This document shows, in pieces, positions 1 through 64,000 of a stretch of 64,000 nucleotides of DNA. Positions within the stretch are counted from its first letter, which is position 1. Each line of letters starts with the position of its first letter. The DNA is from Candidatus Altimarinota bacterium (GTDB lineage Bacteria; Patescibacteriota; Gracilibacteria; BD1-5; UBA2023), in assembly GCA_028685185.1 (NCBI GenBank), contig JAQUEK010000004.1:62001-126000 (forward strand). Reading direction: 5' to 3'. A program made the translations under genes and the position numbers. Below the pieces are notes generated by a model. That model had not been told where the DNA came from. It was given only the letters and a program-made list of their open reading frames with translations, and ran no database searches.

Positions 1-234
1 CTTAGCTGGTATATCTAATTTATCAACATAATGAAAATCTATCATTCTGAACAATTTCTTGTGTCATCCTCATTGATGTCTAACGGTAATCCTTCAAGTG
101 TTATTCCTTCATGCGTTCTTGCTTAATCAATAAGTAAGAGCTTTATGAGGTTTTGAAGTAGTTAGTTCGTCAAATGTATATCCAGACATTTGTCTTCTTC
201 AAGGTGTGGTTGGTTTATATTTCTTTATTGCCAT
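1..234 (-). CDS. rplB: 50S ribosomal protein L2, first 78 residues (runs off the left edge)
   Basis: Large-subunit ribosomal protein that binds 23S rRNA close to the peptidyl-transferase centre. Only the N-terminal part is present. The start MAIKKYKPTTPGRR and the stretch [20 protein letters not shown] identify L2. Six glycines in this fragment are encoded by TGA, including two of the three in HQGGGHK, so the gene is readable only with TGA as glycine. It is the last gene visible in the rplC-rplD-rplW-rplB order typical of the S10 operon, 74 bases after rplW. The ATG at 234 gives the conserved N-terminus. Confidence 0.97.
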
Positions 235-308
235 ACTAAGCTAATTTTAATTTGTAATTTTTTAATTAAGATTCCTTCCTGCTTACAGGAGCGGGAATAA
301 CAAGTTGG

Positions 309-608
309 TTAGTCTTTAATTTTCAATTTAATAAAATCAGAAATCCTATCTTTTCAAGCTAATCTTATCATAGCCTTAACTGAAGTCCTTTTCTTCAAAG
401 CCACTCAAGTTTTAGTATTTCTAAATTTCTCTCTAGTCTTAACAATATTTACACTTGCAACCTTAACTCAGTACAATTGACCAAAAGCGTTTTTTACATC
501 AACTTTTGTTGCACCCTTGCTAATGATAACAGTATAGATTCAGCTCAATTCTCATTTTTGGCTTTTTTCTGTTACTACAGGTTTTTTAATTATATCAAAA
601 AGGTTCAT
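309..608 (-). CDS. rplW: 50S ribosomal protein L23
   Basis: L23 (99 residues) binds 23S rRNA at the exit of the polypeptide tunnel and is the docking site for trigger factor and SRP. The N-terminus contains the family signature KKPVVTEKS, and the middle segment KVDVKNAFGQLYGVKVASVN matches the usual L23 core. Length is normal for bacteria. Glycines are mostly TGA (for example in QLYGVKV and KTGVAL). The gene starts 13 bases after the rplD stop, which supports cotranscription with the L3/L4 genes upstream. Confidence 0.96.
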
Positions 609-621
609 TCTTCTAATTATA

Positions 622-1242
622 TTATGAATAAATTTGATCTAAATGATTCAGGCTATCTTTTGTGAAGATTAAATCATTATATTTTAATAAATCTACTGGA
701 TTTAAGTATCAAACTCAAATTGGTTTAACAGTTTCAATATTTCTTGTAGCTAAGAATAATTCCCTATCATTTGGCAACATTGCGAATAATCACTTTGTTG
801 TATTGATATTCTTTATTATTTCAACTACGTTCTTAGTCTTGTATTCTTGATTATTCACTAGATCGATAACCTTTATCTGGTTATTCATAGCCTTAGAAGA
901 AAGAAGAGAGAATAAAGCTATACGTCTTTCCTTTTTATTCATGCTTATAGTAAAGTTCCTGTTTGATTTAGGACCAAAAGCAACTCAACCTCACTTTCTG
1001 ATTGGAGATCTTGCAGATCATGCTCTAGCATTTCAAGTACCTTTCTGTTTGTAGATCTTTCTAGTAGAACCTGTTCTATCTCATCTAGACTTAGTGTGAG
1101 CTATAGGTGATCTAGAATTAGATCTCTGTAGCATAAGAAGTCTGTGTATTAATCCAGAATTCACTTCTAAACCGAAGATAGACTCGTTCAATTTAATTTT
1201 TCATGTTTCAACTCAAGTTGAGTTATATAAGATTGCTTCCAT
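622..1242 (-). CDS. rplD: 50S ribosomal protein L4
   Basis: L4 (206 residues) lines the peptide exit tunnel and in many bacteria also represses its own operon by binding the leader mRNA. The tunnel-loop segment KQKGTGNARAGSARSPIRKG followed by GGVAFGPK is characteristic. The C-terminus LLKYNDLIFTKDSLNHLDQI also fits L4. TGA encodes several invariant glycines in the loop. It lies 18 bases downstream of rplC. The ATG at 1242 gives a family-length product with the expected start MEAILYNSTG. Confidence 0.96.
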
Positions 1243-1260
1243 TTATTTAAAAATTTTTAA

Positions 1261-1809
1261 TTAAAAGTTTAAAACAATAAGTGAGTTTCTTGCTCCAGGA
1301 ACTGCTCCCTTTACAGCAATAACATTAATATTTTTGTTAACTAATTCTAAAGGTACCTTCTTAAGAGTTACATGATCCGTACCCATGTGTCCATGCATCT
1401 TTTGTCCTGGTTTTGTTCTTCTTGGTTTTCTGTTACCTATAGATCATAGAGCTCTGTGGAATTTTGATCATACCCTTCATGGACCTCAATGGAAATTATG
1501 TCTCTTCATCGCTCATGCAAATCATTTTCATTTTGAGATTCACATTATAGTAACAATTTCGACTCAATCCAAAACATCAAGAGAAACTATATCTCATTTC
1601 TTCAATCCGCTCATCTTATCACTCATAGGAACTTCTCTCTTTGTATCTGAGTCAGCGATTTCTAAAACTATAGCTTCATATCAATCATTTGCAGTTGTCT
1701 TTACTTGAAAAACTTTCAATTCAGGGATTTTAATAAGTGTAACTGGAACAAGTTTATCTTGTTTGATGATTCTAGTCATCTCCAATTTTTTTCCTAACAA
1801 TCAAGCCAT
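1261..1809 (-). CDS. rplC: 50S ribosomal protein L3
   Basis: L3 (182 residues) is an early-assembling large-subunit protein near the peptidyl-transferase centre. The start MAGLLGKKLEMTRI and the run RHNFHGGPGRVGSKFHRALG followed by SIGNRKPRRTKPGQKMHGHM are clear L3 signatures. It is the promoter-proximal gene of this ribosomal cluster. In most bacteria rpsJ (S10) precedes rplC, but here the bases upstream are a non-coding leader and promoter. The protein is slightly shorter than the roughly 205-210 residues common in other phyla. Confidence 0.97.
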
Positions 1810-1993
1810 CTTTTTAAATTAAATTACAAATTACAAATTTAAGATTATAGATTACCATTTTAATCTATAATATTGTTTAACAACGTTTGTATCATTTTGG
1901 AATCTAGTTACCCGAACCTAAGCTCAAATATCTATTTTCAAGTTAGAGGTTGGAATCAACATAACTTTTCGTTTTTTTTCTAAAAGCCTGGGT
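1810..1993 (-). promoter_or_regulatory. untranslated leader of the L3-L4-L23-L2 operon
   Basis: About 180 bases separate the promoter at 1994-2021 from the rplC start, and I see no gene in them. The leader contains an inverted repeat at about 1845-1871 (10-base arms of attatagatt type around an 8-base loop) and other short complementary segments. A long structured leader ahead of an operon containing L4 resembles the arrangement in which L4 regulates the S10 operon in Enterobacteria. Any such control here is inference; no known leader motif was recognised. Confidence 0.5.
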
Positions 1994-2021
1994 ATTTTAT
2001 AAAAAAATTGTATTATGTCAA
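1994..2021 (-). promoter_or_regulatory. sigma-70 type promoter for the ribosomal protein operon
   Basis: Read on the minus strand, TTGACA (2021-2016) and TAAAAT (1999-1994) are separated by 16 bases. The perfect -35 box and near-consensus -10 box point toward rplC. They sit just downstream of the terminator of the preceding operon. Confidence 0.7.
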
Positions 2022-2093
2022 AATTATTTTTTATTTTCTTTATAATCAAACGAATATGGATGCATAATATATTTTTGATACAAATATTTATAC

Positions 2094-2121
2094 AAAAAAT
2101 AAGCCGTACGGCTTATTTTTT
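2094..2121. terminator. intrinsic terminator after the secreted-protein gene
   Basis: A perfect 28-base palindrome with a core of aagccgtacggctt and A/T runs on both sides, so it can work in either direction. It begins at the base after the stop codon of the minus-strand gene at 2122-2580 and probably ends the long transcript coming from 22708. Confidence 0.8.
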
Positions 2122-2580
2122 TTATTTACTATCGAGAAGTTCCTTTATATCGGCTTCGAGATTTTTCTTTATATGCTTCAGCACCTCAATTAGAACTTCC
2201 TTCCTATTAACTCAGATTTCCTTTTTGGTCTCGATTGTCTTTATCTTAAGATTTATGGGAATGAGGATGTTTGAGAATGTCTTGATCTGATTTTCCTTGG
2301 ATTCATCCTTGATGTTATCTTTGAGTATATCAAGGATCTGATCAAGCTTTGTCTTATATGAATCTACCAATATGGTATTCAGATTCTTAATTATCTTAAG
2401 CTTATCCTTATTTTCCTTATCATCAGTCAAATCTTCATTCTTACTTCATATGCTGTTTTCAGACTCATCGGCATAAGAAACGCTTACGAAAGAAAAAAAT
2501 CCGGTACCCTTAGAGACAAAACCGGTTTGCATCAGAACAAGCATCAGGAAAACAGAAACAGATAAAAATATTTTTTTCAT
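2122..2580 (-). CDS. small secreted protein of unknown function
   Basis: A 152-residue protein that I do not recognise. Residues 1-36 look like a signal peptide (MKKIF followed by a hydrophobic core and SVSYADE as a plausible cleavage region). The mature part is highly charged, rich in Lys, Asp, Glu and Ile, and probably helical (for example KDKLKIIKNLNTILVDSYK). It follows the histidine kinase by 83 bases and precedes a strong terminator, so it is probably the last gene of the operon. Small helical exported proteins beside sensor kinases sometimes act as ligands or periplasmic modulators, but nothing here proves that. Confidence 0.75.
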
Positions 2581-2663
2581 TCTCGATAAGTGAATTAATT
2601 TAACTACAATATAACTGTTTCGTTAAAAAAAACAAATTGTCAATGTGAAGTTTTTGTGAAGAT

Positions 2664-4007
2664 TTATTTTGGCAAGGTTATCCTTATTTCAAGGCCTTTC
2701 TTTATGTCTGAAACTATGTCGAAATTTCAGTTATGGAGCTTCACGATCTTATCGACCACCGATAATCAGATTCATACTCAATTATCATTGTTTTTCATTC
2801 TGGATTTTTCGATCTTATAGAATTTCTCCTTTATGAATGGAAGCTCATCCTTGCTTATTCAGATTCAATTATCCTTGAATGTGATGACAGATAGGTTTTT
2901 CTTGTTAACGAAAGTGATTGAAAGCAAAGTGCCTTTTCATGAATACTTTATGAAATTCGAGAATATGTTATGTATGATCTGTGTTATCTTATCCTTATCC
3001 GCATTTATATAAAACGGTTTATCTTTGTTAAAAGATATAGATTGCTTATTCTTTGCCAAATCATTTGTATATTCAAGGCTTGTGAACTCAAGCATCTCGA
3101 CAAGATCGTTTTTTGAAATGAAGATATCTCAGAATTTCTTGCTTTCCTCTTTTTCGAATTCCATGATCAGATTTGTGATCTTTATAAGCCTATCTATCTC
3201 TGAATGCAATAGCTTTATGTTTTTCTCATCAAGAGAAATAACTCAATCCTCTATGGCCTCAAGGTAACATTTTACCGCTGTGATCGGGGTCTTTATCTCA
3301 TGGCTCAGATCGGACAGGAAATCTGATCTTATCTTTTCCTGAAGGCTCAAGCTTTTATTAAGATTATTTATACCTTCTATCAAGGTAGAGAATTCATCTT
3401 TCCTGTTATACAATATATTCTTGTATTGCTTCTTGTATATTATATTTGAAAGATTGCTGATTATATGCTGTATGGGCCTGAAAGTGAATCTTATCCACAG
3501 ATACAGCACTATCGAGATAAACAGTATCAGTACAAAATTAAACCATACCATCGATTTCAATGTTTTCAGGACAAAGACTCACTCAGGTGCAGAAAGATCC
3601 AATGTGAAGAATCCTCCTATGTTTGAGAAAAACGACTGCAGAGCATTGACTCATATCATCTTTTCAATGGAACTTGATGGGAGTCATATTTTCTGAAGCG
3701 TTTCCAGAAGCGAGGTATTTGTCTTTTGAGGGTCTTTTGAGAATTTTTCAAGAGAGCTTGATATCGTGGAAAGGTCACTGGTGATCTTCTTATATTCATC
3801 AAGAGTCTGCTGATCCAAAACATTATTGTCCAATAATTTCGATATGGTATCATAATCAATCTGATTTTTTGACGAGTCCTTTTTTATTTCAGAAACATAA
3901 TCTGTGAAATAAAGCCCTGAGAAATACTTCAGCGCAACTATATTGGAAGACACTACAAAAGCCAGGACCACGAAGTTTACAATCAGGAATTTTTGCGAGA
4001 ATTTCAT
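2664..4007 (-). CDS. membrane sensor histidine kinase
   Basis: A 447-residue two-component sensor kinase. The first membrane helix spans residues about 8-27, followed by an extracytoplasmic loop of about 120 residues that is helical and Lys/Asp-rich. The second helix is at about 153-172 and leads into a HAMP-like linker. The phosphoacceptor motif LSDLSHEIKTPIT places the histidine at residue 236. The C-terminal ATPase domain ends with the G box NDNGVGIGLSVVDKIV, whose glycines are TGA codons. The response regulator at 5519-6190 is its likely partner; one other gene lies between them. The ligand is unknown. Confidence 0.92.
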
Positions 4008-4018
4008 TTTATCTGTTG

Positions 4019-5419
4019 TTATTCAAATCTAAAGCCTGATCTTATCCTATCTAGCCAATGCATTCAAGGAAGAGGAAGATCATATTTTTTAAGGAATTCG
4101 TATTCCATTTTAACTATTTTATAATAATTTCAATTATTATCTCTTATTACCTTTTCCAAAATTGATTCATCCAAGTTTTCTAGATTGAGATCTGTAAAAT
4201 TTATGACATCCGAATTTTCTGGAATATCAACATTTATTTTCCCTTCTCTCCACAAGAATCAATCTTTGATGACCTCTTCCTTAGTGAAATCTCATAATAT
4301 GGAAGCCACCGTATCATTGAAATAAAAAGGATTCATGTCTCAAGGAAAGAAATCTCCTAAAATTCAAGCTTCATCCATTTGGAAAAAAATCTTATCTGCC
4401 ATCTCGAACCATTCATCTTTTGAATACTGTTTATTCAATATGCAGTACATTTTATTCTTGAGTCAAATGCATCAAAGGCAAAATGAGCATTCCCAGCAAA
4501 AATTGCAATAATATAGGTATGAGCCTAATGAGGTTATGCAATTATATTGATTGTTTCACATTCATCAGCCAGAAAGTCAGTACAGATCATGGCTATCATC
4601 TCATGTTCATGAATCATAGACATCATAACAATCGCTGAATAGGCCTTTTCATCAGACCATTACAAGATTCCTTCAATTCTTCACTCAATCAACGAAACAT
4701 CAATTCTCAATATTTGTCGAGTTCATTATCCTATTTCCATTTATTCCAATGCTTCAGATGTTTTCTCATCTCTTATTCAGTACATCATACCAATCAGAGA
4801 ATTTATCCTTCTGGTTCAATATGTTTTCCTTTTCTTTCAGAAAATCAGCTTTGCTGAATTCGGCATTGCCAATGAAAAATGACTTATTTTCAAGGTCATT
4901 GCAGAATATGCAGTCATGGCATCAGATCAAGTTATCGCAGAACCATATGTCAGAGGAATCTTCAATATACTTGGAATAGAATATATTAAAGGATTTTGAT
5001 ATTCAAGAGCACATATAGATGTTTTCCGACTGCTTGTTTACTACGACGCTATTAAGAATATTTCTGGAATTATCCTTAACTCCATAGCTATAAAGGACAT
5101 TTTCAGATTCCATCACAACGAAGCTCAGATAGATATTCTTGCTCCAAGCTACAACATCCGAATAATCTGAATTTTCCGAAGAGATATGAAGCAGATTCGG
5201 AAAATACGTCTCATTCAGAAGAAGTTTATAATTTCAGAAGAAATCTTTAGAAAAATCATAACATTGCAGTGAATCAGATGTGCTTTCCATTTCATCGAAA
5301 AATTTCCTATCATCTATGGTTCATCTTATTCTTGAGCTATCAGGATATCTTGATATGATTCAATCTTTTTTGTTCAATACAAGAGGCCATAAGCTCACTA
5401 TTTCCTTAAGAAAAACCAT
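4019..5419 (-). CDS. cysteine-containing CPR-family protein, shortened paralogue of the 6204-7934 gene
   Basis: A 466-residue protein resembling the middle of its neighbour at 6204-7934. Shared features are cysteine/aromatic stretches (YCNFCWECSFCLGC), the conserved ILNKQYSKDEWFEMADKIFF block, the NPFYFNDTVA segment and the final motif HWLDRIR. It lacks the zinc-ribbon segments at both ends of the paralogue. The family is common in CPR genomes and has no established function. The ATG at 5419 has an AAAGGA sequence about 11 bases upstream. The frame stays open upstream to the response-regulator stop, so a TTG start at 5482 is possible. It sits between the response regulator and the kinase genes. 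Confidence 0.75.
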
Positions 5420-5518
5420 GAAGCTAGTCCTTTTCCTTTTTTCCTTTATAATGACCTCCCATTTATCCAATGTCTTTATCAAAGCTTTGAAATTAATTCT
5501 AAAATGAATATCGAAAAC

Positions 5519-6190
5519 CTAACGGACCTTGTATCAGATTCATCTGATAGTTTCAATTTCAATCTCTTCTCATATCTTCTTCCTGAGATTCTTGATATGT
5601 GTATCAAGGGTTCTGTCATAAAGGTAATTATCATATCCCATTATATCCTTCATTATCTTTTCACGCAGCACAACTTCATCCTTGTTCTCGATAATATATC
5701 TCAGAAGCTCAAACTCAGTCTTTGTTATCTTTACCAGCTCATCTTTAAGGAATAATGTGAAGTTTCTGATATCAAGCCTTAGATTCTTGAATATTATGAA
5801 TTCCTCTCATTTCTTGATTTCCTTATTATTTGAAAATCTCTTCAGCACTGAATTGATTCGTGCCAAAAGCTCACGAGGTGAAAAGGGCTTTGCGACATAA
5901 TCATCAGCTCATAGGTCAAGAGCCATGATCTTATCATCCTCATCTCATCTTGCTGAAAGTATTATTATCGGTGTATTATTCCTTTCTCTTATTTCCCTGC
6001 ATATCTCAATTCAATTCTTTCATGGCAGATTTATATCAAGGATTATCAGATCAGGCTTCACTTGATCAAAAACAAGCATAGCTTCGGTTCAATTATCGCA
6101 AGTTGAAATGTCGAAACTGCTTTGAGTCAGATATAATCTCAATGAATTAAGTATTCAAATGTCATCTTCTATAATCAATATTTTTTGCAT
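5519..6190 (-). CDS. OmpR/PhoB-type response regulator
   Basis: A 223-residue transcriptional regulator. The receiver domain begins [10 protein letters not shown], with the phosphorylated aspartate in [10 protein letters not shown] at residue 52 and the switch lysine in [17 protein letters not shown]. The C-terminus IETIRGIGYKVR is the classic end of an OmpR-type winged helix. It is likely phosphorylated by the kinase at 2664-4007. The conserved arginine in ELLARI is encoded by CGA, so CGA still means arginine here. Spacing to the upstream cysteine-rich gene is 13 bases. Confidence 0.95.
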
Positions 6191-6203
6191 AATATGTTTA
6201 TTA

Positions 6204-7934
6204 TTAGTTTTTTTCGATGTAGCAATCTTCACAGTAGACTATCTCTGGTCTTTCAGGAGAAAAGGTTGTCTTGATTTCCTTGTTACATCTGTCACAGTTT
6301 CTGTCATATAGCTTTCTTGGATTCCTTAGCTTCATCCTGTCTAGGTGACGTTGGTCTGGATGTCTTCTTGGTATTGGCAGATCATGCTTCCTGTAGAATT
6401 CAAGCTCTTGCTTTATTATCCTGAAGGGTTTTTGAGTTACTTCACATTCTATTGCCCAGTTGGTTATATCATCTGGTATGTCCTTTATATTTTCTGGAAG
6501 CTTTGATGCTGGTATTATCTTTGTTACATCTGGCTTTGGGTTTTCGTAGGTGGACCATTTGAAGATCGGTTTTCAATCAGTAGCGATGCGATTGATCGCA
6601 TCGCTACTGGATATTGGATAATATTCCATTGCTACTGTCTCGTTGTATCAGAATGGAGAAATTGATGATGGGAAGAATTCTCACCATTCTCATGTTGTTT
6701 TCATGTGTTCTATTATCTTTGGTACGAGAGTCTCATATTCTTCGCGAGTGTATTGCTTGTTGAGGATGCAGTATTGGGAATTTCTTAGTCAGATGCATCA
6801 GAAGAGGTTGGAGGAGTTGTGACAATTATCTGAATACAATACATTATTGCAATTCCAAACCGTTACTGTAAATAGGCATCAATTTGATCATGCGGCGCTT
6901 AATCATTCATATGATAAAGAGCATTTTTCATTCGCTCAAGTGATTGAACAATCCATGACATCAAAAAGATTTCATCATTGATAAATATACTTGCAGTCCT
7001 TTATATAATGTGAATCATAGGCTTCTTGATTATCAGATGAATCTGACAGGAAATCTCAAGTGGAATTCTCACATCTGACTTGATTGGAAAAACATCTGGG
7101 CGTCTTAAATATCATATCATTGAATTTTTTCAGACAATCCGCAAGAAAAATCTTATTTGTTCTGATCTCTTTTTCATATCTTGCAAATGTTTCCTTATCT
7201 GTCCTTTCATTCAAGAAAAAATATTCCTGATTGATCAATCAGATTGAGAACATGCAATTTCTGGATCATTTGCAGTCAAATATATAATTGCTGTCAGTGC
7301 AATCAAAGCAAGCAAAAGAATGATTCACATTATAACATTTGCTCAAATTGATTCATTCATAGCAGTTTTCACATTCTGATAGCCAAAATCCGTCAATGCA
7401 GCTTTTACTCCAAAAAATATTTGAAACATACATGCAATCTTCATTTTCCCATGATGTAAAGCATAGATAGCAATTTTTGCTTCACTCTATATCATTGGTA
7501 TACTGTGAATTCTGAGAATTTTTCTGGATCAGTGCAATCCTAGGGACATTATTTGCAAGCTCAACGAATTGATCGAAAAAATTTTCTGAAAAGGAAAAAT
7601 CTTTTCAGAAATCAAGAGGGTTCCATCTATCTGACCACCATTCTTCCTGAGAATATACTTTGTATCTCTTATCTGGTGAATAGATTGAAATCATATCTTT
7701 TCAAGAGAAATCACATTTTCTCCTATAAAGATTCCTTTCATTCCTAAATGATAATCTCCTCTGTTGTCTGCAATCCGAACAAAGATTCGGTGATGGGATT
7801 AGAAATTTCTTGAGACCGGTCTCAATTAAAAACATCGGTGAGGTCTTGTCATAGAAAGCAATATCCTTGTCAGTGATATTGAAATCTGCACTGCAGTTTC
7901 TGCATTTTTTGGTCTCAATATTTTTTTCTTGCAC
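6204..7934 (-). CDS. zinc-ribbon CPR-family protein
   Basis: A 576-residue protein of a family widespread in CPR bacteria and without known function. Residues about 11-50 hold paired cysteines (CRNCSADF and LCSDCRQQRRLSFRNERNLY), then KCDFSGKDMISIYSPDK. The centre is rich in CxxC-like pairs embedded in aromatic repeats, and the C-terminus has another zinc ribbon (NCDRCNKEIKTTFSPE, then YCEDC). I infer metal binding from the cysteine spacing. The gene is 30 bases after trxB and 13 bases before the response regulator. A perfect 32-base hairpin lies inside the coding sequence at 6578-6609. All reading uses TGA as glycine. Confidence 0.85.
6578..6609. repeat. perfect hairpin inside a coding sequence
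   Basis: Two 15-base arms (cagtagcgatgcgat and its complement) separated by two bases. On the minus strand it encodes SSDAINRIAT within the cysteine-rich protein, in frame. Its GC content is higher than the surroundings. No second copy was noticed in the window. Confidence 0.7.
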
Positions 7935-7964
7935 AATTGATCGATTACAAATTATGTCAGGGAA

Positions 7965-8867
7965 TTAAAGTTTCAGCATATCTTCATGTATGCTGTTGGC
8001 TGCCAATGCTCATTCTGCAGATGATATAAGGGTCTGCTGAAACTTATTTGAATTCGTTGTTATATCTCATGCTGCATAAACTCACTTCACAGACGTTTCC
8101 TGCCTTGGATCCACAATTATATATCAGGATTCATCCAGTTCTATTCAAAGACTATCGAAAACAGATGTTTCAGGCTCATTTCAGATTGCGACAAATATTC
8201 AGTCGACCTTCAATGTTTTTCATGATTTAAGCAACACCTCTTCTACAAACATTCATCACTTGATTTCATCTACCTCATCATTCAATATTATCTCTATATT
8301 CTTATGGTTCATAATCCTATCTATCAATACCTTTTCACCTCAAAAGCTAGAGCTTCTATGGACAATATGCACTTTCATGCAGATTTCAGACAGATATAAT
8401 GCTTCTGTCATTGCAGTGTTTCAACCACCGACAATCACAACTTCCCTTCATCTATAGAACATTCAGTCGCAAGTCGCACAATATGAAACTCACTTTCATA
8501 TGAATTCCTGCTCTCATTTTACCTTCAAATATCTGTATTTGTTTCAGCTGGCGATAAGCAGGAATCTTGATTCGATTTCCTTTCATGATAATGTCTTCAG
8601 TTTGAAAGACTTATCAGATTTTGAGATTTCGATAACCTTATCATTCATGACTTCAGATCCGGATATTTTCGCATGCTCTAAAAACTTATTCATAAGATCA
8701 GAACCTGAAATCTTTTCAAATCCCGGATAATTCTCAACCTGATGCGATTGAGTCAAAGCTCATCATAAAAGCTCTCAGATTATGATATTCTTCAATTTAT
8801 ATCTGCTTGAATATATTCATGCTGGCAAACCTGCACTTCAAGCTCATATTATAGCTAAATCATACAT
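7965..8867 (-). CDS. trxB: thioredoxin reductase
   Basis: A 300-residue FAD/NADPH disulfide reductase that recycles thioredoxin. The FAD-binding start MYDLAIIGAGSAGLPAGIYS, the redox motif CATCDG (cysteines 130 and 133) and the NADPH loop VVIVGGGNTAMTEALYLSE are all present. The C-terminal FAD motif GVYAAGDITT is also clear. Several GxGxxG glycines are TGA. Length is normal. The thioredoxin at 35368-35706 is a likely substrate. It is 12 bases downstream of the PH-domain gene and part of the long operon. Confidence 0.95.
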
Positions 8868-8879
8868 ATTTTAATTTTG

Positions 8880-9422
8880 TTAAATGCTAGTATTTTGACG
8901 TGACATCTTGAATTCACTTATCACATTTGTCATTTTTCTCTGATTTTCAAAAGGGCTAGGCAGGAAATCCATTTCGAATTCTGATTTCTCAGAAGCTGTA
9001 TGGATAGTCACAACACCGTAATCCAAAAGGTTTCGCAGATATCAGTCTGTCCTTGCATTGACTTCTTGAACATCTTCAAGCGAACATTCAGAAATATTCC
9101 TATCCATGAATGATTTCTGTTCTATTCATATGACCCTTTTATTTGTAATTATAAAAAGATCCAATTCATATTTCATCCATCAGATATATATGACAAGCAG
9201 GAAAATCGATATATATACTATCAGGAACAGATTCAAAAGGCTATCATGTATCATACTTAATGCTACAGACTTAAAGCCTAGAAATATTGCAACGGACAAT
9301 AATAGGAAAAGAAAATGTCAGAATGTATAGGTCAGCGTTATCCAATGCCTTTTCAATACAAGCTGGATCTTCTCTCAATTCTTCATGTCATACAGATGAA
9401 AGCTGTGCTGTTCTTTTTCCAT
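8880..9422 (-). CDS. membrane protein with bacterial PH domain (bPH_2/DUF304-like)
   Basis: A 180-residue protein with two membrane helices (about residues 34-52 and 60-82) followed by a C-terminal domain containing YELDLFIITNKRVIGIEQKS, the typical first strands of bPH_2 domains, and later DVQEVNARTDGYLRNLLDYG. Such proteins are anchored in the membrane with the PH-like domain in the cytoplasm; their partners are usually unknown. It starts 9 bases after tsaB ends, and trxB follows 12 bases later. Confidence 0.8.
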
Positions 9423-9431
9423 GATCTCTTA

Positions 9432-9998
9432 TTATGTAATATTGGGTTTTTTTATATATATCGGCTCTATCCTATCATTTTTTCATTCGAATACATAATT
9501 CCTTATGAAATTCGAATATCCTCAATTAGATTTTATATAAATATTTTTATTTTCAAAATCAGTTTTATCTCATATTCAGAAATATTCTCATTCATCCATC
9601 TCATCAATGACTTTTATTACAGGCAGAACTTTCGATGATGTTTTTATTAGATATTCACTCCTATTGGCCTTTATTATTATCGGATACGGAATCTCTGACA
9701 ACTCGAGGAATCTGAAATAATCTATAGCATCAACTGGGATACCGTAAACGAAAATCAGGGTGTTTATCATAAGTGTAATAACCCTTGTTCATGTGAACCC
9801 TCATGGTCAGTTGATAACAGCGATTCAAGTAATCTCACCGAAATTCAATGAATTTGATTTCAAAAATTCATCTGTCTTTTCCAGAAGGTTATTATATTCC
9901 TTTCATTTTATATCGAGCAATGATTCGTTGATTATCTTATTGTCATCAAAAAGAATCAAAGCTCATTTTGTTGAAATGGCATCTATGAATAAAAGCAT
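9432..9998 (-). CDS. tsaB: TsaB-like t6A synthesis protein
   Basis: A 188-residue member of the ASKHA fold that acts as the scaffold partner of TsaD in making threonylcarbamoyladenosine at tRNA position 37. The start MLLFIDAISTKGALILFDDN and the loop VINGPGGFTGTRVITLMINT match TsaB, with four of the loop glycines written TGA. The C-terminal half is more divergent and slightly short. It follows the giant gene by 35 bases and would be cotranscribed with it. The t6A made here is the substrate of the MtaB-like enzyme at 33981-35234. Confidence 0.85.
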
Positions 9999-10033
9999 TT
10001 TTCAGGTTTAATGTTAATATCTCAGGACATGTT

Positions 10034-13000
10034 TTACTTTAAAACGAATTCGCTTTCAATCTTATATAAGACTTCTCATATCACATCGTTTCAATCGATT
10101 ATATCGATAACTATATAATCACCAAATTTTGAATATTTTAAATCATAGCCTCTGTTCATAAGATATATGTTTCAATCCAATGATATTCAGATGATAGGAT
10201 TTTTAGATTCATCAGTCACATATCATCAGTTCTTAAGATTTGGCGTAGCGTTTGAATTTTTGGCAAAATCGTAATTATCATCCAGTTTTACATATATTCA
10301 GCTGTTTTTCAGGCTATTGAAATCTGTAGTCCTTTCAAGCACTTTGTTTGTGATAAGATTGAGAGTCTCTGTGAAAATGTCTTTATTGTCAGACTTGTCC
10401 CTTATATTTATACTTACAGGTTTTGATTGATCGGATCCGGAAACATCTATAAGATATCATGCATCCTTAAGATTAACCTTTCATGTTTTCTCATTTATCT
10501 CTGCTATGACTATTCAAGATCAATTCTTTATGACCAGTCAGCTTTCTTCTTTTGATTTATAGCTGAATGCTCAGTTGTCAGATGTGAATGTTCAAGTAGA
10601 TGTCTTTATCCTATCGATTATTCAATCCCTGAACCTATAGAAATCAATCGGTTCACCTTTTATCTGCTCACCTATCATTCAGTTCAGATCAGATCATGAA
10701 TTTGTCTTGATCTGAGGTATCGGTGCGTATATCTCTATATTAAGATCCTTATAGGTAAGATTTGAATTATTATCCTTAACATATAACCTGAATTTTTTGG
10801 TTCAAAGCATATCGAATGATCATATATCCAAAATATACATGTTGGATCATTTCTTCACCCCATAAGGATTATCAGGATTAAGGCTATCCTTATCGTTTTG
10901 AGGATCCTTATCTCAATCAGAATCAACTTTAATGTTTCAATCAACATAAATCTCACTTATTCCGGAAACATCATCTACATATTTCTTCAGATCCAAAGTA
11001 AGCTTTTTATAAACAGGCAATTTAATCTTGCTATCAACATTGATAAGAGGTGATTCATTATCAGATTGTAACTGAGGTGCAAATAATGAAACGTCAGTGA
11101 TATTAGATCTTCATCACCTGCTTTCAGAATATAGCTTTCAGAAATAGAATCAGTTATCATTATTTAAGGAAACATTATAATTCTCTGATTTTTCTCAAAG
11201 ATTATTGTAAAGGTATGAATATCCGTTGTTGATCTTGAGGCTGTTTCAATCAGAATATCAGAACAGAACCTCTGAATTCTTATTTGTTAGATCGATTTTT
11301 GTTCCAGGCAATACAGGAAATCATTTCATGGTAGCAAGATCCACTACCTTATTAATTGTATTTTCATAAGGCAAAAGTATATTTCAGCTTATTATCACAA
11401 TCTGGACATTATCATTGAATTCAACATTGCTATTAGCTTTTACCTGCAATATCTCATAGTTTTCTCAATCCTGCTTCTTATATTTAATGGTCGCTCATCA
11501 TAAATCAGAGTATACAGTATTGCCTTTCTGTATTATTATCGATTCATCTTTTTTCAATATCTTGAAATCTTTCATCAGAACAGATCATTCTCAGTTTGAA
11601 TCCTGAATGAAAACAGGGCTATATCTTGATTTATATAATGATCCGGTCTCGTATACATAACTATCATCATATTTCGGATCAGCGATCATATCAATATAAT
11701 ATAGCCTTGAATAAGGGAAAATAGGCTCATTTTTACTATTATCGTTGTTCGTGTTATCAAACCTGTTTATATAATCATAGAATTCCAGCCTGAATCTGCT
11801 ATTATTTTCTTGATCTCAAGGACTGAAAGAGAATTCTATCGAATCTTGCGAATTAAACGAAGGGATGAAATGGTTCGGAGCGAAAATATTTCTTCAATCC
11901 TGAATAGAAAGATAGCTATCTATATTATCCACAACTTCTACTGATCATAGGTTTTTTGCTGTCCTATCCTTTTTAAGGTTATCCTTGATATATAATCCGT
12001 CACTCATCTTATATAGGATGTCATTATCTCAATCCTTATCATAATCGAGCTCGATTATCTTATCGCTTCAGCTTATTTCAGATGAATAGTTGAATAAGCT
12101 TGATTGGACTCAAGATGAATTCACTATGTAAAGTCATTCATAATTATAAGAATAGATTGATTTGCTGTCTTGAGAATCTGAAGATGATGGGTTTGAAGAT
12201 GTATTTTCAGCTGATGGCTCGAACGCATAAAGCTTTTTATCTATCTTATCGTAAATATCTTTATGTAATGTCTCGTTTTCTGCCATATCCTTCTTGAACT
12301 TCTCTGATGAATCTTTTATTCATCCTACGAATTTTTGTCAATCGCTGACCATTTTCGAATCATCGACGGTCGGCTTATCATTTTTAAGATACTCTACGAT
12401 TCCATTATTGATCTTTTCAAATTTTTCCTTGTAGTAAGAAGTATCTGATTCATACTTATATGATACTTTCAATGAACTACTCTTGAACTTCTGTAATGGG
12501 GAGAAATCATAAATCGTCCTATTGTTCCTTATAATGCTTTCAAGTTCGCTTATAAGTCTGCTATTATTGTTCTTCTCAACATTCAGATAATCCTTTACAG
12601 TATTGAATTTATCATCATTCATACCCTTAAGCTCTTTTATTATCTTATTCTCCTTTTCAAAGCTATAATTAAGCGATGAATTTATCGTTGTATATATCTT
12701 TCTTTCCTTAGGGTTTTCAGAGCTTGCAAGATCTTTTATACTCTCTTTAAGGGTAGATTCGAAAGATTCGATGCTGACAAGATCATTCTTATTATCATCT
12801 ATATATTGAACCAATTTGAAGAAACCTCAAACGGTAGCATATACAAGATTCCTTAATCTTTCTTTTTCTCCATTGTAAGATTGAGGTCATTTTAGCACAG
12901 CTCAGTTCGCATTTATATCAACATTTATGTCCTGTATTTCCAGATCAAGGTTTAAGTTAGGCAATGGTGCCATCTTAGCCAAATCGGATATTGAACTTGA

Positions 13001-16000
13001 ATATCTGTTGAAATCATCTGTTACAGTCTTTGCCAACTGCAATATGAAATCGACTTCAAATTCGAAATTTACCTGAGACGTAACCTTAATTGCATCTACA
13101 AAAGAATACGAGAATTGAGGCATATCAATGAACAGGAAGTCGATAGGCAATGTTCAGTTTCTTTCTGTGATATATGCGATCGAATCTCAAGCTTTCCATT
13201 CAGGAGTGAAGAATTTTCAGAAATTCTGGTAAACACAATAAAGTTTAGATAACAATTTTAATATGCTTAAAACTCAAGATATGGAACCGAGAAGATTTGG
13301 TATCGTAGGTGGTGGTGGAAGATCTGGCAATTTCACTTCAGGCAAGCTTGGAATATCAGGAAGATCTGGCAATTCCGGTAATGAAGGAAGAGTCGGTATG
13401 CTTGGGATTGTAAAATTAGGAAGAAGATTCAATGCAATCTTGATTTTCGGCGGACTAGGTAATGTCAGATCAGGTAATTGCGGAAGAATTATAGGCTTTG
13501 GTGTTATCTTGAAATCTGGCATCATTATAGTTATTCAAGCCCTTATATTATGCATATCCAAAATAATATCTGGCCATTTCGGGAATTGGATAACAGGAAT
13601 CGATGGTATAAGTGCTGAGATCAGCTTTATTATGAAATACATAATATCAAATCTCTCGTTCTTACATGATTCGCAAGATGCCTTGTAATCATAGAACAGA
13701 TCAATTAATAATTGCCATGATTTAAGTATTGCCTTTATAAGGATGATAAGCTTTACCCAAGACATGAATCTCTTTCCATTCTTTTCGATATAACCTCACA
13801 TCACATTCTGAATTATTCAGATGTTGCATATTATCTGTTCAGTGTATTTTTCCTTTATCTTAAGAAGTTTGACAAGCTTATCCGGGAAATTCTTATATTC
13901 TTCAAGAACATTTATATTCTTTTCAAGCGTATCGATAAGTCATTTCGCATCAACCATAACTTTGATATTAAGATCTGCGCTTGCATCTTGCAATTTCACA
14001 AATCTTTCCCATTGCTCAGCCTTATCATTATACTCCTTCTTATATGATTTAAGCTTATTATTTGCATCAAAAACCCATTTATCTAAATCTTCAGGAGATA
14101 TCCAAGGGATATTAAGCTCTAGAACCTGTGTCTGAACATCTACCAAAGGTATGCTTGAAAGGAATTTATATGCGAATTGAAGTCATCCTATATTTTTTGA
14201 AGAAACCATTGCAGATGCTTTCTTGTTCATGCTTTTCACGAAATCCTTCATTCAAGGGTTAGTCTTCTGGGCCTCCTTATTAACTTCACTGTTCTTTGAA
14301 TTGAAATTATTGAATATCTGATTTATCTTTGATGCAAAGCTCATTGATTTGGAGCTGAGCGATGAAAAATCGGGCAATATAATAAATAGTGTAGGAAGGG
14401 TTGTTAGCTTTGTAACAATTTCCTCAATCTGTCTCGTTACCCAATCCATGATGAAATCAGGAAAAGAAGCAACTCTTTTAAAATTCACTTTCATGACATT
14501 TGCCATATCAAGATTCATCAATGCTGCTCAGTCGATTGAAATATCAAGATCTCATCATTCCCCAGTTCCTCATCAAATAGACAAAAGTGGTCAGATATTC
14601 ATATTCAATCATCAATGTTGAACTGATGTATCACTTAATATGCTTTGAGCAAGTCATTTATTTCAACCAACATAACTTATTATATTTTCCCTTGTCTCTT
14701 CAGGAATTTTTTCAGTTTGATTTTTCTGCGGTATACAAGAATTTGCATTTATGAATGAATTTCAAGAATTATAGAAAACATTAGATGAGATACTACTGGC
14801 ATCTCAATCAGATCATCCTCATCAACATCATGCCATTGGAGTGGCTGCGACTATACAGTTTCATCATGGAACAAGCGGTGAAGTTCACTTTGTGCTATTA
14901 AACATATTATTCGGTCATACACACATTGCTATTCAGACTGCTCACGTTATGGTAGGTGTAATGAATAATCTGAACATACTTTTTCATTCTCATTCAATAG
15001 AACCATTAAATCAATCAAAAAATCAACCGGCTCATTCAAAATTAATCGGCCACATTGGTGGAACAGGTACTCCGAAAATTTTTATAGGTCAAAAGGTTGG
15101 AAATGCAAAAACAGGAAGTCAAACTCAAGGGTTCATTAATTTTTTGCTTACAGGCATTCAAAAAATTGTCGGTGAGCTTCAAGGTGCAAGCGGTGCATAA
15201 TTAAGAGGGGAGCTTATACATGCTCATCATCCGAATCAGCATCAAAGTCATTGTATTATTCAATCTATCTGAGAATCTATCTGATCCACATTCAAACTGC
15301 TTAATCATCAGATATCCATTCCTCAGCTATCCTGATCATAAGATATAAGGCTTGATCAAGGTTTTTCCTCTCTATCAGGTATTCAATTTCAATTTGAATC
15401 TTTGTTATATTTAGCTAGATCACTCGCTGATTGGTCAGTTGCAGGCTTTATAGTTGCCATCATGGCATCAAGCTGAGTATTCGTCATATTTTTCATTGCT
15501 GCAGAATCGGGCAGATTTTGCACAACGCTTTTTATTTTATCCACATTCGCTAACTTCGCTTCATTTTCCTTAAAGCTTTCAGGCAATTCTGAATTATCTG
15601 TAAATTTTTTGGTTGTTCTGTTATAAATCCTTAATTGGACGGATTTCCATTGGATTTCTTCCGAATTACATTTTTTTGTCGGATTCAAGCTTATTCACCC
15701 GTAAATATCGGTTTTCTCAAGCATTCAAACCTTTATATCTCAGAAAGAGAAACTAGGTGCGATAAGCTCATAGCTTATCTCGATACTTTGATTCGGCAAT
15801 ATATTTATATCATCAAACAGATAATTGAATTCATCTACATCCAACTTATTCAGAGGTTTTATTATCTCATTGCTTGAAGTCTTATATATGTAATTAAGAT
15901 TATCTGAATCAATTAATCAATTATTGTTCGAATCCAGATATATAAGATTGTTCAGAGAAGAATTTGTATTATTTGTCAATCTTAGATTTACCTTTATCTT

Positions 16001-19000
16001 ATCTCACGACTTAAGATTTCATCAGTTCTCATCGATATAGATCTTTTCAATCTTTACTCATCTGCCTTCAGCGAATTGTGATCTTACAAAGGTCTTTTCC
16101 GCTTCAGCATTCTCATAACGCATATTGTCAACATTTGTCTTATCTTTTCAGCTTGCATTTTTAAGTTGGCTTGTAAGATTCATTATCTCTGAGGCCATGT
16201 CTGCATTTGGGTTTCAATTCTCATCAGTTCATACTGCGCTATTTATGACATTCAGCTTATCGGTTTCTGAATATTGTTTCTTTCATGAACTATATTTATA
16301 TTGATAATAAACAAGCTTGTCGAGCTGATTTGCAAGTATTTCCGGAGGCAAATCGCTTCATGCGGACGTACCTGATGATTTCAGAAGGTCTTGAGATTCC
16401 TTGAATTGATCTGTCTGATCCTTAGGTTTTATCTGTGGCAATCCATCGAAATATACTGCTCATCATCAATTTATAGGATCGCTGTTTATCTTTACGCCTA
16501 GATTATTGTCTACGAATTTCTTAGTGAAAACAGTCTCTCAATTTTTCAAGGTTCAATATAGTATGTTAATTTCTCAGGAATCATCGACAGTTACTATATC
16601 ATCTTTTGAATCCTTATCCATATCAAATATCTCCAGTTGTGTAATAGCTCAATTAATGCTGGTTTCGGCTCAATTGACATCGTAAATCTTAGGTTTTTTC
16701 CTTATGAATTTTCAATTTGTATTATCAAGGATTAACAATGCTCATTTATTATCAACCATTGCTATATCAAAATATGTGTCTCAGCTGAAATCTCATACTC
16801 ATTTTCTCAATTTTCATGCATCCGAAACATATGCTAAATAACCCATATCCTTGAATTGACCTGCATAATTAGATAAAAGTTTTATTTTTCAGCTTTCTGA
16901 AAATATCACTATATCCTCCTGTCAATCTCAATTGAAATCTATTTTCTTATATGATTCGATTGGTTCTCAATTTGATTCGAAAATCCTTTTTCATATAGAT
17001 TTATCGAAATCTTGCCCAGAGGTCTTATTTGGAGTTATCTTCACTACTGGGTCTCATAGATTTATCGTAGAATAAGTCTGGTAGAATTTGGTTGAATCTC
17101 ATACGTTGCTTCCTGCGGCAAATTCAAGAAGCATCTTATTATCTTCCTGCCAACCTATTCAATTCGTATTTTCATAATCTTCAATTCACTTTTTAGGTCA
17201 TATCAAATCGTTATCAGGATTACTATCGGCACCGAAATCATTTTTGAAGAAAGATATTCACTTATCTCAATTGCTTGATATTCATAGATAATTATAATCA
17301 AAAGAATATTTAGGAGATGCGCTTTCAATATACAATCAGTCATCTGTAAAGGTTCAATTGTAAATCTTTATGGTTTCTGTAGCGATCTTTATTCAGATAT
17401 ATCAGACAAAAACATCGTTGCTCAATATCTTTATTCATAATATGTTTCATTTTGAATCACCATCAAGTTCAAAATCAACGCTTGGATCCTTGTTTATCTT
17501 AAGATTTTTTCAGATTTTAACCAATTCAACTCAATTATACATAAGATTAAGCTCATCTCATTTCTTTATGCTTTTGGCTTCATCGAATCACTTAAGGATA
17601 ATTGATGAATTATCTCAAATAGAACAATTTGATATATCAGATCAAGTTCAGGAACATGAATATAATCATGTATTATCTCATAAATGTACTCTGACTTTTG
17701 ATATAAGATCTTTGTAAACAGAATCATAAAAACTTATATAAGTTCAGTCCTTATCGCTTCATATCTCTTTTTCCAGATTAAAATCAAGCTCGTCAGATCT
17801 GTTATTTTCGCTATATTTTCATCCTGGAGTAAACGAGAATGCTGTCTGCCTTGAGTTTGTATTATTCAATAAGCTGGTTACTGCCAAAGATCTCGAATCC
17901 TTATTGAATATGATTTCTCATCAAAGATATCATTCGCTTGTTATATTTCCATAATCAGCTCAAAGAAGAACCGTATATAATGAATTATACTTGATGTTCT
18001 CCAATTTCTCCTTATTGAAGAAATAGTATGTGTCCAGAAGTATTGCATCTTTTGAATATCAGTTTATTGTCAATGATTTTCACGCACTGTCATTCACAAC
18101 CACAGTATTCGATTCAAGTCATGGATTAGAGTTTGCTACTATATATGCGCTTCAAGGTATATCTGTAACGTATAATGTCGTGCTTGCAATTCATTGTTCT
18201 ACATTCTCTTCTTTTGAGAATGAAGATCATTCGAATTCTGCAAATGTCTTGTACTCATCGGGAATTGAAAAGCTTATCTTATAGTTCTTTGCATTATATG
18301 CTACATTTCAATACCTGTCATACATCTTTGCCGTTAAGATCGCTTTTTCTCATTTTTTTGCTTCAATCTTATCTTTAGATATGGATTCTTCTATTTTAAC
18401 CGGAATATCAGGAAGAACTTCAATTACATTTCATTCGAATTCATTGACTCAAGGAAGATTAAGATTTATCTTCAGATCCTTTCATGCTACGAAGTTCGGA
18501 ACGAAATTAACTTCTCATTCATTTTTTCAATCCTTTATCTGAACATAATTAGGTTCAATCGATCCGGAAGTCTTAGGAAAATCGAAGTACAACACAGAAT
18601 TGAACCCGTCGATTTTTTTTCAATCTCTATCTTTTACAATAACATTGATCTTATGTTTTTCCTTTCCTGCAACAATATTATCCTTATTTTCGATATCAAG
18701 GGAAATTTTTGCATAATCAATTACCTTTATAGGTTGTGGCAGATTGTATTCTATATTTGATGTATCATTCTTAACTATGAATTTCATGTTGATATCTCAG
18801 ACTTCAGAAGCCTTTGCTGTAAGATATGTGAATCATTCCAATATCGCCTTCTTTTGATTTTTTGAATTCGAATCGGCAAATATTCATTGAGATGAGGTTA
18901 TAACTCAATCAAGATTATATAAGCTTCATTTCGTATAGTTTCAGAATTCATCCAAAAGCTCTATAAAGACAGAAACATTACCTCCTTTTACTATAATATT

Positions 19001-22000
19001 TGAAGAAGGAGTGACTTTCACTGTTTTCAACAATGAAGGGAGAATTGTGATTTCCTTATATCAGTAAGTTCCATTTCAGTCATTGAATTCGAATTTCAAC
19101 ACTGAAGATTTCTCTAATATACTTTTATCATCGAAAACGTATTTTGCAGTTCAATTGCTGTTGGTGAAATTAATGTTTTTCTTCTCTAAAATCTGAACAT
19201 TGCTTATAGAATCATAGACCTTAAGATTTATGCTTGATGGCATAGGTAAATCGGCATTGAATCTATCTTGTTTCTTAAGCTCAAAGATAATATTTTCTCA
19301 AGCTGTCACATTAGATATTATTTCTTCTCATTTCTTAGCAGAAACATTAAGTTTATCTCATCTGATCTTAATAAGATAAATGTTTGATTCATTGTATATC
19401 TCAACCTCATTGTCTTTATTTAACGTCTCTATTGAAGCTCTAATATAGATATCGATATCTTTTTGCTTTGATCAGAATGCAAATTTTGCAATTCAATTCT
19501 GAACCCTGATTTTTTGAGGTGTTAGATTTACAAATGAATTTATGTTTGATATATTGCTTAATGATTGGTTTGAGGATTCTTTATCATAAATAGTGCTTAG
19601 ATTTTTTGGGATTGCCTTTCAAGAATATGCGTCGACCTTTACCAAATCAAATTTCACTTGAGATAGATTATCTACCTGTATAAGTTTCTCTCATAATATC
19701 TTGCTTGAAATAAGCTTTGCTTCAACGGAAATGCTTGAATCATACAGATATATCTTCTTATCGGTTTTGAGCTCGATTTTTCAATCCTGTATAAGTTCAG
19801 CTCAGTCTGGAATTCAGTTTCAATTTCCATCTAAACCATATTCATCACCACTTACAGAACTAGCTAAAGATGAGCCAGATATAAGCTGACCTCAACTAGG
19901 AGAACATGATCAAGATGACAACGAAATAGGTGGAACTATTGATTTTAACCAACAGAAAACCTGTGGAAGCCATTGAAAAATAGGAACTCATTCGGGCGGT
20001 CAGCATTTGAATCAATCATCCTTATTTTGTGAAGAAGACACTTTTGATCAATCGATAAGTCATCTTAAAGTGCTACTGTTTGTTTTGATACTTTTTATAG
20101 AATCGATTTCCATTCATGATTTTCAGGTTGCTTCAAGCTTTACATACATATTTTTAGAATCTCATCTTCATCAGATATATGCTAATTCATAGTCGTTCTT
20201 ATGTCATGCCTGAAATTTTGTAGAGTTCTGGTCTGTATCAAGATAATTCTCCAACACATATTTATATTTGGCTGTTGCACTGCTTATATTGCTCCAGATT
20301 ATCGAATCTATAAGCAAATCCATAACTTCCTGTTTATTGGAAATCACACTGAACAGATCCACATTTGAAGGATATGTAGAACTTATTTTCAATGAATCGT
20401 ATATATCCTTATTCGTAGAACTCAATGCAGAAGGATTTTCAGAGCTTATGATTGTGTTTATCTCATCGCTTTTCTTATCCAGATATTCCTTTAGTTTCAT
20501 CTTAACCCTAGGGTAAGTCAATTCCTCGGATTTTTCTATCTTTATCCTAAAAAAATTAGGATAAATGATTTTCTTATAATTTCATTTAGCGCTTATAAAA
20601 TCCACATATCTGTCTCTATCAGATGCCAAAGATTGCATCGGTATATTCTTATATGCACCTCATAATTCTTCCAATGTAGGAGATTTATGTGTAACTATTG
20701 ATGGTATGCTCTTAAAGTAATACTTTGAATTTACGAAAACCTGTGAACATCAATTACAATCAACCTCAGTGGTTACTCAAGTTTCAGAATCCGTAACAGA
20801 ACACTTTTTGCTATATCTGTTTTTTTCAACATCATCAAGATATACTTTATTCTCACTTAAAGTTATATTATTGAAGTGATATAAGCTTACGTTGCTTGGT
20901 TGAGCGAAAATTTCATCATATGAACGTCAGAAATTATAGAATGCCTTGTCATCAATACAAGAGTAATCTATTGTTCAATTGTTATTGCTGGTCTGTATGA
21001 AATTATAATTTGAACAATCATTAGGAGAATATGTTGAGATCACTTTTCATGATATATCCTTGACATCATCCTGTTTATCTGTAGTTTCATTATATCATAT
21101 CTGCTTACCTCATGCCACTTCAAATAAAGGCGAGATCGCTTTCCTATAATCATTTGTCTTCAGAGTGAATTTGCTTCATGAAGAAAGATCTAGATTTAGA
21201 GGCGAATTTGATCACCATTGCTGAAGACTAAGTGTCTTTGATGTATTATTATAACATTTTGACATTGAATTAGGAGAAACACTCAGATTATCTATATCCT
21301 TTTGTATAGTGTCTATATTATACGATCTGTTCTGCTCAACCATGACTCATTTATTTGAATCTGTTCTTTTTGTTCATCTATATATGCTGCATTCCTTAGC
21401 TTCATTTATGTTTCATCAGTTTTTTCAAAAATAAAAATTAGTGGTTATTCTGCTATCAGTTATTTCATTACAATTTTCAGCTCAGTTATCTCAATAATGT
21501 TTAACTTCCTCAACCCTGACCGGCAATGCTATTTTCCTGGATAATCAATCCTTTGAAACAAGCTTATCTATATTATCTTCCAATGTTGTGTTCAGATCTT
21601 TCAATGCCTGTTGTGATATCTGATCCCTTTTTGTGATAATTGCAGAAGGCGAATCTATCCTTGCATTTTTACTATCTCAGTATCTTCATGTATTATAAGC
21701 AAAATTAAGCATATCTGATATATGCTTTCAATTGAATATCTCGACGAATCTCTTTGTTGCCTTGGCTATTATGCTTTTTGCTTGCATATCCGGAATGCTT
21801 GAAAAATCCATTCATCCGCCATTTTTTGAATCGTCTAAAATTGCCTTCACTCATGGATTTATGTTTCATCATTCGTTTGCTACTTTTGATATCTCATCAT
21901 TACCGAAAGAATTGAATTTGTCATAGATATCTTTTGCCAGATATTTATTGATTCTTTCATAAGTTATATCTTCGATATTCTGAAGATATAACACATATGC

Positions 22001-22708
22001 TTTCCATAATGATGTCTGAACGCTTTGTTCATCCCTAAATCAATCAAAATAAAAAATATAAGGATCCTGCAATGTTTTTGAAAAAACTCCTTGCTTAAGA
22101 TAATAATCATGGGATTTATCGAAAAAATCATTAAGCTTTTTTGAGTTATCAGATGCGATTCACGTGTTCGGAGAAATTACAGAATGCCATATTTCAGGAT
22201 TAGGATCTGTTATGTTTTTGCTTATTGATTCGTAGAATCATTTCTGTGTATTATAGATGAAATTCTTTTCATTGAAATCTATATACGGATATATACTTAG
22301 GAATGTCTTTCAATTATTATGAATTACAGGCAGAGGTATATTTCAGACCAATATGGTTCAAATAAGCCTTGAAAACTTATCTCAAGTTCACTCATAGAAT
22401 AATCTTTCATTCAGCTGTGCTATCTTAATCGGATTGATATCACTTGGTACCTTATAGATGATCACCTTTGTATTATCAAGCTTTCATTGTATGTCTTCCG
22501 CATATCTCTTCAGTTTGTTTGAGAAAAGTCATAGTTCATTGTAAGACTGTTCATCTACGATTATGGAAACTATATTGGTATTTGAAATAGCTTCTGCTTT
22601 TGTCGAATCGAAAAATGAAAAATGAATCGTATTTGAAAATAATAATGAAAAAATCAAAAAATATGACAAATACCTTTGAATTTTCGAATATCCTTTATTT
22701 ATAGCCAT
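10034..22708 (-). CDS. giant secreted protein, 4,224 residues
   Basis: One uninterrupted reading frame of 4,225 codons: I read most of the frame for TAA and TAG and found none. The N-terminus is a signal peptide or anchor (RYLSYFLIFSLLFSNTIHF). Residues about 50-200 contain LIGTILVGNIPLPV and SIYPYIDF, resembling the start of other giant CPR exoproteins. Residues about 2490-2730 are glycine-rich with many TGA codons and scattered cysteines. Residues about 3060-3145 form a proline-rich stretch with repeats such as LPELPDLPDIPSLPEVKLP. Much of the rest looks like tandem beta-rich modules with DxDxD-type segments (VDSDGDKDPQNDKDS) that could bind calcium. Function unknown; an adhesin or envelope protein is an inference. 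tsaB follows 35 bases later. Confidence 0.88.
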
Positions 22709-22765
22709 TTTTAGTTTTATATTTTTATTACTTCCATATTATCATATTTATAGGAGTTTGCAAGC

Positions 22766-22771
22766 ATTATA
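22766..22771 (-). promoter_or_regulatory. possible -10 box for the giant-protein operon
   Basis: On the minus strand TATAAT lies 58 bases upstream of the giant gene start. No convincing -35 box was found at the right distance, so this is a weak assignment. Confidence 0.3.
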
Positions 22772-22821
22772 AAGAAAAAAGTTTATAAAAAAACATTATT
22801 TTCAAAAAAGTATAAAAAAAA

Positions 22822-22850
22822 TTAGACAAAAGGGATTTTTTTTATAAAAT
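22822..22850 (+). promoter_or_regulatory. promoter for tRNA-Lys
   Basis: TTAGAC (22822-22827) and TAAAAT (22845-22850) are separated by 17 bases. Transcription would start about 45 bases before the tRNA. A short hairpin (aaagctaa / ttagcttt, 22872-22891) lies in the leader. Confidence 0.5.
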
Positions 22851-22901
22851 ACACCCACCAAATTAGATTTTAAAGCTAAAAACTTAGCTTTTAGCTAGTA
22901 T

Positions 22902-22977
22902 GGGCTTGTAGCTCAGCCGGTAGAGCGGCGCCCTTTTAAGGCGAAGGTCGTGGGTTCGAATCCCGCCAAGCCCACCA
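22902..22977 (+). tRNA. tRNA-Lys (anticodon TTT)
   Basis: A 76-base cloverleaf with acceptor stem GGGCTTG/CAAGCCC, D arm GCTC-agccggta-GAGC, anticodon loop CTTTTAA and T arm GTGGGTTCGAATCCCGC. The 3' CCA is encoded. The first pair of the anticodon stem is a G-A mismatch. It is the only tRNA found in the window and the only gene on the plus strand between 2 kb and 33.9 kb. Confidence 0.96.
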
Positions 22978-22983
22978 AATTGG

Positions 22984-23033
22984 TAATAAAACTAAAAAAT
23001 CACTCAGAAATGAGTGATTTTTTAGTTTTATTA
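22984..23033. terminator. shared bidirectional terminator between tRNA-Lys and the 619-residue gene
   Basis: Perfect inverted repeat with 23-base arms around a GAAA loop; the arms end in A and T runs, so it serves the tRNA on the plus strand and the convergent minus-strand gene ending at 23038. The inner part has an ACTAAAAAA...TTTTTTAGT shell seen in other terminators of this window. Confidence 0.85.
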
Positions 23034-23037
23034 CTTA

Positions 23038-24897
23038 TTATTTCTTTGTTTCAGGTGTTTTCTCTTTCGGAGATTCCTCTTTGATGCTTTCAAGCTTTTT
23101 CATGGTCTTGTCTCAGAATGATCAATCTGCTTTTGCTCCTATTGATTTCTGCAATGCCTTAACATTTGCAATAGTTGGGTTTGTCAGAGCATCAGTGATA
23201 AGTTTGTTGATGTTTTTTTCATCAATTGTATAATTCATCACATTTCATTCTGTTTTTACCTTAAACAGATTGTCCACCCTTTTTATCGTACTCTCATTCT
23301 TAAGGAATTTCTCTGATTGCTGTTCTTTTTTTCATTTTGCCTTAAATTCAGCATTAATAGCTAAAGCTTTGCTGTTTTCAGCTTTAACCTTCGGAGCTGT
23401 CTCAGGGGATTGTCCAGCTTTTGATTCAGCCTTAGGTAACAGTGATTTCTGGTATGCCAATGCTGTTTTCATATCAAAATTTCAATTAACCTTATGCTCT
23501 TTTGGCAAATGTCAGTTTTTTATAAGATCCTTCTGCAGTTCAATAACTGCATTTTTTGTCTTTTCTCAGTAAGTAAGCAGATCAGGTTTTCATGTTTCAT
23601 TACTTTTTTCTGTTTTTTCATCTTTGATATCCAACAGATATTGAACATCTTTTATATATTTCTGTCCAGAAGCATCTTTCGGATCCTTGATTGATCCATT
23701 TACATCAAACATCTTAGATAGGTCATATCCGGAATTCTTCTGATCAAGCATCGAATCGACCATTTTCTTCTTTCAATTCTCATCTATCTTTTGGGTATCA
23801 GCTACTTTTTCATTGGTTTTATCCAATCAGAACAAGGCCGCGAACAATTCAAGTATTTTCCTGAAAGGATTATTAGGAGAAAGTTTTGCAATCAATTTAT
23901 TTATGTTTGCTCAATCGATATTAAGAGATTTCGCTTTTTCCTTTGTAACCTCTTTTATTTTTACAGTATTTATCTTTGAAATATTATCTGCACCTATCTT
24001 TTCAGACATCTTTCATTCAATCATTAAAGGTGTGATTTTTCAATCTATTATGATAAAACTATTATTTATATCAATTTTTTTACCTCCTATCTCTTTTAAA
24101 AGCGATATAGCATCCTTATTTCAGCTTTCATTTATATATTTGATATCTTCAGCATTTTCAATTGTGAATCAAGTCTTTAGCATTCCTTCAAATGCAGCTT
24201 TTTTCATTTCAGGAAGAGTCTTGCTTACAAATTCAGTCAATGTTTTTTTCTCATCAATCTTCATGTCTGATAAATTGATTGATTCGATGATTGTTTTTAT
24301 TGATTGTTCGCTTAATAACGGAGATATCTTAAGTAAATCTGCCTTATCTAATATCTTGATATTCTTTATTTCACTTAATGCTTCTTTTGAATTTTCTCAT
24401 TTTAAAAGATTATTTATAGCCACTGAAGTTTTGTTTGTATTTGTAATCTGTGTTTCCAAATTCACATGTGCAGAAACAGTTTCTTTTTGATTAGACTGGA
24501 TTCATCAATCTCCATTTTTTACCGTATTCGATTTTTTAAATTCTTTGTTTCAATTTAAATCTTTATCAGTATTTCAGCTTGCTTTATTATTTACTAATGC
24601 AAGTTTTGCATCGATAAATTTTTTTCACGCTTCGCTTGAATTTAATTTTAAGTAAGCAGATATAAGTGCTTTTTGAGAAGGAGTCAGTTCTTTTGAAAAA
24701 TCTACGCTGTTTAGATATTGTTCCATTGGTCATGTCATGGTCTTCTGAAGTTCCCCAAGTGTTTTTGGATCATCAAGCTTCTCGGATAATACCCTTATTT
24801 CACTATCGGACAATTTGCTGATATCAGGCAATTGGGATGCTTTAGTATCGATAGATTGAACCCCTAAATCATTAGTTCTTAAATCTTTTTCTGCCAT
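23038..24897 (-). CDS. 619-residue protein with peptidoglycan-binding-like repeats
   Basis: Starts MAEKDLRTNDLGVQSIDTK with no signal peptide. The first 350 residues are helical and hydrophilic. Two C-terminal stretches resemble the PG_binding_1 fold: one around LTYGEKTKNAVIELQKDLIK with NGHLPKEHKVNGNFDMKTAL, the other NVKALQKSIGAKADGSFGDK near the end. The tail is Lys/Glu/Pro-rich. If the assignment is right the protein binds murein, yet no export signal is visible. It is the third gene of an operon with the LysM protein and a 105-residue protein. Confidence 0.72.
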
Positions 24898-24915
24898 ATT
24901 TGTTTTTGTTAAATA

Positions 24916-25233
24916 TTAAATCAATTGTAATTCTAGAAGTTCCCGTTCTGCAGCAGATACACTTTCTTTTTTTTCTTTTGTCTCTTTTTCTCTAAGTTTT
25001 TCAATAAGTTTTATGGATTGCGTCATCTTAGCTCTGATTTCATCATCTTTGATTCCTTTTAACGCTTCACTAAGTATTCATGAAAGCGAATCCAAGATTT
25101 CAGGCGTGACGAATTGACTTTTGATCAAGGCATGTATTCATGGTGCCAAGTCCCAGAATCAAAAAAGCCCTTCGATTGACGAAAGAAGGGATTCCCTTTT
25201 CTTTATATAATTCTGTTTTTCAATTTCTGTCAT
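24916..25233 (-). CDS. 105-residue protein of unknown function
   Basis: I do not recognise this protein. It begins MTEIEKQNYIKKRESLLSSI, has a short hydrophobic aromatic patch (GLFGFWDLAPGIHALIKSQF) and ends in a strongly helical charged tail (LIEKLREKETKEKKES) that could form a coiled coil. It lies between the LysM gene (78-base gap) and the 619-residue gene (18-base gap), so it is very likely cotranscribed and may be an adaptor for those proteins. Confidence 0.7.
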
Positions 25234-25311
25234 AGGTTTCAATTAGATTGATAATAATTTAGCATAAAATCATCATCATGTCAAAATAATTCAATATATT
25301 CCGCTGATATT

Positions 25312-28300
25312 TTAGAGCTTGCTTTCTTGATGATTTTGATTTGTGTTATTCTTGTTCAGATAATTGAAGATTGAATTCTGAAATCTTCATTCGGATAATT
25401 CTTCCTTTTCCGGAATCAATGATGGATTCACATTTTTAGCTTTCAGATAAAACTTAAGCTCAGGATCTCTGATGAAATCGAATAAGGTTGAGTTGAAATT
25501 TTTTGAAGAGGTCAGATCGATGCTTAATTTTTTTATTTTTTCAAATATCTTCTTATCTTCTGGAGTTTTAACTTGTTTCTCATAATCCCTGCAATATTTC
25601 TTTAGGTGCTTCAAAAAGGTATTTCTTCAGTATTTGATTCTTCATAAGGCTTTTCATTTAAAGGAATCATCATAAACCGATTCAGATTCTACATTCAAAC
25701 CCATCGCTCAGTCAAAAATCCTCAATATGCAATTTTCTGCAAAAGCATATAAAGCTGAGTTCTCTCATAAGTGATTTATAAGAAGGATACTGCTCTCATA
25801 GTCCCTCATCTTATCCTTATCTGAATATATGTCATCAATATTCTCTCATGCATTGTAAAGGATTCAGTTGAATTTCTGAAAATGCACATTTATCTTATCA
25901 CTTAAAAGAGATGCTCACAGCATTTTTCCAATGAAATTCGATCAGTCTCAGCTATCTATCCTTATAAGTTCCTTAAGGTATTTCTTTATATCTTTGAAAT
26001 CATCTTTATCAAGATTATCTTTATTTATTATTGATTTAAGTTTTTCAGCCGTATCGATATCACCTTTGGCAGCGCTTTTCTGTTTTGCCGTAAGCGAATT
26101 CAGATAATCCTTGAATTCCTGACCTTCAGTCTTGCTGAAAAAATTCAGAAGATTTTCCTTTGTTATCCATTCGTTCCATCATTTATCTATGGTATCGACC
26201 CTAATCTGAAAATCTCACATTGATTTTATGAGATCGATTCAAAATGTCCTGTTCAGATTTTCAAGGCTTCTTTTAACCTGTTTTCTAGAAATCATCCCAT
26301 TGCTTTTTCATCTGTCATAAACTTCCATGTATTCTATGGTTTTTATAAGGTTCCTGTTCTGATTCGTCCCTACTGCAATATCAATAAGCTTATCATCATA
26401 TTTATTTTGAGGTATGTCAGATGTGTAATAAATGCTATTTATCTCTCATAATATATCATTCATATCAGAAAATGGCATAATGAAGGTTTTTCACGGTTTT
26501 ATGTTTTTCAAGAAGCTCTTGCTGTTGAATTTTATATCTTTCTTTATTGATCGATCTAAAAATTTCACTAAGAACATCCTCTGCTGAAACTCATTCAATT
26601 CGGAAATTAATCTCAAATTGTCAAATTTATCGAACTTTGAGCTATAATGAACCACATAATCCCTTATTCTATTGAAGATATGCACGGAAGTATCTCATGG
26701 AAAGGTTTTAATATCTATGAATTCCTTCAGTTCCGACATGTTTTCATTCGAAAGCTTGAAATTTGTTTTCTTCTGGTTTATGAATTCCTTGAAATTACCT
26801 GAAATTCAAGCTGTTTCATAATAAGGTAAAGCTCTGTTTATATTAAATGCTCATGGATTCAAGACATTCTCATCCTGTAAAAATCAACCGAGCTTCAAAC
26901 CTTTTATCTGAAGGTCATAATATCTGTTTATCTTTTGGACGAATTTTGGGTCCTGAGGATCAAGTTGTTCGTAAATCTTAATCTGTTCTCTCAATACTTT
27001 CTCGACTGTCTCTCATCTTCTTACATCGTATGTTCATTTTATCTTGAGATTGTCTTGATTCTTTTGAAATTTATCTTTTCTGAATGAAGAATTTTTTCAT
27101 GGCTCAAGGATTTCCGTTGGCAGATATAATCATGGCACCACAAATTCGAAAAACATACGTGTCCTTGCATTCATCTTTTTTCTTCTATCTTCATCAAGGC
27201 TTGTTATCTGATGCTCTCAATCTATCATTATAGGTCAGGAGAGCTCGATCTTGCTTGTTGGTCTTATTTGCATCGATCAGGTTTTTCAATTTCTGAATCT
27301 CTTCATTTCTGAAACCAGATCCACTTTGATTCAGTCCACTTTTATATTCACCAGATCCGGATATTTTTCAAGTCAATCATATATCCTCTTCCTTAATTCT
27401 TGAGAATATGCACTTCCTATATCAGCTCTTGTCTGTATGAAATTCGCGATGAAATCTATGACAGTGATTGACTTTTCCATTTTCAGCTTATCTTTGTTTT
27501 CAGATATCCTCGATTTCAATGAAATCATCTTTTCTGCATTTGAATTGTAATTTTTCAATGCTTCTGAGATTATCCTGTTATCAGATAATATTTTTCATAT
27601 TGATAATGCACTTATCTCATCATCTTTGGTTCATATGAATCATTTTATCTGATTTATGGAATTTTCAGCTTTCCTTATGCTGAACAGAAGGTTTCTCCTG
27701 TACTCCATATCCTCCTCATCCAAAATATGATTGGAGATGAGAGATTGGTCATTGTTTATCAGTGCATTAAGAAATCCTTTCTTTGCTCCTTCATTAGGTA
27801 AATTTATATTTTTGAAGATAATTGTGTAGTTTCTTTCGATCTTTGCTTTCAGCTCTTGATTCTGTTCATTATTCAAGGCATTTATAAGTATAATTCTTGA
27901 TTTTTCTATTTCTGATCTTTCTTTTCTGAATTCGATATCCAAAACCCTTAACTCAGAATCCGCTTTTCTACCTTCAACGATCCTATCAACCTCTGATTTT
28001 GCCAAAGCTCAAAGCCCTTGATTTTTTTCCTGGATCAGATTATTGATTCCGTTATTCTTCTTGATTGATATATTGTATTGATTTATTGAAGTTTTTGTCA
28101 TCGCATTTGTCTCGATCAGTTTTCAATAATCGCTTATATTAAGCTCTTTTGAGCTTTTAATATCGTTAGATAATTGCCTCAATCAATCCAAAGCCCTGAA
28201 TCTTGAATTTTCAAGGGATAGTAGATATCCAGCATCCTCCTCACTTATCCTGTATTTCAATATTGCAGAAACTCATTCAAGTATATTATCCTTATTCTTT

Positions 28301-29505
28301 GTCTCTATCACTTTCTTCATTTTTTCAGCCCTATCTGAACTTCATTCTGAAAGCCTTTTAATTGCTATGTCTATAAGATATATCTTTTTTCTTAGAGATT
28401 CGTTCTTGTTTAGATCCATACTTTCCAAAAGCCTTTGTTTCCTTGCTGATAGATCCTTGTCTGATTTTCATCTTTCAAATTCGAGCAGTTTCAAATCCTT
28501 TTGTAATTCTTTCTTATCATCAGCAAATGATTCGACCTTTCAATCCTTAATGTTTCATATCTGGGAGGCTTCGAAATTCCAGCTTATATTTCAGGCAAAC
28601 ATAGACTGATGTGTATTGTAATGCTTATCTTTTCTATCCTTATTATATTCAGCAGTTTTTCATTTATAGTTGGAATAGATGAAATAGTATGGAACCAGGC
28701 TTCATTTCACTCAAGATCTCTCCAGATATTTTCAAAGATCCAAAATTCCTGATTCATACTCTTTTCTGTCGGTTTCCTTCAATGGATTAATCTCTCAGAT
28801 TTTTTTTCCGTCAAAATGCTCCATCAGGTTAATCGGCTGAGAGAATCCTATGCTTTTAAGTTCCGCTGGAAGCATCCATGCATCGATATTCTGTTTTTGC
28901 AGAAATCTCTTCTCTTCCGGTCTGATATCTCACACGTTAACGCTTTGCGACATAAGAGTCCTTATGAGATTCGCGCATGTCACATTCACTTCTCTTGATG
29001 AATCCACAATACGCGGAAGCCTTGGGTCCATCTGTGATTTTTGCGCATTCATGAATCAATCAAGGATATTAGGTAATCATATCGATTGAACCCTTTTAGA
29101 GAATAGGGATCAATCCAATTCTTTTTTTATTATTTTTGAATCGCGATTCGTGATTTTCCTATTAAGATTGAGAATTTTTGATATCTCTTTGATTTTTTCC
29201 AAATTCCTATTGAATTCTTGGATATCCCTGGGGATAAATATCTTTTCTCATGGTTTTATCACTATGATGCTTTGATTTTTTCATTTTGTCTTGAGATTCT
29301 TTCATAGGAGCATATTCAGATCTATAAGGTCAGATTCAGAAAAACCACCATTTTTTGCTATGCTGCTAATGGTATCTCCATCTTTTATCTCATATTTGAC
29401 CGTATTAGAAACGATTATGTTTCTTATTCTTGTCAATTCCGGATTTTCTTCGATATTTCAAGCTTTAAGCTCTTCAAGAGGTTTTATCTGATCTAAATCT
29501 GCCAT
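25312..29505 (-). CDS. LysM-domain protein, 1,397 residues
   Basis: A single open frame with no TAA or TAG throughout. The start is MADLDQIKPLEELKAGNIEE with no signal peptide. Residues about 34-95 form a LysM-like domain: VKYEIKDGDTISSIAKNGGF, then LIDLNMLLGKNL and a late KPGEKIFIPR. A following segment contains VNVTCANLIRTLMSQ, whose cysteine could be catalytic in a papain-like fold, but no His partner was identified. The remaining 1,000 residues are Lys/Glu/Ile-rich helices, probably coiled coils. It is the first gene of the operon with the 105- and 619-residue proteins. Function unknown; a murein-associated structural or lytic role is inferred. Confidence 0.75.
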
Positions 29506-29572
29506 AAAGCGATGTTTTTATTTAGTTTTATTTCTTATGCTGTCTCGATGATATCACAAAAAGTTTTTTTTG

Positions 29573-29632
29573 ACAACAAATACAAACTAAAAAACAGTGG
29601 CTAGCCACTGTTTTTTAGTTTGTATTTGTTGT
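29573..29632. terminator. 60-base perfect palindrome, terminator of the fibre-like gene
   Basis: Two 30-base arms meeting at ggctagcc with no loop, bounded by A/T runs. It lies 24 bases after the stop of the minus-strand gene at 29657-30727 and upstream of the LysM operon, whose possible promoter (TTGTCA, 17 bases, TATCAT on the minus strand) overlaps its left end. Confidence 0.75.
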
Positions 29633-29656
29633 TTGTATTTAGTTTATAATTAAATA

Positions 29657-30727
29657 CTAAAGACAATTTCAGATACATGTGACATTTATTATATTCTTTG
29701 AATTCATATTAAGATTCTGAGTAGCTGTATGGTTTCAAAGGTTATCAACTGGAGCATAAGATCATACATTCAATGAAGTCACAGGAATTCAACCATTGAT
29801 AGTGTTTAAAACTGAATTAGAAGCTGGATCTATAAAGTAGGAAGTGTTATTACCATCTACAAATGCTGTTGCATAACTGTTTCATGCAAGTATCTGATTA
29901 CCTCACATATCAAGTTGCCATAGATTTGCTGGTGCTGACCATCCTCATATCCTTATCACATTATCTGGATCAAGTCACATATTAACAGCATAATATCAAC
30001 CTCTATGAAATGACATTCAAGCAGCACCTCAATCATTTGAAAATGCTTCTAATCAATATGTTACATTAGATCATATCTTTGAAGTAGATCATTTATTTGA
30101 TCAGATATAATTAGTATTCCAAGTTGTATTCGTTGTATCATTTCTAAGAAAAGATACAGCATGTATACTATCAACTGTATCTGAATTTCAAGCACTTGTT
30201 GCATTACCTGTAATACTTATTCAGTAAGTTCATGCTCATACATCAGCACTAGTAATAGTTCAATCTGAGATTTCTGAAGTTCATACAGCTCATGCTGCTA
30301 TATTTCAAGCTGTTATTGTATCTGTCGCGATGTCTGTTCAGCTAATAGTTCAATCTGAGATTTCTGAAGTTCATACAGCTCATGCTGCTATATTTCAAGC
30401 TGTTATTGTATCTGTCGCGATGTCTGTGCTTGTTATTGTAGAGTTGGCAATATCAGTTCAGCTAATAGTTCAATCTAATATATCAGCGCTGACTATTGTT
30501 GAATCCGATATTTTGCTTGAAGTGACTGAATTTGATCATAATTGAGTACTTCAAACAGTTCAATCCTTTATATTGGTTCAAACCAATTTATATACTCAGC
30601 TTATATTTTCAAAAAGATTTCATATCAATCAGCTTGTTGAAGCAAAAATCGTTGTATTGGCCATTGTGACCGCTCATATCAAAAATCATATTGAAATGTT
30701 TCTGATGTAAGAAAAATTTGTTTTCAT
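29657..30727 (-). CDS. secreted fibre-like repeat protein
   Basis: A 356-residue protein with an N-terminal hydrophobic signal (SIGFLIGAVTMANTTIFA). Residues about 60-180 are short Ser/Thr/Asp/Gly repeats of the form DGTISGTDIATDTITAGNIA followed by AGAVGTSEIS, which resemble beta-solenoid fibre stalks. The second half (SFHRGGYYAVNMGLDPDNVI, then WQLDMGGNQILAGNSYATAF) looks like the distal domain of tail fibres or trimeric surface fibres, and the tail contains two cysteines. No phage genes are nearby. I infer an extracellular attachment fibre; no named family is certain. It has its own terminator. Confidence 0.75.
30253..30427 (-). repeat. tandem 90-base repeat in the fibre-like gene
   Basis: An 85-base sequence at 30253-30337 is repeated without change at 30343-30427 (period 90 bases, 30 residues). 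It encodes the DIATDTITAGNIAAGAVGTS unit. Perfect nucleotide identity suggests a recent duplication or gene conversion. Confidence 0.9.
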
Positions 30728-30776
30728 AAAAGTAAAGTTAATGAATATTTGTTTTTGTTTAATTATTTTGGTAAAT

Positions 30777-32375
30777 TTAATTGTCTGCATTTTTTCTTAG
30801 AATCTTCATGTCACTTGTCTGTATGTTTGAATTGTATTCCAATACAAATGGATTGATTTTTTCTGTTGTCTTTAGATTTGCTTCGCCGGATTGATCTATA
30901 TTACATTTTTTCTTTCATGCCCAAGCATACAACATTTCATCAAATGGTCATGAATTTGTAGCCCTTGGAACAAGTTTTTCGGTAGTATTATAACATTGGA
31001 ATCCGATAGGTGCATTTCAGGATGAATCCTTGTCTGTCGATTTCCTCAATGAGAAATATCTAAGGTAAGTGAAATCATATTTTTTAGCCTGAGCCTCATC
31101 GCATGAATTATATTTATCAGCTCAATATGGACATTTGGAATTACCTGGAATATATCATCATATCGAATTTGCTGTCATTATGGATCAATATATGAAAAGC
31201 TGCCTTCTTAATGAATCCGGATTTGTTATGAGGTTTGATCAATCATAATTCAATATGCTTCAATCCGCAACTATCATACCGACCAGATTTGTGACATTCG
31301 GATTTATATATACATTTCATCAGTTTTCAGGATGATTCGGATCTCTCTTCACGACTATGACAAGCATATCAGATGAAGAATTAGAATAATACATATCAGA
31401 ATTAATGTATAGGTTTCATCATTTTATTATTATAGTTTTCTTTCATGATACAGATATTTTTCAAACATTTAGGTATGAATAATCCGAAGGTGCCTTGATT
31501 TCAATTATTTTTCATTTGTTTCAATCTATTGAAGGATTTCATAATACATTATCTCAATTGAAGTTATAATATGCAAGTCCTTTATTGTTTTCATTATTAT
31601 ATACATTGCTTAGATTTGTTATATTTGATGAGATACTCAGACTAGATTCCTTACCTGTCAGTCAATTTATCAGTCCTTCGATATTCTGGTTTATGATTGA
31701 TTTATAATCTGTTTTTGATATCTGTGAGTCTATATATGCTGCCTGTGTTATGCTTCAATCATAGTTTATCGCTTTACCAAGCATTTTTGAAACTCATCAG
31801 TCATCAGAAACCGCAACTCAGTTAAATGAAAGTCATGCCTGAGTACTTGCAACAATCAAAGAATTCACAGTATTTTGAGATTCACCAGAATTATTAAATA
31901 TTACCGTTCACAAGGTCGGTGAATATAGGTTTCAGATTATAACCTGTCATTTTTCTGGACACCAATATGAATCTCTAATTTCAAGTTCTCACCAGGCAGT
32001 ACTGATTCATGATCCTATTATCTTCATTGAAAGAGTTGATCAACATGAAAGAGTTGATCAGCTATTCACAAGATTAAGATTTACAAAGTTGAAATCTCAC
32101 CAAAGAGTAGAATTTATATCTCATCTTATGCTTCATACTATATCTCAAGATACAGTGCTTCAGATATTTGCTACAGTATTATAGATATATCATGTCAGAG
32201 TTGTCACTGTTCAGCTTATACAAGTATTATCCGCAATACATTCCTGATTATCTATATGCCCCGCATAATCAGGAGTATCTGCATCGATTGAAGAATAGAC
32301 TCATATCAACAAAAATAACAACGAAAAAACATATAAAAGCTTTGTTATTATATTTATATTTGTTTTTGTTTCCAT
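30777..32375 (-). CDS. secreted protein of unknown function, 532 residues
   Basis: N-terminal signal peptide (TKLLYVFSLLFLLIGVYS) followed by a mature part with few charged residues. Early Gly/Ser/Thr-rich beta segments (TVSGDIVGSIRGDINSTLWG) give way to a region with YSYLNVGKISVSGKKTIIIK and GGNLYINSDMYYSN that looks like parallel beta-helix turns. Later GMIVADCSILNYDGSN resembles bacterial surface-layer or autotransporter-like passenger repeats. Scattered cysteines occur near the N- and C-termini. It has a strong promoter of its own at 32454-32482. I do not recognise a family. Confidence 0.72.
32028..32060 (-). repeat. 18-base tandem duplication in the 532-residue gene
   Basis: tgaaagagttgatca occurs at 32028-32042 and again at 32046-32060, encoding a doubled GSTLS unit. 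This is a small slippage-type duplication that keeps frame. Confidence 0.8.
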
Positions 32376-32453
32376 AATATCTATTTTAAAAATATTGGTA
32401 TTTTTTGTTAAATCATGAATTTAAGTTAAGGAATGTTTTTCGGGATTAGCTAT

Positions 32454-32482
32454 ATAGTAGTATATATTTTCTTACTTGTCAA
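32454..32482 (-). promoter_or_regulatory. sigma-70 type promoter for the 532-residue secreted protein
   Basis: On the minus strand TTGACA (32482-32477), a 17-base spacer and TACTAT (32459-32454), giving a leader of about 70 bases before the start at 32375. It is among the best promoters by consensus in the window. Confidence 0.75.
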
Positions 32483-32560
32483 GATATACTAAAATTTCAT
32501 GATCTTATAAATTCAGGGATTTTGGCATGGATTTTTTGATTCTTATCATTAAGATATCAC

Positions 32561-32602
32561 AAAAAAACCAAAACATCAAATATTTGATGTTTTGGTTTTT
32601 TT
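32561..32602. terminator. 42-base palindromic terminator
   Basis: Perfect palindrome with 21-base arms (aaaaaaaccaaaacatcaaat and complement) continuing into T runs. It ends the minus-strand gene at 32636-33481. Confidence 0.8.
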
Positions 32603-32635
32603 TTAGTTTCATGAAAAATCCTGAAGATTATATAT

Positions 32636-33481
32636 CTAATATATTCTCAGATATATCCTCCTTAGAAGATTATTATTATTTTCATTTGATTCTGTAACTA
32701 TCTTATATGCATCTACAGCAACCTTGATATTGTAATATCACTTATAATGAACGGATATTTCTGAAAGGTTTACAGGAAAATCAGTACAAGCTCATTTATC
32801 TAGCATAAGATACATGCTTTTTATCACATTGAAATTACCATTATATATGACAGTATAGAATGTCTGAAAATTATTCATAGGATTTCATATGTTGCAGATT
32901 CTTATATTCAAGTCTCTTCAATATCAATCCTGACGCATATCATCAACAACAAGATCAGGCATATATCGGTTGCGTTTCAAGTCATAGTTTCTATTATCAT
33001 ATGCAGCATTCTGATTCAGATAAGGATAATAGTTGGAATCGTATAAAGAATCCGAATTATTCATGATTCTCAAATATACAGTCTTTCTTAAGGAATTATT
33101 ATTCTTAATCCTTTCCTCTTTTCATGATTTCATTGAAACTCATGAATTTATATCATAGTTTCAATTATTCGTAACAGGCATATCTCTTATTGATGAAACC
33201 TTATAATTTCAACAGGAATTCGAACTAAGATTAACATTCTGAATTATGTTTGATATGATTTTTGATGAACCTATCTTCAGTCACACTGTCATTGTACCTT
33301 TTTCATTCATGCTTCATCATATGTTGCAGACTTTCAGGTAAATGTCTTTGCTGTTGTAATCTTGGAATATGTCTGAAACTATGAAATCCGGATAGCTGGA
33401 GTAGAATATATCAAAAGGTGATGCATTTCAAATACTTAAACCTAGGAAAAATAATATGAACGAGGAAATGATTTTTCTCAT
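32636..33481 (-). CDS. secreted protein with two CARDB-like repeats
   Basis: A 281-residue exported protein: signal peptide RKIISSFILFFLGLSIGNA, then two similar domains. The first has FDIFYSSYPDFIVSDIFQ and YLKVCNIGG; the second has PDLVVDDMRQDGYGRDLNIR and ICNIGN. The pattern of an aspartate-rich first strand followed by a V/I-C-N-I-G turn matches the CARDB Ig-like fold common in archaeal and bacterial surface proteins. The conserved cysteines may pair. A basic linker (KSGKEERIKNNNSLRKTVYL) ends the first domain. Function probably adhesion or matrix; inferred only. Confidence 0.72.
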
Positions 33482-33548
33482 CTTATCTTTAATTAAAAGC
33501 TAAAATAAAACATTTATGATATATTTATTTTTGTTTTAGCTGATTTTT

Positions 33549-33890
33549 TTACATCATTATACAAGCATCCGCAATATAGTCAAACCCATTTTTTACAAGA
33601 TAATCCTTCACTTCTCTATTACTTGATCACGGTTGGCACCAAACCTTCTTGTATCAAAGCATATTCGCTTGCTTAAGGATATTCAATGTGACTTTAGGAG
33701 GTGTAACTATATTTATAATATCAAAATCTTCCTTTATCTCTCAGAGATCCTTATAGGCTTTTATTCATTCTATCTCGTTCTCTTTAGGGTTTACTGGGAT
33801 GACCGTATGTCACCTATATAAGAGATCCTTCATTATTATGTTTCAGAATTTATCTTCATTCTTTGAAGCTCATACCAGAACTATTTTCAT
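33549..33890 (-). CDS. CoA-binding domain protein (YccU-like)
   Basis: A 113-residue Rossmann-fold protein. The start MKIVLVGASKNEDKFGN, the middle NPKENEIEGIKAYKDLGEI and the ending VWCQPGSSNREVKDYLVKNG then ADACIMM match the single-domain CoA-binding family typified by YccU. Ligand binding is known for the family, but the cellular role is unclear. It is divergent from the mtaB-like gene, with a 90-base promoter region between them. Confidence 0.88.
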
Positions 33891-33930
33891 TTTATCTAAA
33901 TTATTAATATGCATATAATTATAAACTTTT

Positions 33931-33959
33931 TTAGCATTTTACAAAAAATTTAATATAAT
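33931..33959 (+). promoter_or_regulatory. promoter for the MtaB-like gene
   Basis: TTAGCA (33931-33936), a 17-base spacer and a perfect TATAAT (33954-33959). The start of transcription would fall about 15 bases before the ATG at 33981, so the leader is very short. Confidence 0.65.
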
Positions 33960-33980
33960 CTGCACATTAAAAATTAAGAA

Positions 33981-35234
33981 ATGAAGCGATTTATGCAATA
34001 CAAGGTTTTCGGATGCAAGACAAATAAATATTTTACGGAAAAATGGTTAAGTTCTGGTTCTCTTGCGGATAAGAAATGAATGTTCATAGCATCTTGCATC
34101 GTTACCGATAGGGCAAAATCCAAATGGCTAAAATTTGTGAAAGATACTATTTCGGGTTTTCAGACAGATGATGAAAAAATATATCTTTCCTGATGTTGAA
34201 CCATCAAGAATTGAAAGCTTGATGAGAATTTCTATGATATATATCCTGAATTGAAGGAATATAAATGCAAGATTGTTCTTTTATGAGAGGATCCCGAAAA
34301 GGAGAACACTTCAATCAGGCTCGATTCCATAAAGAAAAGGATAATCTATACCAGAAAATATCTTATCATCCAGAACTGATGTGATAATTATTGCACATTT
34401 TGTCTTACAATACAAGCAAGATGATGACATAATTCGCGAGATGTGGATTCTATAATTTCAGAAATACAGGATTTTTCAAGCTCCTGATGAAAGGAAATTG
34501 TTCTGACGGGTACGAACATATGAGCCTGGTGAGCATCTGATACGAAAAAATTCGATGAATCGAAATTACATGAGCTTCTTGAAGAAATCCTTGAAAAGAC
34601 GACAATGCCTAGGATCAGGATATCAAGCCTTTGAATAGAATATATAAGTGAGCGTCTTTTGAAGATATTTTCCAATCCGAGGATCTATCCTCACTTTCAT
34701 CTTTCCATCCAGTCATGAAGCGATAAGATATTGAAATCGATGAATAGGAATTATTCCGAGAAAAAATTGAATGAAATTCTAGAGAGACTGAATGATCTGA
34801 AAAGGATGGATTGAATATTGCCGAGTATATGAGCAGATATGATAATCTGATTCCCCTGAGAAAGTCAGGAAGATTTTGAAAAATCCTTAAATCTGCTTGA
34901 AAAATACAATATAACAAAGCTTCATGCATTTCCATTCTCTTCACATAAAAGCCATTATTCAATTCCTGCTTGAGCTTTTCCGAATCAAATAGATGACAAG
35001 ATAAAGAGAGAGAGGATGGATGTCATATGAAAAGAGGCAAATAGGGTCAGAGAATGTTTTCAGAAAAAGAATGATTGAAAATCAATGAATATGCTAGTGG
35101 AAAAAATATGAGATCAGACATTTTCAGGTTGGAGTGAGAATTATATATTGCTGAATCAGGAAAATTTCACCCCATCCGATAATCAGGAAATAAAAAGATG
35201 AAATATCATAGAAGGTATTTTTAATCTGAAATAA
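33981..35234 (+). CDS. mtaB: radical SAM tRNA methylthiotransferase (MtaB-like)
   Basis: A 417-residue enzyme of the MiaB/MtaB/RimO family. The radical SAM cluster motif CDNYCTFC is at residues about 135-142 inside IIQNGCDNYCTFCLTIQARG, followed by GGHNSRDVDSIISEI. N-terminal cysteines in VFGCKTNKYFTE and YLSGCGTIKNGKL bind the second cluster in this family. HLSIQSGSDKIL and IGFPGESQEDF are further family markers. MtaB adds a methylthio group to t6A37; assignment to MtaB rather than MiaB rests on the CKTN start and the length. The ATG at 33993 is an alternative start. Confidence 0.88.
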
Positions 35235-35367
35235 AACTTTTTTCAGCCCAAATTATCCCGAAACAATGAATACAATCACACTTCAATCAAGATTTATATA
35301 TAATAAATTATTGATTTATTTTAAAAAACGGTTAAACTTCATTAGTTAATTTTTAATTTAAATTTTT

Positions 35368-35706
35368 ATGGAGAATAAAGAAATAAAACATCTTACGCTT
35401 GAAGCGACAGATGCAACTTTTACAGAAAGCATAGCAAAATGAGTATCATTGGTTGATTTTTGGGCTGTTTGGTGCGGACCATGTCAAGTAATGATTCCTA
35501 GAATGGATGAGCTTGCGATAAAAATATGAGATAAGGCTAAGATAATGAAAATGAATGTTGATGAAAATATGGTAACTCCTCAATCATTTTGAATCAGATC
35601 AATCCCTACTATGATATTATTCAAAGATTGAAAAGCTGTTGAACAATTCGTAGGAATCCAGGAAGTTGATTTTTTAGTGAAAAAGATCGAAGCGCAATTG
35701 GTATAA
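35368..35706 (+). CDS. trxA: thioredoxin
   Basis: A 112-residue thioredoxin with the active site WCGPC (cysteines 36 and 39) in VDFWAVWCGPCQVMIPRMDE and the cis-proline loop GIRSIPTMILFKDGKAVE. TGA encodes the glycines in SIAKG, KIGD, SFGIRS and FKDGK, which makes this gene one of the simplest proofs of the recoding. The likely reductase is TrxB at 7965-8867, far away on the other strand. It is followed by a terminator and appears to be a single-gene unit. Confidence 0.97.
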
Positions 35707-35713
35707 TCAATTT

Positions 35714-35755
35714 AAAAATAAAAAAAGCCTGAAATCTCAGGCTTTTTTTATTTTT
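35714..35755 (+). terminator. terminator of trxA
   Basis: Stem with core agcctga/tcaggct around aatc, flanked by A and T runs, starting 7 bases after the trxA stop. Confidence 0.85.
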
Positions 35756-35763
35756 TCATAAAT

Positions 35764-35790
35764 TTGACAATACATAATTTAATATATAAT
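35764..35790 (+). promoter_or_regulatory. promoter for the hexapeptide-repeat gene
   Basis: TTGACA (35764-35769) and TATAAT (35785-35790), spacer 15 bases, which is short; the boxes themselves are perfect. The gene start follows 35 bases later. Confidence 0.55.
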
Positions 35791-35825
35791 CGATAGCTCT
35801 GATTTAGAAAAATAAATTTATACTT

Positions 35826-37865
35826 ATGCCAGATACTGAGCGAAATAAGATTGGTTTACATCTGCAACCACAAAATGCAATAAAAGATAATGACACACTT
35901 TGAGAAAGATTCTCATATGATTGAGAATGACTTTCTGAAACTGATGAGATCTGTCTATGAAAAAACCATGAAATCTATGAGATAGAATTATGAGAGCCGA
36001 TTGATTGAATTTCAAGGCAAAAAGATGATTGATATATCAGAATATTGAAAGATGCGATAAATTCTTATCTATATAATTACAGACTGTTAAAAACAGTGTA
36101 TTCCAATTGTCCTTGAACACTAAAAAAAGAAAAAGAGAATGAATTCCTATGACTTATAGATAGGATATGATTGATAAATGATCATATATCTTTACCTTCA
36201 GAAAAAAGGATCCTGTTTTCATGAACAATCGAAGCAATCGATAAGATAAGGGATGAGAAGTGAGATCTGAGCCTTTGAACAAATTCCTATTTTGCAGCAG
36301 GAAGCCTTGATATGTTCTTAAGGCTTATGAACAAATGAGTTCTATCATGAAAAGATATTGAAATAAAGCTATGAAATCGTGTAAATCTTCAGGAAAACAT
36401 ATGAGTTATAAAGCTTATTGAGAACCAATGACATGATAAGACAGAAAAGGCATTGATGAGATTTGAAAGATGAGACATATTATCAAAGCTCCATATACAT
36501 GTAGATGATAATGCATCGATCGCCCATTGAGCCAATATCTGCTCAAAATTCGATAAGGAATCCCAAAGTTACAAAGCTGATGTGCATCTGAGGTTCTGAG
36601 CCTTCTTATGAATAAACTGTATTGTCTGATCTTGATCGGATTTAAAGGAAAATAGCGTGATATGGTTCTGATCTAAGATATGATATAATGTTAAGATCTG
36701 AGAGAACACAGTTATCTGAAAATGATCGAAGATAAAGGATGATGTCAACATATGAAAAAATTGTATTGTCCTAGACTGAGCACATATAAGCAAATGATTC
36801 AAAACTGTTTCTTTCGCTGAATATATGGAAAATGAGATTCATTTTGATTCGAAGCAGGTGAACTCTAAGAAAAGGAGGAATTTCGTTATACAATTATCAG
36901 CAGAAAAGAAAGAAAGGCAGAAACAGCTTTCAGAACTATGAAGCATATATCTGGCAATGTCCAAATTCAACAAGCATAATGTCACTCCGGAAAATAAAAC
37001 CTTTGCAGTTATAGATTCCGCGCTTCTATATCTGAACGAAAGCTTTCCTGAATTAGGGATAATAAGACATATAAGATGAAGGAATGCTAGAGATGAAGAT
37101 GATATAAATGCCCTATCTTGATGATTCTATTGAAATAAACAGATAAATAGGGACTTTGAAGCTTATCTTCAAGCATATCCGAAAGATAAGGAAAAGTTCA
37201 TTGAAGACCTTTGATATATTTACGAGGGTATATTGAATTGAAATGCCAATGTCGAAACATATATAAGATCTCTTCTGGATTTTCCAGCGATCGAAAGTAA
37301 TCCTAATATAACCTTCTTATGAAAAAACAGCTTTGTATGAAATGTTCACATTTGACCTAGCAATAAAAACCTTATCATGGACACTTACATAAGAGAAGAT
37401 GAGAACGCTACAGCCAATATAAGCTATCATGATAATGTGCAATATATACGATGCACTCTGCATTGACCATGAAAAAAGGTTATAACATGATGTTTTGCAG
37501 AATCTGTTTGTTTCCATTGATCCATAAAAGCTTTTGATTCCAGTATCTGAGAACTAAGATTCCCTTCTATAATCAATAATTCTACTGTATTAAATTCGAA
37601 GATATCTTGAAGGTTCAATTGTAATTATTGAAGAGTCATAGGCTCAGAAGTAAGCTTTGATACAACATTATCATGACAGGCAGATAAAGAAATCGTATTA
37701 GAGGAATCAACTGTATGAGAAATGGTGATAATCCGTCCTTGAAACAAATTCACAGACTGTATAATAGGTGATAATACATTCATATGAGAATCCCCTTGAA
37801 GCATGATAATATCTAGAGACTGAGAATATCTAGAATGAAAGGTCATGAAAAAACCGAAAAAATAA
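35826..37865 (+). CDS. hexapeptide-repeat (left-handed beta-helix) protein, 679 residues
   Basis: No signal peptide. Residues about 20-190 are a mixed domain I cannot assign. Residues about 210-330 show hexapeptide periodicity: NASIAHGANICSKFDKES, GINCIVGSGSDLKENSVIWF, IGYNVKIGENTVIGKGSKI and DDVNIGKNCIVLDGAHIS. A helical insert follows, then a second helix-like region near the C-terminus (NSTVLNSKISGRFNCNYG, EESTVGEMVIIRPGNKFTDC). Hexapeptide helices are typical of acyltransferases and nucleotidyltransferases; no catalytic residues are evident. The ending KKPKK is basic. The stop codon lies inside the terminator stem shared with the convergent SulP gene. Confidence 0.8.
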
Positions 37866-37890
37866 AGCCCATCCCCGGGCTTTATTTTTT
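37857..37890. terminator. shared terminator between convergent genes
   Basis: 14-base arms ending in agccc/gggct around atcccc. The TAA of the plus-strand gene (37863-37865) lies in the left arm and the stop of the minus-strand gene (37889-37891) overlaps the right arm. Confidence 0.85.
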
Positions 37891-39562
37891 ATGTATTATA
37901 TTTATCTCATAGCAATATGTTCAATACCTCAGAAGTAGGATTGATAACCTTATTCTCCTTATGAAGCAATTTATATATATGTGTTTTTGACATTATCTTT
38001 TCAAATTCTAAGCTAAGCCCTGAGAAATAAACTTCGATTCACCTGTTATTAAGAGACATGAATGTCTCATCGATTGTTTCAACTCAATCGATATCAAGAT
38101 CTCACATATGGCTGAATGATAGCACTATCTTTATTTTCTTGTCTATCAATTCAAGATGATGTATATTTTTTTCCTGATTAAGATAATTCAATCATCCAGA
38201 GAATTTCAATAATATGATATCTCAATCTTTTTGATCATTATGTATGTAGTGACCTAAATCCAGTTTCTCATGAAACTTGCTGTTTCTGAAAAGTGATATT
38301 TTCGCTCAAGAAGAAGTAATTCTCTTTAAATAAGCAATAAGCGCGATTGCAGTTCATATGACGATTCAGAAAGTAGGATCTTCAACAACAGTAAAGAAAG
38401 CAGTGATTATTGCAACATAAAAAGCTCAATGCTGCATGCTATATAATTTTTTCAGATGCTTTATATCGATAAGACCTATGGCAATATTTATAAGTATCGC
38501 GGCTATTATCGGATATGGCAAAAACAGGAATCAGTTATTGAAGAAAAGCAGAGAAAAAAGCAGAGTGAACAATCATGCTAAAAATGCCGAATATCTACTC
38601 TTACCTCATGCATTTATATTCAATGCAGTCCTTACAAAAACAGCGGTCACTGGCAATCATCCGAATAATCCAGATGCGATATTGGACATTCACAGACCGA
38701 AAACCTCTTTTTCCCTTGAAAATTTAACCTTCGTTATGGTTTGGGCTATTTTGGCAGATATGATTGTTTCAAGTATTGCAATTATCGCAACTATTATTGA
38801 AACGCTTATGACTTTCCTGAATATATCCATGAAATCACTGAAATCTTTGATACGGATAGCTGAAAATATATTCTGGAAAGGAGAAAAACTCATTCATTTG
38901 TACTGATCTGACAGAAGCCTTATACTAGGCAGGTAACCTCATTTTATGGCATATCAGAATAATACTCATGCTATTGTAAGAACTATTACCGCAGGAAAAT
39001 TCGGATATTTTTTCTTTGTGAAAAGAAGGAATATGAATCATACAAGAAACATTGCGAAAGCGCTCAGATTTACGCTTCAGAGATTCAAAAAAGTCTGCCA
39101 AAGTCAGATATAGATTTTCTCAGACGGTTTCAATACCAATCATAATGCGGCATTGAATTGTCATACTGCAATGGTTATTCAAACTCAGATCAAGAATCAA
39201 TGCAAGGCAGTTGTCGGAATCAATGTGATATATTTTGTGATCTTAAGCCAATATACTATCATGATTATTATTCATGAGAAAATAGCTATGAAAGGCAGTA
39301 GCCAAGGTCAGTTGATAAGCGAAAATGAAAGCAATATTCATGACAATGCACCTGCAGCTCAGAAAATATTATATTTGCTTGATGCAAAAATCGCGGCGAT
39401 CATTCATCCCCAAATTCAAGTCAGCAATCATTGCAAAGGAGAAGCACCGGATGCAACTGCAAGTGAAATCGATAAAGGTATATTTATCATTGCAACTGAA
39501 AGTCATGACTTCCAATTGCTCTTTAAATTAGATAAAACTTGTGTCTTATTCATAATATTCAT
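37889..39562 (-). CDS. SulP-family anion permease with STAS domain
   Basis: A 557-residue membrane transporter with about ten to twelve hydrophobic helices and a cytoplasmic C-terminal STAS domain (residues about 440-557; FSHMGDLDIDGVETIDETFM). The N-terminal signature VAMINIPLSISLAVASGASP matches the SulP first helix. The family carries sulfate, bicarbonate or other anions into the cell; the substrate cannot be told here. Stretches such as HGAFYVAIITAFFTVVEDPT and FGIVIGTAIAL belong to the transport core. The ATG at 39562 is followed by another at 39553, and an in-frame ATG lies at 39595. Confidence 0.9.
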
Positions 39563-39619
39563 CTTAAAATATAAAATACATAAAAAGTATCTCATATCAA
39601 AATTTTGTATAACATATCG

Positions 39620-39694
39620 TTAATATGTTCCTGCAAAATCTTGATATATGCTCTGCTTTATGGCAAGAGGTCAGAAGAATAGTTTTTTTTTCAT
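39620..39694 (-). CDS. possible 24-residue small protein upstream of the SulP gene
   Basis: A short frame MKKKLFFGPLAIKQSIYQDF ending AGTY and a TAA, 57 bases before the SulP start. It has one TGA glycine. It could be a leader peptide, a true small protein or chance; I see no family. The surrounding bases are otherwise the untranslated region between SulP and the terminator of the next operon. Confidence 0.3.
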
Positions 39695-39723
39695 AAAAAT
39701 CAACTAAAAAATCGTTTTAATAA

Positions 39724-39756
39724 CAAAAAAGGCCTTTTTACGAAAGGCCTTTTTTG
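39724..39756. terminator. terminator of the 936-residue gene
   Basis: Inverted repeat caaaaaaggcctt/aaggccttttttg with A and T runs, 12 bases past the stop at 39768-39770 on the minus strand. Confidence 0.8.
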
Positions 39757-39767
39757 AATATTAAGAT

Positions 39768-42578
39768 CTATTTTGCAACTCTGAATAAATTAAATTGCTT
39801 TATAAAATTCGATAAAAGCGGTGGTGGATTCTTCAATGCTCTCAATGAATAATTTATCATCACTCATGTAGAGATAGAATGATATCATTCAGTAGCCCTT
39901 ATATATGCCCTATTATCGACAAGATTTCAAGAATCTCAATATAGTCATCAGTCAACAACCAATTGGTTAGTCGTGTTTGTATTTTCATTAGAAACTATGC
40001 TTCAGCTTAAAGTCATGAATACTCATGATATTTTTTTAACATCATTTGAAATCCTGATATCTCATTCCTTAACTATGAATGCCCAACTTGCGTCCTTATC
40101 AGAATAACTGATATTATTGTTTATTATCAAATCTCACTTCTCTAGAATTATAGTTCTCTTACCTGAAAGACTTAAATCTCAATTGATTGCAAGATCACTA
40201 TTATTTCATATCAGTTTCACATTGTTGTTTTTTCCAAAGTTAAACGATGTATTCGCCAAAAAAACATTCAAATCAATTTGAGAGCCTATATTATATGGAT
40301 AATGAGGAAGTAAGTTCTTGGTTATATTTGAGAACTCTTGCTTCTCAGAAACATAATCGCTATAAGAAGAATTTACGACATTTGAATCATCTGTATAATA
40401 AAGTCATCATAACCTTTGGTTTATATCGGCTATATTTGTTTGTGAATTTATTGAAGATACAACGAAATTTCATTTTTTTAGATTTGCGATGAATTCTCAG
40501 GTATTGATTATATCCAAATTATATCATGCTGGCTTAAAAACAAATGCGCTTCATCATGAGATGTTCGAGATTGCGGATTTTGCAACCCTTATAGGCATAG
40601 CCTCCTCAAGATATGAGATACTCGCAAAAAACGTATTAGCACTGGATGAAGGAGGATAATGTGTACTGGTTTGTTCATATATTGAAGAAATCGGATTTCA
40701 TTTGAATTCAGACAAATCATGTCAGTCAAATATTTCAATTGACGGATCCTTATGTCTTACCTCATATGTTCAATCTGGCTTTAGAAACCATATGTCTCAT
40801 ACATAGTATGAAGAGTCGAGTGGTTTGCTAACTTCTCATGTTGCAGGTCATGTTATCAAAGAAGAATTATCCTTTACTATCGCAGTTTTCCCTCAAAGAT
40901 AATAATTACCTCAATTTCAGTCAAAATATAACTTATCTGTATCCATAAACAATCTGACTCAGTTTCAAATGATTGTCTTATGGATTGAAATATCCACAGG
41001 ATAACCGACTCAAGGATTTGTCTTTATCTTGAACAAAGCATTTCAAGATGTTCAAGCCGGTGCTGTCGTCAATTCCTTACAATCGATATCACAAGAATAT
41101 CAAGGCTGTCAATTATTCGATCATTGATCACATGTCTCATTGATTCAGTCTGAATTCGGAATCTCAACGAATCAATCTCAACAATATGTTATAGTTCATG
41201 GTATCGTGGTTGTCCAGCTAGTAAGACATCCTGCATATCAGTTACATTTCCATGTGGCAGAAAATTCCGTCAATACAAGTTCACTTGGGATAGATCATCA
41301 AGCACAAAGAAGAGCTGAATAGGTGGCATTGGTATAGTTTGTTGTAGTTATCATTCAGTTCGAAAGATTCAGATTTGCTACGGATTCATTTCAGATTACA
41401 CAGGAGAATAGCGGTGGAGAAGACCAGCTGGTAAGACATCCTGCATATCAATCACAGCTCCATGTGGCTGAATTTCAAGTTATAGTAAGAACACTCGGAA
41501 CAGATCATCAAGCACAAAGCAATGGTGCGTTTGTGGTATTTGTATAGTTTGTTGTTGTAATTGTTCAATTTAAAAGACCTAATGTGGTTGAGGATAGATT
41601 TCAGATGATACATGATCAACCTGGTGGTGGTGGAGGAGAAGACCAACTCGTAAGACATCCTGCATATCAATCACAGCTCCATGTGGCTGAATTTCAAGTT
41701 ATAGTAAGAACACTCGGAACAGATCATCAAGCACAAAGCAATGGTGCGTTTGTGGCATTTGTATAGTTTGTTGTTGTGATTGTTCAGTTTGAAAGTCCCG
41801 ATGTGGTTGAAGATAAATTTCAGATGATACATGATCAACCTGGTGGTGGAGGTGGTGGATTACTTATAGGCTGACAACTTGCATTACATCATGCTGTTCA
41901 CCATCAAGCATGAGTAGTATCGTTGAAATCACAGACTTCTCATTCTGCTGAATCGATAACAGTATCTCAACAATAGCTCAAGTAAACATTCCAACATTCA
42001 TTCGGATGCGTAATGACGCTTGACCATATCCTGTTTGTCTGATCTGGTATAAAAACCGTTGGTCAGGCTCAACCTCAGACCGGTTCACGATAGAAATAAC
42101 CAGTTGGAGTATTTCAAGAAGATTTTCAGATTTCAGTCTTGTATCATATATTATATACAAATTGTGCTACCGGGGCACTTGGATTAGGAACGGATGGTTT
42201 GCTTATGACACAATCATTATTCGCAAAAGCGATTATCCATCTCATACCTCAAGGGCTGACACTACTAACTCTTCATCATAATGGAGGAGTCCATCATAAA
42301 GCACTCGAACAATTCGGGCTTAATGATCAGCTTTCCCTTGACCAAACTTTGACTTGGGAATCTCAGTTGCTTATAAAGCTCAATCATGGTGTTCTCATCA
42401 TATCCAAAGGATATATGTTTCTGGTATTGCTTCATGTAGGTAAATAATACCTTTCATTCGTATTATCTCAGGGACAGCTGTTTTCAAATGTTGAGGAAAC
42501 GGCTGGATTTATGGCATAAGCATTGAAACTTATACTCATCGCTGACAATAGAAGCAATAATTTAATTTTATTCATCAT
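39768..42578 (-). CDS. secreted repetitive protein, 936 residues
   Basis: Signal peptide MMNKIKLLLLLSAMSISFNA, then several cysteine-containing domains. A block at residues about 235-450 has three tandem copies of a 70-73 residue module, each with a proline run (PPPPPGGSCIIGNLSSTTSG), TITTTNYTNATNAPLLCAGG and SATWSCDGYAGCLTSW. The second half contains beta-solenoid-like strands (NNNVKLIGNNSDLAINGDLS). Paired cysteines per module suggest disulfide-stabilised Ig-like folds, so an extracellular adhesin is likely (inference). Its start overlaps the stop of the 54-residue gene by 11 bases. Confidence 0.78.
41220..41868 (-). repeat. three tandem repeats in the 936-residue gene
   Basis: Copies start near 41220, 41431 and 41650 (spacing about 210 and 219 bases). 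The second and third copies are nearly identical at nucleotide level over more than 200 bases, including gtaagacatcctgcatatca and the proline-coding gtggtgg runs; the first is more diverged. Confidence 0.88.
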
Positions 42579-42732
42579 CTTGATTAATTGATTTAAAATC
42601 TATATTTAGAGGCTTTGAACGGTCTAGCGCGGGTTTTTTCTCTTCAGAAAAATAATTGAAGGCAAAATATAATGCGAATATCAGAACTAACAGGCCGATA
42701 ATTGTAAAAACTATATTATAGTATCTTTTCAT
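42568..42732 (-). CDS. 54-residue single-pass membrane protein
   Basis: MKRYYNIVFTIIGLLVLIFA followed by LYFAFNYFSEEKKPALDRSK and an acidic tail ending QDDE. One membrane helix at about residues 8-27. It sits 25 bases after the 1,398-residue gene and overlaps the start of the 936-residue gene (stop and start within GATGATGAATAA), a translational-coupling arrangement. It may be an export or anchoring partner of its neighbours. Confidence 0.7.
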   Translation of the reverse strand: MKRYYNIVFTIIGLLVLIFALYFAFNYFSEEKKPALDRSKPLNIDFKSINQDDE

Positions 42733-42757
42733 ATGATTGCAAAATTATTAATTATGG

Positions 42758-45700
42758 CTATTCATCATTTTGGTTTCAATCTATATCGATCGGACCATCT
42801 CATCATCCTGTCTGTGATTCTGCTCATGAAGCCTTTTTATTGAAATTACCTTCAATCAAAGTTCCTCACACAGTAAGCTGATCTGCATTATTTTTCTCCT
42901 TTGCAGGCTTATAGAATGAACCCTTTCAGAACACAGGCAATCAAGGTATGATCTCTGAAGATTTGTATCCTGGTATATCTAGTGAGAATTTCATGTTATT
43001 TATCATGATTGCAGAATTCTGACAAGTGCTCCATCTTACAAAAGACAGATTAAACGTTCATTTCAGTCAGATATCATTATTCTTTCATTTCAATGCATCG
43101 TTCATCACCTTTATCTTCTGATTATCATCCTTTATATTATCCATTTTTTCAACAAGATCCTTATAATTCTTGTTGTTTTGCGGATCTGCCTTAATCTGAG
43201 CTTTGATTTGGTCAAACTTTGATATAAGAACCCTATTAGGTATCTTATCAACATATTCAAGTTTATTTCATGAATTATCCATGCTCTTTTCAGAACCGGC
43301 ATGAAGCTCAACATTTCAATATATCGGAACCACGCTATGGAATCATTTTCTTGATTTTCATCCTTTTGTCGGAACCTTTTGAGTAAAATTCACGAACACT
43401 ATTGCATTTTCAACTGTCTTGGTGACTTTTCATTCGCTTTGATTCTTAACATCATTGCTTGAATCATAGTCATCCTGTGCTCTCTTGTAATCTCATAAAT
43501 CAAAATTCGGTATGAATTTTCTCATGTTTGCGATTTCAGCTTTTTTCACGTGATCAATGACATCATCCTTTCAATCTCTGATCTGATCGACCCTGAAATT
43601 CTTCTTCAATCATAATTTCCTTCTTTCTTTCTTTGCCCAAGGTGTATCTTTCTTAAGCTCATTCATGAATCTCAATCTCCAATCTCATGCAGTATCTCAT
43701 AACATGCTCATCATGACTTGCTTTTTCTTTTCCATATCATCAGGATTTACGCTGTTGCAGTAAGCTATGATATCCTTGCTCTTTGATTTTGGCAATTCTT
43801 TAAGGAATGCTCAGAATTGTTTCCAAGGGCTTTCCGCATCTCAACTTATATACATTTCAGAAAGAAGATTTTGGAATTTCAAGAAGCTTGACTTATATCT
43901 GTCAGAATTCTCTATCTTGTCGCTAAGTTTTTTTATGAGTTCCCTATCATTGAAATTATCTATCTTTGATTCAAAATTATATGATGATCAAGAAACCTCA
44001 ACTTCTGATGTTCTTGTTGGCATTGCAATATCTCTATTTATTTCCTTTCCATATGAAACATCTCAATATTTTGCTCAATTAATAAGGAAATATGATTCTG
44101 AAGATCTATTGTTAGAATCTTTTTCTGCAAAAAATATCTTTTTGATATCTCAGCTTATATATATCTCTTTTCAATCCTTGGATTCCTCAATCTGGATATC
44201 TTTAGATGCGTAAAAATTTTTGATCGGTCATGTATATCTGAATACTGTATATTCCTTTTCTCCTTTTTTCAATACAGTTTTTTCAAATCCTGCTTTTTTG
44301 AAATCAGCCTCTGTGGGCTCTTTCGCATTTATCGAAGCGCTTTCGATCTGATCTTGGCTTGCTGAATCATTTGAATCCTTGAATTCCTGATTCCTGAATT
44401 GGATATTCAGTCATAGGAAGCTTGCCCAAGTTCAGAAATTGAATAATGAAAGTATCACTCATACAGTTAATCATGAGATATTCCATCATTCATTTTTAGC
44501 ATATAGTTCATTTGTGAAATATGTAACAGTGGAATTTTGCAATTTTTGGAGAAGCCTTTGATCAAGTTTCGGATTTCAGGTTTTGAATTCATTGAAATAT
44601 TCTTCAAAGCTTTTGAAAAACACATCAATCTGCTTACTTATCTTTTCATCTCATTTTTCATTGAATTGTTTCTTTACATTATCCCTATCTATAATAAGGT
44701 TATTTGTTTTAGGATCTATCTTTATGTTTTTAAGAAGATCTCTGGTTTTTACTATTTCTCTTTCGATTGCCTTATTCTTATCATTCCAGTTAAGTTCGAC
44801 ATGTGCTCAGACTGACACTAGACTCAGAGAGACTCAAGGCACTACAGTAAGATTTCAATCTACCTTTTCGGCGGTTCAGATTTTTTCCTTATTCATATCC
44901 TTTGCTGTCATTGCATAATTTGCAGAAACATATGGTATGAAATTTGCGATTCACACATTTACAGAAGCTGTCTTATCCTGATTCTGATAAACTCTCTTTG
45001 AAACATAGAATCAAAGGATTCATTTATAGTTTTTCATATCAAGTCAGTTTATGATCTGACCTATGATATCTCATCCTTTCGGCGTATCTCAATGTACATT
45101 GATCGCTCATCAGAATAATCAGAAATTCATTTCTGAACTTTGGATCAGCGTTCATTTTATAAGATCCTTTATCCTTTGCAGATCTCATTCATTTTCAGCT
45201 TTAGGTAATCCATATTTCTCTTTCAATTCTCATAATCTCTTTTTGATGATTTCTTCATTTTGCTTATCATTCAATAGCTTATCTATGTCATTTTCCAATT
45301 TCTCCTCATATGTAAGCTCATTCTTCATGAAATCCTTTTCTGTTCAATCCAAGATGGCATAATATCAATCAAGGTTTCAATTCTTACCCATCTTTGTCAT
45401 TTTCTCGACAAGCTTTCAATAAAATGACTCTTTTATCTTCAATAATTCATCTCTTGTGGTTTCTGGTTTTATCTCTTTAACTCCAAGTCTTTTTAAAAGA
45501 ACATTGAAATCCTGAACCGTTTTGAATTTATTGGATAATGAATCTTTCATGAATGTCTCAGAGATATGTTGTCATTGGACCATATCTCAACCTATGAATG
45601 CCAAGTACCATTTTCTTTCAAATTTATTCAATGTCTCAACTTTTCCGTCGGCATCCCTATCTGACATGAAATTGATTATAAATTCTGGATTTGTAACATT

Positions 45701-46954
45701 TAGCTTATCAGCTTCATACTTGCTATCACTTAATCTGACCCTGAATCATTCTGCTTTTACGCTTTCCATGAAATTATTTATAGGACCTTTCTTTATTCTG
45801 GCTATCTTTTTCTTGAATTCAGGATCCTCATTGTATTTTTTTGATAATTTGATGATTTGTTCTTGTTCAGCACTTCTTAATCACCATGTATTTTTGGATT
45901 CATATCATTTGTCTATCCATTTTTCGATTTCGTTTCATTTAATGTTATCGATATTTTTAATGAATGAGCTAAGATTAATCTCATCAAAATCCTTGTTTTC
46001 CAAATGTAGGTAGCTTCAGAAAATCTCATTTAGTTCGATTTCTGCTGGAATTTTCTCAGATTCGCTTTTTGTCTGGGACTTATCTGCTGAAGATTCAGCT
46101 TTTTTTATGGAATCGATATCTACCATGACTTTTGAATTGCCTGGAATTATGGTTCATTCTATTCAATATCTTCCCTTAAAATCAAATATCTTTGTTATCT
46201 TAAGTTTTTTCTTTTCTTTTGAATGATCGAAATAATCAACTTCCTCTCAGACCTTGAATGTTTTTCATTCAAAAGATACTGATTCTAATACTCATTCGAT
46301 TATCCTTGGGTTTGAAATATATTCATCGACTTTTTTCTTGAAGCTGACATCTTTTACATAAAGGCTTTTAAGATTATCCAATTGTCATAGTTCCAATCAA
46401 CCGAAGTAACCTCATTTGTTTTTATATCAAGCAGTTTCCCATGCCTCAAAAGAAGATTCAGGAGCCTTTGATACTGCCAGAAGAGCTGTCGATAAATTAA
46501 GCCTTTTAATATCATCTTCATCAACTCAAAGATAAACGGCAAATTTCTTTACTGTTTCCTTTTCCTGTAATTCTGTTATCTGTTCTTTTAATCCTGTCAG
46601 AGCTTTTCCTACCTCTTTGCTAGTAGCGAATACTTCTTTAAGATTATCTAAGCAAGCTTGGCTATTATCACAAACCAACTTCTTATCACTGTCATATTCA
46701 TCTTTTATAGTATTTAATTGTCATACCATTCAGCTGATATAATCCAAAACATCTTTCGGAACACTTTCTCAAGTTTTCTTCTTGTCCTCTATGAATTTCT
46801 TAACATCCTTAAGGTTTGCTATGAAATCATTAGTAAGTGCACTTGAACTTTCTTTTAGCTCTTTAAGTTCGATCTTATCATTTTTATTGATATCAACTTT
46901 TGATACTACATCCTTTAAAGATTGTATAGAATCTTTTTTTGTTTGTTCTGCCAT
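42758..46954 (-). CDS. large protein of unknown function, 1,398 residues
   Basis: One open frame with no TAA or TAG. It begins MAEQTKKDSIQSLKDVVSKV with no signal peptide and is helical, Lys/Glu-rich for the first 600 residues (VFATSKEVGKALTGLKEQIT). A central segment changes to beta-like, amphipathic strands: GFYVSKRVYQNQDKTASVNV, ANFIPYVSANYAMTAKDM, then VVPGVSLSLVSVGAHVELNW, similar in character to beta-barrel or beta-solenoid strands. No named domain was recognised. Its size is within one residue of the LysM protein's, and it too heads a three-gene operon, here followed by the 54- and 936-residue genes. Confidence 0.72.
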
Positions 46955-47031
46955 AAAATTTGCATTAATAAATATTTGTTTTTATATTCCCTTAAAGGTT
47001 ATCATATTTTTGAAATATGTGCAAATTTCCA

Positions 47032-47066
47032 ACTAAAAAAGAGAGTTGACAACTCTCTTTTTTAGT
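47032..47066. terminator. terminator of the anchored surface-protein gene
   Basis: Palindrome actaaaaaagagagttg / complement around one base, with T runs on both sides. It follows the minus-strand stop at 47086 by 19 bases and precedes the 1,398-residue operon. Confidence 0.8.
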
Positions 47067-47085
47067 ATTTTGATATTAATATGAA

Positions 47086-47946
47086 TTAAGCTTTTTTCCT
47101 TAATTTTACAAAACCGAATGCTATTGAAAAAGCAAGAAGTAATAGTATGTATAATTCAGGTCAAGTCTTTACTTTTGTTATTTCCTTCGGTTGTGGAACT
47201 GGAGCTTTAGCAGCTTGAGCTCATGCAAGGTAAGCAATACATTCAACATGGTTCAATGTTGTTCATTCCTTTCAAGACTCGTCAATATTATGGTAAGTTA
47301 TAGGCATCTTCAAAAGTCATGCAATTTCTCATTCCTTAATATCAGTTGAATCCATAACATAAGTAGCTCATAGACCTCATTCAATAAAATTTACAGTTTT
47401 TCATCATTCAAGAAGAAATTCCTGTTTTCAGCTTCATGTCTTAGAATCAGTCCAAACTATCTCATCAGAGAACTTCCAAAATTTTGAAGAATCTTCTGGA
47501 TTTGATATCCATTTTGTTCAGTTTCATCCAAGATTAACCAATTCAGGCATTGTCTGCTCATCCTTGTAAATAACTTGTTCTCAAGTATTAGGATTTGTCC
47601 AACCATCTGTAAGATTAGTGATTTTCTCTCATACTATCTTTTTTCATCAGTCGAAACATTGATTACATGCATTTTGAGTGAAGTATTCTTTATCACAAGC
47701 AATTTCAGCATAATTAGATACACCTCATTTTGGTGCTAAAGCTTGTGCTGGAGTTTGGGATTCTCCGGAAACTGAATCAGCATCTGCTTCGATTCAAGCG
47801 TCTTGTGAAAGTGGATCAGCATCGTTAACTGCAGATACTGCAGAGTCAGATGTAGATCATGTAGCTGTAGCTCCTGTTTCAGCAAAAGCGGAAAAAGATA
47901 TAGCAGTTAAAGCTAAAGCCATAACTATATATTTTTTGTTTATCAT
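47086..47946 (-). CDS. cell-surface protein with sortase-like C-terminal anchor
   Basis: A 286-residue exported protein. Signal peptide MINKKYIVMALALTAISFSA with likely cleavage after FAE. A low-complexity Ala/Ser/Asp linker (residues about 24-65) leads to a domain with paired cysteines (IACDKEYFTQNACNQCFDGG). A late section has HVECIAYLAG. The C-terminus is KVKTGPE, then about 20 hydrophobic residues (LYILLLLAFSIAFGF) and the basic tail VKLRKKA, the same tripartite layout as an LPXTG sorting signal with KTGPE as the motif. No sortase gene is in the window. It has its own promoter and terminator. Confidence 0.8.
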
Positions 47947-47972
47947 AATATTATGAGATTAAATAAGTAAAT

Positions 47973-47994
47973 TCTCCGTGATAATCTCCGTGAT
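47973..47994 (-). repeat. direct repeat next to a promoter
   Basis: tctccgtgat at 47973-47982 and 47985-47994 (12-base period, about one helical turn). It overlaps the expected transcription start of the anchored surface-protein gene and touches its -10 box, a position typical of an operator. Confidence 0.55.
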
Positions 47995-48020
47995 TTTAGT
48001 TTTTATTAAGGTTTTGTCAA
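47993..48020 (-). promoter_or_regulatory. promoter for the anchored surface-protein gene
   Basis: On the minus strand TTGACA (48020-48015), 16-base spacer, TAAAAT (47998-47993). The direct repeat at 47973-47994 abuts the -10 box. Confidence 0.7.
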
Positions 48021-48037
48021 AAAAATGTTAAAAAATC

Positions 48038-48065
48038 TTTGTCAAAAAACAAAAATAGATATAAT
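48038..48065 (+). promoter_or_regulatory. possible promoter for frr
   Basis: TTTGTC (48038-48043), 16-base spacer and a perfect TATAAT (48060-48065). The frr start is 48 bases downstream. It is divergent from the promoter at 47993-48020, with only about 17 bases between the two -35 boxes. Confidence 0.5.
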
Positions 48066-48112
48066 TGGAAAGATTTTTTAATCAATTTTGGCTTTAATAA
48101 TAATTACAACAT

Positions 48113-48658
48113 ATGATTTGAAATATAAAAACAGACTTACAGAAAGCTGAAGAGCATCTTCATAACGAATTCAATAAGTTACAGGTCGGAAGAGCGAATC
48201 CAAGCCTTATAGAAGGGGTACATGTTAATGTGTATTGAGGGATTCAACCTCTTAAGAATGTAGCATCAGTCTCTGTCATGGATTCTCAGACATTATCGAT
48301 CCAACCTTGGGATAAGTCGCTCATAAGAGATATCGACAAAGCTATAAGCGATGCGTGACTATGACTTAATCCCCAGAACAACGGTGAAACCATTATGATA
48401 AAAATTCCTCTTCTTACAGAAGAAAGAAGAAAGGATCTTGTGAAGATCGCGAAAAAACTTGCTGAGGACTGAAAAATAGCCATAAGGAATATTAGGCAAG
48501 ATTATCTTAAGAAGATAAAGAACGCCGAAACTAATAAAGAGATAAGTGAGGATATATCAAAGCAGAATGAAAAGGATTTGCAGAAATATATAGATGAAGA
48601 AATTGAGAATATAGAGAAGATGTTGAAACATAAAGAAGAAGAGATAATGAAAATCTAA
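48113..48658 (+). CDS. frr: ribosome recycling factor
   Basis: A 181-residue protein that, with EF-G, splits the post-termination ribosome. The conserved segments [60 protein letters not shown] and [20 protein letters not shown] are all present. TGA glycines include those in SDAGLGLN. Length is normal. It is the first plus-strand gene of the information-processing block. Confidence 0.97.
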
Positions 48659-48688
48659 TAATCAGATATATTTACAAGAATTAAAATA

Positions 48689-48720
48689 TTCACCCTCCCT
48701 TTTTAAGAATGGAGGGTGAA
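48689..48720. repeat. hairpin after frr without a T run
   Basis: ttcaccctcc and ggagggtgaa (10-base arms, 12-base loop). No T tract follows, so it is either a weak terminator or an mRNA-stabilising structure; the next gene starts 35 bases on. Confidence 0.5.
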
Positions 48721-48754
48721 ACCAGTTCAAAACCATACCATAACCATAAACAAT

Positions 48755-49600
48755 ATGAAAGAGACATTAATTTCTGATAATCAGCAGTTCAATGAGACAA
48801 TGGAAAAAATCCGATCAGGTGGAATGGATAATCTCCATATCCTTGCAGATTTCGATAGAACCCTGACAAAAGCATTTTATGACTGAGAAATGAGGCCAAA
48901 CCTTATCTCTGTTCTCAGGAAGGAATGATATCTTTCAGAAGAATATGTAAAAAGTGCTTATGCTCTTCATGACCATTATTATCCCATAGAGATAAACCCG
49001 AATATCCCAATTATAGAAAAGAAAAAGGAAATGACAGATTGGTGGAATAAGCATCTTGATCTGCTAGTGAAATCAAAGCTTCATAAAAGCGATATAGAGA
49101 AAATAATAGATAGCTGATTCATAGAATTCAGGCCAGCTTTAATTGAATTCATAAGATTCCTCAATGAGAATGATATACCTTTGGTTATCATTTCAGCCAA
49201 TTGACTCTGAACGGATTCAATAAGGATGTTCTTCGAAAAGAATATGATCATGTCTGATAACATAAAGATAATATCAAATTGATTCCTGTGGGACAATGAT
49301 TGAAATGCTGTCTGATATGACAAAAGGGTTATCCACACCTTCAATAAGGATGAAACCGTTCTACATGATCATCCTGAGATATATGAGATGGTCAAAGACA
49401 GGAAAAATGTCATACTTCTATGAGATTCGACTTGAGATCCTGCAATGATAGAATGATTTGATTATGACAATCTTCTTAAATTCTGATTTTTGAACGAGAA
49501 GGAGAATGAATTCATAGGAAAATACAAGGAGATATATGATGTCGTTATGACTGGAGATAATGACTGAGAATTTCTGATATGATTATTCAAAGATCAATAA
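48755..49600 (+). CDS. UMPH-1 family (cytosolic 5'-nucleotidase III-like) HAD phosphatase
   Basis: A 281-residue HAD-superfamily enzyme. The catalytic motif ILADFDRTLTKAF has both aspartates. The segments LSEEYVKSAYALHDHYYPIE and KKKEMTDWWNKHLDLLVKSK match the UMPH-1 nucleotidase family, and NVILLGDSTGDPAMIEGFDY is HAD motif IV. UMPH-1 enzymes dephosphorylate pyrimidine nucleoside monophosphates in eukaryotes; in bacteria the substrate is often untested. It is 10 bases before mfd. Confidence 0.83.
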
Positions 49601-49610
49601 TATATAAGAA

Positions 49611-52604
49611 ATGGTCACAATAAAGACAAATACATCATATTTTAACACTTGAGATCATTTTTCAAGGGTTATTCTGATTTGAGGGAATTTTGAAAACAGA
49701 AAGAAAATTCTGTTTTTTGATACTATTGAAGAGTTACATAGGTTCGAGAAGGTTTGGGATTATTTCAATCCAAAGAACAAAAGCATTGTAATAGATGATT
49801 TTAGCGCTCTGCATTCTTATCATTTTGAAAATGCATGAACATATCTGGCTATAAAGGATCTGTTTTTTTTAGAAATTCCTGATAAATATGAACTCCAGAA
49901 AAGCACGATAGATGTGAGGATCTGAATGGTGATCGAAATCGATGATCTCATAAAGAAACTTATAGATTTCTGATATTCGCATTCGGCCCATCTATCGAAA
50001 AACTGAAGCTACAATATAGAATGAGATATAGTTAATGTGAGATTTCCTCACTGAAGGAATACATATAAGATAAGCTTTTTCGACAATGAGATAGACGAGA
50101 TCCTGAAGTTAGACAAGGATGACAGCAAAAATGTCGAAAAGCTAAAGGAACTGAATATTTATTCAAACGATAAATCTGATATCTGAGGGAAAAAGAGCAT
50201 AAAGGACAATCTAGACAGGATAAGCTTCATTTTCAGAGACTGAATCAAGATTTTCATATGAATCGATTTCATGGAAGAAAAGACATCAATACTCAGCCGA
50301 CTGGATAATTATGTGGATCTTTCAAATGTCTTCAAAAATCTATGAGAAACCGATCTTAGAATAAGCGATATCGACATAAACAATGTTGATGAGCTTAAGG
50401 AGATCCTGGCGATGAAAAAAACTAAGATATATACAAAAAATGTGAAGACCATAACAAACTTTGTCGATTATAACAATATAAGCGATTCTTCGGTTGAAAT
50501 AATAGAGATAACCGATAAGCGCCTTAATCTGGAGAGTTTCTCGGATTCTGAATCTGAGATGATATGCGATGATATACTTTCAAACATATTCATAAAGAAA
50601 AGATATAGGAAAAGCCTTTCCAAGGATCTGGATCTGCTGCTTCAGATAAAGCCGTGAGACTATATAGTCCATATTGACCATTGAGTGTGAATATTCAAAC
50701 AGATAGTACTTAAAGACCTTTCATGAATCAAAAGGGAATACATTGAAATAGAATATAGGGAAAACGACAAGCTTTTCGTGCCTATCTGAGAGCTTTACAG
50801 GATAAGCAAATACATTTGATCCGAGGATCCGAAACTGACAAGATTAAGCTCGAATGAATGGAATAAAATTATAAAAAACACTGAAATAGAAGTTGAGAAG
50901 ATTGCCAAGGAACTTTTGGAGGTATATGCGAAGAGATCGATAGCAAAATGATATTCGTTCATCAGATTTGAAAAGAAAGAGGAAGAATTCAGAAAGGGTT
51001 TCCCATATATCCATACCATGGATCAGGAAAAATCAATCGTCGAGATACTCGGAGATATGGAGAAAAGCACGCCGATGGATAGGCTTTTGACTTGAGATGT
51101 CGGTTTCTGAAAGACAGAGGTTGCCTGCAATGCCATATACAAGGCATTCCTGAATAAAAAACAAGTTGCATTGATTTCCCCCCTTGTCATACTTGCATTC
51201 GAACATTTTGAATCACTGAAAAAACGATTCAAGGATTTCGGTGTCAGAATCGAGATAATCACAAGGGTAAGCACATCAAGAGAACAGACATTGATATTGA
51301 AGAAGTTGAGAAATTGAGAGATAGATTGCATAATATGAACGCACAGGCTCTTGTCTGAAGATGTGGAATTCAAGAATCTCTGACTTCTGATAGTAGATGA
51401 AGAGCATAAATTCTGAGTCATAGACAAGGAAAAGATAAATAAGATAAGGTCAAATATAGATATTCTTAGCCTTTCTGCAACCCCTATCCCTCGAAGCCTT
51501 AATTTTGCACTGAATTGAATAAAGGAAATCTCTATTATAGCAACTCCGCCGCAATGAAAAAAACCTATAAGGACCATAGTTTCAAAGTTCAGCGATGAAA
51601 TAATAATAAATGCAGTGAAAGATGAGCTATCGAGAAAATGACAGGTGATATTCATACATAACAGAGTTGCTACGATCGAGTCAATGAAAAAATATCTTGA
51701 AGAGATATTGAGGTGAATAAGCATTACGATAACACATTGACAGATGAGCTGAATAGAGGTTGAGGATAGGATCATGGATTTCAAAAACTGAAAGTATGAC
51801 ATACTTCTTTCAACTACTGTAATAGAGAACTGAGTGAATTTCCTGAACGCTAACACTATAATAATAAATGATGCCGAGACTTTCTGATTATCCCAGCTTC
51901 ATCAGCTGCGATGAAGAGTATGAAGATGAAAGACAGAATGACATTGCTATCTTGTATATAGAAAAGAGAATCTGCCTGATGACGCAAAAAAGAGGCTTGT
52001 GACCATAGTGAATAATACACACCTGTGAGCATGATTCGAAATAGCACTGAGGGATCTTGAGATAAGATGAGCATGAGATATTCTCTGAATAAAACAATCC
52101 TGAAAATCAAACGATACCTGAATCTCCCTTTATCTGAAGCTTTTGGAAGAGAAGATAGAGGAGCTGAAAACATGAGAGTACAGAAACAGGGTCGACTGCA
52201 AGATTGAGCTTTCCATCTCATATTATATAAGCGATGAATTCTTCGAGACCGAAATAGATAAGATAAGCTTTTTCAGGAACATCGAGTCTATAGAGACAAT
52301 TGAAGACCTTGAATACAGCCATGAGACATTCGCTTATTCTAAGGATTCCATACCTGAAGAATTCGAAAATCTGTTCATGCTTTTGAAAGCAAGGATAATA
52401 TTATCCCAATATTGAGTGGTCTCGCTTAAAAAAGTTTTAAACAATTACGTTTTCGAATTCGATAAGAATACAGGGATAGAAAAGATACGTGAATTCCTGA
52501 ATCTGGATAAGGATTGAAATTTTGTGATACAGACAATACACAAGATAAAGGTCGATGTAGCGAATTTTGCCTGAGATAAGGAATTTCTTGAAAGTTTGAT
52601 ATAA
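49611..52604 (+). CDS. mfd: transcription-repair coupling factor Mfd
   Basis: A 997-residue helicase that releases stalled RNA polymerase and recruits excision repair. The RNA polymerase-interacting CarD-like domain contains [20 protein letters not shown]. Helicase motifs: Walker [21 protein letters not shown] with two TGA glycines, DEEH in [47 protein letters not shown] and [20 protein letters not shown]. The product is shorter than the usual 1,100-1,180 residues, mainly in the N-terminal UvrB-like part, so UvrA interaction may be altered. The conserved arginine in TPIPRSL is CGA. Confidence 0.93.
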
Positions 52605-52642
52605 AAGATTTTGTTTTAGGGAAAAATTAATATCATGAATCC

Positions 52643-53611
52643 ATGAAAAAATCGAACATAATATTCTTTACATGAGAGAATCAGGTTTTTCTGCAAAAAG
52701 AGCTTGATAGATGGGTGAGTGTTTTCATAGAGAAACACTGAGATTTCAATGTCTCAAAGATAAACAATGAGAACATATCAGCCGAAATATTGGAGACAGA
52801 ACTTCTGACAATGTCATTTCTTGGCGGTTTCAAACTGATCATGATAGAGGACTTCCCATCCAAGATAAATGAGAAAGACACAGAGAAAGAGAATAAGAGG
52901 AATTTCGATGAAATAATACTTTCCCTGCTTGATAGGATTCCTGATAGCAATTTTGTCTTATTCATAGAATGATTTCCGGATAAAAGGAAAAGTCTATATA
53001 AGAAACTGATCGACATCGCACAGGTAAAAGAATATAAGAACCTTGAGTGAGAAGGCCTTAGGGATTACATCAGAAAAAGGCTTATCAATATAGATACCGA
53101 TGCTATCACAAGATTGATCCAGTACAAAAATTCAGAGATAAACAAGATTGAAGCTGAAATAGACAAGCTTTATCTTTTTAAGATGCATGACAGGATAACC
53201 GAAGATGATATAAGGAAATATGTGATCCCTGAAATAGAGATATCAATCTTCCAGTTGACAGATGCGATTTTTGAGCTTAATCCTAAAAAATCCATAGACA
53301 GCTTGAATCTTATACTTGAAACAAATAATATCTTTCAGGTTTTCTCGACAATAATGTCTAACATGAGAACCTTTCTTTATATAATATATCTATCTAAAGA
53401 TTGATTGAGCAAAAATGAGATAGTATCGCTTCTCGGTATTCACCCGTTCATATATGACAAATCAAAAAATATAAATCCCGTTAAGATAAAGGAGCTTTTC
53501 GAAAAATTCGTCGATATCGACAAGAAATCAAAAAGCTGAGAATTGATTCAGGATTCGGATAACTGAATAAGGCTTGCATTAGAAAAAAGTTTAATAAATT
53601 TGAAAAAGTAG
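52643..53611 (+). CDS. holA: DNA polymerase III delta subunit (HolA-like)
   Basis: A 322-residue clamp-loader subunit. The N-terminus MKKSNIIFFTGENQVFLQKE resembles the delta-subunit start where the protein begins an AAA+-like fold. The blocks NVSKINNENISAEILETELL, FLGGFKLIMIEDF and SNFVLFIEGFPDKRKSLYKK follow the typical delta layout, and the C-terminal half is helical as expected (FQLTDAIFELNPKKSIDSLN). Delta proteins are poorly conserved, so the call rests on overall pattern. The ATG at 52643 is chosen because another ATG at 52635 runs into a stop. It lies 38 bases after mfd. Confidence 0.8.
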
Positions 53612-53627
53612 TGTTTTTTTATATAAT
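53600..53627 (+). promoter_or_regulatory. promoter for the FKBP gene
   Basis: TTGAAA (53600-53605), 16-base spacer and TATAAT (53622-53627). The -35 box lies inside the end of holA; the FKBP start is 36 bases downstream. Confidence 0.6.
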
Positions 53628-53662
53628 GTTCAGGTTTATATTTTATAATTTAATTTCCAAAT

Positions 53663-54571
53663 ATGACAAATCCAGAAAATAAAGATAACAAAAGCCAATT
53701 ATATATAATCATCTGAGTGATCGGATTGATACTTATCATCTGATGAATCCTTGTCCTTAACAACAAAGGTACATTCTCATCTGATGACAAAAGCTCAACT
53801 GAAGGTAAATTGGTTAAGAATTGAGATACCATCAAGGTTGATTATGTTTGAAGATTAGAAGATTGAACTATATTCGATGCATCATTGGAAGAATTCGCAA
53901 AGAAATCAAAGAATTACTCTGAGGGAAGAAAATTCGAACCGCTTGAATTTACGGTCTGAGCTGGTCAGATGATCAAATGATTCGATGCATGAGTTGTTTG
54001 AATGAAAGTTGGAGAAAAGAAAACCTTAACTATAAAACCTGCTGATTGATATTGAGAGAAGAGCATAAAACAGGATATTCCTTTGAATTACCTTCAGGAT
54101 AAGATCGTACAAACCGTTCCTGCAGATTCATTCAAGGATAAGATCGTACAAACCGTTCCTGCAGAAGCTTTCAAAGATAAGCAATTGAAGGTTTGAGATG
54201 TTATAAATGAATCATGAATAACTTGAAAAGTGACTGCAATATCCGATTTATGAGTTTCAGTTGAAATAGACAATAAGCAAAACCCTTTCTATGGTAAGAA
54301 ATTAGCGGTTTGACTACAATCAGATTACCAGTGAAATTGAGTGAAGATAACTGCTATATCAGGTACAGGAGTCAGTGTTGAGGTAGACAATAAGCAAAAC
54401 CCTTTCTATGGTAAGAAATTAGCTGAAGGCTTGGTCTGAAAACTTCCTAACTGACAGGATGTCAAGATAGTTTCAATTGGTAAGGAGTCTGTAACAGTTG
54501 AAATGAATAACCCTTCAGAACTTGCATGAAAGACTTTGATTTTCGATGTTGAAGTCAAATCAATAAAATAA
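53663..54571 (+). CDS. membrane-anchored FKBP-type peptidyl-prolyl isomerase with repeated flap domain
   Basis: A 302-residue protein. An N-terminal helix (QLYIIIGVIGLILIIGGILV) anchors it outside the membrane. The catalytic part is SlyD/FKBP-like: DTIKVDYVGRLEDGTIFDAS, then FTVGAGQMIKGFDAGVVGMK and VGEKKTLTIKPADGYGEKS. The following insert contains two tandem copies of DKIVQTVPA and two copies of DNKQNPFYGKKLA with VSVE before each, so the substrate-binding flap has been duplicated. FKBPs speed proline isomerisation in folding of exported proteins, which suits a genome with proline-rich exoproteins. It has its own promoter and terminator. Confidence 0.93.
54096..54423 (+). repeat. nested internal duplications in the FKBP gene
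   Basis: A 31-base unit occurs at 54096-54126 and 54135-54165 (period 39). A 40-base unit occurs at 54267-54306 and 54384-54423 (period 117, three times 39). Both keep frame. Confidence 0.9.
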
Positions 54572-54585
54572 TCAAATAGCAATTT

Positions 54586-54617
54586 AAAAAATCCGGATTT
54601 CTATATCCGGATTTTTT
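54586..54617 (+). terminator. terminator of the FKBP gene
   Basis: Stem aaaaaatccggat/atccggatttttt with a 6-base loop and a T run, 14 bases after the stop. Confidence 0.85.
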
Positions 54618-54647
54618 ATTGTTGAAATAAGAACTGACAAGTTAATG

Positions 54648-54675
54648 TTGATTTAATTGCCTAAGAATATAAAAT
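54648..54675 (+). promoter_or_regulatory. promoter for trmD
   Basis: TTGATT (54648-54653), 16-base spacer and TAAAAT (54670-54675). The trmD start is 27 bases downstream. Confidence 0.55.
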
Positions 54676-54701
54676 GGCTCAGATATATCTAATATAAATT
54701 T

Positions 54702-55349
54702 ATGAAGATACATATACTCACGATGTTCCCTGATTCATTTTCCAGTTATTTCAAGACAAGCATATTGAGAATAGCCCAGGAAAAGTGAATATTCGAACCG
54801 ATCATATATAACCTATGCGATTTTTCAGTAAAGAACACAAGAAGGGTTGATTCAAGGCCATACTGATGATTCCCTGGAACCATAATATCAGCGGAACCTC
54901 TTTATGATGCTATAAATTCAATCGAGGAAAAACATTGAAAATTGGAAAAGATATACCTATCACCAAGATGAGAAATGCTTAAGCAGCAAACTTTTGAAAA
55001 ACTTGCAAAAAATGAAAAAGATCTTATATTAATCTGCGGTCATTATGAATGAATAGATCAGAGGATAATTGAAATATTCGGCATAAAGGAGATCTCAATC
55101 TGAAATTATGTTCTGAGTGGCTGAGAGCTGGCTTCGATGGTTCTTATAGATTGAATCGTCAGATTATTGCCGCAAGTGATAAGCGAAAAGTCATTGGAGG
55201 AAGAATCATTCTCGAAAAAACTGAAAAGAAAAAAAGAATACCCTCAATATTCAAGACCTGAAGATTTCCTATGAATCAAAGTTCCGAAGGAATTGCTGAG
55301 CTGAGACCCGAAAGAGATCGAAAAATGGAAAAAAAAATTTATTAGTTAA
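54702..55349 (+). CDS. trmD: tRNA (guanine-37-N1) methyltransferase
   Basis: A 215-residue SPOUT methyltransferase that makes m1G37 in tRNA. The start MKIHILTMFPDSFSSYFKTS, the SAM-knot segments IYLSPRGEMLKQQTFEKLAK, LILICGHYEGIDQRIIEIFG and ISIGNYVLSGGELASMVLID and the final EYPQYSRPEDFLGIKVPKEL are all classic TrmD. Most knot glycines are TGA. It is slightly shorter than the usual 230-250. The next gene follows after 11 bases. Confidence 0.97.
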
Positions 55350-55360
55350 TTAAAATTGTT

Positions 55361-55948
55361 ATGGATTTTTTAAACACTGTATTTGAAAATCTTGTAAGAT
55401 TCTACCAGCTTATAATACAGAATATAACATTGGACTGAATAATAAAATTCTCCATATTATATTTTTTCATAATATGGTGAGCATTCATAATCTGGGTTGT
55501 AAAAGATATAACAAATAGGACTACAAACCTTTTTCTACAGGTTCTATCAATAATAATAGTGATACTTTTCACGCCGATTTTCTGATTGCCGATCTACTTG
55601 CTCTTAAGGCCAAGAGCTACTATTTTCGAAAAGTACTATGAGGATGCTGAAGAGGTTGAATTCGAAGAAGAGAACAATATACAAGAAAATATGAAGAAAG
55701 ATATAATATTATGTCCATACTGTTCAAAACACATTGATGAAGATTTCTCATATTGCCCATATTGCAAGGAAAAGCTGATAAAGAAATGTGAGAAATGTGC
55801 GAAAGATATAAAGATTTTCTGGTCAGCATGCCCATACTGCTGAATAGATGAAGAAAAGATTAAAAAGAAAGTTGAAAAAATAGAGATCAAGAAAGTTATT
55901 AAGAAGAAAGAGCCAGAAATTGAAGAGATAGCTGAAATACAAGAATAA
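55361..55948 (+). CDS. membrane protein with paired zinc ribbons
   Basis: A 195-residue protein. Two membrane helices (about residues 30-50 and 62-83) are followed by an acidic linker and two zinc-ribbon units: CPYCSKHIDEDFSYCPYC and CEKCAKDIKIFWSACPYC. The tail is Lys/Glu-rich. The layout matches zinc-ribbon membrane proteins common in CPR genomes, where a double CxxC domain lies on the cytoplasmic side. Function unknown. It follows trmD by 11 bases and is ended by the hairpin at 55947-55981. Confidence 0.82.
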
Positions 55949-55981
55949 AAAAATAACCTGCATCATGCAGGTTATTTTTTT
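55947..55981. terminator. shared terminator of convergent genes
   Basis: 17-base arms (aaaaaaataacctgcat and complement) around one base, flanked by A and T runs. It covers the stop of the zinc-ribbon gene and lies just before the convergent glycosyltransferase stop. Confidence 0.85.
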
Positions 55982-55992
55982 ATTCTTGGAAC

Positions 55993-57120
55993 TTATTTTG
56001 CAAGGTTTTTATTTACAATGTCATTCAGCTCTTCTAGAAATCTCTCTTTCCTGAATTTCAATGCATGATCCCTTATCTTTATCCTATCATATCTGTCATT
56101 TTCAATATTATTATGGAATACTTTGAATTTAGCTACGAAATCAGATCAATCAGGATCATCGAAAAATTCTCAGCTAAGTCAGCTTATGCTTGTTTCAGTC
56201 AATCATCATTGTCATAATCCGAAAACAGGAACTCAAGCACACATGGCCTCAAGCGGGGTTATTCAGAAATCATCCTTTCCTGGCATTATCGCTCACCTTG
56301 CATTCTTATAGTATTCATTGGATTCTTCCCAATGCCTGTATCATGCAAATTCAATATTAGAGGCTGCGATTGATTCAAGATATGCCTTATGATATCAGTC
56401 TCATATGATTATGAACCTATAACCTAAATTGTTGAATGCCCTGACTGCTATATCGACCTTTTTAAATTCGGTAAGCGCTGAAACTATCATATAATATTCC
56501 CTTTCCTTCAATTTCTTGTCTCATATTGAAAATATATCAGAATAGACTGAAGGATAAACTACTTGGGCTCATCTCCTGTAATATTTCGATATTCTCTGTG
56601 CAACCTGTTTTGATGCAGCTAAAGCTATATCATGTCTTTGTCACGCCTGATAATCCCATTTTCTCAACGAAAAGAACAGTAATCAGAGGAAAAAATTAAC
56701 TATCTTCTTGATTATCTTAGGATAAGTTATATCTCTCCTATATTCAAATGTCCAATCCCAAAGATATCTTGCAGGAGAATGATAATAGACTACGAAAAGC
56801 GTTTCAGGCTTAGTGATGCATCAATGAGCGAATCAGCTTGATGATGCTATGACAAGATCATACTCGCTCAAATCCAAGCTTTCTACTGCCCTAGCCATGA
56901 ATGGAAGGCAAAATCTTTGGTTTTTAGTTAGCTTGTACATGAATTGCGTCAATTTCGCAACTTGCTTTATCCTTGATGCTGGAAACATCTTTGAAACCTT
57001 ATTCTCATCATATATGAGCGTATATAAGTCAGCTTCAGGATAAAGATCAAGAATATCTTTGACTACATTTTCGGCTCATCACATTTTTATGAGCATTTCA
57101 TGTACTACTGCAACTTTCAT
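55993..57120 (-). CDS. glycosyltransferase family 4
   Basis: A 375-residue GT-B glycosyltransferase. The start MKVAVVHEMLIKMGGAENVV is the typical donor-domain entry. The C-terminal donor site shows GAIMPGKDDFGITPLEAMCA and GVPVFGLGQGGLTET. Between them, YYMIVSALTEFKKVDIAVRA and FIIIGDGYHKAYLESIA give the linking strands. Such enzymes transfer activated sugars to lipid-linked or protein acceptors in surface polysaccharide synthesis. The upstream ligase gene overlaps it by 16 bases, so the two are translationally coupled. Confidence 0.92.
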
Positions 57121-58388
57121 AATTGTTTTCTTTTATTTTTAAATTTTCAGCTATTCAGAAACATTCACAGGAACATGAAAAATATCAGCGAAATATATAC
57201 AGCCTCAAATGTATGCAATAACGAATTCATGACCAGAACTGCTATAAAGGATCAAGCGAAGAAGATGCTTACAGAATACAGCCTTAGGAAAATCAATCAG
57301 AGTATAGCCATGAAAAAGAAGAATCAAATGAATCATCACTCTACCAATTGCTGAACATACCAGCTCTCAGGTATGAAATTCTTCTCATCGGTTCATTTCG
57401 TATCATGAGATAATCTATATGCAGGTCAGCTGGATGCAAGTCATTTTCAGAAAGGTTTATTTAAGAATTGGTTGAATCAGATTATCATTCTTTCGGAATG
57501 TCATTTTGTTGATCCGGACCTTAATATAATATTCGATATGTTCGTTGAATATTTAAGATAGAAGATTCCTCAGATCAAAGTCATGAAAACCAAAAACAAT
57601 ACAAGAAGGGTTTTATGCTTTTTGAAGATTGTTTTAAGATTTACCGCACATACGAAAAATACACCGATAACAACTCAAAGCAAGGAACTTCTTGAATATG
57701 TCAGGAATATCAGTCACAGAAGGAAGAATGTTCAGAAAAACAGATAGAAATAATATTCTTTCCTATTTTTAAGATAATGAAACAGAAGTCATATGTATGT
57801 GAGAATGAAAAACGCAGCCTGATTGGGTCAGTCGAAAATTCATTGGAATCTCCTTATATTCGCTCATTCTATTCAATGGTATATAGGTACGCTCTGTCAT
57901 GAATTCCAGCTGCTCAATGTAGATGAGAATCATATGTGTGTCAAGACAATCTCTCCTATGGCAAACCTTATTGCCGATCATATCAAAATCGCCGATCCTC
58001 AGGAAATAAGGAATATTTTTATGTAATAGGACAGCTTTTCCTGCAACATATAGCTTCAGTGCTTAAAAATCATGAACAGCAGAAGGAATTCGAAATCATA
58101 TCTTGCTCAGTAAATGAAAGCTTTTATGGAAATTAGATTGATAGCCGAAATAAGGATAAGATATCATACATATAGGAATACAGCGTAATCAAGCTTATCA
58201 AAAACGAATTTCGCTCTTGTTTTTATCTTATCATAAATCAAAACTCATAATAATGCCAATATGAAGACTTCCTTATAAACAGAAACTATTCATAGGTTTA
58301 GCTTGAACTGGAAAAATACTGAGATTATGACATTAAAGGGCAATACAATAAGAAAGGCCCTTGTAAGTCTGTCGAAAATTTTATTCAT
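57105..58388 (-). CDS. O-antigen ligase/polymerase-like membrane protein
   Basis: A 427-residue polytopic membrane protein with about ten hydrophobic helices and the loop and motif style of the Wzy/O-antigen ligase (PF04932) group: a large extracytoplasmic loop near WNSGQSVPIYHGIEGANIRR and the late helix set HSERMIIGFNQFLNKPF and VQQLVEGGFIGFFFFMAILG. Family members join or polymerise sugar units on the outside of the membrane. It overlaps the glycosyltransferase downstream and starts one base after the stop of a 44-residue gene. Confidence 0.82.
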
Positions 58389-58523
58389 TTATATTAGATT
58401 TAGCATGTTATTATATGAAATGCCGTTATCTGTACCTGTGAAGAACACTGAGAACATCGGTACAAGGAATCATAATATTATAGCTATTACAGCTAGAATC
58501 GATACTATTTTCTTTAGTTTCAT
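58389..58523 (-). CDS. 44-residue membrane protein
   Basis: MKLKKIVSILAVIAIILGFL followed by VPMFSVFFTGTDNGISYNNM and LNLI, one membrane helix. Its stop (TAA) directly abuts the ATG of the ligase gene and its start overlaps the end of the 894-residue gene by 10 bases, so it is embedded in a tightly coupled operon. No family was recognised. Confidence 0.6.
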
Positions 58524-61198
58524 GTAATTGGAATGTTAACATTAAAGCCTTCTGAGTCTATAAAAACTTTCTGTAAATTCAAGTCTATTTTCAAATTCGA
58601 AGATCCTGGCCTGTAATAATATTTCAATGTATCCAAATAGTATCATATATCCTTTATCTTTGTCTCAAGATCTTTAACATAGATCTTTTCTGGTAATATC
58701 GAAACCGAATCTCAATTAAACTCGAATGATTTATCATCTGTTGTTCTTACTTTAATCATCATATCCGAGAACATGTGTTCTTTGAATATATATGATGAAC
58801 TGATTTCAGAATTGTTGGCAGATTTGTTCGTTTCAAATGAGTTTTTTATATCTTTAATATAGATTATATATTCTCAATTCTGGGTTTTGGCAGTTATATT
58901 CTGGAATCTTATATTCAAAGCATTATTGATGAATTTGAAATCCTTGCTAATTAGCTCATTCTGTATGAATAGCTTTATCTCTATCGGCATCTGATCTATA
59001 TTTTCAGTATTTACATCTTCAGGATTCTCATTTTTATCATTTTGCTGGCTAGGTTCAAGATATGTCTTAACAAAGATATTCCTGAAATCATATCTCTGCT
59101 TTTCCAATGGGTCCTGTTCCGAAGTAAATAAGCTTTTCAGATATTTCTGTTTTTCTTCTAAAGAGATCGGCAATCATTTGAACTGACTATTCTTTTTTCC
59201 TTCATTATCAATATATATGAGATCATATACTATATATCAGTTAGGATTCAATTTAAATGTAAAATTATGTCCCTGGATATAAACCGAAATATCATAGAAT
59301 CAATCCTTATTGAAATTATTGGAAACCTTCAATGTTTCCATATCGATATCATTGAACTGAGACATGTATGCATTGAGTTTTTCCTCGCTCAAGCTTTCAT
59401 CCTTTATGAAATCAAGTCATTTTACATTCTTGTTTTCAGCATTGAGGTTTATCTTGATAATATATGAGCTATAATTGTTTATTATTGCCAGTATGGATTT
59501 CAATTTAAGGAACTTATCCCTGAGAATCACATAACTATCGCTTGAACCTGTTTTATTTCACAGATTCTTATAATAGAATGCTTTTTTTTCTAAAAGCTCT
59601 TTTGATCAGGCTGAATATATGTCACTTAGCCTATCAAGCTCTTCTTTCGGTATATTGGCATAATTCTCTCATCCATATTTAGGTTTCAAGATAAGTCACT
59701 TGCTTGTTTCAGAGAAATATGTTTCAAGTATCGTGTCATTAAGCCTTGATAATATCCTTGAATAATTGAAGAATTCAGTCGATACAAGTCAGAATTTCTT
59801 GAAATTATCATTTCATAGCGAATCATAATAATAGTTCGTGATATCGAAAAGGTAGAATAATATATTAAGAGAATATTTTGATGTATTTATATTAGCGCTC
59901 AGATACTGCGTAAGGAAGAATGAAAAAGGGAGAAAATCATCTTTTCATAAAGTCTTGTTTCAGATAAGATTTCATAAGTATATATCAACATAAGTATCTA
60001 GATTTGTTCTTTTCAGATCTGAAAAGATATAAGACATATATATATCAGATAATGTTGAATAATATTCATCTCAAGATACGTTTGGGATTATATTCTTTGT
60101 TATCTTCAAGAAATTATTCTGATCTTTGAACAATATGTTCTCATTGCTTTTAAGTAATGATCAATAATAGGAGACATAGAAATAATTCTTGAAAATCTCT
60201 ATTCATTCATTATATAGTTCATCTCATTGGAGCTTCATATCGTTGAATATCGATTTTATGCTGTTTTGCATATCAATTGAATTTTGCTGACTGCTTCATT
60301 CATTCGTAAGATTCCGCTTATTTGCAAAAAAGTGTATCAGATTCTTTGAAAGCAGATTTTTTAAATAGATATCCTTTTTTGTATTATTAAAGAACATGAA
60401 CGGATAAGTATTTATGAATGATTCTCAGCTTATGTCGCTATCTTTGGATGAAATGATATCGGTATACAGCTTTGAGAATTTCGAAAACTTGTTCTTGAAA
60501 TCATAATCGACCATTTTAAGAAGTGCTTTTCATTTCGAGTTATTCTTATCGGTCAGGAGATATTCGACAAATGTCGGGCTCTTTATATCAAGGTATGATA
60601 TGTTGTCGATAGTCGCAACCCTTAATATATCGGCTCATTTTAGGTTTATGTTATATTCAGGATAATATTGGAAAAGCAATGCCGGAAAAAGATTGAAAGA
60701 TGTCACTTCCTCATTACCTGACATCATCTTGATCTTAAGAAGCGAATTATATGAATATACCCTGTTTATATTTTCCTGGTTTATAACCATGAAAAGTCAT
60801 TTTCACAGCTGTGCGATCGATAATCATGCGCTTTTGATTTCATATTTATTGAATATGTCATTAAGCGAAAATATATATATTCATCTTCAGATTTCTATGA
60901 CATATTTTCAATCATCCGTTTTTGACGTTGAAATAGGATTCTGTGCTTCAGAATAATAATATATTCAATCTATCGGTGTTATTTTCTTATAAAAGAATCC
61001 GTTCGTTCAAATCTTCTTAACCTCTTTGAAATCATATTTGTCATCATTCTCTTCTATTTTGAAATTCTTTTCATCCCTATCTAAAAAATCAGACACCTCA
61101 TCATTCGTATAAGAAGCTGTTTCTTTTATATATAGGGTCAATCATATAAGACAAAGCGCCATAATGGCAACGATAGAGATATATACTGGTTTTTTCAT
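58514..61198 (-). CDS. membrane-anchored extracellular protein, 894 residues
   Basis: One open frame with no TAA or TAG. N-terminal anchor VYISIVAIMALCLIGLTLYI followed by an acidic segment. The rest is rich in Tyr, Asn, Ile, Lys and Asp with few cysteines (IYYYSEAQNPISTSKTDDGK, then YVIEIGRGIYIFSLNDIFNK). The C-terminal half contains helical Lys/Glu segments (MPISLEEKQKYLKSLF). No known domain was seen. Its position ahead of a ligase and a glycosyltransferase suggests a role in building or attaching surface polysaccharide, but this is only context. Confidence 0.72.
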
Positions 61199-61260
61199 AT
61201 AAGATAATTAACATAATTTTGCATTATTATATATCTTTAGAAAAAGAATCAAAGTTTATT

Positions 61261-62316
61261 TTATTGACCAATATGATTATTGAATTGTCTTATTAGATTA
61301 TCTGCATTTTCCTTATCATTGAAAATAAATCAGACTTCTCTGTTATTGTCCATGGAATTAGAAGTGAAGTTGATGCTGCCTATATAAATCGTTTCATTAT
61401 CAATTATGAATACCTTAGCATGCACGTAGGATTTTTTGGGGATATAGATTGAAACATTGTCTGTTTTTTTGAAATCATCTATGATATTCTGGTTTGAACT
61501 GACTTTCTTCGGATCTGCCAATATCATGCTTATCTTAATTCATTGTTCAGCTTTTGACTTTAATATCTTTTCGAGACTTGGGTCTTTTATCTGCTGCGCA
61601 TAGATGTATATAGAGCTTTTTGCTTGATTTAGAGTCTTTTCAAATGCAAATCTTGAGCAAAACGGTGAAGTTATGACATTTGCATCGCAATGGATAGATC
61701 TGATTCAGTTCATATCATCCGAGAATACGGATTCTAAGATAGATATGTTCTTCTTATCTTTTCAAAACAGATAGAATTCCATATTGTCATAAAATGTAGA
61801 ATGGCTCATATTTCATGTTCATAAAATGTAGCTATCATCAAATATGAAGAATTTCGAGTGCGTGAATATATAATTATTGTTGTTGGCATATCTGACCTTG
61901 ATTCAAACGTTCTGCAATATCTTGAATGCCTTGCTGTTTATACTCGGGGATCCTAGGACATTCTTCTCAAGAATAACACTTACATCAAGTCATCTTCTCT
62001 TGGCATCGGTCAATTCTTTTATTATCCTCTTTTCAGTGAGGATATAGACTTCAAGATAAACCCTTTTTTTTGCAGATTTAATATTGTCTATGATTCTGTC
62101 CAATGTTGTATTATCTGGAAGGGTAGCTATTTTGACATCAGAATATAGGATATTGGTCAGCTTGAATTTTTCCTTATTGTCTACTATGTCAGAAATATTC
62201 TTCTCATAAGCAGCATTTTCCAAATGAAAATCGGAATACTCGTTAGCGCAGGAAGAAATAAATAAAAGACCTAACAGGGCCAAGACAATGAAATATCTCT
62301 TATCATATTTGCTCAT
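61261..62316 (-). CDS. phospholipase D-like lipoprotein
   Basis: A 351-residue protein with two HKD motifs: THSKFFIFDDSYILGTGN and VHAKVFIIDNETIYIGSIN, each giving the H-x-K-x4-D-x6-G-S/T-x-N pattern needed for catalysis. The N-terminus FIVLALLGLLFISSCANEYS is a lipoprotein signal with ISSC as the lipobox, so the enzyme should be tethered outside the membrane. The family includes cardiolipin synthases, phospholipases and nucleases; the substrate is not evident. The 118-residue gene lies just upstream. Confidence 0.88.
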
Positions 62317-62321
62317 TGCGA

Positions 62322-62678
62322 TTATTTGAAAAAAATCTTTATCTCCTTATATTTCAATCAGAAAGTGAAGCAAGCATCCAAAATGATCTTATGTATTTCC
62401 TCTTCATACATCTTAAGTTCAGAATTGATTATCGGTTTTCATGTCTTTATCATGAATAATCAATTATTGTTGTTTATGCTTTTTATATATTCATATATAT
62501 TCAGTTTTCATTTTTCTCCCAAAAGCGTTTTTATCTTGCTGAAAATCACGGAAATCAATATTTCCGTCCGGTTTCAATATTTGCTCAAATCAAGGTTGAA
62601 TACCATTTGTTTATCATTATTAATATTCTTTGTCTTTAGATTATATCTTAAAATCAAATTATCAAATATTTTTTGCAT
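62322..62678 (-). CDS. 118-residue protein of unknown function
   Basis: MQKIFDNLILRYNLKTKNIN followed by a charged helical body (YKEIKIFFK at the end) and no membrane segment. Its gene is 5 bases before the phospholipase D-like gene, so the two are probably cotranscribed. The middle segment TEILISVIFSKIKTLLGEKG has a possible amphipathic helix. I recognise no family. Confidence 0.6.
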
Positions 62679-62775
62679 ATAATCCCATTAGCGATAATAT
62701 CTATTTTATAACATATTGAAACGGAGCAAGAAAAATATTAAAAAGTTCAAGAAAAAATATCTTTAATTCCAAACT

Positions 62776-63036
62776 ATGAAAAAATCAAAAACAGGAATCA
62801 TTTTTTCTTGCATATATATCTTATTGACTACCATTTCATTTATATTCGGGTATCTGATATGTGAAAAATTCTGTGACCCAAGCCTGCTTGTTGTGATACC
62901 TCTTTTACCATGGTTTTTAATTTTGGATCTTGAAGATTTTGCAATGATCGCTGTTTCTGTTTCCATGAATGCATTGATGTGGTATATCATCGGATTTGCA
63001 ATTCAAAAAACATATTGAATATTCAAGAATCGTTAA
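62776..63036 (+). CDS. 86-residue membrane protein
   Basis: Begins MKKSKTGIIFSCIYILLTTI with two to three hydrophobic helices (SFIFGYLICEKFC, LLVVIPLLPWFLI, MIAVSVSMNALMWYIIGFAI) and ends KTYGIFKNR, where the glycine is TGA. Family unknown. It is 40 bases upstream of the Nudix gene and divergent from the 118-residue gene. Confidence 0.6.
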
Positions 63037-63076
63037 TATAATCATCTGTATCAAATTTATCATTAATCCTTATGAA

Positions 63077-63514
63077 ATGGCAGAAGAGAAAAGCAGACCG
63101 AGAGTCTGATTAGGAGTCATCATAGTCAACGATGAAGGGAAAGTGCTTATAGGTAAAAGGAAATGAAGTCATGCTCCATATTATTCTATTCCAGGAGGAA
63201 AGCTGGAATTGTGAGAGACATTTGAAGAATGAACCATAAGGGAAATTAAAGAGGAGACAAACCTTGATATCAGGATGCCTGAAGTTATAGCTGTGACGAA
63301 TAACCTCAACACATACAAGGAAGAATGATTGCATTTCATATCAATAATACTTCTTGTCAGGGATTTCTCTGGAGAGCTTATAAATATGGAACCGGATAAA
63401 TGCGAGCAGTGGATATGGGTCGATCCTAAAGATCTTCCGATGCCGCATTTCGATGCTAGCCAGATGTGAATATCATGCTATCTTGATAATGTAGCGTACA
63501 AAAAATTCCAATAA
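63077..63514 (+). CDS. Nudix hydrolase
   Basis: A 145-residue hydrolase of nucleoside diphosphate-linked compounds. The Nudix box GGKLELGETFEEGTIREIKE followed by ETNL has the conserved residues in order, with TGA for several glycines. VIIVNDEGKVLIGKRKGSHA precedes it. CEQWIWVDPKDLPM follows the usual second motif. The substrate is unknown; a housekeeping or damaged-nucleotide role is common in the family. The ATG at 63077 is chosen because the one at 63072 runs into a stop. Confidence 0.92.
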
Positions 63515-63536
63515 TCAGATTATTGGAATTTTTTGT
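63498..63536. terminator. shared terminator between convergent genes
   Basis: 19-base arms (acaaaaaattccaataatc and complement) around one base. It contains the Nudix stop codon and lies 5 bases before the convergent prmC stop. Confidence 0.85.
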
Positions 63537-63540
63537 ATTA

Positions 63541-64000
63541 TTATAATGTTATCCTGATAAACCTGTCGAATCATCTCAAATCCTTTACGAATGAGAAATC
63601 CTTAAAATTCTTTGCCAAAAATCTTTCCGCAATCTCTTTCTGGTCGAATCATATCTCACAAAGAAGAAATATCTTATTTTTGTTTTTCTTCTTGAATTCA
63701 AGAACCTGCCTGAAGAATTTTTCATAAAGCTCAAATCAGGTTTTTTTTCATCAGAATAATGCCATTTTCGGTTCTAATCTGGTGTCCTCGCTCATATTTT
63801 CCCAATCATCAGCTTTTATATATGGAAGATTTGCTGTCATCATTATGGGTTCTCAAAAATCCTTGTCGATTATCTGATTAAGAAGATCTCATCTTATGAG
63901 CTCGACCTTTGATCAAAGCTTCATCTTATTCATAGAGGCTATCTTAAGAGCTTTGCTGCTTTTATCGATAGCATAAACGCTATCCAAATCACAGTTGAGA
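63541..64000 (-). CDS. prmC: PrmC-like release-factor methyltransferase, C-terminal part
   Basis: The last 152 residues of a SAM-dependent methyltransferase; the start lies beyond the right edge. The segment YAIDKSSKALKIASMNKMKL is the SAM-binding strand pattern, and ANLPYIKADDWENMSEDTRL contains the catalytic tetrapeptide in the form NLPY rather than the usual NPPY. The PrmC family methylates the glutamine of the GGQ motif in peptide release factors. In a genome where UGA is no longer a stop, its RF1 partner would be the main termination factor (inference). Confidence 0.85.

What the first reader, a model, noticed from the sequence alone, without database searches (positions are those of the whole stretch)
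10034..22708. Single 12.7 kb gene for a 4,224-residue exported protein
In code 25 this is one frame with no TAA or TAG in the codons I read. It takes up about a fifth of the window in a lineage with small genomes, so it must matter. It has an N-terminal signal, beta-rich modules, Asp-rich turns that could bind calcium, a glycine-rich block and a proline-rich block. Nothing else in the window has its architecture.
Basis: partly seen in the sequence, partly recalled or inferred. Interest (0 to 1): 0.72.

Follow-up and report, generated by a model that had tools for sequence, protein, structure and literature searches.

The report
Class-wide giant surface protein gene
The 12.7 kb frame is one real gene for a 4,224-residue exported protein, and intact counterparts of 3,700-5,500 residues run through nearly a whole class of tiny host-dependent bacteria (the Gracilibacteria-Peregrinibacteria group), which suggests an ancient, important part of their cell surface whose most conserved core matches no known protein.

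Summary
Confirmed, with a correction: the gene lies on the minus strand (window 22708 to 10034, 4,224 aa, table 25, 247 TGA-glycines). It is intact and single-copy. It is not an odd local adhesin. All three thirds of the protein find a partner in 57-58 of 59 related genomes (45 of 45 good ones), and 38 of the 40 loci I fetched carry it as one uninterrupted frame in the same module order. The family reaches standard-code Peregrinibacteria and Peribacteria as one frame of 3,700-5,500 aa. It was not found in other classes of the phylum. It evolves vertically under purifying selection (dN/dS about 0.1-0.2).

Modules: signal peptide, unknown alpha/beta N-domain, Ig/invasin-like stalk, FG-GAP blades, then a glycine/proline-rich, cysteine-bearing core that is the most conserved part and matches no Pfam family or PDB or viral fold. 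Most standard-code relatives add a C-terminal SLH wall anchor. In several families the gene sits next to type IV pilus genes and is followed by small exported partner genes.

Best reading: scaffold of a class-specific, wall-anchored, pilus-linked host-contact apparatus. Export is well supported; the pilus link and host contact are inferred. I found no published description of this family.

The parts
10034..22708 (-). giant gene, 4,224 aa plus stop (table 25)
   Evidence: orthologues
22589..22708 (-). signal peptide, residues 1-40 (basic start, hydrophobic core, AEA cleavage site); the same pattern with AxA sites in many orthologues
   Evidence: by eye, no signal-peptide program run
21209..22591 (-). 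N domain, residues 40-500: alpha/beta Rossmann-like start then helical part; its first part is found alone in a 630-aa protein of family f16
   Evidence: alignment; AlphaFold pLDDT 80; no PDB match
19919..21211 (-). N2 region, residues 500-930, conserved, no known family
18089..19831 (-). Ig-like stalk, residues 960-1540 (Invasin_D3/Big_1/GH2_C5-type hits in orthologues; Big_1 only E=0.35 here)
17009..18091 (-). conserved region X, residues 1540-1900
16439..17011 (-). FG-GAP blades, residues 1900-2090 (FG-GAP_3, E=1e-7)
15359..16141 (-). DUF11-like region, residues 2190-2450, with a calcium-type DSNGNGIPD turn at 2437
   Evidence: DUF11 only in orthologues; its place there not mapped
14549..15241 (-). 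glycine-rich core part G, residues 2490-2720 (CGFGGG.C..P.NWAPLAPG motif, conserved cysteines)
12689..14551 (-). helical core part H, residues 2720-3340, most conserved region of the gene; long helices and long strands predicted, no known fold
13307..13486 (-). proline-rich tract inside H, residues 3075-3134, with the P-x-hydrophobic repeat PSIPTLPSLPELPDLPDIPSLP
11009..12211 (-). C-terminal region CT1, residues 3500-3900, with an FG-GAP-like blade DYDKDGDND near its start
10037..11011 (-). C-terminal region CT2, residues 3900-4224; in most standard-code relatives followed by SLH and TSP3 repeats, here the end of the protein
9432..9998 (-). tsaB-like gene, 35 bp downstream; with the bPH gene (8880-9422) and trxB-like gene (7965-8867) a neighbourhood kept in several relatives of the family

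Best explanation
The gene makes one giant Sec-exported surface protein, the scaffold subunit of a cell-surface apparatus specific to this class. Shown: one intact, single-copy, vertically inherited, constrained gene with a signal peptide, Ig/invasin-like stalk, FG-GAP calcium-type blades and a conserved core of unknown fold; in most standard-code relatives a C-terminal SLH wall anchor; in several of those relatives type IV pilus genes directly upstream and small exported genes directly downstream, one of which (DN3) was not found in any sampled genome of the three families that lack the full giant. Inferred: the giant is exported, stabilised by disulphides and calcium, anchored to the wall (by SLH in most standard-code lineages, by an unknown means here), and with the partner proteins forms the extracellular part of a pilus-linked complex that holds or contacts host cells.
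For: Orthologues in 57-58 of 59 relatives and all 45 good ones; intact collinear frames; class-wide, 111 of 145 by N domain and 105 of 145 by core; not in sampled genomes of other classes of the phylum. dN/dS 0.09-0.20 in closest pairs, low in all ten modules. Tree follows families, 5 changes = minimum. Single copy. Pfam in 11 orthologues: FG-GAP_3 in 9, SLH in 8, GH2_C5 6, Invasin_D3 4. SLH/TSP3 tails. Upstream N_methyl prepilin, T2SSF and T2SSE genes. Downstream exported genes; DN3 in 60 of 79 genomes outside f7, f10, f16 and 0 of 20 inside them. Giant proteins are prominent in the membrane proteome of the predator Vampirococcus (PMC8080830), and type IV pili are cited as essential for host adhesion of a saccharibacterium (PMC11452946).
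Against: In the window itself the neighbours are not pilus genes and the protein has no SLH tail, so anchor and pilus link are carried over from relatives. Only about six of fourteen standard-code loci show a prepilin upstream, with no background rate. DN3 was not found in the window's own genome at E<=0.001. No expression, localisation or binding data for this protein. Even conservation is not typical of a host-range adhesin.
Confidence: 0.5

Rival explanations
1. It is a general cell-envelope scaffold (an S-layer-like or wall-spanning structural protein) that shapes or protects the cell and has no direct role in host contact.
For: SLH anchors in standard-code members; constant single copy, vertical descent and even constraint look structural; housekeeping neighbours tsaB, serS, der.
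Against: Prepilin/T2SSF/T2SSE genes upstream in several families; modules are those of adhesins (Invasin_D3, FG-GAP); missing as a whole in f7 and f10, so cells of this class can do without it.
Confidence: 0.27
2. It is a classical fast-evolving host-range adhesin, one of many giant adhesins in the genome.
For: Ig/invasin-like and FG-GAP modules; large insertions between modules in some members.
Against: No internal repeats; low dN/dS in every module; one copy per genome, same module order through the class; tree follows taxonomy.
Confidence: 0.1
3. It is or carries an enzyme, for example a caspase/gingipain-like protease in the N domain, used on host surfaces.
For: By eye the N domain has the beta-alpha-beta order and a conserved WHG motif reminiscent of peptidase C25, and the stand-alone f16 protein ends in a LLGDPC.L motif.
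Against: The Peptidase_C25 model finds nothing in nine genomes at E<=10, although that search had no positive control; no convincing Pfam or PDB match; no near-invariant Cys in the first 300 residues.
Confidence: 0.07
4. The frame is real but the protein is a polyprotein cut after export into separate working pieces.
For: Family f16 encodes the N domain and the FG-GAP part as separate neighbouring genes, so the modules can act as separate chains.
Against: One frame is kept in nearly all other members; no cleavage motif was searched for or seen.
Confidence: 0.06

Closest known systems
Giant membrane proteins of Vampirococcus lugosii and other Absconditicoccaceae (PMC8080830, PMC13059738)
   Same: same broad group and code 25; exported giants up to 4,163 aa with DUF11, integrin and fibronectin domains, proposed to act in host attachment
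   Different: those papers list genome-by-genome giants; in the passages read neither the class-wide orthologous family, nor its unknown core, nor the pilus/SLH link is described. Whether the 4,163-aa Vampirococcus protein is the orthologue was not tested
VCBS-repeat protein of groundwater Gracilibacteria, seen in the metaproteome (PMC11452946)
   Same: Gracilibacteria, VCBS/FG-GAP-type protein, filed under adhesion
   Different: no sequence compared; its length is not given in the text read
PilY1/PilC type IV pilus tip adhesins
   Same: large exported proteins, propeller-like calcium-type repeats, linked to type IV pilus genes (family features from general knowledge)
   Different: no Neisseria_PilC or VWA domain match; several times longer; different core
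Giant repeat adhesins of other bacteria (RTX/BapA type)
   Same: length, Ig-like modules, calcium-type turns
   Different: Sec signal peptide instead of a C-terminal type I secretion signal, no repeats, single-copy and vertically inherited
SLH-anchored S-layer proteins
   Same: SLH domains at the C-terminus of most standard-code members
   Different: no SLH seen in any of the code-25 order members, including this one; unlike modules

Membership tests
Family defined here (class-wide giant) | collinear N-N2-Ig-X-FG-D11-G-H-CT1-CT2 modules in one frame | tested here: met
Family defined here (class-wide giant) | one copy per genome | tested here: met
   for the own genome; for relatives
PilY1/PilC pilus tip adhesin | Neisseria_PilC C-terminal propeller domain (Pfam) | tested here: not met
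   Pfam scans
PilY1/PilC pilus tip adhesin | gene among minor pilin/type IV pilus genes | tested here: inconclusive
   true in several standard-code relatives, not in the window
RTX/BapA-type giant adhesin | type I secretion (no Sec signal) and RTX repeats | tested here: not met
   Sec-type signal peptide by sequence; no RTX match
RTX/BapA-type giant adhesin | tandem near-identical Ig repeats | tested here: not met
SLH-anchored surface protein | SLH domains | tested here: not met
   absent in the window protein, present in 8 of 11 scanned orthologues
Peptidase C25 (gingipain) | match to the C25 domain or fold | tested here: not met
   (without positive control)
Vampirococcus 4,163-aa giant protein | sequence orthology | not testable with these tools

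The most novel reading that the evidence does not exclude
The gene encodes the central scaffold of an undescribed, class-specific secretion- or pilus-linked attachment machine of Gracilibacteria and Peregrinibacteria, built from a 3,700-5,500-residue protein with a new core fold, type IV pilus parts and three or four small exported partners; family f16 keeps a split version and families f7 and f10 have lost it or never had it.
Probability: 0.3. Interest if true: 0.85.

Novelty: new variant of a known kind. Interest (0 to 1): 0.62.

Why it matters
How ultrasmall host-dependent bacteria hold on to their hosts is open for nearly all lineages. Here is one gene, recognisable and alignable in about three quarters of sampled genomes of a class that includes predatory members, about 1% of the window's genome, under even purifying selection, with a core that no database searched here knows. 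It gives a concrete target (localise it, silence it, solve the core) for a question so far approached mainly by lists of giant proteins. It also shows that giant genes need not be recent or repeat-driven.

Tried and rejected
Several genes or frameshifted artefact: rejected. Repeat-built adhesin: no internal repeats. Gingipain-like protease: suggested by eye from the N domain, not supported by Pfam, PDB or Foldseek. Transmembrane helix in the core: hydropathy peaks exceed 1.6 in only 8 of 40 orthologues. Known fold for the core: no PDB or viral match at E<=0.001. Plasmid or phage origin: core has no match in 72,556 plasmids or 50,697 phages. The genome-contig scan with the broad alignment failed for lack of a conserved stretch and was repeated with a narrower one. 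An apparent shared neighbour cluster in 15-19 loci proved to join prepilins with a convergent 700-900-aa exported gene through a short pilin-like stretch. Split propeller idea (blades at 1900-2090 and 3550-3585 belonging together): only suggestive, from the f16 FG-GAP protein.

Full report
OBSERVATION. The stated interval holds one open frame of 4,224 codons in table 25, on the minus strand (22708 down to 10034). Read on the plus strand it is broken by many stops. Chance for such a frame at this composition is about 10^-101. Reading TGA as glycine is supported within this gene: at the 237 testable TGA columns 52% of orthologue residues are Gly (Gly is the commonest residue in 66% of the columns), against 7% at Asp/Asn/Arg/Ser columns. 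TGA makes 247 of 309 glycines, like neighbouring genes.

ONE CONSERVED GENE. Three pieces (residues 1-1000, 2401-3300, 3301-4224) were searched in 59 genomes of the same family and order: 58, 58 and 57 have a match, 45 of 45 among good-quality genomes; the only genome without any match is 84% complete. I fetched 40 loci. In 38 the gene is one uninterrupted frame (one of these contigs ends inside the gene), full-length members being about 4,000-5,500 aa, with the modules in the same order; two have a single apparent frameshift that may be assembly error. In the wider class the core is found in 105 of 145 genomes and the N domain in 111 of 145. Standard-code members (named Peregrinibacteria and Peribacteria MAGs appear) are single frames of about 3,700-5,500 aa with no stop. 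Losses are concentrated: no listed genome of families f7 or f10 has it. A sample of 287 genomes across the phylum gave hits only in this class, and plasmid and phage collections gave none. The own genome has one copy. The core tree follows the families with the minimum number of changes (quick method, long branches noted). In the closest pairs dN/dS is 0.09-0.20 and is low in each of ten modules. This is the pattern of an old core gene, not of a host-range adhesin or an accessory island.

ANATOMY. A signal peptide (by sequence, no program run) with an AxA site is conserved in pattern. Residues 40-500 form a conserved alpha/beta then helical domain (AlphaFold mean pLDDT 80) without a PDB match at E<=0.001. 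FG-GAP_3 is the only Pfam family above cut-off in this protein, but orthologues add Invasin_D3, Big_1, DUF11 and GH2_C5 (Ig-like) hits, and FG-GAP_3 in 9 of 11. Ten DxNG/DxDG calcium-type turns are seen against 2.1 expected. The most conserved part is residues 2490-3340: a CGFGGGxC...PxNWAPLAPG motif, invariant cysteines, a predicted set of long helices (36, 28 and 72 residues) followed by a 26-residue strand, then a tract of P-x-hydrophobic repeats (mean pLDDT only 69, about 70-94 over the helices and the long strand). Neither PDB nor viral models match. There are no internal repeats.

WHAT RELATIVES ADD. Most standard-code members continue past the window protein's end with SLH domains, TSP3 calcium repeats and a short cysteine-bearing end. 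None of the code-25 order members showed an SLH-like tail in a motif scan. In families f23, f20 and f24 a prepilin gene and a T2SSF gene lie upstream, directly so in f23 and f24, in f23 also T2SSE; f6 has two prepilins, and f18 and f14 have a prepilin-like gene within 2.5 kb. Directly downstream, on the same strand, follow small exported genes, here called DN1 (about 200 aa), DN2 (about 230), DN3 (about 600) and DN4 (about 340); those scanned have no Pfam match. DN3 relatives occur in 60 of 79 sampled genomes outside f7, f10 and f16 and in 0 of 20 inside those families; in the code-25 order they are weak and lie elsewhere, and none was found in the window's own genome. Family f16 has a stand-alone 630-aa N-domain protein (E 1e-20) followed at once by a 564-aa FG-GAP protein and a 1,693-aa exported protein, with no core: the modules can exist as separate genes, so the giant may have arisen by fusion, or f16 by fission.

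NEIGHBOURHOOD IN THE WINDOW. Downstream are tsaB-, bPH- and trxB-like genes, an order kept in several relatives of family f1; in f2 the neighbours are others (serS upstream, for example). The gene sits among housekeeping genes. No pilus gene was recognised in the window; the genome has at least ten prepilin-type matches on other contigs.

MECHANISM. Shown: export signal, intact single gene, constraint, vertical descent, adhesin-type modules, SLH anchor and pilus neighbours in relatives, co-occurring partner genes. Inferred: surface location in this organism, calcium and disulphide stabilisation, pilus linkage, host contact. I rate the combined model at 0.5; the bare statement 'exported surface protein' would be about 0.9.

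LITERATURE. Giant exported proteins are reported for Vampirococcus (ten longest 1,392-4,163 aa, PMC8080830) and Strigamonas (PMC13059738); huge proteins are enriched in Peregrinibacteria (PMC11573180); a VCBS protein and type IV pili are seen in a Gracilibacteria metaproteome (PMC11452946). I found no paper describing this orthologous family; the library holds open-licence papers only and no preprints.

LIMITS. Nearly all sequences are MAGs. The alignments behind the structure models hold 53-57 sequences. The pilus link is a gene-neighbour argument from about six of fourteen standard-code families, with no formal background rate. The C25 search had no positive control.

Noticed in passing
window 23038-24897 and 25312-29505, minus strand: Upstream neighbours: a 619-aa protein with a peptidoglycan-binding domain and a 1,397-aa protein with a LysM-like start; no related gene found in the flanks of the orthologous loci.
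   Followed up: partly
window 4019-5482 and 6204-7934, minus strand: Two related cysteine-rich proteins (487 and 576 aa), one ending in a treble-clef zinc finger match; they look like paralogues, since one relative's ORF matches both.
   Followed up: no
window 29657-30790, minus strand: 377-aa exported protein with repeated short units (GTISGTDIATDTITAGNIAAGAVGTSEISDGT), reminiscent of a fibre shaft.
   Followed up: no
window 39768-42578 and 42758-46954, minus strand: Two further large frames (936 and 1,398 aa) with no Pfam match at all.
   Followed up: no
L154/L157 (G071) and L155 (G089): Family f16 carries the N domain and the FG-GAP part as separate consecutive exported genes, a split counterpart of the giant gene.
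   Followed up: partly
L063, L065, L066, L068, L069, L070, L074, L159, L162, L163: Conserved downstream set of small exported genes (DN1-DN4) without Pfam match in those scanned, following the giant gene in standard-code lineages.
   Followed up: partly
L027, L033, L039, L044, L046, L049, L050, L052: A convergent 700-900-aa exported gene next to the giant in family f2; at least three copies contain a stretch resembling the non-helical part of type II pseudopilins.
   Followed up: partly
L025:17219-19900: A prepilin-type signal at the start of an 894-codon frame about 130 bp downstream of the giant gene: an unusually large pilin-like protein.
   Followed up: no
G060 contig 6 (L079): A member of the family reported with an open frame of 7,874 aa, the longest seen.
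   Followed up: no
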